Below, piece by piece: positions 1 to 63,662 of a stretch of DNA of 63,662 bases. Within the stretch, counting starts at the first letter, position 1. Each line of letters begins with the position of its first letter. The notes beneath the pieces were generated by a model, which ran no database searches, was not told the origin of the DNA, and saw only the letters and a program-made list of their open reading frames with translations. A program made the position numbers and the translations under genes. Source of the DNA: Planctomycetota bacterium (lineage in GTDB: Bacteria; Planctomycetota; Planctomycetia; Pirellulales; PLA5); assembly GCA_003576845.1 (NCBI GenBank), contig QEVJ01000044.1:1-63662 (forward strand), written 5' to 3'.

Positions 1-107
1 GCGCCGCCCTCCGGATAAGCCAGGAAACGCAAACTCGTCTCCCGTAATCGTATCCGGCCGGGCCAGGCGTAACGTGCTAGCAGTTCACAAACAGCCTCTA
101 AGATGCC

Positions 108-137
108 GCGGACGAGGCTCGAATCCCGAGCGTCCGC
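108..137. other. Imperfect hairpin upstream of the FkbM gene
   Basis: A 6-bp stem (108-113 with 132-137) and a 5-bp stem (117-121 with 127-131) are separated by a three-base bulge and closed by a five-base loop. The sequence superficially resembles a tRNA T-arm, but no acceptor or anticodon arm could be built around it. It lies 35 bases before the start codon at 173 and could be a 5'-leader structure or the end of an upstream transcript. The first 172 bases otherwise show no gene. Confidence 0.4.
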
Positions 138-172
138 CGGGCGTCGCGACGCTGCCTTTCGACGAGCCGACC

Positions 173-1126
173 ATGAGTCTGTTGCGATCCGTCGCCAAGC
201 GAACGATTCGCTGTCTGCCGGAGTCGCTCTCTCGGCCGCTGTTGCGAACCGGCGCGCGTATATTCCCCGGCGCGGAACGCGCGTTTCTCTCCGCGGCGTT
301 TCACGTGCCCTATGCACGTCCGATCGTGGCGAAGACCGCGGCGGGTTTCGCCATGGAGCTGCACCTCGACGACGGCATCGACCGCCGGATCTACTACACC
401 GGCCACTACGAGGCGCCGACTGAGGAGTTGTTTCGCCGCTTGTTGCCGGGAGCGAAGTGCTTCGTCGACGTCGGCGCGAACAACGGCTTTTTCGCCATCT
501 TTGCCGCAACGCTGATGAACGACCGCGGACGGGTGTTCGCTTTCGAGCCGTTTCCCGAGACGTTCGCGCGTCTGTCGCGAAACGTCCAAGTCGCTGGCGT
601 CAAATCGGTCACGCCGATCCGCGTCGCCCTGTCGAATGCGACGGAAAACCGGTCGATGTTCGCCCGCAGCGGCGCTTTGGGATACACGACGTTCGCCGGC
701 GGCGAGAGCATCGTCGCCGACGATTCGTCCGGGGGAGCGGCCGCGAGCGTTCGAGAGACCGTCGCGTGCGATACGTTCGACCGCGTGTGGGGGGAGCATT
801 GCGGCGGGCACGTCGACCTGCTGAAAATGGACATCGAGGGCGCCGAGTTGCTCGTGCTTGACGGCATGACGCAAACGCTCGGCGAACGCCTGTTCTCGCA
901 TTTGTTCGTCGAGGTGCACCCCAAACAGATTCGCACGCTCGGCGGCGAACCGCGGCGGGTCGCCGAGTTGCTTGCCGAACGCGGCTATACGCTGCTCGAA
1001 CGCCGCGACGGCCGACTCGCCGACCTCGACGTCGATGCCTTCTTCGCCAGCAGCGTCGGGCATCGGTTCATCCTGGCGACGCAAGACGCTTCGCTGCGCG
1101 GGATGACGCTTCCGACGGGTTTTTGA
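173..1126 (+). CDS. FkbM family SAM-dependent methyltransferase
   Basis: The 317-residue product is a class I methyltransferase of the FkbM family, which usually O-methylates sugars or small molecules in the cytoplasm. The SAM-binding motif FVDVGANNG is at residues 97-105, the acidic FAFEPFPE strand end follows near 122-129, and the family motif KMDIEGAE is at 218-225. The frame is open back to position 74, but those residues are arginine-rich and cover the hairpin at 108-137, so the ATG at 173 is preferred. The 3' end overlaps the convergent gene on the minus strand by 59 bases. It probably decorates a surface glycan together with that neighbour. The substrate cannot be read from the sequence. 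Confidence 0.85.
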   Translation: MSLLRSVAKRTIRCLPESLSRPLLRTGARIFPGAERAFLSAAFHVPYARPIVAKTAAGFAMELHLDDGIDRRIYYTGHYEAPTEELFRRLLPGAKCFVDVGANNGFFAIFAATLMNDRGRVFAFEPFPETFARLSRNVQVAGVKSVTPIRVALSNATENRSMFARSGALGYTTFAGGESIVADDSSGGAAASVRETVACDTFDRVWGEHCGGHVDLLKMDIEGAELLVLDGMTQTLGERLFSHLFVEVHPKQIRTLGGEPRRVAELLAERGYTLLERRDGRLADLDVDAFFASSVGHRFILATQDASLRGMTLPTGF

Positions 1127-3125
1127 GCGCGGGACCGCTTTCGCCGGCCGCGATGGTTCGCAGAACCAGGTCAACGAACGCGCTCGCGGCGCGGCCATCG
1201 ACGGTGGGCCCGAGGTGACGTTCGAGGAATTGCCGGCGAGCCGTTTCGTGCTGTGCCGCAAGGCGCGGGTCGAGCGCCGCGGCGATCGCGCCGTGCAAGC
1301 CGGCCGCATTCGTCGCCCCGAGCGAGCCGCCTTCGGCGACGTAAGGATAGCGGTCCGGCTCGGTCGAGAAATTGATGCAGATCGTCCTTCGGCCGAGCAG
1401 AATCGCTTCGAGCGTTGCGGTCGACGAGCCGCTTACGAGCACGTCGCAGGCCGCAAGCAGTTCGGCGAACCGATCGGCATAGAACCGAACGTTTGCGGCG
1501 CCGACTTCCGCGGTCAGTCGGCGATATTCGTCGAGCGTGCGGTCATGGGGATGCATCTTGACACAAACGACGACGTCGCCGCGCTCACGGACCGCCTCGA
1601 AGAGCGCGCGGGCGGCCAACTTAAACCACGGGTAGATTTGCGTCGCCAACACAATGACGCGCTTGTCGCGAGGCAGTTCGAGCAAATCGCGAGCCGATGT
1701 GGAGTCGACCGCATCGCGCACGAGATGTTCGAATCGCGGGCTGCCGACCACGGCCACGCGGTCTTTCGGAAACGCGCCGATCTCGCAGAGCGTCGCCTCC
1801 GAGAACTCGCCGTAGGCGGCGAAGCGATCGGGCGTGGGCGCGGCGTCGATCTGGCCCGGCGGCGGCGTGTACATCAAGTGCATGGGAAAGATCGTGCCGT
1901 GCTGCGCGCCGATCGTGGCGATGCCGAGGTTTCGCGCCGCGGCAATCACGGGCATGGCGAACGGATACAGCTCGCCCATCAAGAGCACGGCGCGGACGTT
2001 GCCGACGGCCCGGAGCGAGGCCTCGAACGCGGCGACGTCGTGTGACCACTTGTGAACCCGCCCGATCGCCCGGCGCAATAGCGGCGCATAGAGCGGCGCG
2101 ACGTCGCAACCGGCAAAGCGGAAGGAGCCGCGGAATTCACTCGTGCGTTCGAGACGGCAATAGGCCGCCAGCGTCTTTATCAACGGCCAAGCGGATTTGA
2201 GCCACGCTCGCCAACCGACCGTTTGATTGGGCAGCGGTGCGAGGCCGGCGAGCTTGCGCAGCTCGGGCCAGGCGCGATGACAGTGCCAGCGGTCCAAGCC
2301 GAGGTTGGCAAACCGATCGGCCGTCGTGTGCAAGAGGTGGCGCAATCGCACATGCGGCGTGGCGCGCTCGAACTCGGCCGACACTTCGGACCAGAACGCG
2401 ATCTCGGCCCGGTCGCCGTGTACGCGAAACTCGCGCGGAAAGAGCGCCGTCATCACGACGGCCGGTTGTTCACGCTCTTGGGGCGGCTCGGGCCGATAGC
2501 GCACCCGTCGGTTGCATAGGAACGCTCGCAGCGTCGCGGCGAACGGCGAGCCGAGGTAATTCACCAGCGACGAGAACAGAAATGCCCATCGCCCGCTCCA
2601 GTCGCTTGAGGCGGGCGGCGCGCTCGGCGGCGAAACCTCGAACGCGATTCCTGACTCGCGACACTTCTCCGCCACGATCGCCGCAACTTGACGATCCGGC
2701 CCGAGCAGCACCAGCGAACCGCAGCGCGACCGTTCGATCGCCGCCGCGATCGACCAGACGTCGCGAAGCTGCGTGAACACGCCGTGGTCGGGATGCCGCG
2801 CGACGCCCGGACCGGTCCACCAAATCGAGTATCCGTCGGGCAGACGAAGGGCCTCGTCGAACGACTTTCCGCCCAGCGCGGAGAAACGCTGCCGCGGCCA
2901 GGCATCGAGAAACGCGAGAAACTCGCCGCGGAGCCGTTCCAGGTCTTCCAAATCGCCGCGGGTCCACCGCGTCCAACGCGCGTCGATGGGCCAGGCTTCG
3001 GCGTCGTCGCCAAGATAAACCGCCGTCACAGAGCGATCGGCAAATCGCTCGCCCAACGACGCAATCGCCTCCGCCGCGGGAGCCGCCGTCGCGACGATCA
3101 ACAGGGGAGCATCGTTCCTGGGCAT
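1068..3125 (-). CDS. Capsule/CDP-glycerol-type GT-B transferase
   Basis: This 685-residue protein has a GT-B-like C-terminal half typical of capsule polysaccharide and CDP-glycerol glycerophosphotransferase-type proteins. QHGT is at 408-411, VGSPRF near 460-465, KMHPHD at 523-528, and the nucleotide-sugar-binding stretch SGSSTATLEAILLG at 565-578. The N-terminal 200 residues look like a separate Rossmann domain, and no signal peptide is visible. The start is the ATG at 3123-3125. A possible TACAAT -10 box on the minus strand lies about 50 bases upstream, next to a TTGTAG-C-CTACAA palindrome (3175-3187). It converges on and overlaps the FkbM gene. I infer a role in making or transferring a surface-glycan unit; the donor and acceptor are unknown. 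Confidence 0.7.
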   Translation of the reverse strand: MPRNDAPLLIVATAAPAAEAIASLGERFADRSVTAVYLGDDAEAWPIDARWTRWTRGDLEDLERLRGEFLAFLDAWPRQRFSALGGKSFDEALRLPDGYSIWWTGPGVARHPDHGVFTQLRDVWSIAAAIERSRCGSLVLLGPDRQVAAIVAEKCRESGIAFEVSPPSAPPASSDWSGRWAFLFSSLVNYLGSPFAATLRAFLCNRRVRYRPEPPQEREQPAVVMTALFPREFRVHGDRAEIAFWSEVSAEFERATPHVRLRHLLHTTADRFANLGLDRWHCHRAWPELRKLAGLAPLPNQTVGWRAWLKSAWPLIKTLAAYCRLERTSEFRGSFRFAGCDVAPLYAPLLRRAIGRVHKWSHDVAAFEASLRAVGNVRAVLLMGELYPFAMPVIAAARNLGIATIGAQHGTIFPMHLMYTPPPGQIDAAPTPDRFAAYGEFSEATLCEIGAFPKDRVAVVGSPRFEHLVRDAVDSTSARDLLELPRDKRVIVLATQIYPWFKLAARALFEAVRERGDVVVCVKMHPHDRTLDEYRRLTAEVGAANVRFYADRFAELLAACDVLVSGSSTATLEAILLGRRTICINFSTEPDRYPYVAEGGSLGATNAAGLHGAIAAALDPRLAAQHETARRQFLERHLGPTVDGRAASAFVDLVLRTIAAGESGPALKNPSEASSRAAKRLASPG

Positions 3126-3187
3126 TCAATGAGCAAGGAAAGGCGGCGCGGCGACCACGAAGCATCGTATTTCATTGTAGCCTACAA

Positions 3188-3282
3188 GCCTGTTGAAAAA
3201 CGGGACTGACCCTCTCAGGCACGTCGCAATTTGTGGCGAAAAACGCACTTTCCCAAGGGGCTGTCCCCTTTTTCAACAGGCC
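3188..3282. mobile_element. MITE-like element with 19-bp terminal inverted repeats
   Basis: GCCTGTTGAAAAACGGGAC (3188-3206) is matched by the reverse complement of 3264-3282 with one mismatch in 19. The 57 bases between carry no gene. The size and near-perfect ends fit a non-autonomous miniature element. I recall related GCCTGTTGAAAAAGGGG ends in planctomycete genomes, but this was not searched. No clear target-site duplication is visible, although GTAGC (3177-3181) and GCTAC (3284-3288) flank it as an inverted pair. Confidence 0.65.
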
Positions 3283-3354
3283 GCTACGTCCGATTCGTGT
3301 CGCGTAAACATTGAGAATCGGGTGGCGTCCCAGGGTGCAGCGCTTGACCAATCT

Positions 3355-3383
3355 TTGCATCGCCGCGGCGGTTGGGGTAGAAT
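3355..3383 (+). promoter_or_regulatory. Sigma-70-type promoter for the DUF1501 gene
   Basis: A -35 like TTGCAT (3355-3360) and a -10 like TAGAAT (3378-3383) are spaced by 17 bases. Transcription would begin near 3390, giving a leader of about 120 bases. Confidence 0.5.
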
Positions 3384-3439
3384 GCTGGGCGACCCACCTG
3401 GCCTTTTTCCCTCCTCGCCAATCCCCTGCCTTGGCTTTT

Positions 3440-3489
3440 GCGAGTCCTGCGGCTTCGCCGTGGACGCTGCGCGGTTTCTGCGGACTCGC
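3440..3489 (+). promoter_or_regulatory. Leader hairpin before the DUF1501 gene
   Basis: GCGAGTCC (3440-3447) pairs perfectly with GGACTCGC (3482-3489), closing a 34-base loop just ahead of the AGGAG ribosome-binding site. It could affect leader stability or access to the start. Confidence 0.35.
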
Positions 3490-3510
3490 GTGCGATAGGA
3501 GATTCTCTCG

Positions 3511-4968
3511 ATGATGACTTCGCTCGGTCGGTTGAGTCGTTCGTGGTCGGCAAGCGATGCGAGAATGGCGGGCGCATTGCCCCGGGTGAATCACCCGGGG
3601 CTAAATGGGGATGGCGGCGACCCGGAGATAACGTTGTTTGGACCGGCCGAGCGGTACTGCGACGGGGTGTCGCGGCGGTCGTTCTTGAAAATTGGGTCGA
3701 TTGCGGGGGCCTCGCTGTTGGGCGCGGGCGGCGCGCTCACGCTGCCGCAAATCCTCCGCGCCGAAGAGCAAACCGGCCGGCGGTCGCACAAGTCGGTCAT
3801 CATGGTCTATCTGTCCGGCGGCATCGCCCACCAGGACACCTTCGACTTGAAGCCGAACGCTCCGGCCGAAGTCCGCGGCGAGTTCAATCCGATCGATACG
3901 AACGTTCCCGGCGTGCAGTTTTGCGAACTCCTGCCGAAGCTCTCGCGAGTTGCCGACAAGCTGGCCGTCGTCCGTTCGATCGTCGGGCTGCGCGACGAAC
4001 ATAGCAGTTGGCAGAACCTGACCGGATACTTGATGAACCAGGCCCAGCGCGAGGGGCGGCCGAACATCGGCGGCATCGTATCGAAATCGCTCGGCCAGGT
4101 CGATCCGCTCCTTCCCGCGGCCGTCGATTTGTTTCCGACGATGCAGCACCGGCCGTATAACAGCGGCGGGGCGGGCGTGCTCGGGCGGCAATTCGATCCG
4201 GTCAAGGCCGAGGGCGAGCGGCTGGCCGAGATGCGGCTGCGGTTCTATTCCAAGACCGATCTGGCGAACCGCAAGAAGCTGCTCGACGAGTTGAATCGCT
4301 TTCGCCGCACGGCCGACAGCGTCGAAACGCCGATGGACACCGCTCAACAGCGGGCCGTCGAAGTGCTCACCTCGGGCAAGCTGGTGGAAGCGCTCGACGT
4401 CGAGCGAGAAGACAAAAGCCTGCGCGAGCGGTACGGCATCGGTTCGCCGAAGCATCAGGGCGACGGCGCGCCGCAGTGGAACGATCAGCTCCTTATGGCC
4501 CGGCGGCTCGTCGAGGCCGGCGTCCGCTGTGTGACGGTGGCTTATGGCTTTTGGGACACGCACGGCGGCAACTTCCGCACGCTCAAGAAGCAGTTGCCCG
4601 TGTTCGACGCGGGCATTGCGGCGCTCGTCGAGGACCTGCACGCCCGCGGGCTGGACAAAGACGTGACGGTCTGCGTCTGGGGCGAATTCGGCCGCACGCC
4701 GAAGATCAACAAGGACGCCGGCCGCGACCATTGGCCCGCGGTCAGCAACGCCCTGCTCGCCGGCGGCGCCTTGCGCGTCGGACAGGTCATCGGCAGCACG
4801 ACTAACGACGCCGGACAGGCGAAGGATCGGCCCGTCCACTTCCTCGACGTGCTCGCCACGCTGTACCATCAGCTCGGCATCGACCACACGGCCCTGATTC
4901 GCGACCAGGCCGACATCCCAATCCCGATTCTGCCGCCGGGAGCGCGCGTGATTCGGGAATTGGTCTGA
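3511..4968 (+). CDS. DUF1501 domain-containing twin-arginine protein
   Basis: The 485-residue product belongs to the planctomycete DUF1501 family (sulfatase/alkaline-phosphatase-like fold). These proteins are exported by the Tat system and often pair with DUF1549/DUF1553 proteins, which are absent here. The twin-arginine motif SRRSFLKIG is followed by a hydrophobic stretch to about residue 83. Further family-like segments include VYLSGGIAHQDTFD near 100-112 and WGEFGRTPKIN near 390-400. Two starts compete. The ATG at 3511 has AGGAG upstream but puts the twin arginines at residues 55-56, unusually deep for a Tat signal. A TTG at 3634 has GGAG six bases ahead and puts them at 14-15. If the TTG is used, the palindrome at 3576-3609 is leader, not coding. 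Confidence 0.9.
   Translation: MMTSLGRLSRSWSASDARMAGALPRVNHPGLNGDGGDPEITLFGPAERYCDGVSRRSFLKIGSIAGASLLGAGGALTLPQILRAEEQTGRRSHKSVIMVYLSGGIAHQDTFDLKPNAPAEVRGEFNPIDTNVPGVQFCELLPKLSRVADKLAVVRSIVGLRDEHSSWQNLTGYLMNQAQREGRPNIGGIVSKSLGQVDPLLPAAVDLFPTMQHRPYNSGGAGVLGRQFDPVKAEGERLAEMRLRFYSKTDLANRKKLLDELNRFRRTADSVETPMDTAQQRAVEVLTSGKLVEALDVEREDKSLRERYGIGSPKHQGDGAPQWNDQLLMARRLVEAGVRCVTVAYGFWDTHGGNFRTLKKQLPVFDAGIAALVEDLHARGLDKDVTVCVWGEFGRTPKINKDAGRDHWPAVSNALLAGGALRVGQVIGSTTNDAGQAKDRPVHFLDVLATLYHQLGIDHTALIRDQADIPIPILPPGARVIRELV
3576..3609. repeat. REP-like palindromic repeat, copy 1
   Basis: A perfect 11-bp dyad (3579-3589 with 3591-3601) is centred on 3590 and flanked by ATT and TAAATGGG. A second copy with the same flanks is at 21136-21169. 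It lies inside the DUF1501 reading frame as called from 3511. Confidence 0.75.
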
Positions 4969-5112
4969 CGTCGGTGTCGGAAACTACCTGAACTGTGGGA
5001 GGCGAAATCCTTTCGCGGACTTGGGTCGGTTGGCCGTTCGTCGGCCAAAGGATTTGCTTTCCAGAGCTTCCGGTTTCTACGATTCTGCCGTCCATCCGAA
5101 AAGGAGTTTCGC

Positions 5113-5667
5113 ATGGTCACTCGAATCGCGATCGCACTTGCCGCTGTAGCCCTACTGTCGATTCAACATTGCGTCGCGTCCGAACTGATCCCGGTCGAGT
5201 TGCGCGTCGTTGAGTTCGACATTACCGACGTGGAAGGGGGCAGGAAGGTTGCCGATTTGCTAGGCAGATTTCCTTTGCCGCAACTTAGCGGAGAAGAGGC
5301 CGAAGCGGTGATTGCCCGAATGGACAAGAGTGTCAAACCGGTCCGCGACTACCGCATGATCGTGCCCGTCGACGCGCAGCGCGGCGGTAAATTCCATACG
5401 GGTAAAGATGACGATCATGCCGCCGGAGAGTTAAGCTTCAAGGCTTACGGCAAGTCGGCCGCGAACGTCGTGATGGTGATTGACCTGAAGTCCGCAAATC
5501 AAAGAACGGCGACCACCGCCACGGTCTCCGATGGAACACCTGGAAAGACATTCCTGACGCAGATTGGCGGATTGCAGACCGTTACCAAGCGAGCCGACGG
5601 CACGTCGGTTCAGGAAACGAAAGCCTTTCTCGTCATCGGGCGAGTTGCTACGAAGGGCGCCAAATAG
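5113..5667 (+). CDS. Small secreted protein of unknown function
   Basis: I do not recognise a family for this 184-residue protein. Residues 1-23 form a Sec signal peptide ending in a VAS-type cleavage region. The mature part is mixed and hydrophilic, with a LGRFPLPQLSGEEAEAVI segment near 50-67 and beta-strand-like stretches such as NVVMVIDLK and TKAFLVIGRV. The start is supported by an AAGGAG box 12-17 bases upstream of the ATG. It sits 144 bases after the DUF1501 gene on the same strand and could be cotranscribed with it. An envelope location is inferred from the signal peptide only. Confidence 0.7.
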   Translation: MVTRIAIALAAVALLSIQHCVASELIPVELRVVEFDITDVEGGRKVADLLGRFPLPQLSGEEAEAVIARMDKSVKPVRDYRMIVPVDAQRGGKFHTGKDDDHAAGELSFKAYGKSAANVVMVIDLKSANQRTATTATVSDGTPGKTFLTQIGGLQTVTKRADGTSVQETKAFLVIGRVATKGAK

Positions 5668-5744
5668 CACGGAAATGCACTGCATCTCCGCCGACGCCAG
5701 TTGACAATCTCCCGGCGCATGGACTAAGTAGAGAGTGCCGTGGT

Positions 5745-5858
5745 CGCGGGTGCCGGATGCGGCGTGCCACTGCTGCCTCGTCCAGCAGTGCGATTCGCGA
5801 GGAAACGTCGATCGGCAACTCTCGCTGCTGGACAAGCCAGCAGTGGCACCCGCGGGTT
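5745..5858. repeat. Inverted-repeat intergenic element
   Basis: GTGCCACTGCTGCCTCGTCC (from 5764) recurs in reverse complement at 5824-5850, with about 24 of 27 bases matching. The outer CGCGGGTGCC also recurs inverted near 5847-5856, with a 14-base insertion in the left arm. It forms a long stem-loop between two genes and looks like a non-autonomous repeat. Confidence 0.6.
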
Positions 5859-5886
5859 CTCGGTAGTAATCCAGCGTCGGTGTGTT

Positions 5887-6069
5887 ATGCGGTTTCTAGG
5901 GCGGGCTCTACAACTCTTTGGCTTAGTGGTTCTGCCGCTGTCGATGGTGTTGGAACTGTCGAAGCTCCTCGGGCGCGATTTCGGCGTGAGCGACATGGTC
6001 ATCATGCTCGTCGCCGGTTCGGCGGCGTTCTTGATGGGGCGGATTATCGAGGGGTATGGCAGGGGCTAG
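5887..6069 (+). CDS. Small two-helix membrane protein (60 aa)
   Basis: This 60-residue protein starts MRFLGRALQLFGLVVLPLSM and has two hydrophobic helices, about residues 8-23 and 38-51, followed by GRIIEGYGRG. I recall similar short proteins with a FGVSDMVIMLV-type second helix in other planctomycetes, but no function is known to me. The frame is open upstream to 5740, but that part crosses the inverted repeat at 5745-5858, so the ATG at 5887 is preferred. Its stop codon is embedded in the G-rich spacer that precedes the PQQ-protein gene, which suggests cotranscription. Confidence 0.65.
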   Translation: MRFLGRALQLFGLVVLPLSMVLELSKLLGRDFGVSDMVIMLVAGSAAFLMGRIIEGYGRG

Positions 6070-6118
6070 GGGCTGGGGGTTGGGGGCTGGGGAAGCGATG
6101 ATCGATGAGTGATGATCG
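6062..6118 (+). repeat. G-quadruplex-capable spacer with tandem repeat
   Basis: Five runs of four or five guanines with 2-3 base loops (6062-6092) meet the usual intramolecular G-quadruplex pattern. They are followed by a tandem GATCGATGAGTGAT repeat (about 6099-6126) that overlaps the start of the next gene. No Shine-Dalgarno sequence is recognisable in between. Confidence 0.6.
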
Positions 6119-8611
6119 ATGAGTGATGAGCGTCGCCCAAGTTCCGGCGGAGTCTTGACGCTCTTGGGCATGCCGTTGTGGTTTGGCGTGGCTTGGATGG
6201 TGCTTGGTTCGGTAGTGTGGGCGCAGCTCGCGCTTTCGCCGCGGTTCAATCTTTCGGAGACGGTGCGGGTCGACGAGGTCGACAACCAGGCGCTCGCTCA
6301 GTTTCAACGCGTCGATGAACTGCTCGCGGCGGGGCAAATCGACGAGGCGCTCGAAACGCTCGAACGCGCGACCGACGAGCACGCGCGGAAGCTGATCGCC
6401 GTCGAGCCGGGGCGCTACGTTCCCCTGGCGACGTATCGGCAAATGCGGATCGCGGCGATGCCCGAGGCGGCGCTGGCCGCCTATCGCCGGCGGGTCGATC
6501 CGCAGGCCGAAGCGGCATTCCGACGGGGCGTGGCCGAACGCGACGAACGGTTGCTGGCGCGGGTCGTGAACGACTGGTTCTGCTCGTCGTGGGGCGACGA
6601 CGCGGCCCTGGCCTTGGGCGAGTTGCTGCTCGAACGCGGAGCGTACAATGCGGCACGGCGGAATTGGCTCGCGCTGTTCGAGACGCCGCCGACCTCCGTG
6701 GAAAGCGGCGCATTCGAGGCGGTCCGTAACGATAAGGGCCTGGCGGCGGCGGATGCGGCGCTACTCGATAGGTTCTATCGCAAGCCAAACGCGCTCCCGC
6801 GCGAGGCAACGCCTGTCGACGATGACGAAGCGCTGCCGGCCGCGAACAAGGCGGTCATCAGAACCTGGTACGTTCCCGCCGGCGAAGCGTGGGCGGCGAT
6901 GCACGACGTGGAGTCGGCGGCACTGGTGCGAATCTGGCGCGGTCGGGGAATGGTTGGCTCGCGGCTGGCGTATCCCGCAACGAGTGTCTCGCTCGCCGAC
7001 GTGCGGGCGCGGCTGATCTTGGCGGACCTACTCTCCGGCGACGTCGAGGGCGCCGCCGAAAAGCTCGCGGCGTTTCGCCGGTTGCCTCCGACGGCGACGG
7101 GAAATCTCGCCGGGCAAACCGGCCCGCTTGCCGATCGTCTGAGGGCGCTCGTGACGCAAGCCCGCGATTGGCCGACGCCCGCGCCGAACGACTGGACCAC
7201 CTTCGCCGCGGATTCGCGACGCACCGGACAAACCGCGGGAGCGTTGGCCAAGCCGATCGCGCTGGGAAAACCCGCGTGGCGCGTGGCGCTCGGCGAACCG
7301 TTGGCGGCGCACGTCGAGACGGATCGGGAAGTGATCCAGCGCCAGCCGCGGATCGGCGAGACGTGGAACGGCATTCAGGCGTACTTTCCCGTCGTCGCGG
7401 CCGGGCGCGCGTTCGTCGCGCATCGCGAGGGTATTTCGGCGTTCGACGCGACGACCGGACGGCCGGCTTGGGGCAATGCGAACGGCGAAACGGTTTCGGC
7501 CGCCGACGGACTCGTGTTCCGCGACGATGGATTCTCGCTGCCGAAGACAAACCAATGGACGCGGGGCGTGCCGCGATTCACGCTGACCCTCGCCGGCGAG
7601 CGGCTCGTCGCCCGCATTGGCCCGGCGGCGACGTCGCTTCCGACCGAAAGCCGCGCCGTTCCCGCAACCGCGCGGAGCAAGATCGTGGTGCTCGACGTGT
7701 CGAGCGCGGGGCAAGGACGGCTCGCGGTCGATCCGATCGAACTCGACGATGACTTGCTCTCGTTCGACGGCACGCCGGTTTCCGACGGGCGATGGCTGTA
7801 TGCCGTGCTGCGGCGGAGCGACGTCCGACCCGAAGTGCTCGTCGCCTGCTACGACCTCGCCGTCAATCCGCCGCGCGAACGCTGGCGAACGAGCGTCGCC
7901 GCCGCCGAAACGCCGGGCAGCGGACAACTGTTCGAGATCACCCACAACCTGCTTTCGCTCGACGGCGACACGCTGTATCTGAACACGAATCTCGGCGCCG
8001 TCGCGGCGCTGGCGACGGACACGGGCAACGTGCGGTGGCTGCACGCCTATCGGCGGGTGAAGCTCGGCGACTTGCGACGATTGGCCGACACGGGGCATTT
8101 TTACCGTGACTTGACGCCGTGCTTCGTGCATCGCGACGCCGTAATCGTCGCGCCGTTCGACTCGCCGGCGATTTTTGCGCTCGACGCGGCGACGGGAGCG
8201 ATGCGGTGGTCGACCGACGCGGCGCCCGACGCGATTCACGTGCTCGGCGCGGCCGGCGACACGCTCTGGGCGTCGGGAGACCGGCTCTATGCGTTCGACC
8301 TCCACACCGGGCGGCTTGTCGGACGCTGGCCCGAAGCGGTCAAAGCCGAACCGCGCGGAATCGGCCGCGGGGCGATTGTCGGCGACGCGGTGCTCTGGCC
8401 GGCGCGGCACGAGTTGTATGTGTTCGACGCCCAGGCGAAGACCAGCGGAACGATGCTCGTTCCAAGACAGCCGCCGGTGGTCTGGGCGCGGTTGGGCGTG
8501 ACTGGCGGCAATTTGAGCTGGTCCGGCGGCCTGTTGCTCGTGGCGACGGAGAAGGAAATCGTGGCGTTCGCGCTGGAGGTCGTCGGAGCGTTGCGCTCGG
8601 GCGGGCCGTGA
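6119..8611 (+). CDS. Membrane-anchored PQQ-like beta-propeller protein
   Basis: The 830-residue protein begins with one hydrophobic segment (about residues 17-37), followed by a helical, TPR-like region (45-235). A C-terminal PQQ/BamB-type beta-propeller runs from about 370 to 825, with blade motifs such as GRPAWGNANGE, GNVRWLHAY and GAMRWSTDA. Such planctomycete proteins are thought to face the periplasm and to bind protein or ligand; no catalytic residues are evident. The start is uncertain, because the ATG at 6119 lies in the tandem repeat. An in-frame ATG at 6167, just before the membrane segment, is an alternative. The gene ends 43 bases from a convergent gene. Confidence 0.75.
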   Translation: MSDERRPSSGGVLTLLGMPLWFGVAWMVLGSVVWAQLALSPRFNLSETVRVDEVDNQALAQFQRVDELLAAGQIDEALETLERATDEHARKLIAVEPGRYVPLATYRQMRIAAMPEAALAAYRRRVDPQAEAAFRRGVAERDERLLARVVNDWFCSSWGDDAALALGELLLERGAYNAARRNWLALFETPPTSVESGAFEAVRNDKGLAAADAALLDRFYRKPNALPREATPVDDDEALPAANKAVIRTWYVPAGEAWAAMHDVESAALVRIWRGRGMVGSRLAYPATSVSLADVRARLILADLLSGDVEGAAEKLAAFRRLPPTATGNLAGQTGPLADRLRALVTQARDWPTPAPNDWTTFAADSRRTGQTAGALAKPIALGKPAWRVALGEPLAAHVETDREVIQRQPRIGETWNGIQAYFPVVAAGRAFVAHREGISAFDATTGRPAWGNANGETVSAADGLVFRDDGFSLPKTNQWTRGVPRFTLTLAGERLVARIGPAATSLPTESRAVPATARSKIVVLDVSSAGQGRLAVDPIELDDDLLSFDGTPVSDGRWLYAVLRRSDVRPEVLVACYDLAVNPPRERWRTSVAAAETPGSGQLFEITHNLLSLDGDTLYLNTNLGAVAALATDTGNVRWLHAYRRVKLGDLRRLADTGHFYRDLTPCFVHRDAVIVAPFDSPAIFALDAATGAMRWSTDAAPDAIHVLGAAGDTLWASGDRLYAFDLHTGRLVGRWPEAVKAEPRGIGRGAIVGDAVLWPARHELYVFDAQAKTSGTMLVPRQPPVVWARLGVTGGNLSWSGGLLLVATEKEIVAFALEVVGALRSGGP

Positions 8612-8627
8612 GCGAGCGCTCCGCCCG
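8598..8627. terminator. Hairpin between convergent genes
   Basis: CGGGCGG (8598-8604) pairs with CCGCCCG (8621-8627) across the end of the PQQ-protein gene, where it meets the convergent secreted-protein gene. There is no clear T-tract, so termination is only a possibility. Confidence 0.3.
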
Positions 8628-8653
8628 TGGGACGCGGTAAGTGCGCGCTGCGT

Positions 8654-9583
8654 CTATCGCCGGAAATGTCCCGTGCCGCCGGATGCTTGTTGGATCGGCC
8701 TTCCGGTCGGAGTTTGATCGCGCGTCGCGGTGGCGGCGGGCTTCTTCGCGTGGCCTGCGTCGGATACGACGACCGTTTCGCCTTGCCCTTGTGCCGCTGG
8801 CTTGGCGACTTCCGCGACGGCCGCCGTCCGTTTGAGAAATTCGTCGCGGACTTTCGGATCGAGCTTGGTCAGCTTCGCCGACAGTCGTTCGACGCCGGCC
8901 GGGTTGCGTTCCGCCGCCCGGCACAGCGTGCCGAAGAACGCCGCCGTTTCCGTAAAGTTGTGATCGGCCGCCTTGCCCACGAGCGGCTGAACCGTCTTGG
9001 CGAACAGTTCGAGGCCGGCGCTATCGAGGTCGATGAACGTGTCCATGCGGCTCGTCACGTGAATCCGCCCGTCGGTTTCCTTGACGTAAGCCGACTTGAG
9101 GACAATGACGCACCGGCACTTCACGGGACGCAAAAACAGCGGGCCGGAATACGCCCCGTCGGCCAGAATGACGTGCGTATCGGGGCTCGAATGGACGAAC
9201 TGGATGTTGCATGCCGTCCCCGCCCCGTCCGTCGCTTTGTACACGCCCGGCTTGACCCGTTCGGCGGAAACCGTCGTCACCTTCATCACCTGCCAGATGT
9301 TGACGACGACTTCCGGGTTGCGGACGAGGAACAGGTACAGGTTGGGGTCGCAATCGACGACAGAAACGGGCATCCGCCGGAAGATGCCGGCCTTTTTGAG
9401 GATGTCGCTCACCGTCGCTCGCGATTTCTCGTCGAGTTGATCCAGCGGGATGCCTTTGGTCGCGTCGGCCCGAGCCGCGGCGCTCGTGCTGGCCTTCGTC
9501 GGATCCTCGGCCGCCGTGACACGGACGCACAGACTCGACGCGAAGAGCCACAACGCCACGAATACGATGAGTGGTCGAATCAT
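8654..9583 (-). CDS. Conserved secreted planctomycete protein, unknown function
   Basis: The 309-residue protein has a signal peptide (residues 1-27, ending VTAAE) and a soluble body without enzymatic motifs I recognise. The segments VVDCDPNLYLFLVRNPEVVV and GPLFLRPVKCRCVIVLKSAY look well ordered, and the last 60 residues are alanine- and lysine-rich and probably flexible. The ATG at 9581-9583 is chosen because it gives a proper signal peptide. The frame continues upstream through low-complexity spacer to 9799. The spacer repeat ends directly at the start codon, and no Shine-Dalgarno is visible. It is probably periplasmic or cell-surface. Confidence 0.7.
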   Translation of the reverse strand: MIRPLIVFVALWLFASSLCVRVTAAEDPTKASTSAAARADATKGIPLDQLDEKSRATVSDILKKAGIFRRMPVSVVDCDPNLYLFLVRNPEVVVNIWQVMKVTTVSAERVKPGVYKATDGAGTACNIQFVHSSPDTHVILADGAYSGPLFLRPVKCRCVIVLKSAYVKETDGRIHVTSRMDTFIDLDSAGLELFAKTVQPLVGKAADHNFTETAAFFGTLCRAAERNPAGVERLSAKLTKLDPKVRDEFLKRTAAVAEVAKPAAQGQGETVVVSDAGHAKKPAATATRDQTPTGRPIQQASGGTGHFRR

Positions 9584-9893
9584 CGGCGGTCGGTGGTCAG
9601 TGGTCGGGGAAGTGGGCAGCAGGCAGTGGATGGTGGGCAGGGGGCAGAGTTCTCTGTCCACTGTCCACTCTTGTCTCCTGGATACCCTCTCGATACGCGC
9701 CGCACTCAAGGCTCGCGCGGCCGGCTCCGCTCGTCGGCAAAATCTGCCGGTTGCGTCGCCTTCAATGGTTATTCGGCCAGAGCCGCGCCCCAGGCGCACT
9801 CATTTCACGGCCAACTCGAAGATGCTCTGGAAAGCCAGGCAAACGAGAGAATCGCCGCCGTAAGCCGGGCGATCTGGCCGAATGTTGTGCCGG
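9584..9893. other. Intergenic region with spacer repeat
   Basis: This gap lies between two minus-strand genes. Positions 9584-9670 are a degenerate repeat of GTGGGCAG/GTGGTCAG/CTGTCCAC units, C-rich in the sense of the downstream gene. A weak hairpin (9851-9856 with 9868-9873) just past the end of the hydrolase gene might be a terminator. Nothing else is supported. Confidence 0.5.
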
Positions 9894-10556
9894 CTATTCG
9901 CGATGTCGCGCCGCTTCGCCGACGAACGGGTTGTACTTTTTCTCGCGGCCGACGGTCGTTGCCGGACCGTGTCCCGGAAGCACCCGCGTGTCGTCGGGCA
10001 GCGTGAACAGCTTCTCGCGGATGCCGGCCGCCAACTGCTTGAAGCTCCCGCCCCGCAAATCGGTCCGGCCGACGCTTCCCGCGAACAACACGTCGCCGCC
10101 GAGAACGACGACGGGCGACACCGCATCCCAGACGAACACCACGTGGCCGATGGAATGACCGGGAATCTCGCGAACGCGCAGCGAAAACCCGGCATAGTCG
10201 ACTCGCTCGTCCTCGGCCACGAGCCGATCCGCCGCCGGGCTGACGATCGGCACGCCGAAATCGGCCGAGAGATTCTCGTGGGCGTCTGTCAGCTTGATCG
10301 CGTCGCCGTGTCCGATCACGATCGGCGCCTCGGGGAACCGCTGCTTGAGCGCCCCGTTGCCGGCAATGTGGTCGCAATGGCCGTGCGTGTTGAGAATCGC
10401 GGCGGGCGCGAGGCGCCGCTCTTCGAGAAACGCGAGAATCCGCCCCGGCTCCAACCCCGGATCGACAACGAGGCAGTCCGTACGTTCCGGCATCGCAAGA
10501 ACGTAACAGTTCTCGCCGAACAGTGTGCTCGTGATCGTCTCTAGTATGAAGGACAT
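9894..10556 (-). CDS. MBL-fold metallo-hydrolase, glyoxalase II-like
   Basis: The 220-residue protein is a cytoplasmic metallo-beta-lactamase-fold hydrolase of the glyoxalase II/hydroxyacylglutathione-hydrolase-like group. It keeps the metal ligands: THGHCDH at 57-63, H134 in PGHSIGH, D155 in GGDVLF and H196 in LPGHGP. The length is typical for the short bacterial members that lack the C-terminal glutathione-binding domain of true glyoxalase II, so the substrate is probably another thioester or lactone. It is transcribed toward the secreted-protein gene and away from the DUF1571 gene. Confidence 0.9.
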   Translation of the reverse strand: MSFILETITSTLFGENCYVLAMPERTDCLVVDPGLEPGRILAFLEERRLAPAAILNTHGHCDHIAGNGALKQRFPEAPIVIGHGDAIKLTDAHENLSADFGVPIVSPAADRLVAEDERVDYAGFSLRVREIPGHSIGHVVFVWDAVSPVVVLGGDVLFAGSVGRTDLRGGSFKQLAAGIREKLFTLPDDTRVLPGHGPATTVGREKKYNPFVGEAARHRE

Positions 10557-10978
10557 GCGGCAACGTCGCTCAAATCCAAAGTGGGCAGTGGAGAGTGGGC
10601 AGAATTATCGGCCCACTGCCACTATCCACTCCTCCCATCACCCAACTCCGATGGTCGCCCTTTCGCTCTAGGCAAGCCGCGACGATCGAGCCGCGTATTG
10701 TAATTCTAGCCATCGCTGGCGGCGATACTTACAACGACGGGCGGTATTTTGCGCGCTGTCGTAAGGCCAGCAGCCGGAGCGCAAGCTTCGGCAACCGCGG
10801 TACTTGCGACCGGCAGCAAATCGCGTCGCACGGACGGCGGCGCGTTTGGCCCGATTGTTGCACCCGCCGCGGTGTTTGGTTTCCAACGTTCAGGGAAGAA
10901 CGTGCTTGTCGGGGCATTTTCTCTTGCCCCGTCGGCCAAGCTTCTCTGGCTTGCTCAAGTTTCGAGGGGGTTTCGGAA
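10557..10978. other. Divergent intergenic region between hydrolase and DUF1571 genes
   Basis: Positions 10581-10640 are a spacer repeat with GTGGGCAGTGGAGAGTGGGC-type units and an inverted CCACTGCCACTATCCACTCC half. Positions 10910-10931 form a 7-bp GC-rich hairpin (CGGGGCA with TGCCCCG) in the leader of the DUF1571 gene. The middle (10650-10900) shows no convincing gene or promoter. Confidence 0.5.
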
Positions 10979-12028
10979 ATGACCACGCGACGGCGCCTCG
11001 GATATCTCGCAGCGGCGGGCATCTGTTCGCTGATCGGCATCGGGGGAACCGCAATCGCCCAGCGTTATGCCGCCGAAGGCGAATCGGCGCAAGGCGAACT
11101 CGCGCGCGATCGCCTCCGCGAACCGGTCTATCGCCCCGGCCAAACCGGTACGCCAACCGCGCAAGCCGAAACGCAGCCCACGCGATTGGACCCGCCCGCC
11201 GAACGAGCCGAGTCGCCCGCCGCGCCACCCCGCTATGACGCCGCCATCACTCCGGCTCAGGCCGCACAACCGGCGCCCGCCCAGGCCGGCCCGCCGGCGG
11301 TTCCCGCGCAGGCCGTGGCCGCCGCAGTCGAGCACCCGCTCACGCCCGTGCTCAAGTTGGCGCACGAGGGTCTCGACCGGATGGACCGGACGATCGCCGA
11401 CTACGAATGCCTGATGGTCAAGCGAGAACGCATCGACGGCAAGCTCGGCGAGCATCAATACGTCCACGCCAAGGTCCGCAACAAGCCGTTCAGCATCTAC
11501 ATGTACTTCCTCGCGCCCGATGCCGTCAAAGGCCGCGAAGCGATCTACGTCGACGGCCAGAACGACGGCAAACTGATCGGCCACGACAGCGGCTTCAAGG
11601 GCCGGCTACTCAAGCGCGTCTATCTCGATCCGACCAGCCCGCTGGTGATGGCTAACCAGCGCTACCCGATCACCAAGGCCGGCATCCGCAACCTGACTCA
11701 AGAACTAGTTACCGTCGGCGAGCACGACAAGCAGTTCGGCGAATGCGACGTGAAGTTCTTCAAGGGCGCGAAGGTGCAAGACCGCGTTTGCACGTGCATC
11801 CAAGTGGTCCACCCTGTGCCCCGCAAGAACTTCCGCTTCCACCTCGCCCGCATTTACATCGACGACGAGCACCAGATCCCGATCCGCTACGAATCCTACG
11901 ACTGGCCCCAAAAAGAAGGCGGCCAACCGGTGCTCCTCGAAGAGTACACCTACACGAAGCTTAAGCTGAACGTCGGGCTCAAGGATTCAGACTTCGATCC
12001 GGACAACCCAAATTACAACTTCCAGTAA
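10979..12028 (+). CDS. DUF1571 domain-containing secreted protein
   Basis: The 349-residue protein matches the planctomycete DUF1571 family, which resembles outer-membrane lipoprotein-sorting folds. Residues 1-28 form a signal peptide (LGYLAAAGICSLIGIGGTAI). Residues 30-115 are Pro/Ala/Gln-rich and probably disordered. The domain runs from about 120 to 345, with ADYECLMVKRERIDGKLGEH, the glycine-rich KLIGHDSGFKGRLLK and LARIYIDDEHQIPIRYESYD. The ATG at 10979 is preceded by GAGGGGG. The frame stays open 128 codons further upstream, but that part overlaps the leader hairpin. Location in the periplasm or outer envelope is inferred. Confidence 0.85.
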   Translation: MTTRRRLGYLAAAGICSLIGIGGTAIAQRYAAEGESAQGELARDRLREPVYRPGQTGTPTAQAETQPTRLDPPAERAESPAAPPRYDAAITPAQAAQPAPAQAGPPAVPAQAVAAAVEHPLTPVLKLAHEGLDRMDRTIADYECLMVKRERIDGKLGEHQYVHAKVRNKPFSIYMYFLAPDAVKGREAIYVDGQNDGKLIGHDSGFKGRLLKRVYLDPTSPLVMANQRYPITKAGIRNLTQELVTVGEHDKQFGECDVKFFKGAKVQDRVCTCIQVVHPVPRKNFRFHLARIYIDDEHQIPIRYESYDWPQKEGGQPVLLEEYTYTKLKLNVGLKDSDFDPDNPNYNFQ

Positions 12029-12242
12029 GCGTCGGTTCACTATTCCGCGTTCGATGCCGCCAACCCGAGTCGATCGTAGGACTTGCGCTGTCCACTGCCC
12101 ACTGTGCACAGTCCGCTGCCACCGACCGCTGCCACCCACTCCCATTACGCAATCCCTGATCAAGCGCGCACCGCAAATCGCGCAATATCCTCCTTCTAGG
12201 TGGTTTGCTAACCGCCGCTGGCGCAAAATCTGGCATTTCGGC

Positions 12243-12269
12243 TTGCCAAATCCGAAATCTTGCTAGAAT
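12243..12269 (+). promoter_or_regulatory. Extended -10 promoter of the FeeM operon
   Basis: TTGCCA (12243-12248) and TAGAAT (12264-12269) are 15 bases apart. The short spacing is offset by the TG of an extended -10 (TGCTAGAAT). Transcription would start within or just before the dyad at 12276-12307. Confidence 0.45.
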
Positions 12270-12275
12270 CGACAA

Positions 12276-12307
12276 AGTCAAACGTTCTCGTCTTCCGACG
12301 TTTGACT
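12276..12307. promoter_or_regulatory. Perfect 10-bp dyad, operator or leader hairpin
   Basis: AGTCAAACGT (12276-12285) is exactly inverted at 12298-12307, with a 12-base centre. It lies 7 bases after the proposed -10 box, so it could be a repressor site at the start point or a 5' stem-loop in the transcript. Confidence 0.5.
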
Positions 12308-12501
12308 CTGGGTGACTGAATCACGTCTCGATGGCGCGTGCGCTGGCACGACCGCTCCCGTTAACCGCCGGCGACCGCTAAACGGGGCCACACGCTTGGC
12401 CCTGCCCCCTCGTTTTGACAGCCGTTCGCGGCGGCGTAGGTTTTTCATGATTCCCAGAATGCGCAGAGTTCAACTACCTATGACGAACGTAGCGGTCCGG
12501 C

Positions 12502-13275
12502 ATGAGCTTGTTGTCGACACTAAGAAGCAGCGTTTCCGGCGTCCCGATCGAGTTTAAGATCGCAGCAAACCGGGCCGAACGCAGCGCCGCCTTTGCCCTG
12601 ACCTATCAGGCGTATACGCGCGTCGGGCTCTGTCCGCGCAACGCCTTCGAGATGCGGGTCACGCCTTACCAGTTGCTCCCCACGAGCGACGTCTTTATCG
12701 CGCGGCTCGACGGCGAGGTTATCAGCACGCTGAGCCTCGTCTGCGACGGTCACCTCGGCTTGCCGATGGAAGTCATCTATCCCGAGGAGATCGCCCGCCA
12801 GCGTGCCGCCGGCCGCAAACTCGCCGAGGTCTCGTGCCTCGCCGACCGCCGCCGCGATCCGTGCCGCTATTTCCCCGTCTTTCTCGAACTTTGCCGGATG
12901 ATGGTCCAAAGCGCGCGTTATCGCGGCGTCGACCAGTTGCTCGCGGCCGTCCATCCGCGCCACGCCCGCTTCTATCGCCGCTATATGGCGTTCACCAACT
13001 TCGGCGACATCCGCGAATACCCCTCGGTGTGCAACAACCTCGCCGAGGCGCTGTGCCTCGACTTCCCGCGCATCGACCGCGAGCGCCCATCGACCTACGA
13101 ATTGTTTTTCGGCGAGCCCCTGCCCGCAGAAACCATTCGCCCGCGGCCCATATCGTGGGCCGACCAGGAGTTCTTCGCGCCGATCGCAAGCTGCGAAGGC
13201 AAGCTGCCGCTGGTCAAACAGCACGCCTTCGATTCGATTTCGATCGACGTTTCCACGATGCAGCCGGCGTTCTGA
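12502..13275 (+). CDS. FeeM-like N-acyl amino acid synthase (GNAT fold)
   Basis: The 257-residue protein resembles FeeM/acyl-homoserine-lactone-synthase-type GNAT enzymes, which join an acyl chain from acyl-ACP to the amino group of an amino acid such as tyrosine. Supporting segments are FALTYQAYTRVGLC near 31-44, VFIARLDGEVISTLSLV near 64-80, LAEVSCLADRR near 107-117, and RYRGVDQLLAAVHPRHARFYRRYMAFTNFG near 135-170, which is the GNAT acyl-CoA/ACP-binding region and the typical xxHPRHxxFYxRYxxF signature. No signal peptide is present. It is the first gene of a six-gene same-strand run with an ABC exporter, ThiF and nitroreductase. PEP-CTERM-associated acyltransferases are a related alternative. 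Confidence 0.8.
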   Translation: MSLLSTLRSSVSGVPIEFKIAANRAERSAAFALTYQAYTRVGLCPRNAFEMRVTPYQLLPTSDVFIARLDGEVISTLSLVCDGHLGLPMEVIYPEEIARQRAAGRKLAEVSCLADRRRDPCRYFPVFLELCRMMVQSARYRGVDQLLAAVHPRHARFYRRYMAFTNFGDIREYPSVCNNLAEALCLDFPRIDRERPSTYELFFGEPLPAETIRPRPISWADQEFFAPIASCEGKLPLVKQHAFDSISIDVSTMQPAF

Positions 13276-13324
13276 CGTTCCCGCATTCAAGGCCCCAAGA
13301 AAAGATTCCGAACGGACTCGCGCC

Positions 13325-14449
13325 ATGGGAACGCTGGCCCTCAAAACGCTGCTCGACGACCGCGGCAAGCTCCTCACGGCGCTCGTCGGCGTCGTCTTCG
13401 CCGTCGTGCTCGTCAACGTCCAGGGCGGGCTGTTCGTCGGACTCATTCGCAAAGCCAGCCTGCTCGTGGACAACGGCGCCGCCGACGTCTGGGTCGGCCA
13501 CCGCCACATGAACAACGTCGACTTTCCCCGCGACATCCCACGCCGCTGGGTCCATCGTGTGCGGGCGGTTCCGGGCGTCGCCGCCGCCGAACCCTACATC
13601 ATTGGCCACAGCGTCATGACGCTGCCCAACGGCGGTTTTGAGCAGGTCCTCGTCGTCGGCAGCGATCCGGCCACGCTCTTGGGCAACGCCTGGCGCGTCG
13701 TCGAAGGCCGCGCCGACGACGTGCGCCAAACCGACGGCGTTATCATCGACGTCTGCGACGCCGATAAAATCGGCCACCCGCAAATCGGCGACCTCCGCGA
13801 GATCGGCGGGCAGCGGGCTCGCGTCGTCGCTCGCAGCGAAGGCATCCTCGGCTTTCTCGTCACGCCCTACATCTTCACCACGATCGACCGCGCGGCCGCG
13901 TACTTACACAAACCCGCCGACAAGTGCTCGTACTTCGTCGTCCAGCTCGAGCCGGGCGCCGATCCCGCCGCCGTCTGCCGCGACATCCGCGCCTGCCTGC
14001 CGGAAGTCGAAGCCTGCACCCGCGACGAATACGCCGGCTGGTCGATCGACTACTGGCTCAAGCGCACCGGACTCGGCATCAGCTTCGGCGCGTCGACGCT
14101 GCTCGGTCTCGCCGTCGGATTGGTGATCGTCGCCCAAACGCTCTACGCTTCGGTGCTCGATCGGCTCTCGGAATACGCCGCGCTCAAAGCCATCGGCGCT
14201 ACCGACCGCCAGATCTTCGCGATCCTCTCCTCGCAAGCCATCGTCATGGCGATCGTCGGCTCGCTCGTCGGGCTCGCCATCGTGCTTGCCTGCCAGTCGT
14301 TCGTCAGCACCCCGCGGGCGCCGATCGTCGTGCCGTGGTGGCTCTCGTTCGGCAGCGTCACGCTCGTGCTCGTCATTTGCCTAGCCGCCGCCGCCGCCCC
14401 CTACCTCCGCATCCGCCGAGTCGACCCGGCAATGGTCCTCCAAACCTAA
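13325..14449 (+). CDS. ABC transporter permease, DevC/MacB type
   Basis: The 374-residue inner-membrane protein has the FtsX/MacB permease architecture: TM1 at about 17-37, a large periplasmic domain (40-250) and three C-terminal helices at about 258-280, 300-325 and 335-362. The loop LSEYAALKAIGATDRQIFAI is the typical FtsX coupling segment. The size and the neighbours (ATPase, then HlyD-like adaptor) fit the DevC subfamily, which exports glycolipids or other hydrophobic molecules in cyanobacteria. It begins 49 bases after the FeeM-like gene. The cargo is inferred to be the product of that enzyme. Confidence 0.88.
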   Translation: MGTLALKTLLDDRGKLLTALVGVVFAVVLVNVQGGLFVGLIRKASLLVDNGAADVWVGHRHMNNVDFPRDIPRRWVHRVRAVPGVAAAEPYIIGHSVMTLPNGGFEQVLVVGSDPATLLGNAWRVVEGRADDVRQTDGVIIDVCDADKIGHPQIGDLREIGGQRARVVARSEGILGFLVTPYIFTTIDRAAAYLHKPADKCSYFVVQLEPGADPAAVCRDIRACLPEVEACTRDEYAGWSIDYWLKRTGLGISFGASTLLGLAVGLVIVAQTLYASVLDRLSEYAALKAIGATDRQIFAILSSQAIVMAIVGSLVGLAIVLACQSFVSTPRAPIVVPWWLSFGSVTLVLVICLAAAAAPYLRIRRVDPAMVLQT

Positions 14450-14472
14450 ACCGTCCCCGCATCCGTCGGACC

Positions 14473-14530
14473 CGCATTTTGCCTTCTTCATTTTGCCTTT
14501 TGCATTTCCTCCGTGCCCTCTGTGGTTAAG
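14473..14530 (+). repeat. Pyrimidine-rich spacer repeat at the ATPase start
   Basis: Repeated TTTTGCCTT and TTCCTCCGTG units (CATTTTGCC twice) run into the start of the ATPase gene and end CTCTGTGGTTAAG. It belongs to the low-complexity spacer class seen before several genes in this window. It contains both candidate GTG starts. Confidence 0.45.
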
Positions 14531-15358
14531 CACCCGCCCCCAACGCCGCCCGCGGCCCCGATCGTCGTCGACGCTCTGTCGAAGACCTACGGTCGCGGCG
14601 CGGACGCAACGCCCGTGCTCCGCGACCTCAGTTTCTCGGTCGCCCGCGGCGAATGGGTGTTTCTCGTCGGTCCCTCGGGCAGCGGCAAGACGACGCTGCT
14701 GTCGATTCTCGGCTGCGTGCTCAGTCCCGACGCCGGCCGCGTCGAGGTGCTCGGCCGCGACGTGCGATCGCTCTCGCCACAAGCCGCCGCGGAACTTCGC
14801 CTGCGCAACATCGGGTTCATCTTCCAACGCTTTCATCTCATCCGCGGCCTCACCGCGCAAGAGAACGTCTCCGTGCCGCTCACGTTGCAGGGCGCGAACC
14901 AAACCGTCGCCCGCCGCCGCGCCGACGAACTCCTCGCCGCCGTCGGCCTCGCCGAGCATCGCCATCGCAACGTTCGCAAACTCAGCGTCGGTCAATGCCA
15001 GCGCGTCGCCCTCGCCCGAGCGCTCGTGACGAACCCCGACTTGATCCTCGCCGACGAACCGACGGCGTCGCTAGACGGCGAACACGGCCACGCCGCCATG
15101 CAACTCCTCCGCGAACTGACAACCCAATCCGGCGCAACCGTCATCGTCGTCACCCACGACCCCAGAATCCAATCGTTCGCCGATCGCGTCCTAAAACTAG
15201 AAAACGGCCAGCTCTGTGCGAACCAATCGCCGCTCTCGCCGAACACGCCTGCACCACGCAACCTTGGGACCGACGAAATCCGCTCGATAGGCGAGTTCAC
15301 GCCCACCCCGCCCGAAGAACCCCAAAACGAACCAGAACCTATGCTTGTAGTGGAATGA
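14513..15358 (+). CDS. ABC transporter ATP-binding protein, DevA/LolD type
   Basis: The 281-residue ATPase pairs with the permease upstream. Walker A GPSGSGKT is at 53-60, the Q-loop near IFQRFH at 103-108, the signature LSVGQCQRVALARAL at 157-171 (Val replacing the usual Gly in LSGGQ), and Walker B LILADEPT at 177-184, with the switch histidine in VVTHDPR near 204-210. The last 45 residues (LCANQSPLSPNTPAP onward) form a proline-rich tail beyond the usual domain. The start is a GTG at 14513 inside a pyrimidine-rich repeat; the GTG at 14522 is an alternative, and neither has a good Shine-Dalgarno. Confidence 0.9.
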   Translation: MPSVVKHPPPTPPAAPIVVDALSKTYGRGADATPVLRDLSFSVARGEWVFLVGPSGSGKTTLLSILGCVLSPDAGRVEVLGRDVRSLSPQAAAELRLRNIGFIFQRFHLIRGLTAQENVSVPLTLQGANQTVARRRADELLAAVGLAEHRHRNVRKLSVGQCQRVALARALVTNPDLILADEPTASLDGEHGHAAMQLLRELTTQSGATVIVVTHDPRIQSFADRVLKLENGQLCANQSPLSPNTPAPRNLGTDEIRSIGEFTPTPPEEPQNEPEPMLVVE

Positions 15359-15390
15359 CAACGATGCTCCGGTTTGTATGAGCCGTTTCT

Positions 15391-15430
15391 CCCGACCCCT
15401 GACCCCCGACCCCTGACCCCCGACCCCCGA
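15391..15430 (+). repeat. C-rich spacer repeat at the HlyD-like start
   Basis: Five tandem CCCCGACCCCTGA-type units end 3 bases before the ATG at 15434. The complementary strand has enough guanine runs to form a G-quadruplex. No Shine-Dalgarno sequence is left between the repeat and the start codon. Confidence 0.65.
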
Positions 15431-15433
15431 AAA

Positions 15434-16489
15434 ATGCTCCGCTTCCTCCTGATCGCCGCCGCCCTCGCCTCGGTCGCCACGCTTGGCGTGATGATCGACT
15501 CGCGCGCGACGATCGCGCCGCCGCTCGATGCGCAACCCGAACCGCGCGATCGGATCTTCGCGCCGGGCGTCGTCGAAGGGGCCACCGAAACCGTCGAGCT
15601 CCGCCCGCAGCTCGCCGGCCGCATCGTCGAGGTGCTGGTCCACATCGGCCAGCGCGTCGACAAGGGCGATCCGCTTCTCAAGCTCGACGACCGCGAGCAT
15701 CGCGAGCAAGTCGGCCTCGCCGCGGCCCAGCTCGAAATGGCCCGCGCCCAACTGGCTCAACTCGAAAACGGCGCCCACTCGCAAGAGCGCCAGCAAGCCG
15801 CCGCCGAAGTCCGCCGCCACCAAGCCCGGCTCAAACAGGCCCAGCGTTCGTGGGAGCGGATCGAACGTCTCCGCCGCGAAAGTGCCGTCGCCCAGCAGCA
15901 AGCCGACGATCAGCAGTCGGAAGTCGAGACGGCCACTGCCGCGCTCGAAGCGGCCCAAGCCCGATTCGCACTCCTCGACAGCCCTCCTCGGGCCGACGAA
16001 GTTCGCCTCGCCCGCGCCCGAATCCGCGCCGCCGAAGCCGAGCTACAGCTCGCCGAGATCAACCTCGACCGCTGCACGCTCCGCGCCCCCGGCCCCGCTC
16101 AGATTCTCGACGTGAACGCGCAAGTCGGCGAACTCACCGGTCCCGCGGCCGAGAAAGCCCCCATCGCGCTTGCCGACACCAGCCGCCTCCGCGTCCGCGC
16201 GTTCGTCGAAGAATACGACGCCCCCCGCGTCCAACCCGGCATGAAAGCCAAAATCACCGCCGACGGCCTCCCGAACCAAGAATTCACCGGCCAGGTCGCC
16301 GCCCTCAGCCCCCAAATGTCGCGCAAAATCCTAACCAACGACCAACCCGGCGAACGCCTAGACATAAAAACCCGCGAAGTCTGGATCGACCTCTCCGCCC
16401 CAACCCCACCCCAAACCGCCAACCTCGTCGTCGGCCTCCGCGTTGACGTCGTGATTGAATCACCGCACGAAGAGCCCCGGAATCCTTAA
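15434..16489 (+). CDS. HlyD/DevB-type membrane fusion protein
   Basis: The 351-residue periplasmic adaptor is anchored by an N-terminal hydrophobic segment (residues 2-20). A lipoyl/biotinyl half with GVVEGATETVELRPQLAGRI near 43-62 precedes a long alpha-helical hairpin (about 95-195, rich in Ala, Gln and Glu, RARIRAAEAELQLAEINL). The second lipoyl half and beta-barrel follow (AQVGELTGPAAEKAPIALAD). It would bridge the DevC-like permease to an outer-membrane channel. No TolC-type gene lies in the window. The frame is open upstream to 15374 through the C-rich repeat, so the ATG at 15434 is chosen. Its stop overlaps the ThiF start (TAATG). Confidence 0.88.
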   Translation: MLRFLLIAAALASVATLGVMIDSRATIAPPLDAQPEPRDRIFAPGVVEGATETVELRPQLAGRIVEVLVHIGQRVDKGDPLLKLDDREHREQVGLAAAQLEMARAQLAQLENGAHSQERQQAAAEVRRHQARLKQAQRSWERIERLRRESAVAQQQADDQQSEVETATAALEAAQARFALLDSPPRADEVRLARARIRAAEAELQLAEINLDRCTLRAPGPAQILDVNAQVGELTGPAAEKAPIALADTSRLRVRAFVEEYDAPRVQPGMKAKITADGLPNQEFTGQVAALSPQMSRKILTNDQPGERLDIKTREVWIDLSAPTPPQTANLVVGLRVDVVIESPHEEPRNP

Positions 16490-17472
16490 TGCCAACGACC
16501 ACTGAGCGAACTGAGGTCTTTCGTGCCGCGTCCGCGCTGATGCCGGAATTGGCGCCCGCGTGCAATCGGCCGGTCGCCGAGGTGGGTGGGCCTGCCGATG
16601 CCACAGCGTGGTCATACGACGGAGCATTCGCACGCAATCGAGGTCTCGTCTCGCCAGAGGAGCAGCAAATCCTCCGCCGCGCGCGGATTGCAATTGCCGG
16701 CATGGGCGGCGTTGGCGGCGTCCACCTGCTCACCCTCGCCCGGCTCGGCATCGGCCGCTTCACGATTGCCGACCCCGATACGTTTGAAGTCGCCAACTTC
16801 AATCGTCAGGCCGGCGCAAGTACGGCGACGCTCGGCCGCGGCAAAGCGGAAGTGATGGCCGAGCAAGTCCGTGCGATCAATCCCGAACTCGAAATCGACG
16901 TCATCCACGATGTCGTCGGCCGCCACAATATCGACGACTTTTTCGCCGGCGCGGACTTGTTCATCGACGGCGTCGATTTCTTTTCGATCGAAGCCCGCCG
17001 CCTGCTATTTGGAGAAGCCCGCCGCCGCGGTCTCTGGGCAATCACCGCGGGACCGATCGGGTTCAGCACGGGCTGGCTGTCGTTCGACCCGCGGGGCATG
17101 AGCTTCGACCGCTACTTCGACTTGAACGACCGCCAGTCGCACATCGACCAGGTCATCGCGTTCGCCGTCGGACTCACTCCGCGAGCGACGCACCTGAAGT
17201 ATCTCGACCTCTCCCAAGTCAACCTCGCCGAACGCCGCGGGCCGTCCGTCGGCGCATCCTGCCAACTCGCCAGCGGCATGGCGGCGACGGAAGCGGTCAA
17301 GATATTATTGTGCCGCGGCAAAGTCCGCCCCGCCCCGTACTACGCCCAATTCGACGCCTACCGCGGCATCCTCCGCCGCGGACGATTAACGTTCGGAAAT
17401 CGGCATCCGTTGCAGCGGCTTAAACGCAAGATGCTGCACGCCCGGGCGCAATCGCTTGGACTCTTTCAATGA
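16489..17472 (+). CDS. ThiF/E1-like adenylyltransferase
   Basis: The 327-residue protein is a ThiF/MoeB/E1-superfamily enzyme, which adenylates a carboxyl group using ATP. The nucleotide motif GMGGVG is at 71-76, D95 sits in IADPD, NFNRQ is at 103-107 and the conserved lysine at 119. The first 50 residues are an extra N-terminal arm. There are no paired CxxC zinc motifs and no ubiquitin-like partner gene nearby, so classical sulfur-carrier activation is unlikely. C257 in GASCQLASG could be a thioester site, but that is a guess. It is coupled to the exporter adaptor by a TAATG overlap and is followed 26 bases later by the nitroreductase-like gene. Confidence 0.85.
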   Translation: MPTTTERTEVFRAASALMPELAPACNRPVAEVGGPADATAWSYDGAFARNRGLVSPEEQQILRRARIAIAGMGGVGGVHLLTLARLGIGRFTIADPDTFEVANFNRQAGASTATLGRGKAEVMAEQVRAINPELEIDVIHDVVGRHNIDDFFAGADLFIDGVDFFSIEARRLLFGEARRRGLWAITAGPIGFSTGWLSFDPRGMSFDRYFDLNDRQSHIDQVIAFAVGLTPRATHLKYLDLSQVNLAERRGPSVGASCQLASGMAATEAVKILLCRGKVRPAPYYAQFDAYRGILRRGRLTFGNRHPLQRLKRKMLHARAQSLGLFQ

Positions 17473-17498
17473 CCCCGTGAACGTCGGCAACCTCCCGT

Positions 17499-18617
17499 AT
17501 GGGTTCGCTCCTTACAAATCCCGCCCTTGAAACACTCCTCGAAGCGGCGATCCTCGCGCCGTCGGGAGACAATACGCAGCCATGGCGGTTTATCGTCGAT
17601 GAAGAAGCCCGAACCATCGACGTCGAAGTCGACGAAGCCCGCGACCGGTCGCCCATGAACGCCGGCCAACGAATGGCCCGCATCGCCTGCGGCGCGGCCA
17701 TCGAGAACATGGTCCGAACGGCCGAACACAACTGCTGGCCACTCACCGTCGGTCTTGGCGTAGGCGACTCGCTCGCAAAACTAACGCTACACTCCGACGG
17801 CGACGAGCCAGGCCAGATCGACGAGGCGATCAAACGCCGTGTGACCAACCGACATTTCTACGACCGCCGCCCGATCGACGATGCGGTGCTCGCGAATCTG
17901 ATGCAGGACTCTCGCGTTGCCGTCGATGGTGTCCGAACGCATTGGATAATCGACCGCCGCAAGATCGCCGCGATGGCCGCCATTATCGGCGAAGCCGATG
18001 CGATCATGTTCGGCATCCGCGAAATGCGACGGGCCTTCCTGGACAACATCCGCTTCGACCTGCCACGAAATGCCGAAGCCGACGAAGGTCTGCCCACCGG
18101 TTCGCTAGGACTGAATCCACTCGACCACCTAGGTCTAAAGCTACTTCGCTACCTGCCCGATTGGGTCGTGCGACACGGTGGAGTGCTCAAGAGCTTTCGC
18201 AACCGCGCTCGCGCGCTCGTCGAAAGCGCCGCGGGTCTTTGCGTCCTCACCGCCGAAGAGGACTCAACGCCTGTGGACATTGCGCTCGGTCGCCAGCTTC
18301 AACGCCGTTGGCTAGACGTCACGGAATGTGGACTCGCCGCGCAACCGATGATGTCGGTTCCCGTCTTGGACGGGTGGACGACGGCAAACGGAAATCCGCA
18401 AACCGACCGCGCCCTTCAGTCGGTCGTCGAAAAGCTCGAAGGCGGAACGCGCGAAGTCGTTGGCATAGAAATCCGCCAGCGCATCGCGGCAATCGTGCGC
18501 TTCGGGCACCCAGGCGAGCCGCATTCTCGCACCGGTCGGCGAAATGCCGCGACTTGTTCCGCGATGCGAAGTGCGGATTGCCGCATTGCCGCAGGTCTCC
18601 CTGCCGATTCCGCGTAA
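17499..18617 (+). CDS. Nitroreductase-fold protein (Rv1355c C-terminal type)
   Basis: The 372-residue protein has a nitroreductase-like FMN-binding fold. APSGDNTQPWRF at 18-29 matches the family's FMN-contact motif, VTNRHFYDRRPI lies near 117-128, and the second half contains WLDVTECGLAAQPMMSVPVL, the usual C-terminal flavin-site helix. Members oxidise or reduce small molecules, and some (cyclodipeptide oxidase type) introduce alpha,beta-double bonds into amino acids. In mycobacterial Rv1355c, as I recall, a ThiF domain and this domain are fused; here they are adjacent genes. The last 40 residues are poorly ordered and may be a degraded tail. Confidence 0.8.
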   Translation: MGSLLTNPALETLLEAAILAPSGDNTQPWRFIVDEEARTIDVEVDEARDRSPMNAGQRMARIACGAAIENMVRTAEHNCWPLTVGLGVGDSLAKLTLHSDGDEPGQIDEAIKRRVTNRHFYDRRPIDDAVLANLMQDSRVAVDGVRTHWIIDRRKIAAMAAIIGEADAIMFGIREMRRAFLDNIRFDLPRNAEADEGLPTGSLGLNPLDHLGLKLLRYLPDWVVRHGGVLKSFRNRARALVESAAGLCVLTAEEDSTPVDIALGRQLQRRWLDVTECGLAAQPMMSVPVLDGWTTANGNPQTDRALQSVVEKLEGGTREVVGIEIRQRIAAIVRFGHPGEPHSRTGRRNAATCSAMRSADCRIAAGLPADSA

Positions 18618-18647
18618 GCTCAGAACCCTTATAATACGACTACCGCC

Positions 18648-18883
18648 ATGCCGCATCTCTCTTCGAGTTCATGGACGAAGAATGGCTCCCCAAGAGCCTC
18701 CGCGACACACTGCGCGACATCCTCGAATGCGGCAACGCGCGGCCCTTCCTCGACTACCATGACTAGGTGACGGATGAAATGCTCCGAGTCGCTCAGACGA
18801 CCGGCTGCACGAACATCGTCGAACTCGTAGCTCCGCCCACCGGGCTTCCCGCGCGAGTGTGCCCCGAAACCGCCAAGCCGTAG
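18648..18883 (+). pseudogene. Remnant of a SAM-dependent methyltransferase gene
   Basis: From 18648 a start MPHL is followed by an apparent two-base expansion (CTCTCT). Shifting frame then restores FEFMDEEWLPKSLRDTLRDI, which looks like the N-terminus of a planctomycete class I methyltransferase family that I recall as beginning PHxFEFMDxxWLP. The frame is broken by a TAG at 18764-18766, where a tryptophan (TGG) would fit. It then continues VTDEMLRVAQTTGCTNIVEL, a likely SAM motif I strand, before degenerating and stopping at 18883. The rest of the gene is missing. A TATAAT box at 18630-18635 precedes it. The family call rests on recall and was not searched. Confidence 0.55.
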
Positions 18884-18950
18884 AACCACACAATTATTCG
18901 ACGGACAACCCTGTGCCACGCCGACCCGTCGCGAGACGAGATTGGAACGA

Positions 18951-18970
18951 AACGTGGGCAGAGCCCACGC
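18951..18970. repeat. Short palindromic repeat
   Basis: CGTGGGC (18952-18958) and GCCCACG (18962-18968) form a 7-bp hairpin with an AGA loop. Such GTGGGCAGAGCCCAC palindromes look like a dispersed repeat, but only this copy was found in the window. Confidence 0.45.
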
Positions 18971-18972
18971 TA

Positions 18973-19007
18973 CGAAAAAGGGCCTATGGCACGAAACCAT
19001 AGGCCCT
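18973..19007 (-). terminator. Rho-independent terminator of the PEP-CTERM gene
   Basis: A perfect 12-bp stem (18977-18988 with 18996-19007) has a 7-base loop. Read on the minus strand it is followed by a T-run, forming CCTTTTTCG. It lies 95 bases past the stop of the minus-strand PEP-CTERM gene and would also shield it from the broken methyltransferase transcript. Confidence 0.8.
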
Positions 19008-19101
19008 TAATAATCTCTCAGTCACCGCTTCGTCAGCTCAGCACGCCCTACCTAACTTCCCCCTAAAAAGGTGCCGAGCAGAATGCTGCTGTCGCGTATC
19101 A

Positions 19102-20169
19102 TTACACTCTTCGACGACGCGAAACTTGCACGACACCAGCCACACCGAACAAACCGGCAAAAACTAGCAACGAACTGGGTTCAGGAATAAACTGGTGACC
19201 GATATGGAAGCTCCCATCGAGCCCTGCACGAAAGTCTCCAGTCGCATTCACACCATCGCCAGTTGGATTCCAGTCGGTGTCAACAGCGCCGCCGATGCCA
19301 GTGGCAAAGGAACCCCCAAAACCCCACAGGGCGAGGGCATTCAAGACGGCCAAGTCGGCACCATCCAGCCCCGACGAGATTGCCGTAATGTTGAATTGAG
19401 GAGTTTGCTGTGGTATGGCAACAAATGCTTCGTCTGTTTTCTGCAGCCCGGGCCCAAGCAGGGACGAAAAATCATCCACGTTGAAAACGAAGTTGTCCCC
19501 GCCGAATAAAGTGGCGCTGCCCGGGACGAGCATGGCGCTCTGTTGAGCGGTCGAATCTTCTCGAAACAGAATTGCATTGCTCCCCAACGGTAGGGCAATA
19601 TTAAGTGCACTTATGTTTGTCTGGCTGGCTGCTAGGTTTATGTCAGCTGCGACGTTGGCACCGCCGTTCAAGTCGACTCCAGAAATAACTTCCTCTTGGG
19701 GCTTAAGAGCATACTCTGCGATTCGATTCGTGTAATTCCAAGTATCTGGCTGATTCGCCTGTAGCCCGCCAGATTGCGAGATCAACGCGGCTCGTCCTGA
19801 AGTAAAAAGCGCGACTGGGGTTCCGCTTACGATCTGAATTGTCCCTTGCAACGCCGCAATTACATAGGCGGAACTTTGATCGGGAAACGCCACGCTGGAG
19901 AAAGTCTGCCCGTCTTGAGCGCCCCCTATGGGGACAATTGCAATTGTCGCAACGGTACCGTTCGTGAACGCAACGCCGGATGTCTGGTTAGTAAATAGGA
20001 CACCACCAGTCCCAAGTAGCGACTTTATGTCGTCTAACGGTGCCGGGTCCGCTGGATTGAACACGTTCTGTAACGCTACGTCGCCATTCGAAGTGATGAT
20101 CGCGGCGGAACTCGAGTTTTGCAGCGCCGACGCCAACAGAACCGCGGCTAGAATAAAAAGGTTCTTCAT
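19102..20169 (-). CDS. PEP-CTERM sorting-signal protein
   Basis: The 355-residue exported protein has a signal peptide (residues 1-23, MKNLFILAAVLLASALQNSS) and a classical C-terminal PEP-CTERM signal, FIPEPSSLLVFAGLFGVAGV, ending SRRRRV. The exosortase at 22370 should cleave the PEP region and attach or release the protein at the surface. The middle is Gly/Ser/Thr/Asn-rich and beta-structured, with no enzymatic motif. It uses more AT-rich codons than its neighbours. The start ATG at 20167-20169 has GGAGAG just upstream. The sigma-like gene lies 140 bases upstream on the same strand, and a strong terminator lies downstream. Confidence 0.9.
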   Translation of the reverse strand: MKNLFILAAVLLASALQNSSSAAIITSNGDVALQNVFNPADPAPLDDIKSLLGTGGVLFTNQTSGVAFTNGTVATIAIVPIGGAQDGQTFSSVAFPDQSSAYVIAALQGTIQIVSGTPVALFTSGRAALISQSGGLQANQPDTWNYTNRIAEYALKPQEEVISGVDLNGGANVAADINLAASQTNISALNIALPLGSNAILFREDSTAQQSAMLVPGSATLFGGDNFVFNVDDFSSLLGPGLQKTDEAFVAIPQQTPQFNITAISSGLDGADLAVLNALALWGFGGSFATGIGGAVDTDWNPTGDGVNATGDFRAGLDGSFHIGHQFIPEPSSLLVFAGLFGVAGVVQVSRRRRV

Positions 20170-20309
20170 CTCTCTCTCCGAGTTATTGATACCGTTGCAA
20201 ATCCTGCTCTTGACGTTGTTAGGTCGAAAATCACGGATTCCTGACAGCACATCCCTCAAAAATCGTCTAATGGCCCACGCACGTAAAGCCGCGCCGCATT
20301 CACTGCCCC

Positions 20310-21431
20310 CTAACCCGTCAAAAACCGCTCCAACTTCCTTCGCACCCGGTGATTCAATTGCCATTCGTTCGCCTGCGACCGCCCGTTGGGGTGGCCGTTG
20401 GGGCTGGGTTTTGGGGTGCTGCTTTCGCCGTTCACGCTCGTTTCTGCCGGGCTATCCGACACGACGATCTCTTCGTAAAACGTTCTCTCCGCAGGAGTTA
20501 GCGTCGCCGCGAACTCGGCTAGGGTGATTTGTGTGGCTCCCGTTGCGGGGGCGCTTTTGGCGGGGAGCTTCTTGTCCGACGTGGCGACGGCCGTTTCTCG
20601 CTTTCGTCGCCGCTTTTCGGAGCGAAACAGCCGCGATGCTTCGTCCTTCGCCAGTAGGGCCAGGTAGGTCGTCAGCGAGCACCCCCGGCCCGGGTCGAAC
20701 CGGTCGAGGAGTTTAGCATCGTCCCGGACGACGGCATACCACACCCGGGCGGCGAGTTCGTCGACCAGGTTTGGATCGAGCCGCCGCGAGCCGATGATCG
20801 CCCGAATCGCGGCCAAGAGCGGTTGGTGGCAGCGGTAATAGAGGTCGTCCCAGGCCCCGGGTTCTTTGGCCAGGGCGCGGTCGATGAGTCGGCGGTCGGC
20901 GGCTGGGGTCAGGAGTCGGGGGTCAGGGGTCGGGGAGGGGGCGGGATTCGGGATTCGGGATTCGGGGGAACGCTTCGGTCGCACGCTGCGCGTGCTTGCC
21001 TTGTGCTTGCCGGTGGCGGTCTTCTTGACGCGGGCTTTTCTCGCGAATTTCTTCGGCGATTTGCGGGGTTTCGTGGCCCGCGCCGGCTTGGCTGTGCGCG
21101 CTGGCGGCGTAGAAATCGCGGGTACTGTCGCGTCGATTGCCCCCGGTGAATCACCGGGGGCTAAATGGGTGCGGGCGCCGTTAAGCTTTCGAACGCCGTT
21201 GATGCGTTTCGCGGCGCCATTCAGGGCCTTGGCAACGCCATTGAGCGCACCGTTCACCGCGCCGCTTGCATGGCCGTTGAGCTTGGCAGTCTTAGCCCGC
21301 GATCCCCGACCCCTGGCCCCCGACCCCTGACCCCCGGCCCCTTTTGCACGGATCGAGCGCTTTTTCTGCTGTTTCTGCACGATCGATGCTGCGGTGTCAG
21401 GCGCCGGCGAACCTTCGAATAACGGCGACAC
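20310..21431 (-). CDS. Sigma-70 region 2-like protein with repeat-filled N-terminus
   Basis: The 373-residue product has a region 2-like core at about 180-270 (AWDDLYYRCHQPLLAAIRAI, LVDELAARVWYAV, GCSLTTYLALLAKDEASRLF). That part of ECF sigma factors binds core polymerase and the -10 element. A normal sigma-4 helix-turn-helix is not evident; after LTPAERTFYEEIVV (about 310-325) there is only a basic tail. The first 175 residues are Lys/Arg/Ala/Asn-rich. They include translated genomic repeats: C-rich units near 31-45, a REP palindrome near 89-97, and a tandem 7-mer plus G-rich unit near 153-172. The start is a GTG at 21429-21431, and a later start within the frame is possible. Confidence 0.6.
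   Translation of the reverse strand: MSPLFEGSPAPDTAASIVQKQQKKRSIRAKGAGGQGSGARGRGSRAKTAKLNGHASGAVNGALNGVAKALNGAAKRINGVRKLNGARTHLAPGDSPGAIDATVPAISTPPARTAKPARATKPRKSPKKFARKARVKKTATGKHKASTRSVRPKRSPESRIPNPAPSPTPDPRLLTPAADRRLIDRALAKEPGAWDDLYYRCHQPLLAAIRAIIGSRRLDPNLVDELAARVWYAVVRDDAKLLDRFDPGRGCSLTTYLALLAKDEASRLFRSEKRRRKRETAVATSDKKLPAKSAPATGATQITLAEFAATLTPAERTFYEEIVVSDSPAETSVNGESSTPKPSPNGHPNGRSQANEWQLNHRVRRKLERFLTG
20891..20970. repeat. G-rich spacer repeat inside the sigma-like gene
   Basis: Units of GGGGTCAGG, GGGGTCGGGG and three exact tandem GGATTCG 7-mers (21 bases, so frame is kept) lie inside the reading frame of the sigma-like gene. They encode a Pro/Ser/Arg-rich linker. On the plus strand the guanine runs could form a G-quadruplex. 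Confidence 0.6.
21136..21169. repeat. REP-like palindromic repeat, copy 2
   Basis: The 11-bp arms 21139-21149 and 21151-21161 surround a single A, with the same ATT and TAAATGGG flanks as the copy at 3576-3609. Relative to that copy, one G-C pair in the stem has become C-G, a compensatory change. It lies in frame within the sigma-like gene. Confidence 0.75.
21302..21342. repeat. C-rich spacer repeat inside the sigma-like gene
   Basis: Tandem CCCCGACCCCTGG/CCCCCGACCCCTGA units match the spacer at 15391-15430 but lie within a reading frame near the N-terminus of the sigma-like protein, encoding a Gly/Arg/Ser-rich stretch. Confidence 0.6.
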
Positions 21432-22369
21432 GATAAGACGCCGCGATTTCTAGTTCGGCAGCCGCGATAGATCTAAAACTCACGTGCAACGAACCCGGCG
21501 CGAGTCGCTATTCAGGCACAAAACACGATGAACGAAACGATTGCCGCAACGCGAAACCGCGACAAGCCAGAGTGGCAACGTGCGGGCGCACTCCGTTCCC
21601 GTCGGTTTCACAACCGAAGCAACTTGAAGGGCGCCGTTGAGCGATAAACGTAAGCCTTGGGGCCGCGTTTTTGAGCGCCGAACCCATTCTTCGGGCCAAG
21701 CGGCGTCTTGGGGACGGTCCTTTGCGCGGCGGATTCGGCCCGCTCGGCATTGCCGCATCGAGCCGACAGCCTTTGATCGTAGTCGGCCCGCCGCATTCCT
21801 GCAAGCAACCGGCCCGAATAAATCGCACAAGCGGCGCTGCCCGCTGAAGATCACCGGTGCGCGGGCGACAGCGGGCAATGTTTGACCGGCACGATCGCGG
21901 CGATTGGTAAAGTCCACCGGAGAGCACGGGAAGTTTTGCCGCCCCCGCCGCCCAATCGCTTGACGCTCAAGGGGGATCGACTACCATGAAAGTCAACCTT
22001 GTCGCCTGGGTGGCCGCGAAGCATTGCTTCGAGTGTTCTCTCGGCGAAAGCAGACGCGATGGCAAAGGATGGTTTGTCGCCACGGTCGCGTCGGTGGCCC
22101 TCGAATGTTTGAGCGAGGGCCAACTGAGCTTCGGTCTGCCGCAACCGAGAGGAACGGAGTGCGCGCGGACCGCACCGAATGTCCTGCATTGAACGGAACG
22201 CCGTCCCGTCGCAGTTTCCCACCTGCACCGATTGTCGTCCCGTAATCTCCGCCGTTGTGCCAACCGCGCTCGCGGGCAGCACTATCTCGCCGGCTGGAGC
22301 TTTGGCGCAATGAATTGACGTATCGCTCTCGAACCTGGTTCGACATCACCCTTAGAGTCCGGCATCACC
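21432..22369. other. 938-base gap with an inverted pair of short repeats
   Basis: No gene is convincing here. A roughly 50-base repeat occurs twice in opposite orientation, with a 14-base identical core (21586-21599 as GCGCACTCCGTTCC, 22151-22164 as its complement) and matching flanks. Each copy translates, in the strand reading GGAACGGAGTGCGC, to GTECAR. A 68-codon frame at 21986-22192 has a GGGGGA box before its ATG but runs into the second repeat, so it is doubtful. Both flanking genes point outward, so the promoters of the exosortase locus and of the sigma-like gene should lie in this gap, but none could be identified clearly. Confidence 0.45.
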
Positions 22370-23386
22370 TTGTCGCGAGCAACGAGAAAACGATCGCGAA
22401 GCCTTTCGCCGACGGCCGCTGCGGCCGCGGCGAAGCAAGCCGAGCGCCGCGCCGAGCCGCGCTCCGTCGAGGGGACCTTGTCGTACGACTGGTCGAGTTG
22501 GCAATTCGTCGCCGGCGCCGCCGCCTTGCTCGTCGCGCTCGTCTGGTCGTACTGGCCTACGCTCGCCGAAACCGTCCATGCCTGGGATACGATTCCCGAC
22601 TATTCGCACGGCTACCTCGTGCTGCCGATCGCGGCGTGGTTCTTGTGGGCGCGGCGCGGAGAGTTTCCGCGCGACCAACTGCGCTCGTCGCAATGGGGTT
22701 GGGCATTCCTTATCGCCGCGCTCGCCATTCGCTGGGCCGCGGCATATATCTACATCGAAGCGGTCGACGGCTGGACTTTGCCGCTGTGGATCGCGGGAAC
22801 GGTGCTGCTGCTATTCGGTCCCGTGGTTGCCCGCTGGGCGGCGCCGGCGATCATTTTCCTGTGGTTCATGTTTCCGCTGCCGTATTCCGCGGAAATGTTC
22901 CTGAGCCAGCCGCTGCAAGGCGCCGCGACGAAGATCAGCACCGCCGTGCTCCAGATGCTCGGCCAGCCCGCCTTGTCGGAAGGGAATGTGATTCTGATCG
23001 GCGAACGGCAGTTCGAGGTCGCACAAGCGTGCTCCGGGCTGCGTATTTTCGTCGGCATCTTCGCGTTGGCCTTCGCGTATGTGCTATTTACGCGGCGCGC
23101 CTGGTGGGAAAAGGCGATGCTCCTGGCGAGCGCCGTTCCGATCACGCTCGTTGCCAATTCGACCCGGATCGTCGCCACGGCGTTGCTGCAACAGTACGTA
23201 TCCGGCGAGGCGGCGGACAAGTTCACGCACGATTTTGCCGGCTGGGTGATGATTCCATTTGCCGCCGCGCTATTCTGGCTGTTCCTGGTTTACATTTCGC
23301 GGCTATTCCCCGAAGTCGAAACGGTGAGTATCCGGCAGGCGAAGAGTCCCGTCGCCGCGCCGGCCGAGCCCGCGGTTCACGCCTGA
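22370..23386 (+). CDS. Exosortase
   Basis: The 338-residue multispanning inner-membrane protease-transpeptidase processes PEP-CTERM proteins. About eight hydrophobic segments start near residue 45. The catalytic residues are in place: Cys221 in AQACSGLR, Arg266 in NSTRIV and His287 in FTHDFAGW. The N-terminal 40 residues are basic and cytoplasmic. The frame begins with a TTG at 22370 without a good Shine-Dalgarno, and I see no better start before the first helix. It begins the long plus-strand polysaccharide locus. Its likely substrate in the window is the PEP-CTERM protein at 19102-20169. EpsI is a separate gene 7 kb downstream rather than fused. Confidence 0.92.
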   Translation: MSRATRKRSRSLSPTAAAAAAKQAERRAEPRSVEGTLSYDWSSWQFVAGAAALLVALVWSYWPTLAETVHAWDTIPDYSHGYLVLPIAAWFLWARRGEFPRDQLRSSQWGWAFLIAALAIRWAAAYIYIEAVDGWTLPLWIAGTVLLLFGPVVARWAAPAIIFLWFMFPLPYSAEMFLSQPLQGAATKISTAVLQMLGQPALSEGNVILIGERQFEVAQACSGLRIFVGIFALAFAYVLFTRRAWWEKAMLLASAVPITLVANSTRIVATALLQQYVSGEAADKFTHDFAGWVMIPFAAALFWLFLVYISRLFPEVETVSIRQAKSPVAAPAEPAVHA

Positions 23387-23467
23387 GGATTCCGCAGCAA
23401 TACGGAACGAGAGTTGAGTTGAGACCGCGTTTGGCAGTTCACGCCGGTTGAAAGTTGAAGTAGCACC

Positions 23468-25705
23468 ATGAGTTCGCCCCACGTTTCCGAATCCGCGTTG
23501 ATCGCGCAGACAGCGGGTCCGCCCGCGCTGTTGCGACCGCCGCCAATACAATTCGGTGGTCCGCCGAAACCGGCGCCGCAGACCGGCGCCGGAATCACGA
23601 TCGGCTTCGTCTATCGTTCGTTCCAGCACTGGTGGCGGGTGGCGATTCCCGCCGGTCTCGTTTGCGCCTTGTTGGCTGGAGCCGCGGTATGGCTGACGTG
23701 GACGCCGAAGTATCGGGCATACGCGATTATCGAGATTCCCGACCGGGGCGGAGTTTTGTTGCCCACATCGCCGGACACCTCGCCTCGATTCGCGCAGACA
23801 CAGTTGCGGTCGATCGCAAGTTCGGTCGTTCTGACGCCGGCGCTGGCCGATCCCGAGATCGCGAAGATTCCCGAAATCAAACGCCAAGTCGCGCCGCTGG
23901 AGTTCTTGGAAGAGACGCTAAAGGTTTCGGGCGAGGGCGGCTCCGAACTATACCGCATCGAGTACGTCGGCGAGAACGCCAAGGACGCGGCGACCATCGT
24001 CAATGGCGTCATCCGCGTCTACTTGGGCAAGCTCGTCGCCGACGAAAAGACCCGCCGCGAGGAAATGCTGGTTCAGCTCGAGAACGTCAAGCTCAAACGC
24101 GAGGCCGAAATCAGGTCGATTCGCGAAAAAATCGTCGAAATCGAGAAGACGGTCGTGGGTAAGGTTCCCGCAAAGGGCGACACGGGCGCCGCGGGCAGCG
24201 TGCTTTCGCCGGTGTTCGCGTTGCAGCAGCGGCTCGTCGAGATCGAGGCCGACCGCGAAGTTCTGAACGCCCAGATCGCCGCCTATGGTCAGCCTGTCGC
24301 GTCGAAGCCGCCCAAAATTCCCGACGACGTTTTGGACGTCGAAGTCAAGATGCACCCGGAAGTCCGCGAGCAGAGCCGGGTAATATCTGCGATGCGGCTG
24401 CAACTCGAAGATATCGAGAAGAAGTCTCGCCAGGGCAAGCAGAGCTCCAGCTATAAGGATTACGCCGCTTTGATCGTGAGGGCCGAAAAGGAACTCGCGA
24501 CGTTGCAGGACGAAGTCCGCGCCCAGTTGGAACTGCGCAACTCCGTGGTGTCGACGGCCGATCGCGGGCAAGAAGCCGTGCAATGGCGGCAGCGTCTTAC
24601 CGCGCTCGACGCCGAACACGCGTTGCTCAAGCGGCGCTACGACGAATATATGAAGTCGCTCAGCGAGAGCGGCGGCGATGCCGTTCGCCTTCAATTCAAA
24701 TACGCCGATTTGGAGCGCGAGTCGAGCGTCTTCAATCTGATCGCCCAGCGCAAGCTGCAGGTTGAGACCGAAACGCACAATCCCGCGAAAGTGATCGTCC
24801 GGTCTGACGCCCAAATTCCCCCCGCTCCGATCGAGGCCTGGCCCTACAAGCCGTTGATCCTGTTCTGCGGCGCGGCGTTCGTGCTGCCGTTCTTCGTGGT
24901 CGTCGGTTGGGAGAAGCTCTCGCGGCGGATTGCAGACGCGGACCAGCTATCGAGCGAGTCGACGCTGTCGATCATCGGCGAGATCGCCCAACTTCCGACG
25001 CGCCCCGTGTTGTCCGGCGGCGCGGCATCGCGACGAAAGATTCGCCGCGACCTCGGCCTGTTCCAGGAAAGCGTCGATGGCTTGCGAACCTGCCTCCTGC
25101 TGTCGGAAGCAACCAGTTCCCACCGCGTATTTGCCGTCACGAGCGCCGTCAGCGGCGAAGGCAAGACGAGCCTCGTCTCCCAACTCGCGATCAGCCTCGC
25201 CCGCGCCACCGGCAAGCGGGTGCTGATCGTTGACGCCGATCTGCGGTCGCCGAATCTTCACGAAATTTTCGAGATCCATCTCGAACCGGGCCTCGCCGGC
25301 GTGCTCCGCAAAGAATGCGAAATCACCGACGCGATCGTCGAGGAAGTCGCCGAAGGCGTGCACCTCTTGCCGGCCGGCCGCGTCGCAACGAGCCCACATA
25401 ACTACTTGGGTAACGGGGCGATTCCCAAGCTCGTCGCGCAGCTTCGCGAAGTTTACGACTTCGTGGTCATCGACACGCCGCCGATCCTCTGCGCAAGCGA
25501 GTCGTTGGTGATCGCCAAAGCGGCCGACGGGACATTGCTTTGTGCCCTCCGCGACGTGAGCCGCTCGCGGCAGGTGCGCCTCGCTTCCGATCGGCTCAAC
25601 ATGGCCGGCGTGAACCTGATGGGCGCCGTGCTCAGCGGCACATCGGCACGGCGCTATGCCTCGACATACGGAAACTATGCCTACCTGGAAGATTCGCTCT
25701 CCTAA
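23468..25705 (+). CDS. Wzc/GumC-type polysaccharide co-polymerase with tyrosine autokinase
   Basis: The 745-residue inner-membrane protein combines a Wzz-like co-polymerase and a bacterial tyrosine (BY) kinase, controlling chain length and export of exopolysaccharide. TM1 lies at about 57-77 and TM2 at about 458-480, with a long coiled-coil periplasmic region between (EADREVLNAQIAAYG and similar). Cytoplasmic kinase motifs are Walker A SGEGKTSL at about 560-567, Walker A' VLIVDADLR near 584-592 and Walker B VVIDTPP near 665-671. The C-terminal RRYASTYGNYAYLEDSLS supplies the tyrosine cluster for autophosphorylation. The first 45 residues are proline-rich. It follows the exosortase gene by 81 bases. 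Confidence 0.92.
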   Translation: MSSPHVSESALIAQTAGPPALLRPPPIQFGGPPKPAPQTGAGITIGFVYRSFQHWWRVAIPAGLVCALLAGAAVWLTWTPKYRAYAIIEIPDRGGVLLPTSPDTSPRFAQTQLRSIASSVVLTPALADPEIAKIPEIKRQVAPLEFLEETLKVSGEGGSELYRIEYVGENAKDAATIVNGVIRVYLGKLVADEKTRREEMLVQLENVKLKREAEIRSIREKIVEIEKTVVGKVPAKGDTGAAGSVLSPVFALQQRLVEIEADREVLNAQIAAYGQPVASKPPKIPDDVLDVEVKMHPEVREQSRVISAMRLQLEDIEKKSRQGKQSSSYKDYAALIVRAEKELATLQDEVRAQLELRNSVVSTADRGQEAVQWRQRLTALDAEHALLKRRYDEYMKSLSESGGDAVRLQFKYADLERESSVFNLIAQRKLQVETETHNPAKVIVRSDAQIPPAPIEAWPYKPLILFCGAAFVLPFFVVVGWEKLSRRIADADQLSSESTLSIIGEIAQLPTRPVLSGGAASRRKIRRDLGLFQESVDGLRTCLLLSEATSSHRVFAVTSAVSGEGKTSLVSQLAISLARATGKRVLIVDADLRSPNLHEIFEIHLEPGLAGVLRKECEITDAIVEEVAEGVHLLPAGRVATSPHNYLGNGAIPKLVAQLREVYDFVVIDTPPILCASESLVIAKAADGTLLCALRDVSRSRQVRLASDRLNMAGVNLMGAVLSGTSARRYASTYGNYAYLEDSLS

Positions 25706-25725
25706 TCCCGGCCCGCCCGATTCAC

Positions 25726-25763
25726 GCAGCGCCTCGCGCTGCGGCTTAACGACCCTCTAAGCC
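25726..25763. repeat. Two tandem hairpins between kinase and TPR genes
   Basis: GCAGCGC-CTC-GCGCTGC (25726-25742) is followed at once by GGCTTA (25743-25748) pairing with TAAGCC (25758-25763). There is no T-tract. It may slow or process the transcript between the genes, or be a dispersed repeat. Confidence 0.45.
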
Positions 25764-25827
25764 GTCCCCGCCTACGAAAAGAACGCATCGCTATTCGTAA
25801 CCTCGCGGTTGCTTGGTTGCGTCGCCA

Positions 25828-28800
25828 ATGAGCATGACTCCTCCGCATTCTGACGAATCCCGCGACTCGCAGCGCGACGCGATGCCCGCCGCGTCGCATA
25901 CGCGCCGTCCGACGCATCGGGCGGTGAACTTCCGGCTGTTGATCGCCTCGGTGCTCGCCCTAGCGTTGCTCGGCGGGGCCGCGTACCTTTGGCGCAATCA
26001 TCAGGTCGAGAAACTCGCCGATTCGCTGCTCGCACGCGTGGCGCAGCTCGAAGAGGAGAAAGACTGGACAAAGGCCGTCGCCTACCTGCACCAATATCTG
26101 CGGCTCAATCCCGACGAAGACGAAATCCACGTCCGCGCGGCGCTCGTCTTCGACCACGATCTGCAAACCCCGAGGCAGCTTGACGAGGCCACGCGGCTGT
26201 ACTACCGCGCCCTGGGGGTGGCGCCCGACGACGCCCGCTTGCGGCGCCGCCTCGCCGAATTGCTGCTCGAATTGGGACGACGGGCCCAGGCGGAAATCGA
26301 GGCCAAGAAGCTGCTCGAAGCGGAAGAAACCCGCGACGACGCGACGGCCAAACGCATCGTCGCGCTGGTCGCCGCCGCCGAATCACAAATCCGCGGCACG
26401 GTCGAAGCCGCCGAGGCGGCGTTCCATACCCTCGACCGAGCGAACGCGGCCCAGCCGGGCGACGCTACGGTCGCGGCCCGCCTCGCCCTCCTGTATCGGA
26501 CCCGCGCCGAAAAACTCGGCAAGACGAACGAAGAGGCCGCAAAGCTCGCCGATGACGTCATCGAAAAGATGATCGTCGCCGCTCCGAATAGCGCCGATTC
26601 CTTCTTGACCCGCGCACAATACCGCGCGGCCTTTTCCTTGCCCGGCGCCCGCGGCGATTTCGAACGGGCCCTCGAACTCGAACCCCGAAGCGAGACGGCG
26701 TTGCTCGCGGCGGGACAGTATTACCTGTCCGCCCCGCCACCCGAACGCGATGCCGACCGCGCTCGCAAGCTGTTCGAACGGCTCGTCGAAGTCGCGCCCA
26801 CGCGCGACGCCGGCTACTTCTTCCTGGGCCGCGCCCACAAAGCCCTCGGATCGACCCAAGCGGCCGTCGATACGTGGAAGCTCGGATTACAGCGGACGGG
26901 GGGCGACAACGAGGCGATCAACGTCGAGCTGTTCGAGACCCATTTGGCCGCTCGCGATTTGGCCGCCGCCCGAGACGCCCTCGATCTCCTGATTAAACGG
27001 GCCGAAGCGAATTCGCTCTTTCTGCGCACCGACGCCCGCATTCGCCAGCGATTCATGCTCGCGCGGCTCGAAGCGCAATGGTTGCTCGCCAATAACGAGC
27101 CGTCGCGCGTCGTTTCGCTCTTGACGAATGCAATCGTCACCTCCGGATCGCTGGGCACGAGCACCGAGCAAAATCCCGAACTGGACCGCGTCCGCGTCCT
27201 GTTGGCCCAGGCGTATGCAGCGCTCGAGAACTGGGATCAAGCGGCGGCGGCGTACAGCGAAGTCGCCTCGCGCTCGACCACGCCGTGGGGTTCCGCCCTG
27301 CTCGCCGCCGAAGCCTGGAAGCGTGCCGGACAACTCGACAAGGCGATCGCCGGCTACCGCCAGGCTGCCGAGCAGGAACAGGCTCCGCCGCAGCTTTGGC
27401 TCGGCTTGGGACAAGCTCAACTCGAACAGCAGGCCCGCATCGGCTCCTTGGACCAACGCGATTGGAAGCCCTTCTTGGACACGCTCGCCAAGGCCAAGCA
27501 AGAGAACCCAGGTTCGTGGGCCGTTCGGTTCCTCGAAGTCGACTACTTTCTCGCCCAGCAAACCGACGCGGACCGCCAGCGGGCCGAGGCGCTGCTCCGC
27601 GCGGGCGAAAAGGACTACGAAACCGAGCCGCAGTATTGGCAGCGATTGATCTTCGCCTACGAACGCTTCAAGCGCCCCGACGACGCCGACCGCGCTCTGC
27701 GGCAATACCTGAGCCTCGAAAAGAACGCCATCGAGGCCGCCGTCGCCCGCGTCAATCTGTTGGCCATGCGAAAGCAATTTGCCGAAGCCGAAAAAATTCT
27801 CGCGACGGCGATCGCCGAGTCGCCCGCGCCGCTCCGCAAAGCGCTCCTGTACCGTCAAATGCAACTGGCGGTCGAAGCGGGCGACCTCGCCGCGGGCCGC
27901 CGGCGGCTCGCCGCGCTGCGCGCCGACGATCCGACGAACCTTCGCATCTTGCGGCGCTCCGCGGAACTGGCCTTCGAAGCCCGCGATTGGAAGGAACTGG
28001 CACAGCTCGACGAGCCGCTCCGCAAGGCGGAGGGCGAAAACGGGCACGGCTGGCGATTCTATCGCGCAGCTCATTTGCTCGCCGACCCGGCCCGCCGTTC
28101 GCCGAACGACCTGGAAGAAGCCGAACGCCTGGTGACGGCGATTCTAAAAGACCGGCCGCGCTGGACGCCGGCCACGGTGCTCATGGGGCAAATCGCCGAG
28201 GCCCGCGGCGACGTGTCGACGGCTGTCGAGCGCTACACGTCCGCCGTCGAAGCCGGCGACCGGCGAATCTTCACTTACGAACGCTTGATCAGCTTGCTCT
28301 ACCGTCTCAACCGCTTCGCCGAAGCGCAGCAGATCATCGACCAGATGGGCCGCGGCGCATTTTCGTCCGACCGCCTCGAGTCGTTGGCGATGGCGGTCGC
28401 CGTGCAGCAAGACGAGCGCGGCCGCGCCGTCGAACTTGCCCGCCAATCGCTCGCCGAACGACCCGAAGACGCCATGCGCTACGTCTGGCTCGCCGAGATG
28501 CTGCAATTCGACGGCAAGCGCGAAGAAGCCATCGCCACGCTCCAAAAAGCCGTCAAGCTCGCGCCCAACGACATTCGCCCTTGGAACGCCGTGTTCATGT
28601 ATCACCTCCGCGGGCGCGATATGGCGAAGGCCGAACGGACGCTCCTGGAAACGACGAAACAAGTGCCGTTGGAGCCCGCGCAAAAAGCGTTTGTTCTCGC
28701 TCAGGGTTATGAGCTCTTGGGCAAACGCCCGGAAGCGCTGGCGAACTATCGGCAAGCCAGCGAGCTCGCGCCCAAGGACATTGCAATCCTCTCGCGGCTG

Positions 28801-30309
28801 GCGGCGCTCGCGCTCAATGACGACGTTGCCGCGGCCGAGGGAACGCTCCGCAAAATCGTGGCCCTCGCCCCGGAAAACGCTCGCGCGCGGCAGGCCTTGG
28901 CGACCTTGCTCGCTCTCCGCGATGATGACGGCGCTTGGACAGAGGCCCAGGAACTTTTGCGCCAAGCGACGCAAGGTGGAGCGCCCGTCGCCGCCGACGA
29001 TCGGTTGCGGGCGGTTCTGCTCGTCCGCCGCGGCGGAGACAAGCAGCAGCGCATCGCTCAGCACGCCGAAGCGCGAAAGATACTGGAAAGCCGCATCGCC
29101 GCGGACGCAAAGCCCTCCGCGGCCGATCGCTTGCTCCTGGCGGGCGTTTACGAGAGCGAGGCTCGCCTGACTTCCGACGAATCGAAGCTCCAAGCCGCCC
29201 GCGATCAACTCTGGTCGCTGTTCGACGCCGCCGAGTCCTCGGAAGCCCACCTCGCTCTGGCCGCCGACTTTGCCATTCGCCATTGCGGCGCACAGGCCGC
29301 AAAGTCGCCGTTGCCCATCGGCGACGAACTGCGGACGAACATGCTCAGCGACGCCCAAGCCTGCGTCGAGCGCATCGAAGCGCTCGAACGCAAAGCCGAC
29401 CGCTACCCGTCGAATCGTTCGCTTGCCCTGCGGGCGAGGCTGATGGCGGCGCAGGATCGGGGCTCGGAGATCGAACAACTCGCCGAGCCGCTCGCGGAGC
29501 AACGTCTCGCCGCATTGAAGAAGGACGCCGACAAAGACCAATGGATCGTAAGCGTTGGCAACGTTTACTCCTCCGTCGACCTCCATGCGGCGGCCGAACG
29601 CTGGTATCGGAAACTCTGGCCGCGCGTCTCCACCGCATATACGCCGCTGGTCCAATCGCTCGCGGCGCAGGGTCGCTTCGACGAAGTCGTCAAGGTATGC
29701 GAAGCCGCGGCCAAGTCCGAAGCTTCGGCGCGACCGGCGCAGATTCTCGCGTCGGTGTTCGCCGCGGGAAAACCCACGCCGAACGACCTCGGCCTCGCGG
29801 AGCCTGTCCTCGCCCAGGCACTCAAGGAACATTCGGGCAATGCCGACCTGCTGTTCTCGGCGGCGGTGCTCCGGACGGTGCAAGGACGCCCCCTCGACGC
29901 GATTACGTTGTTCGAGGCGGTCGTCAAGGTTGCGCCCAATCACCTGCTGGCGCTCAACAATCTGGCCACGCTGCTGGCCGAGCAGCCGCACCGTCAGAAA
30001 GACGCCCTGCGGTATATCGAGCAGGCGATTTCCGTGGCGGGCCGCAAGCCAGCCCTGCTCGATACCCAAGGCACGATCCACTTGATGGACGGCAATCTCG
30101 ACGCCGCCGTGAAATGCTTGGAAGAAGCGGTCGAGTCCGAGGCAGTCGATCCGCGCTACGCCTTCCACCTCGCCGCCGCCTACGCAAAGGCCGGCCGCCA
30201 GGACGATGCCCGAAAGGCATTCGAGAAATCCAAGCAAAACGGCCTCGACGAATACGTCCTCACCGAAGGCGACCTCGCCCTGCGGGCCATGCTCGAAAAG
30301 ACGCTTTAA
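25828..30309 (+). CDS. Giant membrane-anchored TPR protein, PrsT-like role
   Basis: The 1493-residue protein has one N-terminal membrane helix (about residues 36-55, RLLIASVLALALLGGAAYLW). The rest is an array of tetratricopeptide-like helical repeats, with alanine- and leucine-rich pairs such as KDWTKAVAYLHQYLRLNPDE near 70-90 and LDAITLFEAVVKVAPNHLLALNNLA near 1355-1380. TPR proteins of exosortase loci (the PrsT type) and of cellulose or alginate secretion are thought to be periplasmic scaffolds for export. This one lacks a lipobox. ATG codons at 25828 and 25834 are the likely starts; an in-frame TTG at 25813 is possible. It precedes the EpsI gene by four bases. Confidence 0.85.
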   Translation: MSMTPPHSDESRDSQRDAMPAASHTRRPTHRAVNFRLLIASVLALALLGGAAYLWRNHQVEKLADSLLARVAQLEEEKDWTKAVAYLHQYLRLNPDEDEIHVRAALVFDHDLQTPRQLDEATRLYYRALGVAPDDARLRRRLAELLLELGRRAQAEIEAKKLLEAEETRDDATAKRIVALVAAAESQIRGTVEAAEAAFHTLDRANAAQPGDATVAARLALLYRTRAEKLGKTNEEAAKLADDVIEKMIVAAPNSADSFLTRAQYRAAFSLPGARGDFERALELEPRSETALLAAGQYYLSAPPPERDADRARKLFERLVEVAPTRDAGYFFLGRAHKALGSTQAAVDTWKLGLQRTGGDNEAINVELFETHLAARDLAAARDALDLLIKRAEANSLFLRTDARIRQRFMLARLEAQWLLANNEPSRVVSLLTNAIVTSGSLGTSTEQNPELDRVRVLLAQAYAALENWDQAAAAYSEVASRSTTPWGSALLAAEAWKRAGQLDKAIAGYRQAAEQEQAPPQLWLGLGQAQLEQQARIGSLDQRDWKPFLDTLAKAKQENPGSWAVRFLEVDYFLAQQTDADRQRAEALLRAGEKDYETEPQYWQRLIFAYERFKRPDDADRALRQYLSLEKNAIEAAVARVNLLAMRKQFAEAEKILATAIAESPAPLRKALLYRQMQLAVEAGDLAAGRRRLAALRADDPTNLRILRRSAELAFEARDWKELAQLDEPLRKAEGENGHGWRFYRAAHLLADPARRSPNDLEEAERLVTAILKDRPRWTPATVLMGQIAEARGDVSTAVERYTSAVEAGDRRIFTYERLISLLYRLNRFAEAQQIIDQMGRGAFSSDRLESLAMAVAVQQDERGRAVELARQSLAERPEDAMRYVWLAEMLQFDGKREEAIATLQKAVKLAPNDIRPWNAVFMYHLRGRDMAKAERTLLETTKQVPLEPAQKAFVLAQGYELLGKRPEALANYRQASELAPKDIAILSRLAALALNDDVAAAEGTLRKIVALAPENARARQALATLLALRDDDGAWTEAQELLRQATQGGAPVAADDRLRAVLLVRRGGDKQQRIAQHAEARKILESRIAADAKPSAADRLLLAGVYESEARLTSDESKLQAARDQLWSLFDAAESSEAHLALAADFAIRHCGAQAAKSPLPIGDELRTNMLSDAQACVERIEALERKADRYPSNRSLALRARLMAAQDRGSEIEQLAEPLAEQRLAALKKDADKDQWIVSVGNVYSSVDLHAAAERWYRKLWPRVSTAYTPLVQSLAAQGRFDEVVKVCEAAAKSEASARPAQILASVFAAGKPTPNDLGLAEPVLAQALKEHSGNADLLFSAAVLRTVQGRPLDAITLFEAVVKVAPNHLLALNNLATLLAEQPHRQKDALRYIEQAISVAGRKPALLDTQGTIHLMDGNLDAAVKCLEEAVESEAVDPRYAFHLAAAYAKAGRQDDARKAFEKSKQNGLDEYVLTEGDLALRAMLEKTL

Positions 30310-30313
30310 CGCG

Positions 30314-30982
30314 ATGTCTCTCCTTACGCAACGAAGAATTCCGCTCACCGTCGTCGGCATCCTGCTGGCTACCGTCCTTGCCGGCGTGCTGCACGGCCGG
30401 TTGTCGCGCCGCTGGGGCGCTCCGGCGGACATCGCCGCGACCGCCGCGAAGCTCGACCAGGTACCCGAGAGAATCGGCCCCTGGCAGTTGGAGTCGTCCG
30501 ACGATCTCGAAGACGAGGTCCAGAAGATTCTCCGTTGCGAAGGCAGCTTGAAGCGCCGCTACGTGAACGTCGACACGGGCGCGTCCGTCGTCGTGGCGCT
30601 CTTGCTCGGGCCTTCCGGTCCCATCGCGGTCCACACGCCGGAAATCTGCTATTCGAGCCGCGACTACGTAATCGACTCCGAAAAGCAGGTCCTCACGCTC
30701 AAGACTCCCGACGACCGAGGCGACGAGTTTTGGGCAATCACCTTTCGCGGGCGCACGGCCGCCGAGGAACACCTGCGCGTCTACTATGGCTGGAGCACGG
30801 GCGACGCCTGGAGCGCACCGGAATCTTCGCGGTTCGAGTTCAGCGGCGAGCCTTGGCTCTACAAGATTCAAGTGGCCGGTAGCATCCCCGGGGCGGATGC
30901 GTCGGCCGCAGACCCCTGTCGGGATTTTTTGGAAGCGTTTGTACCGGCAATTCGAAACACGCTCGTATCCACTAAGGGATAG
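30314..30982 (+). CDS. epsI: Exosortase-associated EpsI family protein
   Basis: The 222-residue protein matches the EpsI family, a periplasmic partner of exosortases that is often fused to them. A signal-anchor helix is at about 9-27. The conserved VHTPEICY is at 106-113, followed by SRDY and later VYYGWSTGDAWSAPES. The start ATG at 30314 lies five bases after the TPR gene stop. Its exact role is unknown, but the cysteine in the HxPExCY motif is nearly invariant and suggests a functional site. Confidence 0.88.
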   Translation: MSLLTQRRIPLTVVGILLATVLAGVLHGRLSRRWGAPADIAATAAKLDQVPERIGPWQLESSDDLEDEVQKILRCEGSLKRRYVNVDTGASVVVALLLGPSGPIAVHTPEICYSSRDYVIDSEKQVLTLKTPDDRGDEFWAITFRGRTAAEEHLRVYYGWSTGDAWSAPESSRFEFSGEPWLYKIQVAGSIPGADASAADPCRDFLEAFVPAIRNTLVSTKG

Positions 30983-31038
30983 GCAAATGCTTGGGACGAT
31001 TGGTTGGAAACCATCTACTGGCTTGAGGTTTTGATTCC

Positions 31039-31875
31039 ATGATTACGGCAACTCGAGAGAAGCGCGGCTCCCGCAAGCAAGTCGTTCCGCCGTTACCTAT
31101 GCACGACGGCGCCACGCACACGGAGGTTAGTTCCTATTTTCGATGGAAGGGCTTCTTCGAGCGGGGTATCGCCGCCGTCATGCTCGTCGCGACGCTGCCC
31201 GTGATGGTCGTGTTGACCGTCCTCGTGCGGATGTCGTCTCGCGGTCCGGCGATCTTCCGCCAGGTGCGCGTCGGCCGCCACGGCAAGCTGTTCACGATGT
31301 ACAAGTATCGCACCATGGTCCACGACGCGGAAACCAAGACCGGGCCCGTCTGGGCGGTCGCGAACGACCCGCGGCTGACCCGAGTCGGCCGCATCATTCG
31401 CAAGACGCACCTCGATGAACTGCCACAGCTTTGGAACGTCGTCCGCGGCGACATGAGCCTCGTCGGTCCGCGCCCCGAACGTCCCGAATTCACCCACACC
31501 CTCGCCCAGGCAATTCCCGGTTACGCCGGCCGCTTGGCCGTGCTTCCCGGCATCACCGGTTTGGCACAAATCAATCTGCCCGCCGACAGCGACTTGAACA
31601 GCGTCCGCCGCAAACTCGTGCTCGACATGGAGTACATTCGCATGGGCTCGCTGTCCAAGGATGTTCGCCTGTTGCTCTGCACCTGTTTTCGTGCCGTTGG
31701 GTTCTCGGGCTATTGGGCCTCCCGGCTGCTGGGCGTGCGCCGTGAGGTAAGCTTGTCTGCCGGCGGTTCGCATTCGCACAGCGATGAAACCGCGACGGAC
31801 GCCGCCGATTCGGAAATGGAGCGGATGAACGGTCAGATCGGCTCGCTCGCTACGGCCACGCCGCGTCCGCGTTAG
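31039..31875 (+). CDS. Initiating undecaprenyl-phosphate sugar transferase
   Basis: The 278-residue protein is a bacterial sugar transferase of the WcaJ/PssY/ExoY group, which moves a sugar-1-phosphate from a nucleotide sugar onto undecaprenyl phosphate to start the repeat unit. It is the short form, with one re-entrant membrane helix at about 42-66 and the catalytic domain after it. FRQVRVGRHGKLFTMYKYRT lies near 73-92, the core DELPQLWNVVRGDMSLVGPR near 126-145, and PGITGLAQIN near 171-180. The C-terminal 45 residues are hydrophilic and unusual. It indicates a lipid-linked assembly route. Confidence 0.92.
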   Translation: MITATREKRGSRKQVVPPLPMHDGATHTEVSSYFRWKGFFERGIAAVMLVATLPVMVVLTVLVRMSSRGPAIFRQVRVGRHGKLFTMYKYRTMVHDAETKTGPVWAVANDPRLTRVGRIIRKTHLDELPQLWNVVRGDMSLVGPRPERPEFTHTLAQAIPGYAGRLAVLPGITGLAQINLPADSDLNSVRRKLVLDMEYIRMGSLSKDVRLLLCTCFRAVGFSGYWASRLLGVRREVSLSAGGSHSHSDETATDAADSEMERMNGQIGSLATATPRPR

Positions 31876-31926
31876 TCGCCCACCGCTTGCGCCGCGAACC
31901 CATCCGCCCTCGATCGCTCTCGTCCC

Positions 31927-33204
31927 GTGCTCGTCAAACCACGCATTTTGCTGCTCGTTCATCGCGTGCCGTTTCCGCCCAACCGCGGTGACCGCGTGCG
32001 TTCGTGGCAACTCGTGCAGTGGCTGGCCGCGCGGTCGACGTTGGATCTGGCGACCCTAGCCGACGAACCGGTGCCGGAAGAGACTTGGATGACGCTTCGA
32101 TCGCTTTGCCGTCGCGTGGCGATCGAGCCGATCGGCGGCGCGGCTCGCTGGCTCCGGGCCGCGAAATCGCTCGCGGCTGGCCGCTCCGCGACCGAGGGCC
32201 TGTTCGCCTCGTGCCGATTGCGAGACACGGTGGACGCCTGGTCGCGTCAAGAGCGGTACGATGCCGCGTTCGTTTTCTGTTCGAGCATGGCGCCGTACCT
32301 GGCATCTCGCGGACTCAGCGACGTGCCGCTTATCGTCGATTTCGTCGACGTCGATAGTCAAAAGTGGCGCGACTACGCGGCCAAAACTCGCGGCATCAAA
32401 CGCCGCTTGTTCGCCCTCGAAGGCAGACGCCTCGGCCGCCTCGAGCAGCAGCTTTGCCGGCAAGCGAAAAGCGTCGTCGTAGTTAGCGAGGACGAGGCCG
32501 AGTTGCTGCGGGCAAGTTCGCCGGATGCTCCGGTTCGTGCCGTCGAGAACGGCGTCGACTTGGACTATTTCAACCCCAACGCGGCCGGCGCTCTCCACGG
32601 CGCAAATCCGCACGAAATCGCGTTCGTCGGCGCGCTCGATTATCGCGCGAATGTCGACGGACTTACGTGGTTCTGCGAGCACGTTTGGCCGGAGCTGCGC
32701 ATTCGCGCGCCTTCGGCAGAGCTAACCTTGGTGGGGCGCTGCCCAACGCCCGCGGTGCTCGCTTTGAGCAAAATTCCAGGCGTGTCGATCGCCGCGAACG
32801 TCCCCGACGTGCGTCCGTACCTCGCGCGGGCCGCGGCCGTCGTCGCGCCATTGCGAATCGCTCGCGGCATCCAAAACAAAGTCTTGGAAGCGACCGCAAT
32901 GGCTAAACCGGTTGTTGCCTCGCCGCAAGCTCTAACCGGCCTGAGTCTCGTCCGCGGCGAACACGTTCTCTGCGCGGCCAAGCCGCACGAATGGGTCGCC
33001 GCCCTCCAAGATTTGCTCGACTCGCCGGAAAACTGCCGGCGCCTGGGCCAGGCCGCACGCTTGCACGTCGAACGGCATTATCGCTGGTCGGCGAGGCTCG
33101 CCCCGCTCGACGACCTTCTCGCCGCCGCCATCGCGCCGTCCGAAGCGTCGCCGATCGCCGATCGCGCGTCCGCCACGTGCGCGGTCGCCTGGAGCGACGG
33201 CTAG
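31927..33204 (+). CDS. GT4-type glycosyltransferase, PEP-CTERM/exosortase system type (TIGR03087-like)
   Basis: The 425-residue GT-B enzyme begins RILLLVHRVPFPPNRGDRVR, the hallmark N-terminus of the exosortase-associated TIGR03087 family as I recall it. The C-terminal half has VENGVDLDYFNP near 202-213, IAFVGALDYRANVDG and ARGIQNKVLEATAMAKPVVA, the donor-binding region. No membrane segment is evident. It starts with a GTG at 31927 and lies in the same transcription unit as the initiating transferase. It probably adds an early sugar to the lipid-linked unit at the cytoplasmic face. Confidence 0.85.
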   Translation: MLVKPRILLLVHRVPFPPNRGDRVRSWQLVQWLAARSTLDLATLADEPVPEETWMTLRSLCRRVAIEPIGGAARWLRAAKSLAAGRSATEGLFASCRLRDTVDAWSRQERYDAAFVFCSSMAPYLASRGLSDVPLIVDFVDVDSQKWRDYAAKTRGIKRRLFALEGRRLGRLEQQLCRQAKSVVVVSEDEAELLRASSPDAPVRAVENGVDLDYFNPNAAGALHGANPHEIAFVGALDYRANVDGLTWFCEHVWPELRIRAPSAELTLVGRCPTPAVLALSKIPGVSIAANVPDVRPYLARAAAVVAPLRIARGIQNKVLEATAMAKPVVASPQALTGLSLVRGEHVLCAAKPHEWVAALQDLLDSPENCRRLGQAARLHVERHYRWSARLAPLDDLLAAAIAPSEASPIADRASATCAVAWSDG

Positions 33205-33261
33205 ATCCCCACTCCGAACCGTCGTCCCGCCTCCCGCGGGCATTTATTTGTACCGCCGAAC

Positions 33262-34209
33262 ATGGATTCCGTGACCGACACCGTCGAAAGCTCGCTCGAA
33301 GCGCCCGGCCCGCTGGCGACCGAAGCGCCGCGCCCCGTCGATGCGCCCCACGCCTCGGCCGTGAACGCTGCCGCGACCGATGACGCCGACCTGCCCGTCA
33401 CGGTCATCGAGCGCCGTCCCGGCTGGAAGTTCGTCGATCTCGGCGAGCTGTGGCGCTATCGCGAACTGCTCTACTTCCTCATCTGGCGCGACGTCAAGGT
33501 CCGCTACAAACAAACCATTCTCGGCGCCGCCTGGGCGATCCTCCAGCCGCTCGCCACGATGGTCGTCTTCTCGATCTTCTTCAGCCGGCTCGCCGGCGTC
33601 GCCACCGACATCCCCTATCCGCTCTTCGCCTTCGCGGGCCTCTTGCCTTGGACGTTCTTCTCGAACGCCATCAGTCAGGCCGGCGGCAGCGTCGTCGGCA
33701 ACCAGAACCTCGTGACGAAGGTCTACTTTCCCCGCCTGTTCATTCCGCTCGGCGCGATCGGCGCGGGCGTCGTCGATTTGGCGATCGCGTTCGGCATGTT
33801 GCTCGTGCTCATGGTCTACTACGGCGTCGCGCCCGGCGTGTCGATGCTGCTCGTGCCGCTCTTGGCGCTCGGCCTGGTCGTGGCCACGCTCGGCGTGGGC
33901 GTGATGCTCGCCGCGCTCACCGTCGCCTATCGCGATTTCCGCTACGTCGTGCCGTTCGCCGTGCAACTATGGATGTTCGCCACGCCGTGCATCTACATGC
34001 AGCCCGAACTGGTCCTCAGCGAGCGGACCAACGCCCTGTTGCCGCTCAACCCGGCATTCGGCCTGATCCTGAACTTCCGCGCCGCCACGCTCAACCAACC
34101 ACTCGACTGGTACGCCCTCGGCATCTCGCTCGCGGTATCGTTCGCCTTGCTCGTCCTCGGCTGCCTCTACTTCCGCCGCGTCGAAGCCACGTTCGCGGAC
34201 ATTATTTGA
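33262..34209 (+). CDS. wzm: Wzm-like polysaccharide ABC exporter permease
   Basis: The 315-residue protein has an acidic N-terminal arm (residues 1-60) and then six hydrophobic segments typical of ABC-2/Wzm permeases. Segments include YFLIWRDVKVRYKQTILGAA near 74-93, FAFAGLLPWTFFSNAISQAG near 115-134 and LPLNPAFGLILNFRAATL near 262-279. With Wzt it moves lipid-linked glycan across the inner membrane. Unusually, the ATPase gene is 3 kb away, with three genes between. Its presence suggests ABC-dependent export even though a Wzc-type kinase is also encoded. Confidence 0.9.
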   Translation: MDSVTDTVESSLEAPGPLATEAPRPVDAPHASAVNAAATDDADLPVTVIERRPGWKFVDLGELWRYRELLYFLIWRDVKVRYKQTILGAAWAILQPLATMVVFSIFFSRLAGVATDIPYPLFAFAGLLPWTFFSNAISQAGGSVVGNQNLVTKVYFPRLFIPLGAIGAGVVDLAIAFGMLLVLMVYYGVAPGVSMLLVPLLALGLVVATLGVGVMLAALTVAYRDFRYVVPFAVQLWMFATPCIYMQPELVLSERTNALLPLNPAFGLILNFRAATLNQPLDWYALGISLAVSFALLVLGCLYFRRVEATFADII

Positions 34210-34232
34210 TCGCCCATCGAGATTGACCTGAC

Positions 34233-35507
34233 GTGAAGGGCCTGATCTTCACCTACGCACTGACGTACGGCGGCAGCCTCGCCGCTCTCATCAATCCGTT
34301 CTACGGATTGCTGATCTACGTCTGCTTCGCGATCATTCGCCCCGAATCGTTGTGGCATTGGTCCGTCCCCGTCGGAAATTATAGCCGGATCATCGGCATC
34401 GCGTTGCTCGTCGGCTGGGCGTTGAACGGCTTCGGGATCTGGTATTTCGGGCGCGCCCGAATGATCGTGTTCTCGCTCTGCGGCGCACTTGCGTGGATGG
34501 CCTTTGCCGCGTTTTGGGCTCTCGATCAGCAACTTGCTTGGTCCCGCGTCGAGGAGTATGCCAAGATCGTCCTACCGTTCCTGGTCGGCATGACTACGAT
34601 CCGCTCACTCAAGCAAGTCTATATCCTCGCCTGGGTCATCTTCGCGAGCCAAGGTTATCTCGCCCTGGAGATGAATCTCGCTTATTTGGACGGGTTCAAC
34701 TTCGTTCGCGAGTCGGGCTTTGCCCAACTCGACAACAATGGTGTCGCCATCACCATGGTCGGCGGCGCCGGGCTGGCGTTCTTCCTCGGCTTGTGCGAAA
34801 CCAACCGAATCAGGCAATGGATCGCTTTCATCGCCGCCGGCCTGATGGCCCACGTCGTGCTGTTCTCGAACTCGCGCGGCGGCATGCTCGCGCTCTTGAT
34901 TACCGGTGGCTTGACGTTCTTCCTGGTTCGCAAAAAAGCGGCACACTACGCATTCTTCGCCCTCGCCGTCGCGATTGGGCTCCGCCTCGCCGGACCGGAA
35001 ACCGTCGACCGGTTCATGACCATATTCGTTGATGAAGAGGAACGCGACTCCTCAGCCGAAAGCCGCATCGGGCTCTCCAAGACTTGCCTGGAAATCATGG
35101 CCAAAAGCCCCCTCGCCGGCGTCGGCCCCGCTCACTTTCGCGTCCATTCCCATGAGTATGGCTGGCCAAGGGGCAAGGACGGCCACACGACGTGGCTCCA
35201 GTTCGGCGCGGAAACTGGCATCCCCGGAATGCTCTTCCTCTTGACCTTCTATTTCGCCACCATGCACCGCGGTTGGCGAATAATCCGCGCCGACGACCCG
35301 AACCTCGCCTTACATGCCGACATCATGCGCATGGTCATCTGCTCGCTCATTGGCTACATGATCGCCGCCCAATTCGTGACGATGTACGGCGTAGAATTGT
35401 CCTATTACGTCGCGCTCGTCGGCGCAACGACTGTCAAGATCGCCAGCCTCGCGACGGACGAAGTGTACGCCACCCAGTACTTCTACGCCCCGGCGCGCGC
35501 TATCTAA
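34233..35507 (+). CDS. O-antigen ligase/polymerase-like protein (TIGR03097-like)
   Basis: The 424-residue multispanning membrane protein resembles the O-antigen ligase/Wzy superfamily and the putative O-glycosylation ligases of exosortase loci. About ten to twelve hydrophobic segments are visible, with a periplasmic loop containing the superfamily pattern SPLAGVGPAHFRVHSHEY near 291-308. SNSRGGMLALLITGGLTF near 211-228 is also typical. It could transfer glycan to a protein or lipid acceptor, or polymerise units. The start is a GTG at 34233, 23 bases after wzm. Confidence 0.82.
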   Translation: MKGLIFTYALTYGGSLAALINPFYGLLIYVCFAIIRPESLWHWSVPVGNYSRIIGIALLVGWALNGFGIWYFGRARMIVFSLCGALAWMAFAAFWALDQQLAWSRVEEYAKIVLPFLVGMTTIRSLKQVYILAWVIFASQGYLALEMNLAYLDGFNFVRESGFAQLDNNGVAITMVGGAGLAFFLGLCETNRIRQWIAFIAAGLMAHVVLFSNSRGGMLALLITGGLTFFLVRKKAAHYAFFALAVAIGLRLAGPETVDRFMTIFVDEEERDSSAESRIGLSKTCLEIMAKSPLAGVGPAHFRVHSHEYGWPRGKDGHTTWLQFGAETGIPGMLFLLTFYFATMHRGWRIIRADDPNLALHADIMRMVICSLIGYMIAAQFVTMYGVELSYYVALVGATTVKIASLATDEVYATQYFYAPARAI

Positions 35508-35514
35508 GCCACCC

Positions 35515-36471
35515 ATGGACCGCCACGGCAACACGATCTCTTCGAGAACGAATCCCAGATCCACGACCGGACTTGTGACCTTCGGCAATGCCAGCGGCCA
35601 CGACGCGGCTATCGCACATTACAAGATACCCAAGAATCCAGATGCACTGCTGAGAGAGGCGCACGAACTCCGCAGGGCCGCGGGAATTGCCGACTGTGTT
35701 CCAGGCATCCACGTGATCGAAGTGCTCGACTTCGACCTCGAACAAAACCGACTGTTCACCCGCTTCGTCGAAGGTACGTCGTCGCTCTTCAATTACCTGT
35801 GGAATCGTTCGGGCCTTCTCGGCAGCGGTCGTTTCCATCCCTTGCCGCTCGTCGAAGCCGGCGACCGCATCGGTCGGTGGCTGAAAAAGTACCACGAATC
35901 CGCCGCCCACGACGCTGACCCCGCCGCCGTGCTCGACGTTACCTGCCGGTCCGGACTGGGAAAACTCCGGCGCCTGCGAGAAATCGCTCCGCGGTTCCTC
36001 GACAAAGCGACATGCGACGCGCTGGCTAGAAAGTTCGAGTCGCCCGCCGTCGCAGACCTCTCGAGCTACGGACTGACGACGATTCATGGCGATTTCACCC
36101 TTGCCAACATCCCCTACAACGAGCGCGGGGATTTATTCGTCCTCGATTTCACCGACACGCGCGTTGGCTTTCCGTTTGAGGATTTCGTGCGTTGCTGGCA
36201 CGCCGTCTGGAACATTGCGACGCTTTCGGCCGTGCGGAATAGACGACTCAAACCGCTTCTCGACGCGTTCGCCGCCGGCTATGAACTGCCGAGCGAGGCC
36301 CCACGAACGAGCCTTTTTCAGCTATTATTGATCTGGAACGCCCTTACCCAAATCCTGACTACGTTTCACATAGGTCGCGCAACCGGGTTCAGCAGTTACT
36401 TGATATCGCTCTGGTTGGCCCGCGCCAATCGCCGCTTGATTGCCCGTCTGCTGCTTGATCCCAAAAGGTGA
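35515..36471 (+). CDS. Phosphotransferase/LPS-kinase-like protein
   Basis: The 318-residue protein has the aminoglycoside-phosphotransferase/Kdo-kinase-like fold. The catalytic loop HGDFTLAN is at 191-198 and the metal-binding DFTD at 211-214. The glycine-rich loop is weak (FGNASGHDAAIAHYK), with a lysine at about 37 as the possible ATP contact. Such kinases phosphorylate sugars or lipids. It is followed three bases later by a methyltransferase gene and both lie between wzm and wzt, the position where chain-terminating kinase-methyltransferases act in ABC-type O-antigen systems. That role is inferred. Choline-kinase-type activity is an alternative. Confidence 0.72.
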   Translation: MDRHGNTISSRTNPRSTTGLVTFGNASGHDAAIAHYKIPKNPDALLREAHELRRAAGIADCVPGIHVIEVLDFDLEQNRLFTRFVEGTSSLFNYLWNRSGLLGSGRFHPLPLVEAGDRIGRWLKKYHESAAHDADPAAVLDVTCRSGLGKLRRLREIAPRFLDKATCDALARKFESPAVADLSSYGLTTIHGDFTLANIPYNERGDLFVLDFTDTRVGFPFEDFVRCWHAVWNIATLSAVRNRRLKPLLDAFAAGYELPSEAPRTSLFQLLLIWNALTQILTTFHIGRATGFSSYLISLWLARANRRLIARLLLDPKR

Positions 36472-36474
36472 TTC

Positions 36475-37233
36475 ATGTCGATTCCAACTTCCAGCTCCCG
36501 TGCAACTACCATCGAGCTCGACTCTCGCGAAGGCAGCGACGAGCCGTTTTCCGACGACCTCATTCGCCGCCGGATTAAGGAGTACAAGTGGTTCGTTCAC
36601 ACGAATTTCGGCAACGGCATCGTCGCGCGTTCCGACTCGTGGCCCGACCAGCCAGAAGATTCGTGGCACGCCGGCGCCTCAAAGTTCGATTTCATCGTTC
36701 GCCGCAATCTACCCGACCTTCAGGGCAAGCGAATCCTAGAAATCGGCTGCAATGCCGGCGTAATCTCCATCCACATGGCCCGGCTTGGCGCCGCAGAGGT
36801 CGTCGGCGTCGACTGTGACCGGGGGTGGTCGAAATGGAAAGAGCAGGCAGAGTTCGTCAAGGCGGCGCTCGAATGGCGTTGCAAGGCAACCTACAATGTT
36901 CGTTATGTTGAGTGCGACATGGGAGATTTGCCGTCGCTCGACCTCGGCGAGTTCGATGCGGTCATTGCCCTAAACTGCCTGTACTACGTCGATGAAACGA
37001 CTATGGCACGCGTTACGAGGCATGCCGCCGCGGTCGCGCCCCTGTTCCTCGTGCAATCAAACGTCGGAGACCACCCCGGCCTTCGCCATCGGACGAACGT
37101 CGCGTTTCTCCAGAAACTGCTTGAGTCCAACGGCTTCCCACGAGTGACGGTCGATCAACCATGGGACAAACCCCGACGTGGGTTTTTGCCCCGACGTTAC
37201 ACCCGCCCCGTAATCCTTGGCCATCGCGGGTAA
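36475..37233 (+). CDS. Class I SAM-dependent methyltransferase
   Basis: The 252-residue enzyme has motif I ILEIGCNAGVISIHMARLGA at about 84-103 and an acidic VVGVDCD at 107-113. An extended N-terminal region, FDFIVRRNLPDL, resembles DUF1698/CmoB-like methyltransferases. The central DAVIALNCLYYV near 161-172 is the motif IV region. No membrane segment is present. It is tightly coupled to the kinase-like gene upstream and precedes wzt by 36 bases, so modification of the glycan end is a reasonable inference. The acceptor is unknown. Confidence 0.8.
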   Translation: MSIPTSSSRATTIELDSREGSDEPFSDDLIRRRIKEYKWFVHTNFGNGIVARSDSWPDQPEDSWHAGASKFDFIVRRNLPDLQGKRILEIGCNAGVISIHMARLGAAEVVGVDCDRGWSKWKEQAEFVKAALEWRCKATYNVRYVECDMGDLPSLDLGEFDAVIALNCLYYVDETTMARVTRHAAAVAPLFLVQSNVGDHPGLRHRTNVAFLQKLLESNGFPRVTVDQPWDKPRRGFLPRRYTRPVILGHRG

Positions 37234-37269
37234 TCGCTCTCCTGGAAATACAGCCCGCGCATACTGTCC

Positions 37270-38565
37270 ATGAATCCCGCCATCCGTGTCGAAAACCTCT
37301 CGAAAAGCTTCCGCATCGGCGCGCGCCAGGACGGCTATCGCACGCTCCGCGAGTCGCTCGCGGAGGCCGCCGCCGCCCCCTTCCGCCGCCTCCACGGCGC
37401 CGCTCGCCGGGCTTTCAACGCCGACTACCAGGGCGACGCGGGCGACGGACGCAACGGCGAAACCCTCTGGGCACTCAAAGACGTCTCGTTCGACGTCCAG
37501 CCAGGCGAAGTCGTCGGCATCATCGGCCGCAACGGCGCGGGCAAGAGCACGCTCCTCAAAGTCCTCAGCCGCATCACCGAACCCACCGCCGGCCGCATCG
37601 CCCTCCACGGCCGAGTAGGCAGCCTCCTCGAAGTCGGCACCGGCTTCCACCACGAGCTAACCGGCCGCGAAAACATCTACATGAACGGCGCCATCCTCGG
37701 CATGACCCGCCGCGAAATCGACCGCAAGTTCGACGAAATCGTCGACTTCTCCGGCGTCGAAAAGTTTCTCGACACGCCCATCAAACGCTACTCCAGCGGC
37801 ATGCAAGTCCGCCTCGCCTTCGCCGTCGCCGCAAATTTGGAACCAGAAATACTCGTTGTCGATGAGGTTCTCGCAGTCGGAGACTTCGATTTTCAGCGTC
37901 GTTGCCTCGGCAAGATGAAGGACGTTGCGAAGAGCGGCCGAACCGTTCTGTTTGTCAGTCATAATCTTGCTGCCCTTGAAGCTCTTTGTGATCAAGCAGT
38001 GGAACTCCGACACGGAATGCTGGTTGCGGCCGGAAAGACTGCCGATGTCGTGGACGCCTACCGCCGAAGAACGTTAGAATCGCAACGTCAGTGCCAGAGA
38101 GAGTATCCACAAGCCCGATACATGCGTTCTGTCGCCATGTACGACTCGCGATTACGGCCATCGAGCGTCATTCCGATCGCGCAAGATGTCCATTTTGCCA
38201 TAAACCTGAGACACGACATTCATACGTTCATCCCAGTAGTCCAATTGTTTATTGACGACATATATGGAAACCGAGCGCTGACAATTCAATCACCCGCTAG
38301 CCGTTGCCTCGAAGTTGGAGGACCAGACGGGACAAGCATTGTGTGCACCATTCGTGAACTTCCCTTAGCTCCAGGTGAGTACACAGTGACGACCAGAATT
38401 GTTGAGGGACGGGATGTTGTCGAGACTCATCGCGAATGCCTTGCCTTCACCGTTGTCAATGCGGAAGTCTACGATGAAGGACGCGGCTTTGTGCAGGGGG
38501 TGTGCGTGGCTCGATCAACGTGGGCTGCGTACGAACCAATGAGACATTCCGCTTTGCCGGTTTAG
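37270..38565 (+). CDS. wzt: Wzt-like polysaccharide ABC exporter ATPase, mosaic gene
   Basis: The 431-residue protein has an ATPase domain (1-250) and a C-terminal Wzt-type carbohydrate-binding domain (about 265-425), which in known systems recognises the modified end of the glycan. Walker A is GRNGAGKST at about 87-95, the signature YSSGMQVRLAFA at about 176-187, Walker B EILVVDEV at about 194-201 and the switch histidine in FVSHNL near 229-234. Base use changes abruptly near 37830 (residue 187). By hand count the 60 bases from 37501 are 67 percent GC, and those from 38221 are 43 percent. The 3' half therefore looks imported by exchange within the conserved ATPase core. Confidence 0.9.
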   Translation: MNPAIRVENLSKSFRIGARQDGYRTLRESLAEAAAAPFRRLHGAARRAFNADYQGDAGDGRNGETLWALKDVSFDVQPGEVVGIIGRNGAGKSTLLKVLSRITEPTAGRIALHGRVGSLLEVGTGFHHELTGRENIYMNGAILGMTRREIDRKFDEIVDFSGVEKFLDTPIKRYSSGMQVRLAFAVAANLEPEILVVDEVLAVGDFDFQRRCLGKMKDVAKSGRTVLFVSHNLAALEALCDQAVELRHGMLVAAGKTADVVDAYRRRTLESQRQCQREYPQARYMRSVAMYDSRLRPSSVIPIAQDVHFAINLRHDIHTFIPVVQLFIDDIYGNRALTIQSPASRCLEVGGPDGTSIVCTIRELPLAPGEYTVTTRIVEGRDVVETHRECLAFTVVNAEVYDEGRGFVQGVCVARSTWAAYEPMRHSALPV

Positions 38566-38597
38566 ATGTACCACAGTACGGCCTCTGCATGCCATAA

Positions 38598-39518
38598 ATG
38601 CGGCTCCGCTTCGGTTCCTCGATAGGCGATAACATGCTAAAGTCATTGGGTATTGTAAGTACAAGCATGACCGAGCGCATAATGCACGACCGTGTCATGG
38701 ACGTGAGGAGTTGGTTTCCCGCGACCGATTATTACACCGAACACGCTGATCGCTTGACGTACTCGTTTTCCCATCTGCCGAAAGCACTTCCACCTAGCTT
38801 CAAGTGTCTATGTATAGGTTCTTGGGGAGCGGAGGTTCCAATTTTGATTGCCGAATTCGGCGCATCGGAAGTCGTCTGTGTTAGAGCTCCCGACAAAAAC
38901 ATTCCGACGATTGAGCGACGTGCCGTAAGGGCTCCCGGACGCGAGGATGCCTTCCCCGTCACACTCTTTGCTCTAGATGTTGAAAGCGACACGCTGCCTG
39001 TTGAATTGCGAGACCGTTTTGACCTCGTACTTGCGTGGGAGATACTGGAACACCTCCGTGATGATCCTCCACGTATGATTTGGCAGGCAATAAAATGTCT
39101 ACGCAACGGCGGCTTTATCTCATTGACGACGCCAAATGCGCTTTGGCATTATCACACAACGGCGCAATTGTTCGGCGTGAATGCGCTTGGGCTAAAACTC
39201 CAACCGCATTTGCCGTTCGCGACTCATTGGCGCCTATATAGTCCGTGGGAGGTGGCGGACCTATGCGTACACATGAACTGCGAGGTTATTGAAGTGACTA
39301 CGTTCTTACGGACGGAACCGTTTTCGTTGAAATCAAGAGCCTTTCTTGCCGCGCTCCGATGGTTTAGGCGAGCGTCAGGCAATGGAGACTGTTCGTACGG
39401 TCAACACGTTCATGTCGTCGCAAGGAAAAGGGGGGATCCTGCGCCGTATCGCCCTGAATGGCTATTTCCAGCCACTGACGAGGGTGGTCGCACGGCGCAC
39501 CTTGGCTCGTTGCCGTAA
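38598..39518 (+). CDS. SAM-dependent methyltransferase of atypical base composition
   Basis: The 306-residue protein is methyltransferase-like. CLCIGSWGAEVPILIAEFGA near 71-90 is a variant motif I, FDLVLAWEILEHLRDDPPRM near 140-159 is the motif IV/post-motif region, and GGFISLTTPNALWHYHT follows. The start at 38598 or 38634 cannot be decided; neither has a strong Shine-Dalgarno. GC is about 48 percent in a counted 60-base sample, well below the locus average, matching the 3' half of wzt and the next gene. It was probably acquired with them and may make the glycan modification that the imported Wzt domain recognises. Confidence 0.75.
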   Translation: MRLRFGSSIGDNMLKSLGIVSTSMTERIMHDRVMDVRSWFPATDYYTEHADRLTYSFSHLPKALPPSFKCLCIGSWGAEVPILIAEFGASEVVCVRAPDKNIPTIERRAVRAPGREDAFPVTLFALDVESDTLPVELRDRFDLVLAWEILEHLRDDPPRMIWQAIKCLRNGGFISLTTPNALWHYHTTAQLFGVNALGLKLQPHLPFATHWRLYSPWEVADLCVHMNCEVIEVTTFLRTEPFSLKSRAFLAALRWFRRASGNGDCSYGQHVHVVARKRGDPAPYRPEWLFPATDEGGRTAHLGSLP

Positions 39519-39685
39519 TCCCTGCGTGGTAAGGCGGCTTTCGCGCGACGCGGGGGATGTCAAAAAACAGCTCGGTCTCCCGCCCGCGCATCGGAAGGGT
39601 GAATGTCACGTAACCCAGGATTGAGTGCCAACTGGGCGTTACAGCCGTGGCGCCATTGTCCTTAGGTGATTGTGTGTCAACTGTG

Positions 39686-40792
39686 ATGCATCGTTTGGTT
39701 CAACTTGACGGCCTGCGAGCGTTCGCCGTTCTTGGTGTGATCTTACATCACACGACGCGGTGGGAGTTTGGTATTCCGCTCGGACCGTATTGCGTGCGCT
39801 TGTTCTTCGTGCTCAGCGGCTTTTTGATCACCGGCATTCTGTTGAAGGCTCGTGCCCAAAGTAACGACACAGGGTTCATCCTGCGAGCGTTTTACGCGCG
39901 GCGATTCCTGCGGATTTTCCCAGTCTACTACGCGTCGCTCGCCGCACTGCTTTTGCTCGGGCAACCGGATATATCGGCGACCTTCCCGTGGCACGTCGCT
40001 TATTTGTCAAACGTCTTGTGTTCCATGCCCGACGTTGAGATCGTGTCCGCGTGGGGCCATCTTTGGTCGCTGTCGGTCGAAGAACAGTTCTATTTGCTTT
40101 GGCCCGCGCTCATCTTGTTTATGCCTAATCGGGCGATACCGTACTTTCTCGTGGGCGCCGTGGCTTGCGGTCCCTTGTTTCGACTGATCTGCGGAACGTA
40201 TTGGGGCGTTGCCCCAGCGGTCTACCTCACACCGGGTTGCTTGGACAGCTTGGGCCTAGGTGCGCTGCTCGCGTGGTATCAGCGCAGCGAACGCCCACTT
40301 GGCGACATAGATCGACTCTCCGCTTGGGCGCTAAGGAGCGGATTACTGATTGTGGGCATCCATCTCGCCTGCCAATATCTTGATATTAGCTTTAAGCTTT
40401 GGTTGCTCACGCGCGACTTTGGGGCAGCACTCGTTGCGTGTTGGCTGGTTCACCGGGCGTCCGAAGGGTTCGCCGGTGCGTGGGGACGAGTTCTGTCGAA
40501 TGGCTTCCTCGTGTATCTCGGAACGATCAGCTACGGAATGTACTTGTTCCACAATTTTGTACCTTGGCTTGCGGAGTTTGCTGGCTTCGCCGTGCCAATG
40601 CATGGGATCGAGCGTTTCTTGTTTGTTGGCGCCTCGACGATTGTCGTCGCGGCGTTGTCGTGGCACGTGTTCGAGAAACCACTCAATGCTCTAAAGGATA
40701 ACTTTCCGTATACCCGACTTGCGAAAACGCGAGGCGTTCACGTTAGCGAAGAATGTCGCTTGGCGACTACTGCCACGACTGCGGAGCAATAG
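39686..40792 (+). CDS. Membrane acyltransferase, OafA/YrhL-type (acyltransferase 3)
   Basis: The 368-residue multispanning protein O-acylates glycans in known systems. It starts MHRLVQLDGLRAFAVLGVIL, the typical N-terminus with the catalytic HH pair just after (ILHHTTRW, about residues 20-27). RLFFVLSGFLITGILL near 39-54 and a conserved WSLSVEEQFYLLWP near 134-147 support the family. About ten membrane segments follow, and the C-terminal soluble SGNH domain found in long members is absent. In-frame starts exist at 39647 and 39674, but 39686 gives the classical N-terminus. Base composition is low-GC like its two left neighbours. Confidence 0.88.
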   Translation: MHRLVQLDGLRAFAVLGVILHHTTRWEFGIPLGPYCVRLFFVLSGFLITGILLKARAQSNDTGFILRAFYARRFLRIFPVYYASLAALLLLGQPDISATFPWHVAYLSNVLCSMPDVEIVSAWGHLWSLSVEEQFYLLWPALILFMPNRAIPYFLVGAVACGPLFRLICGTYWGVAPAVYLTPGCLDSLGLGALLAWYQRSERPLGDIDRLSAWALRSGLLIVGIHLACQYLDISFKLWLLTRDFGAALVACWLVHRASEGFAGAWGRVLSNGFLVYLGTISYGMYLFHNFVPWLAEFAGFAVPMHGIERFLFVGASTIVVAALSWHVFEKPLNALKDNFPYTRLAKTRGVHVSEECRLATTATTAEQ

Positions 40793-40798
40793 CCTAGA

Positions 40799-41536
40799 AT
40801 GCCCCTAGCCACCGAACACGAAATCCAAGCGTCCTATCGCGACCGCGCGGTTGCGGAGCGGTACATTGCGAATCGCTTCGAGAGCGAGTTGATGCGCCTG
40901 TTGCACGAGCGGCAGGTGGGCGTGGTCAATGGCGTGATGGGGGCGCATCGGCCGGGGCGGACGCTTGAAATTGCGCCGGGGCCGGGACGGTTGACGCGGG
41001 ACGTGCGGCCCGCCGGGGAGCTTGCCTGCCTGGAATACAACGAAGCGATGATCGCCCAGGGCCGCGCGGCTTGTCCCGAGAGCGTGCGGTGGGTGCAGGG
41101 GAATGCGTTCGAATTGCCCTTCGAGCCGGAAACGTTTGACTTCGCCTACAGCTTTCGCTTCATCCGCCACTTTCACCGCGACGATCGCCGCCGCTTGCAC
41201 GACCAGATTCGGCGGGTGTTGCGGCCGGGCGCGACGTTCGTGTTCGACGCCGTCAACCGCGCCGTCTCCGAGCCGCTGCGGCTGGCCGACCCGGCGGCCT
41301 ATCCCATATACGACAAGCTCTATGCGAGCGCCGACGAGATTCGCGCCGAGCTGCGCGAAGACGGCTTCGACATGGTCGCGTGCCTGCCCGTGCAGCGGCG
41401 GTTCGCGGCACAGTATCGCGCACAGGTCCTGCTCGGCCCGCGAAGCCGGTTGATCGCCAGGGCGGTGATTCGCACGCTGGAGCGGCTCGGCGGGCGCGAG
41501 CCGTTGGAATGGATCGTGACGTGCCGCCGCGAATAG
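40799..41536 (+). CDS. Class I SAM-dependent methyltransferase
   Basis: The 245-residue methyltransferase has RTLEIAPGPGRLTRDV near 53-68 as motif I, LACLEYNEAMIAQGRAA as the acidic post-I strand, and FDFAYSFRFIRHFHRDD near 113-129 with LRPGATFVFDAVNR as motifs IV to VI. GC returns sharply to about 73 percent in a counted sample, so this gene belongs to the older part of the locus. Its end overlaps the next glycosyltransferase gene by 16 bases, suggesting coupling. The acceptor is likely a sugar hydroxyl. Confidence 0.85.
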   Translation: MPLATEHEIQASYRDRAVAERYIANRFESELMRLLHERQVGVVNGVMGAHRPGRTLEIAPGPGRLTRDVRPAGELACLEYNEAMIAQGRAACPESVRWVQGNAFELPFEPETFDFAYSFRFIRHFHRDDRRRLHDQIRRVLRPGATFVFDAVNRAVSEPLRLADPAAYPIYDKLYASADEIRAELREDGFDMVACLPVQRRFAAQYRAQVLLGPRSRLIARAVIRTLERLGGREPLEWIVTCRRE

Positions 41537-42546
41537 CCTACTGGTCCACATCCTTCGAGCCGGACATGGAAGCGCTGGCCAGCGAAGTCGCGTGTCTGCG
41601 GCGGGCGTTTCGGGGTAGCGCGGTTTGGGGCGTCAACGCCCGGTCGCGCTGGCCGCTGACGGTTCGCCACGGGCTGGGGTTTCATCCGCGGATGCAACTC
41701 GTGTTTCGCGGACTCACCGCCGTGTTGCAACACGCGTTCGACGTAAATCACGTGTTTGGGAGTCTTGGCGACTGGTATCACTTGCGAGCCGTTCGGCGTC
41801 GGCCGACGGTGCTAACGGCGGCGGTGGCGAGCGGAGCGTGTAGCGAGGAAATGTTGTCAAAGGTGGACTTGTTTGCCGTGGAATGGCCGGACGCCCGCGA
41901 CGAGCTGGCCGCGATGGGGATCGAGCGCAAGCGGGTTCGCCTGGTGTTTCCGCCGGTCGATTTGGAGCGGTTTCGTCCCACGCCGAAGCCCGAGGGGCCG
42001 TTCACGCTGTTGTTTGCGTCGAGTCCGGATCGGGCGGATTGGCTGGACGACCGCGGCGTGGGGTTGTTGCTGGAGGCGGCGCGGCTGCGGCCCGACTGGC
42101 GATTCTTGTTCGTCTGGCGCCCGTGGGGAACGGGATTGGACGAATTGCGGCGGCGGCTCTCGGCCGAGCCGGCGGCAAACGTGGAGGTTGCGGCGGGGCG
42201 ATTCGCGGATATGACGCCGTTTTTCGCACCGTCGCACGTGACGGTCGCGCCGTTTCGGTGTCGCCAGCGCGGCAAGCCCGTGCCGAATTCGATCGTCGAA
42301 AGTCTCTCGTGCGGCCGGCCCGTGGTGGTTTCGGATGTGGTAGGCTTGGCGGGAATGGTGCAGGAGGAGCGTGTCGGAACGGTATGTGGCTTGAGCGCGG
42401 AGTCGTTCGTCGCGGCGGCGGAGAGTGCGCGGAGCGATTGGGAAACACTCGCCGCGAATGCGCGCGGCGTCGCTCAGCGGTGGTTTGGTCGCGAGAGCTT
42501 CATCCGCGCCTACCGGGATATTTACGCCGAATTGCTGTCGAACTGA
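41521..42546 (+). CDS. GT-B glycosyltransferase
   Basis: The 341-residue protein begins VPPRIAYWSTSFEPDMEALA and has the GT4-like C-terminal donor site, with SKVDLFAVEWPDARDELAAM, RLVFPPVDLERFRP near 140-153 and VESLSCGRPVVVSDVVGLAG near 258-277. The N-terminal half is short, so the acceptor domain is reduced. A GTG at 41521 overlaps the upstream gene by 16 bases; an in-frame ATG at 41509 is an alternative. Its stop shares one base with the next start (TGATG), a sign of translational coupling. Confidence 0.8.
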   Translation: MPPRIAYWSTSFEPDMEALASEVACLRRAFRGSAVWGVNARSRWPLTVRHGLGFHPRMQLVFRGLTAVLQHAFDVNHVFGSLGDWYHLRAVRRRPTVLTAAVASGACSEEMLSKVDLFAVEWPDARDELAAMGIERKRVRLVFPPVDLERFRPTPKPEGPFTLLFASSPDRADWLDDRGVGLLLEAARLRPDWRFLFVWRPWGTGLDELRRRLSAEPAANVEVAAGRFADMTPFFAPSHVTVAPFRCRQRGKPVPNSIVESLSCGRPVVVSDVVGLAGMVQEERVGTVCGLSAESFVAAAESARSDWETLAANARGVAQRWFGRESFIRAYRDIYAELLSN

Positions 42547-43769
42547 TGCGTTACTTGCTCCTCGCCCGCGTTTTCCCGCCCCGGACTGGCGGCTCTGGCC
42601 GGTGGTTTTGGGAGGTTTATCGGCGGTTGCCGCGGGAGATGGTGTGTGTGCTCGCGGGCGACTCGCCGGGGGCCGCGGAGTTCGATGCGGGGCACGACGT
42701 GCGCGTCGAGCGGCTCGAAATGGACTTTCCCGACTTTGGAATGCTCCGCCCGAGCGGGTTGATGCGGTACTTGAAACTGACGCAAGAAGTCGTGCCGCAC
42801 GTTCGGCGCGAGCGGCCGGCGATGATCCACTGTGGCTGCACGTGGCCGGAAGGGGTCGTCGCCTGGCTTCTAAACACCCTCATCGGCACGCCCTATCTCG
42901 TCTATGTACACGGCGAGGAGTTGGGCTACTCGGGCCGCGACCTGGCGTTTCTGCGGCGGCGGGTGTTTGGCAACGCGGCGATGGTCGTGGCCAATAGTCG
43001 CAACACGCAGCGGCTGCTGCACGACGATTGGAACGTGCCCCAGGCGAAGCTGCGGCTGTTGCACCCGGGCGTGGATATCGAGCGGTTCGTGCCGGCCGAG
43101 CGCTGCGAGCGGACGCGCGAGCGGTTGGGCTGGACCGGGCGAACGGTGGTGATGACCGCCGGGCGATTACAGAAGCGCAAGGGCCAGGACATGCTCATTC
43201 GGGCGCTGCCGCGGATTCGCGCGGCCGTGCCGGACGTGCTGTATGCGATCGTCGGCGACGGCGGCGAGCGAGCGTCGCTCGCGGAGCTTGCCGCGTCGCT
43301 GGGGCTGGCGGATTGCGTGCAGCTTCGCGGAGAAACGAGCGACGACGAACTGATCCGCTGCTACCAGCAATGCGACGTGTTCGCCCTGCCGAACCGGACG
43401 GTCAGCGGCGACTTCGAGGGCTTCGGCATGGTGCTGCTCGAAGCGCAGGCCTGCGGCAAGGCGGTGCTCGCGGGCGATTCCGGAGGCACGGCCGAGACGA
43501 TGTCGCGCGGCGACGGCGACTTTCCCCGCACGGGCGAGATCGTCAACTGCGACGAGCCGGGACCGCTCGCTGAGCGAATCGTCGCGATGCTGTCCGACCG
43601 CGAGCGGCTCGCGGAAATGGGCCGCGCGGGCCGCGAATGGGCGGCGACGCGGTTCGGCTGGGACGCGCTGAGCCGGCAGGCGCTCGACATGTTTCGCGGC
43701 CACGACGTGCGGGCGAATCGAACGGCGCCAGAGTGTTGCGATACGCCCGCGGAGCAAGTGTGCGGGTAA
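42546..43769 (+). CDS. GT4 family glycosyltransferase
   Basis: The 407-residue enzyme is a typical GT4 retaining glycosyltransferase. LLARVFPPRTGGSGRWFWEV near 5-24 is the acceptor side, LVYVHGEELGYSGRD near 119-133 is diagnostic, and LLHPGVDIERFVPAE and VMTAGRLQKRKGQDMLIRAL form the linker and donor region. The EX7E-type motif is DFEGFGMVLLEAQACGKAVL near 292-311. It is cytoplasmic and acts on lipid-linked glycan. The reading frame is open much further upstream, but that part overlaps the previous gene, so the ATG at 42546 is used. Confidence 0.88.
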   Translation: MRYLLLARVFPPRTGGSGRWFWEVYRRLPREMVCVLAGDSPGAAEFDAGHDVRVERLEMDFPDFGMLRPSGLMRYLKLTQEVVPHVRRERPAMIHCGCTWPEGVVAWLLNTLIGTPYLVYVHGEELGYSGRDLAFLRRRVFGNAAMVVANSRNTQRLLHDDWNVPQAKLRLLHPGVDIERFVPAERCERTRERLGWTGRTVVMTAGRLQKRKGQDMLIRALPRIRAAVPDVLYAIVGDGGERASLAELAASLGLADCVQLRGETSDDELIRCYQQCDVFALPNRTVSGDFEGFGMVLLEAQACGKAVLAGDSGGTAETMSRGDGDFPRTGEIVNCDEPGPLAERIVAMLSDRERLAEMGRAGREWAATRFGWDALSRQALDMFRGHDVRANRTAPECCDTPAEQVCG

Positions 43770-43792
43770 CGAATCGCCGCGATGTCTCGAAC

Positions 43793-44461
43793 ATGAAGTC
43801 CGCTCTCAAACTCGCCGCCGGATTCGTCGCCACGCTGCTGGTCTTGCCGGCATGGGTGATGTATCGCCTTGGGGCGTTGGCGATGGGGCCACAGCGGGCG
43901 TTTCCGGGTTGGTCGCAGGGGATGAGCTTGCTGCCCGGGTTGTGCGGTGTGTATTTGCGGCGGGCGTTTTATCGGCTGGTGTTTCCGGAATGCGGCTCGG
44001 GGACGGTGATTTCGTTTGGCACGGTTTTCTCGCATCCGACGGCCCGGCTGGGGAAGAACGTATATTTGGGCGTGTATTGCTCGATCGGCGACGCGACGAT
44101 CGGCGACGATGCCCTCGTGGCCTCGCACGTGTCGATCATCAACGGCGGTTCGCAGCACGCCATCGACCGGCTCGACGTGCCGATTCGCGAGCAAGCGGGG
44201 AGCTATCCGCGGGTCCACATCGGCCGCGGCGCGTGGATCGGCGAGCGGGCGGTCGTGATGGCCGACGTGGGGCACGACACCGTGATCGGAGCAGGAGCGG
44301 TGGTGACGAAACCTGTGGAGGCCGGCGTAATCGCGGCGGGAGTGCCGTGCCGGTTGATTCGGCGACGTGCGGCGGGACGCATCGAGACCGATGGCAGAAC
44401 GCTCGCCCACAACGACAAATCGCGTTCGGCCGAACTCCCGGAGCCGAGCTCGGTTTCTTGA
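43793..44461 (+). CDS. Hexapeptide-repeat O-acetyltransferase
   Basis: The 222-residue protein has an N-terminal hydrophobic segment (about 6-30) and then a left-handed beta-helix: GKNVYLGVYCSIGDATIGDD near 82-101, RVHIGRGAWIGERAVVMADV and DTVIGAGAVVTKPVEAGVIA. This is the LbetaH acetyltransferase fold, probably transferring acetyl to a sugar. The membrane segment suggests action at the inner-membrane face. The C-terminal 35 residues are hydrophilic. The ATG at 43793 is chosen over upstream frame because residues before it overlap the end of the GT gene. Confidence 0.8.
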   Translation: MKSALKLAAGFVATLLVLPAWVMYRLGALAMGPQRAFPGWSQGMSLLPGLCGVYLRRAFYRLVFPECGSGTVISFGTVFSHPTARLGKNVYLGVYCSIGDATIGDDALVASHVSIINGGSQHAIDRLDVPIREQAGSYPRVHIGRGAWIGERAVVMADVGHDTVIGAGAVVTKPVEAGVIAAGVPCRLIRRRAAGRIETDGRTLAHNDKSRSAELPEPSSVS

Positions 44462-44557
44462 AGCTGGCATGCGGCCTGGCGCCGGCGGTGGCAGCGCGTA
44501 GCCGAACGCGACTCACCGTGGGCGGGGCAACCGTAGGACAGCCACGATCGCAATACG

Positions 44558-46492
44558 ATGTGCGGCATCACCGGTTCACTAACGCGATCCTTTCGACCTG
44601 ACGCCGAGGCCATTGGCCGGCGGCAGGCGGAGACAATTGCGCATCGCGGGCCGGATGCTGAGGGCGTTTGGACGAACGCTCGGGTTGACGATGCGGCCGG
44701 AGGCGGCGAACGGGCGCGCGGCGGTTGCGGGCACGTGACGCTTTGTCATCGCCGGTTGTCGATCATCGACCTCGCGTCCGGCTCGCAGCCGATGGGCAAC
44801 GAGGACGGCTCGATCCAGGTCGTCTTCAACGGCGAGATTTACAACTATCTCGATCTCCGCCGCGAGTTGCTCGCCAAGGGCCACACGTTTCGCACGCACA
44901 GCGACACCGAAGTGCTCGTCCATCTGTACGAAGAGGCCGGCCCGGCGATGGTCGAGCGGTTGCGGGGAATGTTTGCGTTCGCGATTTGGGACGAACGCCA
45001 GGGGCAGTTGATGCTCGCCCGCGACCGCGTGGGCCAGAAGCCGCTGTACGTCTATCGCGACGCAGAGAAGCTCGTCTTCGGCTCGGAGATCAAGGCGATT
45101 CTCGCCTATCCCGGCATCGACCGCTCGATCGACGCGGAAGCGCTCGAAGACTATCTGGCGTTCGGCTTCATCCCTTCGCCGCGGTCGATCTTTCGGCGAA
45201 TCGAGAAGCTCTCGCCGGGGCACGTGCTGGTCGTCACCGCCGACGATCTCGCGCGTCCGGCCCAGCGCTATTGGACATATCAGCCCGCGGTCGACACGAG
45301 CCGGAGCATCGCCGACTGGACGGAGGCGATCGAAGCGAAACTCGACGAGACGATGCGAATGCACCGTATCGCCGACGTGCCGATCGGCGCGTTCCTGAGC
45401 GGCGGGCTCGATTCGAGCGTGACCGTCGCCATCTTCGCCGCGCAGAGCAACGACCCGATCTCGACGTATTCGATCGGCTTTCGCGAGGCCGGCTTCAGCG
45501 AGTTGCCGTATGCCCGCGAAGTCGCCGAGCGGTTTGGCTGCCGGCACGTGGAAGAGACGGTGAGCGCCGACGCGGCGGCCGATCTCGACGACCTGGTGAA
45601 GTACTACGACGAGCCGTTCGCGGATAGCTCGGCGATTCCGACGATGCGGCTTTCGCGGCTGGCGAGGCAATACGTCAAGGTGGCAATCTCCGGCGACGGC
45701 GGCGACGAAGCGTTCGGCGGCTATCGGCGGTATCTCGACGATCTTCGCGAAGCGCGGCTGCGAAAGCGGATTCCGCGGTGGAGCCGCCGCTCGATGCTTG
45801 CGCCGCTGGCGAGCGCCTGGCCTAAGGCCGACTGGTTGCCGCGGCCGCTGAGGGCGAAAACGCTGCTCACCAATCTTTCCCTGCCGCCGGGCGAGGCGTA
45901 TGCCAACACACTGTCGATCGCGCGCAGCCCTTGGCGGCGGACGCTGCTCGCGGACGACGTTCGGGCGGAACTCAACGGGCACGATCCGGGGGAAGGACTC
46001 GCGGCGGCATTCGATTCGGCGCCTACCGACGATGCGCTCGCGGCGATGATCGCAGCGGACATCGCGGTGGTACTGCCCGACGATTTCTTGACGAAAGTCG
46101 ATCGGGCGAGCATGTCGTGCGGGCTGGAGGTCCGCCCGCCGCTGGTCGATCACGAGTTACTGGAGCTAACGGCCCGGATTCCGTCGGAGCTCAAGGTCCG
46201 CGACGGCACGGGTAAGTGGATCTTCAAGGAAGTCTACCGCGATCGCCTGCCCGCGTCCGTGTGCGAGCGGCGGAAGCAAGGCTTCGAGATTCCCGTCGAC
46301 GAATGGCTACGCGGGCCGCTGCGCGAGACGTTCGAGTCGGCGGTGCTTTCGCCGACGAGCCGCGTCGCCGGCCTGATCGATCAACAGACGGTGGGCCGAC
46401 TCTATCGCGCTCACCTGAATCGCACGGGTCGCCACGGCGCGGTGCTGTGGTCGCTGATGGTCCTCGGCCGCTGGGCGGATGCCTACCTGTAA
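44558..46492 (+). CDS. asnB: Glutamine-hydrolysing asparagine synthase-like amidotransferase
   Basis: The 644-residue protein has an N-terminal glutaminase domain with the catalytic Cys2 (MCGITG), HRRLSIIDLASGSQ near 65-78 and FNGEIYN near 90-96. The synthetase domain follows, with the PP-loop LSGGLDSS near 285-292 and ISGDGGDEAFGGY near 377-389. Members in exosortase loci (TIGR03108-like) are thought to amidate sugar carboxyls or peptide parts, rather than make free asparagine; that is inferred here from context. A Gly/Arg-rich insert (about 40-58) precedes the conserved HRRLSI. The stop overlaps the next start by 14 bases. Confidence 0.88.
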   Translation: MCGITGSLTRSFRPDAEAIGRRQAETIAHRGPDAEGVWTNARVDDAAGGGERARGGCGHVTLCHRRLSIIDLASGSQPMGNEDGSIQVVFNGEIYNYLDLRRELLAKGHTFRTHSDTEVLVHLYEEAGPAMVERLRGMFAFAIWDERQGQLMLARDRVGQKPLYVYRDAEKLVFGSEIKAILAYPGIDRSIDAEALEDYLAFGFIPSPRSIFRRIEKLSPGHVLVVTADDLARPAQRYWTYQPAVDTSRSIADWTEAIEAKLDETMRMHRIADVPIGAFLSGGLDSSVTVAIFAAQSNDPISTYSIGFREAGFSELPYAREVAERFGCRHVEETVSADAAADLDDLVKYYDEPFADSSAIPTMRLSRLARQYVKVAISGDGGDEAFGGYRRYLDDLREARLRKRIPRWSRRSMLAPLASAWPKADWLPRPLRAKTLLTNLSLPPGEAYANTLSIARSPWRRTLLADDVRAELNGHDPGEGLAAAFDSAPTDDALAAMIAADIAVVLPDDFLTKVDRASMSCGLEVRPPLVDHELLELTARIPSELKVRDGTGKWIFKEVYRDRLPASVCERRKQGFEIPVDEWLRGPLRETFESAVLSPTSRVAGLIDQQTVGRLYRAHLNRTGRHGAVLWSLMVLGRWADAYL

Positions 46493-49151
46493 CGTGGACA
46501 CAACTTCCCAAGATTCGACGATTGCGGTCTGTCCGCGCGAGGACGACGCGTTCTTCGCGACGGTGGTCGTGCCGCTCGTCGTGCATTGCCCGTCGCGTTC
46601 GGCGGCGCCGCTTCCCGTGCGGTTCGGCGTTCCCTTGCCGCGCGGCCGATTGCGGGGCGAGCATTTTGCGGCTTCGCTCGCGTGCGGCGAGCAACGCATC
46701 GAGGCCCAAGCCACGCCGCTTTGCCGATGGTCCGATGCAAGCGTGCGGTGGTTGCTCGTCGATGCGTTGCCGTCGATGCCGTTCGAACCTGGCGATCGCG
46801 CCGCGCTGCACGTTTCACCGACGAATCGACCGATCGCCCCCGGCGTGAAGGTGCACTCCGCGAGCGATGCGTGGACGATTTCGACGGGCGTCGCCGAGTT
46901 CGTCGTCGATGGCCGAACCTTTCGGCCGTTTCGCGGCGTCCGCCTCGCAAACCGAGACATACAAATCGAGGAAGCCAGCCGCCTGGATTTCGTCGACGCC
47001 AAACGCATTGCGCGAGACCTTGCCGTCGAGCACGTAGCAATCGAGTCCGCTGGGCTCGTCCGCACGACGCTGCGGCTCGACGGTGCGGTCGTAGGTCCCG
47101 ACGGCTTGCGATGGCATGCACGGTTGTCGTTTTTCACCGGCAGCGGACTGGTATGCTTGCGTTTCGCGGTTCATAACCCGCACGCTGCGCGGCATCCGGG
47201 CGGAATCTGGGACTTGGGCGATCGCGGCTCGCGGTTCTTTCGCGAATTGAGCTTGAGGTTGTCCTGCCCGCCGGGCGAAGGTCGCCGCGTTCACTGGTGG
47301 ATCGAGCCGAACGCACAAGACCGAACGGGCGAGCGAGTTTCCATCTACCAAGGCTCAAGCGGCGGCGAAAACTGGCAGAGCCTCAACCACGTCGACCGCG
47401 CGGGACGCGTACCGTGCGTCGTACCCGGGTTCGTCGAAGATACGGCCCGCGGCCAAACGAGCGGTTCGCGAGCGCAGCCGGTCGTCGCAATCGAATCGGA
47501 GCGGGCCCGCGTCGGCGTCGCGATGCCCTGGTTCTGGCAGCAGTTTCCCAAAGCAATCGACGCCGGTAGCGACGAAATCCGGTTCGGCATCTTTCCAGGC
47601 CGGTGGAGCGAGCAGAGCCTGTTCGAGCTCCAGGGCGGCGAGCGGAAGACCCACACGCTCTGGATGCACTTCGATTCGCAATCGCCGCGCGAGACGATCC
47701 CGCTCGACGGCGTGGCCGCGCCGGTGCAGATCCAGGCGGAGCCGGCTTGGATTTGCGACAGCGGCGCGATCGACGGTTTCGTGCCGGAAGCGGACGATCC
47801 GGACCTCCGATTTCGCGACTACGCCTCGCAAGCGATCTGCGGTCCGTGGAGCGTTTTCGCCGGCCGCGAGACGGTCGACGAGTACGGCTGGCGCAATTTC
47901 GGGGACGTGTGGGCAAATCACGAAGCGCTCTATTATCGCGGTCCCGCGCCGATCGCCTCGCACTACAACAACCAGTTCGACTATCTCAACGGGGCGCTGC
48001 TTGCGTGGCTTCGCGGCGGCGACGCGCGGTGGCGCGAGGTGTTCGAGCCGCTCGCCGAGCACGTCATGGACATCGACCGCTATCACACGGCGGCCGACCG
48101 CGCGGCGTACAACGGCGGGTTGTTCTGGTTTACCGATCATTACTTGACCGCGGCCACGTCGACGCACCGCACGTACTCGCGAGCGAATGCTCCGGCGGAC
48201 GGTTCGCCTTACGGCGGCGGACCCGGCAGCGAACACAACTTCGCGACCGGGCTGTTGCACGATTACTTCCTCACCGGCGAGCACGACGCGCGCGACGCGG
48301 TTCTCGGGCTGGCCGATTGGGTGATCGCCATGGAGGACGGCCGCGCGACCGTGCTCGGAATCGTCGACGGCGGTCCCACGGGGCTGGCCTCGGCGCATTG
48401 GGGCGGCGATCCGAAACCGCCCGGCCGCGGCGCCGCCAACTCGATTCAAGTGCTGCTCGACGCCTGGCTTCTCGACCGCGACGCCCGTTACCTGCAGAAG
48501 GCCGAAGAATTGATTGGCCGTTCGATCCATCCGCGCGACGACCTGGCGGCGTTCGACTTGCTCAATGCCGAAAAGTGCTGGTCGTATACGATGTTTCTCG
48601 CGGCCCTCGACCGCTATCTCGCCGTGAAGGCGGAAGCTGGCCAGGTCGACGATCGTTATGCCTACGCTCAAGCGAGCTTCGTGCATTACGCGACGTGGAT
48701 GCTCGAACGCGAGCGGCCGTACCTCGACCGCCGCGACGAACTCGAATTCCCCACGGAAGCCTGGGCCGCGCAGGAATTCCGCAAGGCGAACGTCCTGCGC
48801 CGGGCCGCGCGACACGTCGACGAACCGGTCGCCGCGCGAATGCTCGAGCGCGGCAACGCCCTCGCCGAACGCGCCTGGAAGGACTTGCTCGCGTTCGACA
48901 CGCAAGCCACGGCCCGGGCAATGGCCGTCCTATTGACCGAAGGTCTGTGGGACGCTTTCCTGCGCACAACGCCCCGGCCAGCGGCGCCGCGGTATGACGG
49001 CGCCGTCGACTTCGGCGCTCCTCAGCCGTTCCGATCGCAGCGCCACCGCGTAAAACAACGGCTCACAAACGTGCGCGGACTCGTCGAACTTGGCGTCGCG
49101 GCGCTGACCTATCCCTTGCGCCGCGCGAAATCGCGTTTCACGACGCGCTGA
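46479..49151 (+). CDS. PcRGLX/YetA-like polysaccharide-active protein
   Basis: The 890-residue protein resembles the exo-rhamnogalacturonan-lyase (PcRGLX) family: a RIFT-barrel N-terminus with PLPVRFGVPLPRGRLRGEHF near 43-62, a beta-rich middle, and an alpha/alpha-barrel C-terminal half. The conserved motifs there are YGWRNFGDVWANHEALYYRG near 467-486, SHYNNQFDYLNGALLAW near 492-508 and GSEHNFATGLLHDYFLTGEH near 585-604. No signal peptide is present, unlike the secreted lyases. In this position it may trim or edit glycan inside the cell, or be exported in an unknown way. The start overlaps asnB by 14 bases. Function is inferred from fold only. Confidence 0.72.
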   Translation: MPTCNVDTTSQDSTIAVCPREDDAFFATVVVPLVVHCPSRSAAPLPVRFGVPLPRGRLRGEHFAASLACGEQRIEAQATPLCRWSDASVRWLLVDALPSMPFEPGDRAALHVSPTNRPIAPGVKVHSASDAWTISTGVAEFVVDGRTFRPFRGVRLANRDIQIEEASRLDFVDAKRIARDLAVEHVAIESAGLVRTTLRLDGAVVGPDGLRWHARLSFFTGSGLVCLRFAVHNPHAARHPGGIWDLGDRGSRFFRELSLRLSCPPGEGRRVHWWIEPNAQDRTGERVSIYQGSSGGENWQSLNHVDRAGRVPCVVPGFVEDTARGQTSGSRAQPVVAIESERARVGVAMPWFWQQFPKAIDAGSDEIRFGIFPGRWSEQSLFELQGGERKTHTLWMHFDSQSPRETIPLDGVAAPVQIQAEPAWICDSGAIDGFVPEADDPDLRFRDYASQAICGPWSVFAGRETVDEYGWRNFGDVWANHEALYYRGPAPIASHYNNQFDYLNGALLAWLRGGDARWREVFEPLAEHVMDIDRYHTAADRAAYNGGLFWFTDHYLTAATSTHRTYSRANAPADGSPYGGGPGSEHNFATGLLHDYFLTGEHDARDAVLGLADWVIAMEDGRATVLGIVDGGPTGLASAHWGGDPKPPGRGAANSIQVLLDAWLLDRDARYLQKAEELIGRSIHPRDDLAAFDLLNAEKCWSYTMFLAALDRYLAVKAEAGQVDDRYAYAQASFVHYATWMLERERPYLDRRDELEFPTEAWAAQEFRKANVLRRAARHVDEPVAARMLERGNALAERAWKDLLAFDTQATARAMAVLLTEGLWDAFLRTTPRPAAPRYDGAVDFGAPQPFRSQRHRVKQRLTNVRGLVELGVAALTYPLRRAKSRFTTR

Positions 49152-49179
49152 GCGCAACGTCCCCACGGCCGGTATCCCG

Positions 49180-49232
49180 TCTACTATCCACCTACCGCTG
49201 TCCGCTGCACACTACTCACTGTCCACTGCTCA
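49180..49232 (+). repeat. C-rich spacer repeat before the UbiA gene
   Basis: CTACTATCCACCTACCGCTG and further CACTGTCCACTGC-type units end about 11 bases ahead of the ATG at 49243. It is the same class as the spacers at 9584-9670, 10581-10640 and 12088-12146. Confidence 0.6.
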
Positions 49233-49242
49233 ACGCGAAAAC

Positions 49243-50289
49243 ATGAATCCTCTCGTCGAAGAACAACCGCAAATCGCGCCGGTCACGGTGCCACCGAGCT
49301 CACCGCCGACGCCGGATCGCACGGCCACCTCGATCTGGTCGACGATCGTGCCGTACATTTCCATCGCCCGGCCCGACCATTGGTGCAAGAACGTGTTCAT
49401 GGCGCTCGGCGTCGTGCTGGCATACTTCTACGAGCCGACGCTCTGGGGACCACATTCGCTGGCGATGATCGCGCTGGGCGTGCTCGCCACGTGCCTGGTC
49501 GCGTCGAGCAATTACGTCATCAACGAGCTGCTCGACGCCAAGCACGACCGGCATCACCCCGTGAAGTGCCAGCGGCCGATTCCCTCGGGCCGCGTTCGCG
49601 AGTCGTGGGCCTATGCCGAGTGGATCGGTCTGGGCGTCGTCGGCCTCGGCCTGTCGTGGATCGTTGGCCCGCCATTCTTCGCCACCGCCGCGCTGTTGTT
49701 GTTCATGGGCCTGATCTACAACATTCCTCCGATCCGAACCAAGGAACTACCCTACGTCGACGTGTTGTCGGAGTCGGTCAACAACCCGATCCGACTCGGA
49801 TTGGGCTGGTTCGCCGCGGGACAGACGGCCGTGCCGCCGCTGTCGCTGCTCATTGCGTACTGGATGGTCGGGGCGTTCTTCATGGGCGCCAAGCGGTTCT
49901 CGGAATACCGCTCGATCGGCGATCCGGCGGTCGCGGCGGCCTATCGCAGCAGCTTCCGCCACTACGACGAGAGCAAACTGCTCGTGAGCTTGTTCTTCTA
50001 CGCGACGGCCACGGCGCTGTTCCTCGGCATCTTCATCGTTCGGCACCACATGGAACTGATCCTCTGCGTGCCGCTCATGGCCGGGTTCTTCAGCTACTAC
50101 TTGCACGTCGCGCTCAAGCACGAAAGCGCGGCCCAGGCCCCCGAGCGGCTCTACAAGGAGCGCGGGTTGATGATTTATCTCGTCATTTGCCTGCTGGCGT
50201 TCGTCGCGTGCATGTTCGTCTCGATTCCCGCGCTCTACGAGTGGTTCGGGGCGGAACCGTCGCGGGTGACGCCGCTCTGGAAGCTCTAA
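49243..50289 (+). CDS. UbiA family prenyltransferase (DPPR-synthase-like)
   Basis: The 348-residue membrane protein has about eight to nine helices and the aspartate-rich UbiA motif NYVINELLDAKHDRHHP near 87-103. Its closest known type is decaprenyl-phosphate phosphoribosyltransferase, which makes the polyprenyl-linked precursor of arabinose-type donors in actinobacteria. A second acidic motif near NIPPIRTKELPYVDVLSES (about 160-178) binds the pyrophosphate. Followed 28 bases later by a GT39-like gene, it suggests a lipid-linked pentose donor used outside the inner membrane. The partner epimerase was not seen in the window. Confidence 0.8.
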   Translation: MNPLVEEQPQIAPVTVPPSSPPTPDRTATSIWSTIVPYISIARPDHWCKNVFMALGVVLAYFYEPTLWGPHSLAMIALGVLATCLVASSNYVINELLDAKHDRHHPVKCQRPIPSGRVRESWAYAEWIGLGVVGLGLSWIVGPPFFATAALLLFMGLIYNIPPIRTKELPYVDVLSESVNNPIRLGLGWFAAGQTAVPPLSLLIAYWMVGAFFMGAKRFSEYRSIGDPAVAAAYRSSFRHYDESKLLVSLFFYATATALFLGIFIVRHHMELILCVPLMAGFFSYYLHVALKHESAAQAPERLYKERGLMIYLVICLLAFVACMFVSIPALYEWFGAEPSRVTPLWKL

Positions 50290-50316
50290 TCGCGGCGCCG
50301 CGCAGCTCGACCGAGC

Positions 50317-51753
50317 ATGAACCGAAACCTCGCCATCATCCTGATCGCCGGCCTCGCGCTTCGCGCCGCCCTCGTCGCGTGGTTTCACGGCGAGCCGCTG
50401 TACGTCGTGGACGAACAATCGTTCTCGGAGATCGCCACGAGCCTCGCCACGAACGGCACGTTCGCCGTCGCGTCGGGAGAGCTCACGTCGCTGCGGCCGC
50501 CGCTCTTTCCGGGCATCGTTGCGCTGCTCTACACGTTGTTCGGCGTCGAAAACTACACCGCCGTGCGAATCTTCAACGCGGCGATCGGCCTGCTGACCGT
50601 CGTGGCGACGCACGGCTTGGCAGCAAGGCTCTTTGATCGCCGCACGGCCACCTGGGCGGCGGCTTTTGTCTGCTTCTATCCTTCGCTCGTGTTCACGACG
50701 AACATGGTACTCACGGAAACGCTGTTCGCGCTGCTCGTCGTCGTGTTCTGCGCGTGCCTGCTGAGGGCGTGGCAGACGGGAGCGATCGCGTCCTTTGTCG
50801 CTGCCGGAGCGGAGTTGGCCTTGGCATCGCTCACCCGCTCCGTGCTGTGGTTGTTCCCGCCGGTGGCGGTCGCATTTTTGTGGTTCGCCATGCGACAGCA
50901 GACGGCGTCGTACCGCGCGGTGCGGATCGCGGCGTTCGTCGTCGCGTTTGCCGCCGTGCTCGCGCCGTGGACGATCCGCAATACGCGGTTGCAGAAAACG
51001 TTCATCACGGTCGATGTGATGGGCGGGCGAAACTTCATGATGGGTAACTACGAGCATACGCCGCTTTATCGAGCGTGGGACGCGATCACGATCACCGGCC
51101 CCGAATCCTGGCACGAGGTACTTGCCCGCGATGTACCCGGCTATAGCCAGACCACGCAGGGCCAGCGCGACAAGCTCGCCTTGCGTTACGGCCTGCGGTA
51201 TGCAGCGGAACACCCGGGCCTTACCGCAGAGCGGTGCGTCATCAAGTTCTTCAACTTCTGGCAACTCGAACGCGAAGCCATCGCCGGAGCGCAGCGCGGC
51301 TTCTGGGGCATCGATTCGCGCGCAGTCGTGCTGGCGATGGCCGCCGTCATTCTGCTCAGCTACGTCGCCGCAATGGCCGGCGGGATCCTCGGATGGTTCG
51401 TCTTGCGGCCGAGCGATATCCGGTTCAACGTCCTCGCGGTATTGGTGATCGGTTTCGTTTGTGCCGTACACACCGGCGTCTTTGGGCATTCGCGCTATCA
51501 TTTGCCCCTCATGCCGCTGGTGTTGATTTACGCGGCCGCGGCGGTGGTGCATCGGGCCGAAATCTGGCGGCAGTGCGGATCGTGGCGGTTCCGCGCCGCG
51601 GCACTGACCTATGCTATATTGGCGGCCGGTTGGGTGTGGGAAGTCGCCGTCGTCGAGCGGGCGCGGATTCAGGAACTCGCCGGCGAAACAACCTGCCCCG
51701 CCGCGACGGAAATCCAGGCAGCGACCGACCTCCCGCGACGCATACTCTCTTAA
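50317..51753 (+). CDS. GT39-type membrane glycosyltransferase
   Basis: The 478-residue protein has the PMT/ArnT-like topology: an N-terminal helix, then VVDEQSFSEIATSLATNGTF near 30-49 carrying the conserved acidic residue after TM1, and about eleven membrane segments. LRPPLFPGIVALLYTLFG near 59-76 is typical of the dolichyl/undecaprenyl-phosphate-sugar-using family. It would transfer a sugar from a polyprenyl-phosphate donor to a periplasmic acceptor (protein or glycan). The UbiA-type gene just upstream may supply that donor. A protein-glycosylation role is possible given the exosortase context. Confidence 0.8.
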   Translation: MNRNLAIILIAGLALRAALVAWFHGEPLYVVDEQSFSEIATSLATNGTFAVASGELTSLRPPLFPGIVALLYTLFGVENYTAVRIFNAAIGLLTVVATHGLAARLFDRRTATWAAAFVCFYPSLVFTTNMVLTETLFALLVVVFCACLLRAWQTGAIASFVAAGAELALASLTRSVLWLFPPVAVAFLWFAMRQQTASYRAVRIAAFVVAFAAVLAPWTIRNTRLQKTFITVDVMGGRNFMMGNYEHTPLYRAWDAITITGPESWHEVLARDVPGYSQTTQGQRDKLALRYGLRYAAEHPGLTAERCVIKFFNFWQLEREAIAGAQRGFWGIDSRAVVLAMAAVILLSYVAAMAGGILGWFVLRPSDIRFNVLAVLVIGFVCAVHTGVFGHSRYHLPLMPLVLIYAAAAVVHRAEIWRQCGSWRFRAAALTYAILAAGWVWEVAVVERARIQELAGETTCPAATEIQAATDLPRRILS

Positions 51754-51763
51754 GGATCGCCGC

Positions 51764-53638
51764 ATGCCTGGAATTTGTGGAATCGTCGACGCGCAAGGCG
51801 ACGCCGTCGAGCCAACGCTCGACCGGATGGTCCCCGCCATGCGCCATCACGCCTGGTACGGCGAGCGCCGGTTCGCGTCGACCTTGGGAAGCGCGGGGCT
51901 CGGCCGCGTCTCGCTGTGCGACGAATCGCGTTCGCGCCAATGTCGCGCCGCCGCCGATTCGCCGCTAACGATCGTGTTCGACGGCGAACTGTACGATTCT
52001 CGATCAAGCGGCCGCGAGACAAGCGACCATGCCGCGCGATTCGCGGCGGGCATTGCGGCGCGCGGCAAGTCCTTTCTCGCCGACCTCAACGGCTCGTTCG
52101 CCGCCGCCCTCTGGGACGATGCGGCCAAGCGCCTGACGCTGTGCAACGATCGCTTCGGCTCCCGGCCGGTCTACTTTGCTCATCGCGACGGCCGGTTTCT
52201 GTTCGCCTCGAACATCGCGCCGCTCGTCGCCGGAGGCGCGAGCGCCGAAGACCTCAACCTCAAGGGCGTCGCCCAGTTCTTCACGTTCGGGCATTACTTC
52301 GGCGACGACACGTCGCTGGCCGAAGTCCGCGTCTTGCCGGCCGGAGCGTGGTGCGTCTACGACGCCCAGACGGATCGGTTGCACGTCGACCGCTATCATC
52401 GGCTCGAAGACCCGCGACCCGCCGCCAGCCTTTCCGGCAAAGTGCCGTTCGAACGCCTCGACGAGTTGTTCCACGCGGCCGTAGCGCGACGCGCGGGCGA
52501 TGGCGACGGTTTGGGACTGGCGCTTTCCGGCGGTCTCGATGCCCGCACGATTCTCGGCGTCATGGACGGCTCGCCGCCCAAGGTTGCGTCCGTGTGCTAC
52601 AGCGTGCCCGGCAGTCTCGACGATCGCGCGTCGCGGGCCATGTGCGAGCAGGTCGGCAGCCCGTATCGCAATTACGTGCTGTCGACGTCGTTTCTGAGCC
52701 AGTTCCGCGAGCATCTCGACGGCATGGTGCGGCTCACCGATGGGCAGTACCTCTCGCAGTGCATCGTCATGCCCACGCTGCCCATGTATCGCGAATGGGG
52801 CATGACGGCGCTTCTCCGCGGGCACGCCGGCGAACTTTTGCACATGCGAAAGGCCTACAACTATTCGATCGACGCCGAAGCGCTCGCGATTCGCACGCAG
52901 AGCGACCTGGAATCGTGGCTCCAGCGACGGCTGCCGGCATATTTGCTCGCCGGGCTGGCGGCGCCCGTGTTTCGGCCGAGCGTCGAACGCGATATCGCGG
53001 CCCTGGCCAACGAGTCGCTGCGCGAAGCGATCGCGCCGCTCGAAGCCATCGAGTCCGTGCCGCAGCGGATCTGGCATCTGTTCCTGCTGGGCCGCTTGCG
53101 CCGCGAGACGAGTCTGTCGATGGTCAAGTTCCGCTCGGTGGTCGAGCCTCGGCTGCCCTATTTGGATAATGACTTCATCGACGCGGTCCTGTCCCTCCCC
53201 GTCGAGTTGAAGCTGGGCGACGAGGTTCAGAGCTACATGCTCCGCAAGCGCCGTCCGGGCTTTTTGAAGATCGTCAACGCGAACACCGGAGCGCCGCTGG
53301 GCGCCGGTCCGTTTCGCAACAAGGCGACGTCGTTCGCCCGGCGGGTGTTCGCCAAACTCGGCTTGCCCGGTTATCAGCCGTACGAACGGTTGGGGCTGTG
53401 GCTGCGTCGCGAGGCGGCGGCGACCGTCCGCGACGTGCTGCTCGACGAGCGGTGTCTCGAACGGCCGATCTTCTCGGCCGATGGCGTGCGGACTGCGGTC
53501 GACAATCATCTTGCCGGTCGCCGCAACCACACGTATTTGCTGATGGCCTTGATGATCTTCGAGCTTGGCCGGCGGTGGCTCGGCGAGGTGGCGCGCGGCG
53601 CCGAGGAACTTTCGCCCCGTCCCGTCGGTAACCGCTAG
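51764..53638 (+). CDS. Asparagine synthase-like protein with degenerate glutaminase site
   Basis: This 624-residue protein aligns with asparagine synthases but begins MPGICGIVD, so the cysteine is residue 5 and cannot be the N-terminal nucleophile. The usual NGEIYN is DGELYD (FDGELYD near 66-72), and HRRLSI is reduced to LGRVSLCD. The ATP PP-loop is retained as LALSGGLDAR near 251-260, but Ala replaces the common Ser. It therefore probably uses ammonia or another amine, or forms an intramolecular amide as in beta-lactam-synthetase relatives. The start is fixed by AAGGA ahead of the ATG. It sits 10 bases after the GT39 gene. Confidence 0.82.
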   Translation: MPGICGIVDAQGDAVEPTLDRMVPAMRHHAWYGERRFASTLGSAGLGRVSLCDESRSRQCRAAADSPLTIVFDGELYDSRSSGRETSDHAARFAAGIAARGKSFLADLNGSFAAALWDDAAKRLTLCNDRFGSRPVYFAHRDGRFLFASNIAPLVAGGASAEDLNLKGVAQFFTFGHYFGDDTSLAEVRVLPAGAWCVYDAQTDRLHVDRYHRLEDPRPAASLSGKVPFERLDELFHAAVARRAGDGDGLGLALSGGLDARTILGVMDGSPPKVASVCYSVPGSLDDRASRAMCEQVGSPYRNYVLSTSFLSQFREHLDGMVRLTDGQYLSQCIVMPTLPMYREWGMTALLRGHAGELLHMRKAYNYSIDAEALAIRTQSDLESWLQRRLPAYLLAGLAAPVFRPSVERDIAALANESLREAIAPLEAIESVPQRIWHLFLLGRLRRETSLSMVKFRSVVEPRLPYLDNDFIDAVLSLPVELKLGDEVQSYMLRKRRPGFLKIVNANTGAPLGAGPFRNKATSFARRVFAKLGLPGYQPYERLGLWLRREAAATVRDVLLDERCLERPIFSADGVRTAVDNHLAGRRNHTYLLMALMIFELGRRWLGEVARGAEELSPRPVGNR

Positions 53639-53640
53639 AC

Positions 53641-54846
53641 GTGCCGTCGTCCGCTTCCAACATGAGCACCGCTTGCGAGACCGCTGGAGTCGCCCACGTG
53701 TCGCCGCATGGCGCGAGCGGCGGCGACCGAGTTACGGTCTGTCAGGTGCTGCACTCGCTGAACATCGGCGGCGCGGAGGTGCTCGCGGCCCGCATTTCTC
53801 GCGAGTTGAGCGATCGCTTTCGTTTCGTGTTCGCCTGTCTCGACGAGTTGGGTACGCTGGGCGCCGAACTGCAGAGCGAAGGCTATCCCGTCGAAGTGCT
53901 CGATCGGCGGCCGGGCTTCGACCGACGCGGCGCGCGACGACTGGCGGCCTGGTTCCGCTCGCAGCACGTGAACGTCATTCACGCTCACCAGTACACGCCG
54001 TTTTTCTATTGCCTGGCGAGCGGCATGTTGCGGCGGCGGCCGCCCGTGTTGTTCACCGAGCATGGGCGTTGGTTTCCCGATTATCCGCGCCGCAAGCGAA
54101 TGCTGTTCAATCGGCTCTTTTTGCGTGCGACCGATCGCGTGGTAGCCGTGGGCGAGCACGTCCGACAGGCGTTGATCGTCAACGAGGGAATCCCCGCCGG
54201 GCGCGTCGAGTTGGTTTACAACGGCGTCGACCTCGATCGTTTCTGCGCCAGCGAAGGGAGGCGCGATGAGATTCGCCGAACGCTGGGCCTGCACGAAGGT
54301 GATTTTGCCATCTTGCAGGTCGCCCGGCTCGACGCGCTCAAGGATCATCGAACCGCCGTCTGCGCTCTAGCGGCAACGCTTCCGTCCGCGCCGAATGCGG
54401 TGCTGCTGATCGCCGGCGAAGGACCGGAAGAAGCGATCGTTCGCGAGGAAATCGCTCGACAAGGCGTCGGCCAGCGCGTGCGGATGCTCGGGCTGCGGCG
54501 CGACGTTCCGCAGTTGGTGGCCGCCGCCGATGCGTTCCTGCTCACGAGCATCAGCGAGGGGATTCCCGTCACGCTGATCGAAGCGATGGCGGCGCGGCTG
54601 CCGATCGTCTCGACGCGCGCGGGCGGCGTGGGTGAAGTCGTCGTCGACGGCGAGACGGGCCGGCTTGCGGATCCTGGGGATGCGGCGACGCTCGCGGAGG
54701 CGCTAGCGGAACTGGCAAACGCACCAGAGCTACGTTGCGCGATGGGCGCCGCGGGCAGGCAGCGAGCCGAAGCGATGTTCACCCAATCGCAGATGACTGC
54801 ATCGTATGCAGCGCTGTACGAGGAGCTCGCCCGTGTCGGCAAGTGA
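53641..54846 (+). CDS. GT4 family glycosyltransferase (TIGR03088-like)
   Basis: The 401-residue enzyme has VCQVLHSLNIGGAEVLAARI near 32-51, an N-terminus resembling the exosortase-associated TIGR03088 group as I recall it. VNVIHAHQYTPFFYCLASGM near 110-130 and LVYNGVDLDRF near 190-200 follow, with donor-site ISEGIPVTLIEAMAARLPIV near 304-323. It starts with a GTG at 53641, two bases after the previous stop; an ATG at 53662 is an alternative. Its end overlaps the next gene by 14 bases. It is cytoplasmic and probably acts on lipid-linked glycan. Confidence 0.85.
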   Translation: MPSSASNMSTACETAGVAHVSPHGASGGDRVTVCQVLHSLNIGGAEVLAARISRELSDRFRFVFACLDELGTLGAELQSEGYPVEVLDRRPGFDRRGARRLAAWFRSQHVNVIHAHQYTPFFYCLASGMLRRRPPVLFTEHGRWFPDYPRRKRMLFNRLFLRATDRVVAVGEHVRQALIVNEGIPAGRVELVYNGVDLDRFCASEGRRDEIRRTLGLHEGDFAILQVARLDALKDHRTAVCALAATLPSAPNAVLLIAGEGPEEAIVREEIARQGVGQRVRMLGLRRDVPQLVAAADAFLLTSISEGIPVTLIEAMAARLPIVSTRAGGVGEVVVDGETGRLADPGDAATLAEALAELANAPELRCAMGAAGRQRAEAMFTQSQMTASYAALYEELARVGK

Positions 54847-56095
54847 CGCGATAACGCCATCCGCGCCCGCGCCTTCGAGCTCGCCTTCGTGCGGACACCG
54901 CGGCCAAGAACCGGCCTCGCTCCTCGTCTTCGCCGACGACTGGGGCCGGCACCCGTCGAGTTGTCAGCATCTGGTGCGCGAATTGCTCGGCGACTGGCCC
55001 GTGTGTTGGGTGAATACGATCGGCACACGAGCGCCGAAATTCAACCTCGCGACCGCTCGTCGCGCCGTGGAAAAACTGGCTCAGTGGTCGAGATCGCCGT
55101 CCCAGCGAGAAAGCGCGGTCGAGAATCTGTCCGTGTTGTCGCCGCGGATGTGGCCCTGGTTTCGGCGACCACACGACCGTTGGTTGAACCGCAAGCTGCT
55201 CGGCCGCACGCTGTCCGCCGCGGTGAGGGCGATGCCGCAGCCGGTGGCGGCAGTGACGACGCTGCCGATCGCGGCCGATCTTGTCGGCGAGTTGCCCGTC
55301 GATCGCTGGATCTACTATTGCGTGGACGACTTCAGCAAGTGGCCCGGACTCGACCAGGCGACGATGGAGATCATGGAACGGAAACTGATCGCCGAGGTGG
55401 ACGCGATCGTCGCCGTGAGCGACGACTTGTGCCGCCGAATCGGCCAAATGGGACGCGAGGCGGCGTTGCTGACGCACGGCGTGGACCCCGGGCACTGGCG
55501 TTCCAATGCGGCATGCCATCCTCCGCGACCAATGAGCGCCTTGCCGCGCCCCTTGGTGACGTTTTGGGGATTGATCGATCGCCGACTGGATATCGAATTC
55601 ATCGAGACTCTCAGCCGACGTCTGTTGCACGGAACGATTGCGTTCGTCGGCCCAACCGACGACGCCGACCCACGGCTGTTTCGCCTTCCGCGCGTGGTCC
55701 ACGTCCCGGCCGTCGCATACGCAGCGCTGCCGTCGGTGGCGCACGCTTCCGAGGTTCTTGTCATGCCGTATTCGGATTTGGAAGTCACTCGCGCCATGCA
55801 GCCCCTAAAACTCAAGGAGTATCTCGCCACTGGGCGGCCCGTCGTGGTACGGAATCTCCCGTCGACCGGAAGCTGGGCCGATTGTCTCGACCTCGCGGCC
55901 ACGCCGGACGAGTTCGCGGACGTCGTGTTGGCACGCCTCGGCGGGGAAGTTCCTCGCGAGCAAGCGGCCGCACGATGTCGGCTGGAACACGAAAGTTGGC
56001 GGCAAAAGGCGGCGGAGTTTCGACGTCTCGTCGTACGCGCGCGCAAACCGAAAGTCGAACGTGCCTCGGTTAGTTCGGAGGCCACATGTCGTTAG
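54833..56095 (+). CDS. GT-B glycosyltransferase
   Basis: The 420-residue protein has an N-terminal region with LLVFADDWGRHPSSCQHLVR near 30-49 and YYCVDDFSKWPGLDQAT near 161-177. The C-terminal donor half has VMPYSDLEVTRAMQPLKLKE near 310-329 and YLATGRPVVVRNLPS. Similar GT1/GT4-like enzymes with DDF motifs occur in polysaccharide loci, where the acceptor is usually lipid-linked sugar. The GTG at 54833 is chosen; the GAGGAG box about eight bases ahead lies within the previous gene. Its end overlaps the next gene by ten bases, so four consecutive genes are coupled. Confidence 0.8.
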   Translation: MSASDAITPSAPAPSSSPSCGHRGQEPASLLVFADDWGRHPSSCQHLVRELLGDWPVCWVNTIGTRAPKFNLATARRAVEKLAQWSRSPSQRESAVENLSVLSPRMWPWFRRPHDRWLNRKLLGRTLSAAVRAMPQPVAAVTTLPIAADLVGELPVDRWIYYCVDDFSKWPGLDQATMEIMERKLIAEVDAIVAVSDDLCRRIGQMGREAALLTHGVDPGHWRSNAACHPPRPMSALPRPLVTFWGLIDRRLDIEFIETLSRRLLHGTIAFVGPTDDADPRLFRLPRVVHVPAVAYAALPSVAHASEVLVMPYSDLEVTRAMQPLKLKEYLATGRPVVVRNLPSTGSWADCLDLAATPDEFADVVLARLGGEVPREQAAARCRLEHESWRQKAAEFRRLVVRARKPKVERASVSSEATCR

Positions 56096-57327
56096 GCGCT
56101 CATACCGTTTCGTCGGATTCCCGCGCGTCAGAAGGCCTTGGGAACGCAACGCCCGGTTCTCGCACGCAAATCGCCGAGAGCACGCCACGCGACGAACTCC
56201 CGATGGTCTTGCACACCCGCGTCGTCACGGGCACGGGCGGCGGACCCGACAAAACGATTCTCAACTCGCCGCGGTTTCTGCCCGAGCTTGGCTATCAGAG
56301 CGTCTGCGCCTATCTCCATCCTCCGCGCGATGCCGGATTTGACGCGATTGTACAGCGGGCCAGAGATTGGCACGCTCCCCTCGTGTCGATTCCGGATCGC
56401 GGCCCGTTCGACTTGTCGATCGTCGGAAAACTCCACGACGCCTGCCGACAGCACCGCGTGGCGATTTGGCACGGGCACGACTACAAGAGCAATCTGGCGG
56501 GATTGTTGGCGCGGCGTCGCTGGCCGATGAAGCTCGTCACGACCGTGCACGGCTGGGTTCGCCACACGTGGAAAACGCCGCTTTACTACGCCGTCGACCG
56601 TTGGTGCCTGCCGCGGTACGACAAGGTCATCTGCGTCTCCACTGACTTGTATCAACGCTGCATGCGATTGGGCGTGAGCGAGAATCGCTGCGTTCTCATT
56701 GAGAACGCCATCGATACCAACATGTTCTTTCGCGCTCGCGAGGCGAACGATGCGAAGCGGGCACTCGCCTTGAGCGGACGGTTTCTGATTGGCGCCGTCG
56801 GACGTCTGTCGCCCGAAAAAGGATTCGACGTTCTGATTCGGGCGGTTGGCGAGTTGGCTCGCGAAGGTTGCGACGTCGAACTCGCGATTATCGGCGATGG
56901 CGATGAACGCGATGCGCTCATGCAACTAATCCGCTCGCTTGGACTGGCCGATCGAGCGGCCCTCGTCGGCTTTCGGCCCGATTTGGGCGGCTGGTACGAG
57001 GCGATGGACGCCTTCGCGCTGAGCAGTCGTCGCGAAGGACTGCCCAACGTCGTCCTCGAAGCAATGGCCATGTCTGTGCCCGTCGTCGCGACGAACATCG
57101 CCGGACTGCCGAAACTGATCGCGAACGAAGAGAACGGGCTGCTCGTCGAACCGGACGATGTCGGCGCGTTGGCTTCGAGCCTTCGCCGATTGTACAACAA
57201 TGCCCAGCTTCGAGCGCGCCTGGGCCGAACGGGCCGCGAGACGATCGAACGGCGGCATAGCTTTGCCAACCGCATGAAAAAAGTCACGGCGGTGTACGAC
57301 AGCGTTCTGGGAGTCGCAACGCCGTGA
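56086..57327 (+). CDS. GT4 family glycosyltransferase
   Basis: The 413-residue enzyme has TRVVTGTGGGPDKTILNSPR near 42-61 as the acceptor-side loop, WHGHDYKSNLAGLLARRRW near 128-146, and GAVGRLSPEKGFDVLIRAVG near 233-252. The donor-binding signature is SSRREGLPNVVLEAMAMSVP near 311-330. About 30 residues of hydrophilic leader precede the fold. The ATG at 56086 overlaps the previous stop by ten bases, and the stop overlaps the next start as GTGA. A lipid-linked glycan acceptor is inferred. Confidence 0.86.
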   Translation: MSLGAHTVSSDSRASEGLGNATPGSRTQIAESTPRDELPMVLHTRVVTGTGGGPDKTILNSPRFLPELGYQSVCAYLHPPRDAGFDAIVQRARDWHAPLVSIPDRGPFDLSIVGKLHDACRQHRVAIWHGHDYKSNLAGLLARRRWPMKLVTTVHGWVRHTWKTPLYYAVDRWCLPRYDKVICVSTDLYQRCMRLGVSENRCVLIENAIDTNMFFRAREANDAKRALALSGRFLIGAVGRLSPEKGFDVLIRAVGELAREGCDVELAIIGDGDERDALMQLIRSLGLADRAALVGFRPDLGGWYEAMDAFALSSRREGLPNVVLEAMAMSVPVVATNIAGLPKLIANEENGLLVEPDDVGALASSLRRLYNNAQLRARLGRTGRETIERRHSFANRMKKVTAVYDSVLGVATP

Positions 57328-58349
57328 CCCTCGCGCTTCTCGTCACTGTCGACACCGAGGAAGAGTTCGACTGGTCCGCGCCGGTTTCGTCGGCGAATCG
57401 GTCGGTACGGCACGTGGCCGAGTTGCCTCGGCTGCAGGATGTGTTCGAGTCCTGCGGCGCCCGGCCGACTTACGTTATCGACCATCCCATCGCGACCACG
57501 GACGAAAGCGCGGCGGTGCTCCGCGCGTTCCTGGATCGCGGCGCCTGCGAAGTCGGCGCGCACGTCCATCCCTGGGTGAACCCGCCGGTCGTCGAAGAGA
57601 TCTGCCCGCGAAACACGTACCTTTGCAATCTGCCGCGCTCGCTTCAAGTCGAGAAGACGGGCGTGCTGGCCGATGCAATCGCGGCGAACTTCGGCCGGCG
57701 ACCCACGACGTTCAAGGCGGGCCGCTACGGCTTCGACTACGCCTTTGCCCCGCACCTCGCCGCCCTGGGCTTCCTCACCGACACGAGCGTGATTGCGTAT
57801 ACCGAATCTTCCGACGGCCTGGGACCGGATTTCGCCGCCGTGGGACAGACGCCGTTCTGGCTCGATACGTCGCAGACCGCGGGCGCGAATCTCAACGGCA
57901 ACGATGCAACTCGCAAGGAAACCGCCGCGGCGCCCCCGCGACTCCTCGAAGTCCCCTGCACCGTCGGCTTTACCCGCCGCAATCAACATCGCTCCGCCGC
58001 GTTCCACCGTTGGCTCTCCGCGAGCGCCCTGGCACGCTGCAAAGCCGTGGGCATCTTGTGGCACGCGCGTCTGTTGCGTAAGGTCGTCTTTTCGCCCGAA
58101 GGCTACGCGGCCGACGATCTGTGCCGCCTTGCCGAAGTGCTGGTCCGTGGCGGGTGCGAAATGCTGAACCTGACGCTGCACAGCCCGTCGATACAACCCG
58201 GAAATACGCCCTACGTGCGCACCGTCGCGGAACGAGACGCTTTTTTGAGTACGATCCGCACCGTGCTAAACTTTTGCATCCGCGGGCTCGGCACGCGATG
58301 CCTCACGATTCGCGAATATCGCGACCATCTTCTCCAATCGAATCCATGA
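57324..58349 (+). CDS. Polysaccharide deacetylase-like protein
   Basis: The 341-residue protein starts LALLVTVDTEEEFDWSAP, a NodB-homology N-terminus with the DTE acidic pair, followed by GAHVHPWV near 79-86 as the metal-histidine motif. LLEVPCTVGFTRR near 208-220 and LTLHSPSIQPGNT near 290-302 resemble the later catalytic segments of WalW-type deacetylases. It probably removes N- or O-acetyl groups from glycan intermediates. The GTG at 57324 overlaps the stop of the previous gene by four bases (GTGA). A signal peptide is absent, so a cytoplasmic role is likely. Confidence 0.8.
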   Translation: MTLALLVTVDTEEEFDWSAPVSSANRSVRHVAELPRLQDVFESCGARPTYVIDHPIATTDESAAVLRAFLDRGACEVGAHVHPWVNPPVVEEICPRNTYLCNLPRSLQVEKTGVLADAIAANFGRRPTTFKAGRYGFDYAFAPHLAALGFLTDTSVIAYTESSDGLGPDFAAVGQTPFWLDTSQTAGANLNGNDATRKETAAAPPRLLEVPCTVGFTRRNQHRSAAFHRWLSASALARCKAVGILWHARLLRKVVFSPEGYAADDLCRLAEVLVRGGCEMLNLTLHSPSIQPGNTPYVRTVAERDAFLSTIRTVLNFCIRGLGTRCLTIREYRDHLLQSNP

Positions 58350-60217
58350 TCATCCTCGGAATATCGCCGCTCGACAAAGACGCCACGGTCACGCTGATGG
58401 TCGACGGCGTCGTGACGCACGCCATTGCCGAAGAACGCCTGAGCCGGCAAAAGATGCACGCCGGGTTTCCCCGCCAGGCGCTCGATGCCGTCCTGCGTCT
58501 CGCGGGCATTCGCGCGGCCGACGTCGACCACGTAATGTACGCCTTTTACGACGCCGCCCGCGAAGCCCAACTCATGCGCAAGAACGTGGCGAACGACTAT
58601 CGGCTCAACCGGCAAGGCGGCGCCGTGCCGCTGTCGAGGTTGATCGCGGAAGCGGCCGGCCGCGTGCCGCATCGCAGCGAGACCATTCCCGGCCTGGGCG
58701 ATCCCAACGAAAAAATGGTCAAGCCGTGGCACAAGCGGCTCTACTATCGCCTGGCGTCCGGCGACGGCATCTTGGGCGACCTGTCGAACGCCCGCCAGTT
58801 CCGCCAGTGGCTCGACCTGGCCACGGCCGACCACCAGCGCTATGAAGCCGAACTACTCGCCGGTCTCCGCGAGTTCGGTCTCGAAAATAAGCTTCAGCGC
58901 GTCGAGCACCATGCGTCCCACGTCGCCAACGCATTCTACGCCAGCGGGTTCGAACGGGCGTTGGTCGTGACGCTGGACGCCTACGGCTCCGGGCTGTCGG
59001 GTTCCATTGGCGTGGCCGACGAGAAAGGCATTCGCCGTCTCGACGCCATCGAAACGCCCTATTCGCTCGGCACGTTCTACGAAACCGTCACGTCGGCGCT
59101 CGGCTTCCGTCCCGACCGGCACGCCGGCAAGATCGTCGGACTTGCGGCCTACGGCGACGCGGGCGTGTTGGGCGACGTGCTGCGAAGTCTGTTCGTCTGG
59201 GACGGCGGGCACTTCCGCTTCCGCCGCAGCAGCGACGTCTATCTCTCGCGCTACCTGTCCACCAGGTTTCCCAAGATCGACGTCGCGGCCGCCTATCAAA
59301 CGGTGCTCGAAGAAGTCGTCGTCCGCCACGTGTCCCATTACGTCGCTTCGACCGGCAGCGACACGGTCGTGCTCTCCGGCGGCGTCGCGGCCAACGTCAA
59401 GTTGAACCAGCGAATTCACGAAATCGACGGCGTGCGAAGAACTTACATTCACCCCAACATGGGCGACGGCGGCTGCGGTACCGGCGCGGCGATGCTCAAG
59501 AGCGTCGAACTCGGCAAGCGACCCGAGCGCATGGAAAGCGCCTATCTCGGGCCGGAATACTCCGACGAAGAGCTTGCGAACGCGCTCCGCGACGCCGGAC
59601 TTCCCGCCGAACGCGGCGCCGACATCGAATCCGAAATCGCCCGGCTCATCGCCGACAACCAGGTCGTCGGGCGATTCAACGGGCGCATGGAATACGGCCC
59701 GCGGGCGCTCGGAAATCGCTCGATTCTCTACTCGGCCCACGATCCGGGCGTGAATCAATGGCTCAACCATCGCCTCGGTCGCACGGAGTTCATGCCGTTC
59801 GCCCCGGCGACGCTGTACGAAGACCGCGCGGCGAACTATCTGGGCATCGACGGCGCCGAGTTCACGGCGGAATTCATGACGATTACGTTCGACTGCACGG
59901 CGTCGATGCGCGCCCAATGTCCCGCGGCCGTTCACGTCGACGGCACCGCGCGGCCGCAGCTCGTCTCCGCGAAGTCGAACCCGAGTTTCCATCGCGTGTT
60001 GACCGAATACAAAGCCCGCACCGGCATTTCGAGCGTCATCAACACCAGCTTCAACATGCACGAAGAGCCGATCGTCTGCACGCCGCAGGATGCGATCCGC
60101 GCGTTTCAGCTTGGCCGGCTCGACTACCTGGCGATCGGGCCGTTTCTGGTCGCGGCAGCCGAGAACGATCGCGAGCACGCGGCCCGTGAAGCGTCGGTGG
60201 CTTCCGCCGCGCATTGA
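58346..60217 (+). CDS. Carbamoyltransferase, NodU/TobZ family
   Basis: The 623-residue protein transfers a carbamoyl group from carbamoyl phosphate, via carbamoyl-AMP, to a sugar or antibiotic hydroxyl in known members. IAEERLSRQKMHAGFPRQAL near 28-47, HHASHVANAFYASGF near 189-203, SGGVAANVKLNQRI near 344-357 and FNGRMEYGPRALGNRS near 444-459 are the family blocks. The first block reads GISPLDKDATVTL, without the histidine of the common GxHDAS, a point to examine. The ATG overlaps the upstream stop as ATGA. The expected product is an O-carbamoylated glycan residue. Confidence 0.9.
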   Translation: MIILGISPLDKDATVTLMVDGVVTHAIAEERLSRQKMHAGFPRQALDAVLRLAGIRAADVDHVMYAFYDAAREAQLMRKNVANDYRLNRQGGAVPLSRLIAEAAGRVPHRSETIPGLGDPNEKMVKPWHKRLYYRLASGDGILGDLSNARQFRQWLDLATADHQRYEAELLAGLREFGLENKLQRVEHHASHVANAFYASGFERALVVTLDAYGSGLSGSIGVADEKGIRRLDAIETPYSLGTFYETVTSALGFRPDRHAGKIVGLAAYGDAGVLGDVLRSLFVWDGGHFRFRRSSDVYLSRYLSTRFPKIDVAAAYQTVLEEVVVRHVSHYVASTGSDTVVLSGGVAANVKLNQRIHEIDGVRRTYIHPNMGDGGCGTGAAMLKSVELGKRPERMESAYLGPEYSDEELANALRDAGLPAERGADIESEIARLIADNQVVGRFNGRMEYGPRALGNRSILYSAHDPGVNQWLNHRLGRTEFMPFAPATLYEDRAANYLGIDGAEFTAEFMTITFDCTASMRAQCPAAVHVDGTARPQLVSAKSNPSFHRVLTEYKARTGISSVINTSFNMHEEPIVCTPQDAIRAFQLGRLDYLAIGPFLVAAAENDREHAAREASVASAAH

Positions 60218-60223
60218 TGACGC

Positions 60224-61321
60224 ATGCCAGCCCGCAATTCCAACCCTGTCGTGAAGCTCGCCGCTGCCGAACTCCCGATGCCCTTGCCCGACGCGCTCGC
60301 CGAGCCGAGTGTCCGCCTTCTCCGCGGCGGCCAGATCGCGTGCTCTCTCGCCGAGCCGGTGACAGCGCACCGTCGCTGGTTGCTCGCAACGGCGCGGGCT
60401 TTTCGCCACGAGCCTTATCTCATCCTCGCCGAACGGGACGAGCGCGTCGTCGGCTCGCTGCCGCTCGTGTTCGTCGCCACGCGCTTGTTCGGCCGGTTTT
60501 TGGTCAGCCTGCCGTTCGTCAACTCGGCGGGCGTCACGGCCTGCGACGCCGAAACCGCCCGATTGCTCGTCGACCGCGCCGTTGCGCTTGCCGACGAACT
60601 GAATGTCCGCTACCTCGAATTGCGCCACGAAGCACCGACCGCGGTCGAGCACCCGGCCCTCACCGCGACGCGCACGGACAAGGTTCACATGCGTCTCGCC
60701 CTGCCGGCGACCGCCGACGCGCTCTGGACCAGCTTCAAGCCCAAGGTGCGCAACCAGATTCGCAAGGGCGACTCCGCCGGGTTTTCCGTCGCCTGGGGAC
60801 GCGTCGAATGCCTCGACGATTTCTACCGCGTCTTCAGCCGCAACATGCGCGATCTGGGCACGCCCGTCTTCGGCAAGCGGCTCTTTCGCGAAATCCTCGC
60901 CCAGTTCGACCGCGAAGCGGAGTTGTGCGTCGTCCGCCACGAAGGCGAACCCGCCGCCGCTGCCCTGCTCGTGCACGGCCCGCGCTACACGGAAGTGCCC
61001 AGCGCGAGCACGCTGCGAAAGTACAATTCCCTCAACGCCAACATGTGGATGTACTGGCAACTGTTGCAGCGTTCGATCCAGCGCGGCGCGAAGGCCTTCG
61101 ACTTCGGCCGCAGCACCGTCGACGGCAACACCTTCCGCTTCAAGAAACAGTGGGGCGCCGCGCCCGAGCCGGCGGTCTGGCAATACTACGTCCGTCATGG
61201 CCAGATCGACGCCGTGCGGCCCGACAATCCCAAGTTCCGCCTGATGATCGCCGCCTGGCAGAAGCTGCCGGTCTGGTTCACGCGGCTCATCGGACCGCCG
61301 ATCGTGCGCGGAATTCCGTAA
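60224..61321 (+). CDS. FemAB/GNAT-type protein, exosortase-associated (TIGR03019-like)
   Basis: The 365-residue protein has the double GNAT-like FemAB fold. TSFKPKVRNQIRKGDSAGFS near 169-188, FYRVFSRNMRDLGTPVFGKR near 204-223, and a C-terminal FDFGRSTVDGNTFRFKKQWG near 301-320 form the FemAB-PEPCTERM signature as I recall it. Such proteins transfer an amino acid from tRNA or an acyl group; in exosortase loci the acceptor is unknown, possibly the amino sugar of the exopolysaccharide. It begins six bases after the carbamoyltransferase gene and is followed three bases later by the HAD gene. Confidence 0.85.
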   Translation: MPARNSNPVVKLAAAELPMPLPDALAEPSVRLLRGGQIACSLAEPVTAHRRWLLATARAFRHEPYLILAERDERVVGSLPLVFVATRLFGRFLVSLPFVNSAGVTACDAETARLLVDRAVALADELNVRYLELRHEAPTAVEHPALTATRTDKVHMRLALPATADALWTSFKPKVRNQIRKGDSAGFSVAWGRVECLDDFYRVFSRNMRDLGTPVFGKRLFREILAQFDREAELCVVRHEGEPAAAALLVHGPRYTEVPSASTLRKYNSLNANMWMYWQLLQRSIQRGAKAFDFGRSTVDGNTFRFKKQWGAAPEPAVWQYYVRHGQIDAVRPDNPKFRLMIAAWQKLPVWFTRLIGPPIVRGIP

Positions 61322-61324
61322 CTC

Positions 61325-62038
61325 ATGCCGAACGCTTCGACCCAAGTGCGAACCACCTGTGCCGCGTCGGCCCGCCCGCTCGCCGACTATCGCGCCTGGC
61401 TCGTCGATCTCGACGGCACGCTCTACCGCCCGCTCGGCGTCAAGCTCGCGATGGCCGCGGAACTCGCCGCTCTCGGGTGGCACGACATTCGCGTGATCCG
61501 CGCCTTTCGCCGCGAGCACGAACGCATGCGCGAGGCGCTCACGGCTTGCCGCGCGAATCTCTCCGTCGCGGAAGGCGCGCCGTCGAGCAGTGCGTTCGAG
61601 CAACAGATCCAGCGCACGGCCCTCGGTTTGGCGATGTCCGAACCGGCCGTCGAACGGACCGTCCACCGCTGGATGTTCGAGCGCCCAGGCAAATGGCTCC
61701 GCTTGTTTCGGCGGCGCGGGCTGATCGACCGCATCGACCGCTACCGCCTGCAAGGCGGACGCACAGCGCTGGTCAGCGATTATCCCGCCACGTGCAAGCT
61801 CGCCGCCCTCCGCGCCGCCGAGTTGTTCGAGGTCGTCATCGCCAACGGCGAACGCGGCGCGGCATTCGCGCTCAAGCCCGATCCCGCCGCGTACCTCGCC
61901 GCCGCCGAACGCCTCGCCACGCCGCCGAACGACTGCGTCGTGATCGGCGACCGCGACGATGCCGACGGACAAGCCGCCCGAGCCGCGGGAATGGCGTTCT
62001 GTCACGTCAAAAGCATGGTCGTCGTGCCGCCACGCTGA
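61325..62038 (+). CDS. HAD family hydrolase
   Basis: The 237-residue protein has the haloacid-dehalogenase motifs: LVDLDGTLYRP at about 26-36 (nucleophile Asp28, acid-base Asp30), ALVSDYPA near 149-156 as motif II, KPDPAAYL near 184-191 with the motif III lysine, and VIGDRDDADGQAARAAGM near 205-222 as motif IV. It is probably a phosphatase of a sugar phosphate or nucleotide. Its position after the FemAB gene is tight (three bases). The cap domain is an alpha-helical insert between residues 40 and 140. Confidence 0.85.
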   Translation: MPNASTQVRTTCAASARPLADYRAWLVDLDGTLYRPLGVKLAMAAELAALGWHDIRVIRAFRREHERMREALTACRANLSVAEGAPSSSAFEQQIQRTALGLAMSEPAVERTVHRWMFERPGKWLRLFRRRGLIDRIDRYRLQGGRTALVSDYPATCKLAALRAAELFEVVIANGERGAAFALKPDPAAYLAAAERLATPPNDCVVIGDRDDADGQAARAAGMAFCHVKSMVVVPPR

Positions 62039-62150
62039 CGCGGACTCGGCGCGGCAGCCGCACAGTCGCATGTCCGGGCGAACAGAGCGTCTCCAGGCCC
62101 AGAGGTAATCGGCCTCAACGCGCGCCGGCCGCGTGGTACAATTGACCGAA

Positions 62151-63020
62151 ATGGTCCTCAACTCCTTATCCATCGACGTCGAAGAGCATTTCCAAGTCTC
62201 GGGCTTCGAGCGCGTCCTCGCGCGCGACGCTTGGCAGGCTCAGCCCTCGCGCGTCGTCCAAAACACGCGCCGCATTCTGCAACTTCTCGACGAGTTCTCC
62301 GTCAAGGCCACGTTCTTCGTCCTCGGTTGGGTCGCCGACCGCGAACCGGCCCTCGTCCGCGAAATCGCCGACGCCGGCCACGACATCGCCAGCCACGGCT
62401 ACTGGCACCGCCTCGTCTATTCGCAGTCTCCCGAACAATTCCGCGACGACGTCGCCCATTCGATCGACGTCATCGAGCGCGCCTGCGGCGAACGGCCCAC
62501 GGGCTATCGCGCACCGTCCTTTTCGATCACCGATCGCTCGCGTTGGGCCTGGCCCATCCTGGCCGAGTTGGGCTTCGAGTACGATTCGAGCGTCTTCCCC
62601 ACGAATTTGCACGACCGCTACGGCATCCGCGAAGCCGACACCCGGCCGCACGAAGTCGCCGCGAACCTGTGGGAGCTTCCGCTGAGCGTCCTCCGCGTCG
62701 GCCGCTGGAACGTGCCCGTCGCCGGCGGCGGCTACTTTCGGCTCTATCCGTATTGGATCACGAAGTCCGCGATCCGCCGGTTGAACAAGTCGGGCGCTCC
62801 GGCCAACGTCTACTTGCATCCTTGGGAATTCGATCCCGACCAGCCGCGCGTTCCCGGCGTCCCCCGCTCCGCCGCGTTTCGACACTACGTGAATCTGGAT
62901 CAGACCGAATCGCGCCTCCGCCGCCTGTTGCGCGAGTTTCCATTTGGCACGATGCGCAGGGCCTACGCCGACGTGCTCCCCGCCGCGCGACGCGTCGCCC
63001 GCCAAGCCGCCGCCCGATGA
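62151..63020 (+). CDS. XrtA-type polysaccharide deacetylase (TIGR03006-like)
   Basis: The 289-residue protein has the NodB fold with NSLSIDVEEHFQVSGFE near 4-20, typical of the exosortase-locus deacetylase group. SHGYWHRLVYSQSPEQF near 78-94 contains the metal-binding H79 and H83, and GYRAPSFSI near 112-120 follows. The C-terminal YLHPWEFDPDQPRVPG near 221-236 matches the DUF3473 extension. It probably de-N-acetylates exopolysaccharide precursors. An in-frame GTG at 62133 exists, but the ATG at 62151 fits the family start. Confidence 0.88.
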   Translation: MVLNSLSIDVEEHFQVSGFERVLARDAWQAQPSRVVQNTRRILQLLDEFSVKATFFVLGWVADREPALVREIADAGHDIASHGYWHRLVYSQSPEQFRDDVAHSIDVIERACGERPTGYRAPSFSITDRSRWAWPILAELGFEYDSSVFPTNLHDRYGIREADTRPHEVAANLWELPLSVLRVGRWNVPVAGGGYFRLYPYWITKSAIRRLNKSGAPANVYLHPWEFDPDQPRVPGVPRSAAFRHYVNLDQTESRLRRLLREFPFGTMRRAYADVLPAARRVARQAAAR

Positions 63021-63030
63021 TCGCCGCCCC

Positions 63031-63582
63031 ATGATTGCCGAGCCTTCGCCCGACGCCCGGGCGTTTCCCCAACGGCGGCACTTCGTCGCGGCGGCCTTGT
63101 TCTTCGTCGCCGTCGCCATCTACGGCTCCTTCGTGCCGTGGAATTACACGCCCATCTCCGTCCGCGACGCCACCCTGCGCTTCAAGGACCTCCCGCTGCT
63201 GCAAATCGGCATCGAATCGCGGGCCGATTGGGTCGCCAACATTCTCCTGTTCATCCCCATCGCGTTCTGCGCGATGGCGGTCGCGGTCGTCGACCGTCGG
63301 CCGAATCTCCTCCGCAATCTTCTCGCGGGCGTAACGATCTGGCTCGCCTGCGTCGCGCTGAGCTTCGCCATCGAGTTCGCGCAATTCTGGTTTCCCCCGC
63401 GAACCACCTCGCAAAACGACATCCAGGCCGAATGTCTCGGCGCGGCCATCGGCATCGTGCTCGCCCGCTACCTCGCCAACCCGATCGCGCTGTGGCTCCG
63501 TCGCGCGACGGGAAATCGCCAGCCGCATTCGCGCCTCGTCTGGCTGCTGCAACTTTACGTCGCGGTGTCCTGCCTCTGTTGA
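63031..63582 (+). CDS. VanZ-like membrane protein, possibly truncated
   Basis: The 183-residue protein has hydrophobic segments at about 17-34, 68-88 and 96-118 and a shorter one near 142-154. WVANILLFIPIAFCAMAVAV and FAIEFAQFWFPPRTTSQNDI match the VanZ family, whose biochemical role is uncertain. Many family members in exosortase loci are longer. The frame ends at 63582, very near a possible insertion-sequence start, so the C-terminus (VAVSCLC) may be cut short. The ATG at 63031 is chosen; upstream frame overlaps the deacetylase gene. Confidence 0.75.
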   Translation: MIAEPSPDARAFPQRRHFVAAALFFVAVAIYGSFVPWNYTPISVRDATLRFKDLPLLQIGIESRADWVANILLFIPIAFCAMAVAVVDRRPNLLRNLLAGVTIWLACVALSFAIEFAQFWFPPRTTSQNDIQAECLGAAIGIVLARYLANPIALWLRRATGNRQPHSRLVWLLQLYVAVSCLC

Positions 63583-63599
63583 AATTGGAATGTCGGGCT

Positions 63600-63623
63600 G
63601 GTTAGGTTAGTTACAACCTAACC
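63600..63623 (+). promoter_or_regulatory. Nine-bp hairpin before the last gene start
   Basis: GGTTAGGTT (63600-63608) pairs perfectly with AACCTAACC (63615-63623) around a six-base loop. GGAGG (63624-63628) follows at once as the ribosome-binding site of the gene starting at 63638. It could be part of an insertion-sequence end or a leader structure. Confidence 0.5.
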
Positions 63624-63637
63624 GGAGGATCATTCCG

Positions 63638-63662
63638 ATGTCGAGAACTCGTAGACGCTTTA
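63638..63662 (+). CDS. Start of a truncated gene, possibly IS3-type transposase OrfA
   Basis: Only eight codons are visible (MSRTRRRF) after a good GGAGG box at nine bases. This start resembles that of IS3/IS911-family OrfA proteins, which I recall as MSRTRRxFTPEFK. The gene runs off the window, so the call is tentative. Any other protein with a basic N-terminus is possible. Confidence 0.35.

Follow-up and report, generated by a model that had tools for sequence, protein, structure and literature searches.

A planctomycetal gene cluster that joins a FeeM-type N-acyl amino acid synthase, a ThiF cyclase, and a flavin oxidase to a DevBCA-related exporter

What six adjacent genes of a Planctomycetota bacterium of the order Pirellulales make, and whether the ABC exporter encoded among them handles the product, are the questions raised by this locus, which lies in a window of 63,662 nucleotides (the whole stretch of DNA analysed, contig QEVJ01000044.1). 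A sequence-only reading had described six same-strand genes with short gaps, extending over positions 12,243 to 18,883 behind one promoter candidate. All six open reading frames are indeed intact and on one strand, their families were confirmed, and the gaps are, in order, 49, 63, 75, −1, and 26 bp. The stretch after position 18,617, by contrast, belongs to a decayed methyltransferase-like gene and not to the nitroreductase gene. Nor was the single promoter supported: a sigma-70 consensus scan upstream of FeeM found none, and the likely candidate near 12,242–12,268 (TTGCCA, 15 nt, TAGAAT) has a sub-optimal spacer. The features are as follows.

12502..13275, + strand: FeeM-type N-acyl amino acid synthase, 257 aa (PF21926, 2g0b fold, invariant residues)
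13325..14449, + strand: DevC-like ABC exporter permease, MacB_PCD + FtsX (TIGR01185, PF12704, PF02687, co-occurrence with FeeM)
14513..15358, + strand: DevA-like ABC exporter ATPase, ABC_tran (TIGR02982)
15434..16489, + strand: DevB-like periplasmic adaptor, HlyD family (TIGR02971, PF16576, PF13437)
16489..17472, + strand: ThiF/E1-type adenylylating cyclase, TyzB/OxzB-like (NF006077 PRK08223, invariant ATP-site residues)
17499..18617, + strand: nitroreductase-superfamily flavin oxidase, Acg/TyzC type (NF047509, PRK14851, 2ymv fold, motif)
18659..18880, + strand: decayed methyltransferase-like gene (in-frame stop, 3′ part lost; sister-genome homologue)
19102..20364, − strand: context, PEP-CTERM-type exported protein (C-terminal PEPSS, hydrophobic stretch, and RRRRV, by eye)
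22370..23386, + strand: context, exosortase of the EpsH/XrtA type (TIGR02602)
23468..35507, + strand: context, XrtA/PEP-CTERM-associated exopolysaccharide locus (TIGR03087, TIGR01007)

The arrangement is more than chance, because the bacterium's own genome holds few copies of these genes (one FeeM, one PRK08223-type ThiF, and two DevC-type permeases) and the six-gene set is found again in relatives; the check on co-occurrence proposed with the sequence-only reading was run, and the genes do co-occur. A chance neighborhood of a common ABC exporter was ruled out by the second DevC-type permease of the genome, only 29% identical to that of the window, and by the co-occurrence over 397 genomes reported below.

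By sequence and predicted fold, the first gene encodes a FeeM N-acyl amino acid synthase. The protein covers the whole PF21926 profile (1–158 of 158; E 1.9e-45, 154.9 bits, cut-off 27) and matches FeeM itself (PDB 2g0b) in a sequence search with E 1.4e-10. Its AlphaFold model superposes on 2g0b with a Z score of 23.2 (rmsd 2.5, 177 residues), whereas the best GNAT reaches 16.4 and LasI 15.9, and residues E109, P152, H154, and Y158 are invariant among 36 homologues. Thus, the protein groups with FeeM when its class is checked, and an ordinary GNAT identity is ruled out by the PF21926 match, the 2g0b match, and the fold scores.

The fifth protein matches Pfam ThiF (E 3.7e-45) and NF006077 PRK08223 (421 bits, curated cut-off 266), and the fusion models PRK14851 and PRK14852 align with it in register. 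The latter is one model of 989 positions with FeeM, ThiF, and nitroreductase in series, which the three window proteins match in register, and ThiF-oxidase fusions recur among related loci. The E1 ATP-binding residues are kept (GGVGG 73–77, D97, N105-R106-Q107, K119, and D160) and are invariant in 14 homologues. D160 is probably the counterpart of the TrzS aspartate essential for activity, which was abolished by mutating that one residue (PMC12856293). The best PDB matches are to the t6A cyclase TcdA, with MccB, PaaA, and ThiF/MoeB among the distant ones; TcdA likewise cyclises a small acylated amino acid group. The neighboring gene, 26 bp downstream, encodes, on the basis of sequence and model, an Acg-type flavin oxidase. 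It matches Pfam Nitroreductase (E 3.7e-08), PRK14851 (E 6.1e-38), and the NF047509 Acg family (E 3.6e-42, 145 bits, under that model's own cut-off of 199), its predicted structure fits the Acg homologue 2ymv with Z 30.0 over 294 residues (next Z 17.8), and the motif APSGDNTQPWRF is conserved.

Such an enzyme trio is already known. Biochemical work on OxzAB, TyzABC, and TrzAS has demonstrated acylation, ring closure to an oxazolone, and desaturation (PMC10404671, PMC12856293), while FeeM, ThiF, and nitroreductase form the core of the published stieleriacine cluster (PMC7293339, PMC12479983). Like the window, the tyrazolone (TyzABC) and tryptazolone (TrzAS) systems of Mycobacterium tuberculosis direct an N-acyltransferase, a ThiF cyclase, and an Acg-type flavin oxidase at one substrate (PMC10404671, PMC12856293). 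TrzS is a ThiF-oxidase fusion, whereas the window has separate genes; the same difference applies to OxzB of Pseudoalteromonas rubra which, as PMC10404671 describes it, accompanies the acyltransferase OxzA and likewise joins ThiF and nitroreductase domains. No DevBCA exporter has been described for TyzABC or TrzAS, and mmpL9 adjoins tyz with no shown role.

Among the closest known systems are the stieleriacine clusters of Stieleria neptunia and S. maiorica, where FeeM/NasY, ThiF, nitroreductase, and methyltransferase also lie together (PMC12479983, PMC7293339), with PEP-CTERM and exopolysaccharide genes nearby (PMC7293339). As in the stieleriacine type, the N-acyl amino acid synthase, ThiF, and nitroreductase genes of the window are co-located and its ThiF is related to that of Stieleria: in the ThiF tree, one supported branch (26 rows, 97/92) keeps it together with the Stieleria-like ThiFs. 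Those clusters, however, contain three or four FeeM genes against one in the window, which is a tight same-strand operon with no fatty-acid desaturase seen and with its methyltransferase-like gene decayed. Over 74 residues, the remnant at 18659–18880 shares 49% identity with an intact ORF of 275 aa that occupies the corresponding place in a sister genome (L038:6860-7684); the methyltransferase label of both is by motif only, and the sister protein had no match in Pfam or PDB searches. Beyond this methyltransferase-like remnant the cluster has no aromatic methyltransferase, although one may be encoded elsewhere in the genome, so the product need not be a stieleriacine. In S. neptunia, stieleriacines are not chiefly made by the FeeM inside the cluster (nasY2), and an oxazolone has never been observed for stieleriacines (PMC12479983).

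Since families, folds, fusions, and gene neighborhoods support acylation, activation, oxidation, and export, the six genes are likely an operon that makes and exports a lipid of the stieleriacine/tyrazolone kind, either an N-acyl (dehydro)amino acid or an acyl-oxazolone, with the chemistry inferred from characterised homologues. FeeM would acylate the amino group of an amino acid (by analogy an aromatic one) with a fatty acyl chain that probably comes from acyl-ACP; ThiF would use ATP to adenylate the carboxylate and thereby let the amide oxygen close the five-membered ring of an oxazolone (azlactone); and the FMN oxidase would remove two hydrogens from the α–β bond, using O2. The product may then remain an acyl-oxazolone or hydrolyse to the N-acyl dehydroamino acid. 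The chemistry of the sequence-only reading (acylation, carboxyl activation, oxidation) was essentially right but already known, and it lacked the cyclisation to the oxazolone. Its expectation of a dehydro product only with all three enzymes was too strict, as N-acyl tyrosine that has not been cyclised is also desaturated by TyzC (PMC10404671, PMC12856293).

What is new is the link to the exporter. The contiguous DevC, DevA, and DevB genes supply all three subunit families, and each product falls under the curated cut-off of its model: DevC scores 125 bits with TIGR01185 devC (E 2.6e-36, cut-off 290), DevA 226 bits with TIGR02982 heterocyst_DevA (E 4e-67, cut-off 296), and DevB 120 bits with TIGR02971 (E 1.9e-34, cut-off 129). 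These models are the top NCBIfam matches of DevC and DevA and the second best of DevB. Because all three cut-offs are missed, this DevCAB is, as judged from these scores, a related subfamily and not cyanobacterial DevBCA itself. The DevA start is uncertain, its GTG sitting within a dispersed repeat, while the DevB start is placed at 15434, with support from an ATG and from homology, which begins at residue 21 of the longest ORF (from 15374). The cluster itself has no gene for an outer-membrane channel, and OEP-family (TolC-type) proteins are present elsewhere in the genome; with such a channel, DevC, DevA, and DevB would carry the amphipathic product across the outer membrane.

Whether that product leaves the cell may also be asked. 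It could be a structural amino lipid that is kept in the envelope, in which case DevCAB would move lipid from the inner to the outer membrane and would not be a secretion pump. DevBCA-type exporters serve the heterocyst glycolipid envelope (PMC6161253), and tyrazolones produced in Rhodococcus were recovered chiefly from cellular fractions (PMC10404671). However, S. neptunia releases stieleriacines into its culture broth (PMC12479983), and these compounds affect other bacteria (PMC7293339); this alternative is unlikely.

Comparative genomics then bears on whether DevCAB belongs to the pathway at all. Across 397 genomes of the order, the DevC subfamily of the window occurs in 38 and FeeM in 50, with both in 36 (Fisher p ~3e-37); 14 of the 50 FeeM genomes lack the subfamily at the threshold used. 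DevC loci lie within 10 kb of FeeM in 28 of 40 cases and within 1 kb in 15 of 40, with about 0.6% expected per locus. In the genus that resembles Stieleria, FeeM and this DevC occur in an identical set of 13 of the 14 genomes. The 38-row DevC clade (100/98) leaves out the paralogue of the bacterium's own genome. In one genome matching S. neptunia, ThiF, oxidase, DevCAB, and FeeM share one stretch, and the genomes that match S. neptunia and S. maiorica have DevCAB within the published stieleriacine clusters or 3.9 kb outside them. DevCAB is named as exporter in neither stieleriacine paper (PMC12479983, PMC7293339), and the knockout study mentions no transporter (PMC12479983). By these data, DevCAB is a conserved partner of FeeM across related bacteria, a link that was found described nowhere in the literature searched. 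The exporter hence does not set this cluster apart, as had been supposed, since it also occurs at Stieleria-like loci and beside FeeM in many genomes of the order.

It is nevertheless conceivable that the trio makes an acyl-oxazolone or dehydroamino acid while DevCAB, as an unrelated exporter of an envelope lipid, of a lipoprotein or polysaccharide made nearby, or of an exopolysaccharide/PEP-CTERM component, shares the locus. The genes that follow directly downstream are for an exosortase and exopolysaccharide, other lipids, heterocyst glycolipids among them, are cargo of DevBCA-type exporters (PMC6161253), and some DevC loci of the clade are 40–70 kb from FeeM or on other contigs. Against this, FeeM-DevCAB units also occur in stretches that gave no exosortase hit (L163, L244, L245, and L252), the linkage outlasts changes of gene order and strand in relatives, and the two genes are jointly present or absent over the 397 genomes and within one genus, which makes the proposal distinctly unlikely. 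The glycolipid exporter DevBCA-TolC of Anabaena (PMC6161253) has permease, ATPase, and adaptor of the same families; the window's DevCAB, below the curated cut-offs, differs in being linked to FeeM and not to glycolipid genes.

ThiF occurs in only 5 of 197 genomes of the order and in 16 of 49 checked FeeM/DevC genomes, which rules it out as a strict marker of the system. FeeM-DevCAB units without ThiF or oxidase include L163, L240, L244, L245, and others; therefore the exporter most likely moves N-acyl amino acids in general. FeeM and DevCAB are the conserved core, and ThiF and the oxidase an optional tailoring pair. An alphaproteobacterium (L080) has FeeM-DevC-DevA-DevB-ThiF/oxidase in the order of the window, with its DevC outside the 38-row clade, and the permeases of beta- and gammaproteobacterial, desulfobacterial, and Omnitrophota loci are far from the planctomycete clade. 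The DevC tree thus rules out one inherited exporter unit near ThiF in every phylum, and exporters of the superfamily must have joined such clusters more than once. It is hardly credible that the window's ThiF instead acts in a peptide-modification pathway and, like MccB, ThiF, and MoeB, has a peptide or carrier protein as its substrate for adenylation: superfamily membership and the distant PDB matches allow it, but the best matches are to TcdA, the protein falls in the PRK08223/PRK14851/PRK14852 group, whose fusions join it to FeeM and the oxidase, and a non-exhaustive search recognised no small precursor or carrier ORF in the operon.

The decayed methyltransferase-like gene and the downstream exosortase/exopolysaccharide locus had been missed by the sequence-only reading. 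The exosortase scores 166 bits with TIGR02602 (cut-off 105.55), a 79% identical copy lies beside the cluster of the sister genome, and the PEP-CTERM-type protein has no NCBIfam match at 1e-6. The exopolysaccharide locus includes a tyrosine autokinase (TIGR01007, 124.7 bits, cut-off 108.05), a PrsT-like TPR protein, a sugar transferase, a TIGR03087 glycosyltransferase (444 bits, cut-off 316.65), a Wzm-type permease, and an O-ligase. FeeM is 9–10 kb from the exosortase and near the PEP-CTERM protein, in line with the linkage of N-acyl amino acid synthase genes to PEP-CTERM/exosortase reported by Craig 2011 (as cited in PMC7293339), to which the window adds ThiF, oxidase, and exporter. There is a slim chance that the exporter ships the intact reactive oxazolone as an extracellular acyl donor for amines or thiols of PEP-CTERM proteins or the adjacent exopolysaccharide, in a surface-lipidation system coupled to the exosortase locus; if true, this would account for the repeated finding of N-acyl amino acid synthases next to exosortases.

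For tyrazolones, an MmpL exporter has only been suspected (PMC10404671). For N-acyl amino acids and acyl-oxazolones, comparative genomics now provides a single candidate exporter, which shares the presence and absence pattern of the synthase and lies, by layout, inside the cluster of the genetically tractable S. neptunia. The DevBCA-type exporter also offers a handle on FeeM pathways that have no ThiF and that a search based on the trio overlooks.

The window genome (7.05 Mb in 289 contigs, 99% complete), whose named relatives all belong to Planctomycetota and in several cases to Pirellulales, carries six intact open reading frames on the plus strand, separated by gaps of 49, 63, 75, −1 and 26 bp, whose family profiles are listed below together with the features lying downstream, all four of which had escaped the sequence-only reading.

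Genes of the cluster and of the region behind it
12502-13275, +, FeeM-type N-acyl amino acid synthase
13325-14449, +, DevC-like permease
14513-15358, +, DevA-like ATPase
15434-16489, +, DevB-like adaptor
16489-17472, +, ThiF-type adenylylating enzyme
17499-18617, +, Acg-type nitroreductase-superfamily flavin oxidase
18659-18880, decayed gene behind the oxidase (in-frame stop, 3' part gone)
19102-20364, PEP-CTERM-like protein
22370-23386, exosortase
22370-35507, XrtA-type exopolysaccharide locus containing the exosortase, right behind the cluster

The identical six-gene order occurs in the sister genome (L038/L058) and at L064. Two distinct dispersed repeats, TTTTGCCTTTTGCATTTCCTCCGTGCCCTCTGTGG and a CCCGACCCCTGACCCC-type element, occupy the DevC-DevA gap (14466-14550) and the DevA-DevB gap (15380-15430), respectively; both have many more near-copies across the window genome, and the second recurs at 20896 and 21305.

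The first gene product is a FeeM synthase, as the sequence-only reading held, and not an ordinary GNAT, since it matches PF21926 from end to end (E 1.9e-45), adopts the FeeM fold and shares residues E109, P152, H154 and Y158, invariant among 36 cluster homologues. FeeM itself (2g0b) was its sole PDB match in a sequence search, and its AlphaFold model (pLDDT 81.5, tail disordered past about residue 205) aligns with 2g0b over 177 residues at Z 23.2, whereas the best ordinary GNAT (Z 16.4) and LasI (Z 15.9) score well below.

The ThiF protein scores 421 bits against NCBIfam PRK08223 (cut-off 266), 14 homologues share its E1 ATP-site residues without exception, and it is in register with the ThiF segments of PRK14851 (ThiF-nitroreductase) and of PRK14852. 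The latter joins FeeM, ThiF and nitroreductase on a single chain and is a direct link by fusion between three of the six genes. TcdA is among the ThiF matches, which independently suggested an oxazolone step. The flavin oxidase retains the FMN motif APSGDNTQPWRF, and its model (pLDDT 89) best matches the Acg homologue 2ymv (Z 30.0; next 17.8); Acg is likewise the nearest solved structure reported for TrzS (PMC12856293). Elsewhere, L056:11674-13359 is one open frame with FeeM and ThiF domains, followed by a DevC-like gene.

In Mycobacterium tuberculosis, TyzA, TyzB and TyzC perform acylation, ATP-dependent cyclization and O2-dependent desaturation to acyl-tyrazolones (PMC10404671); TrzA/TrzS follow an equivalent route on tryptophan with cyclization first, and the order of the Tyz steps is not obligate (PMC12856293). 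The stieleriacine papers reported co-located NAS (FeeM-type synthase), ThiF and nitroreductase genes (PMC12479983, PMC7293339), the same lactonization-oxidation route was proposed in 2020 (PMC7293339), and deletion of nasY1 lowered stieleriacines (PMC12479983). The chemistry that the sequence-only reading had inferred, namely building, activating and oxidizing an N-acyl amino acid, is thus already in print, and the window set would be a further example of it.

The decayed gene has an intact 275-aa counterpart at the corresponding site of the sister genome (L038:6860-7684; 49% identity over 74 residues), whose VVELGAG motif is suggestive of a class I methyltransferase; no family or structure match was found for it, Pfam included. 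Stieleriacine clusters also carry a methyltransferase, so losing this gene may alter the product of the window cluster. The exopolysaccharide locus encodes a tyrosine autokinase, a very long PrsT-like TPR protein (1498 aa), a TIGR03087 glycosyltransferase and an O-ligase. An exosortase also lies close to the cluster in several relatives (L038, L040, L041 and L250), and a NAS-exosortase linkage was described in 2011, as cited in PMC7293339. Farther away, 58853-62173 on the minus strand is a long ORF of 1106 aa whose first codon positions are unusually rich in GC (0.82).

The DevC subfamily to which the window permease belongs (E <= 1e-90) is present in 38 of 397 genomes from the order, and FeeM in 50; FeeM is present in 36 of the 38 (Fisher p = 3e-37, indicative rather than exact given the relatedness of the genomes). 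The two exceptions, G014:C100 and G030:C6 (L259, L267), are the weakest DevC matches, and their DevCAB (permease, ATPase and adaptor) may have another substrate. FeeM lies within 1 kb of DevC at 15 of 40 loci, within 5 kb at 26 and within 10 kb at 28, as compared with about 0.6% expected per locus, the neighborhood HMMs having been built from these same loci. Because most comparison genomes are draft assemblies, missing linkage possibly reflects contig breakage. FeeM can be upstream in line, divergent or downstream, and this variation in order and strand indicates that the linkage was kept through rearrangement. In the DevC tree the window protein falls within a 38-row clade (100/98), with FeeM or ThiF close by in 30 of the rows; the only other DevC of the window genome falls outside it (29% identity to the window DevC). 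No description of a FeeM-DevCAB exporter link was found in a literature search of partial coverage.

The same association is seen in Stieleria-like genomes. Of 14 genomes in the genus that includes the S. maiorica-like genome G671, 13 carry both FeeM and DevC, and the 14th has neither. G671 (a single contig of 9,894,293 bp) carries in series a fatty-acid desaturase, a methyltransferase and ThiF, followed by the oxidase and by four FeeM genes, a layout that matches the published cluster of S. maiorica Mal15, which has four NAS genes ending with Mal15_37430 (PMC7293339). DevCAB starts 3.9 kb past the fourth FeeM, and would therefore, with identity taken from layout, lie just beyond the boundary of the published cluster. 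The S. neptunia-like genome G778 (a single contig of 10.98 Mb) has FeeM at 4.18, 4.27 and 5.73 Mb, positions that fit S. neptunia nasY1-3 (tags 30590, 31280 and 41680) if one gene takes up about 1.37 kb. The gene order in the G778 cluster is ThiF, oxidase, DevC, DevA, DevB, FeeM, which, with the nasY layout, would place S. neptunia DevCAB between Enr13x_31230 and nasY2. The 2020 paper mentioned unspecified "putative transporters" with no clear indication of their role (PMC7293339), and nowhere in its main text does the 2025 paper (PMC12479983) use the words transporter, exporter or ABC.

Outside the planctomycetes, the alphaproteobacterial locus L080 has FeeM-DevC-DevA-DevB followed by a ThiF/oxidase fusion, in the gene order of the window, although its DevC does not belong to the planctomycete clade. 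Six betaproteobacterial loci (L099, L102, L117, L124, L127 and L136) have ThiF-oxidase genes and, divergently upstream of them, a tandem pair of permease-like genes, to all appearances a different exporter type next to the same enzymes.

ThiF of the window kind is present in 5 of 197 genomes of the order. Among 49 FeeM/DevC genomes examined it occurs in 16; FeeM is found in every one of these and the DevC subfamily in 15, and FeeM-DevCAB stretches lacking ThiF or oxidase occur at L163, L240, L242, L244 and L245. From these counts and gene neighborhoods we conclude that the predicted partner of the exporter is the synthase, with ThiF and the oxidase as an optional pair.
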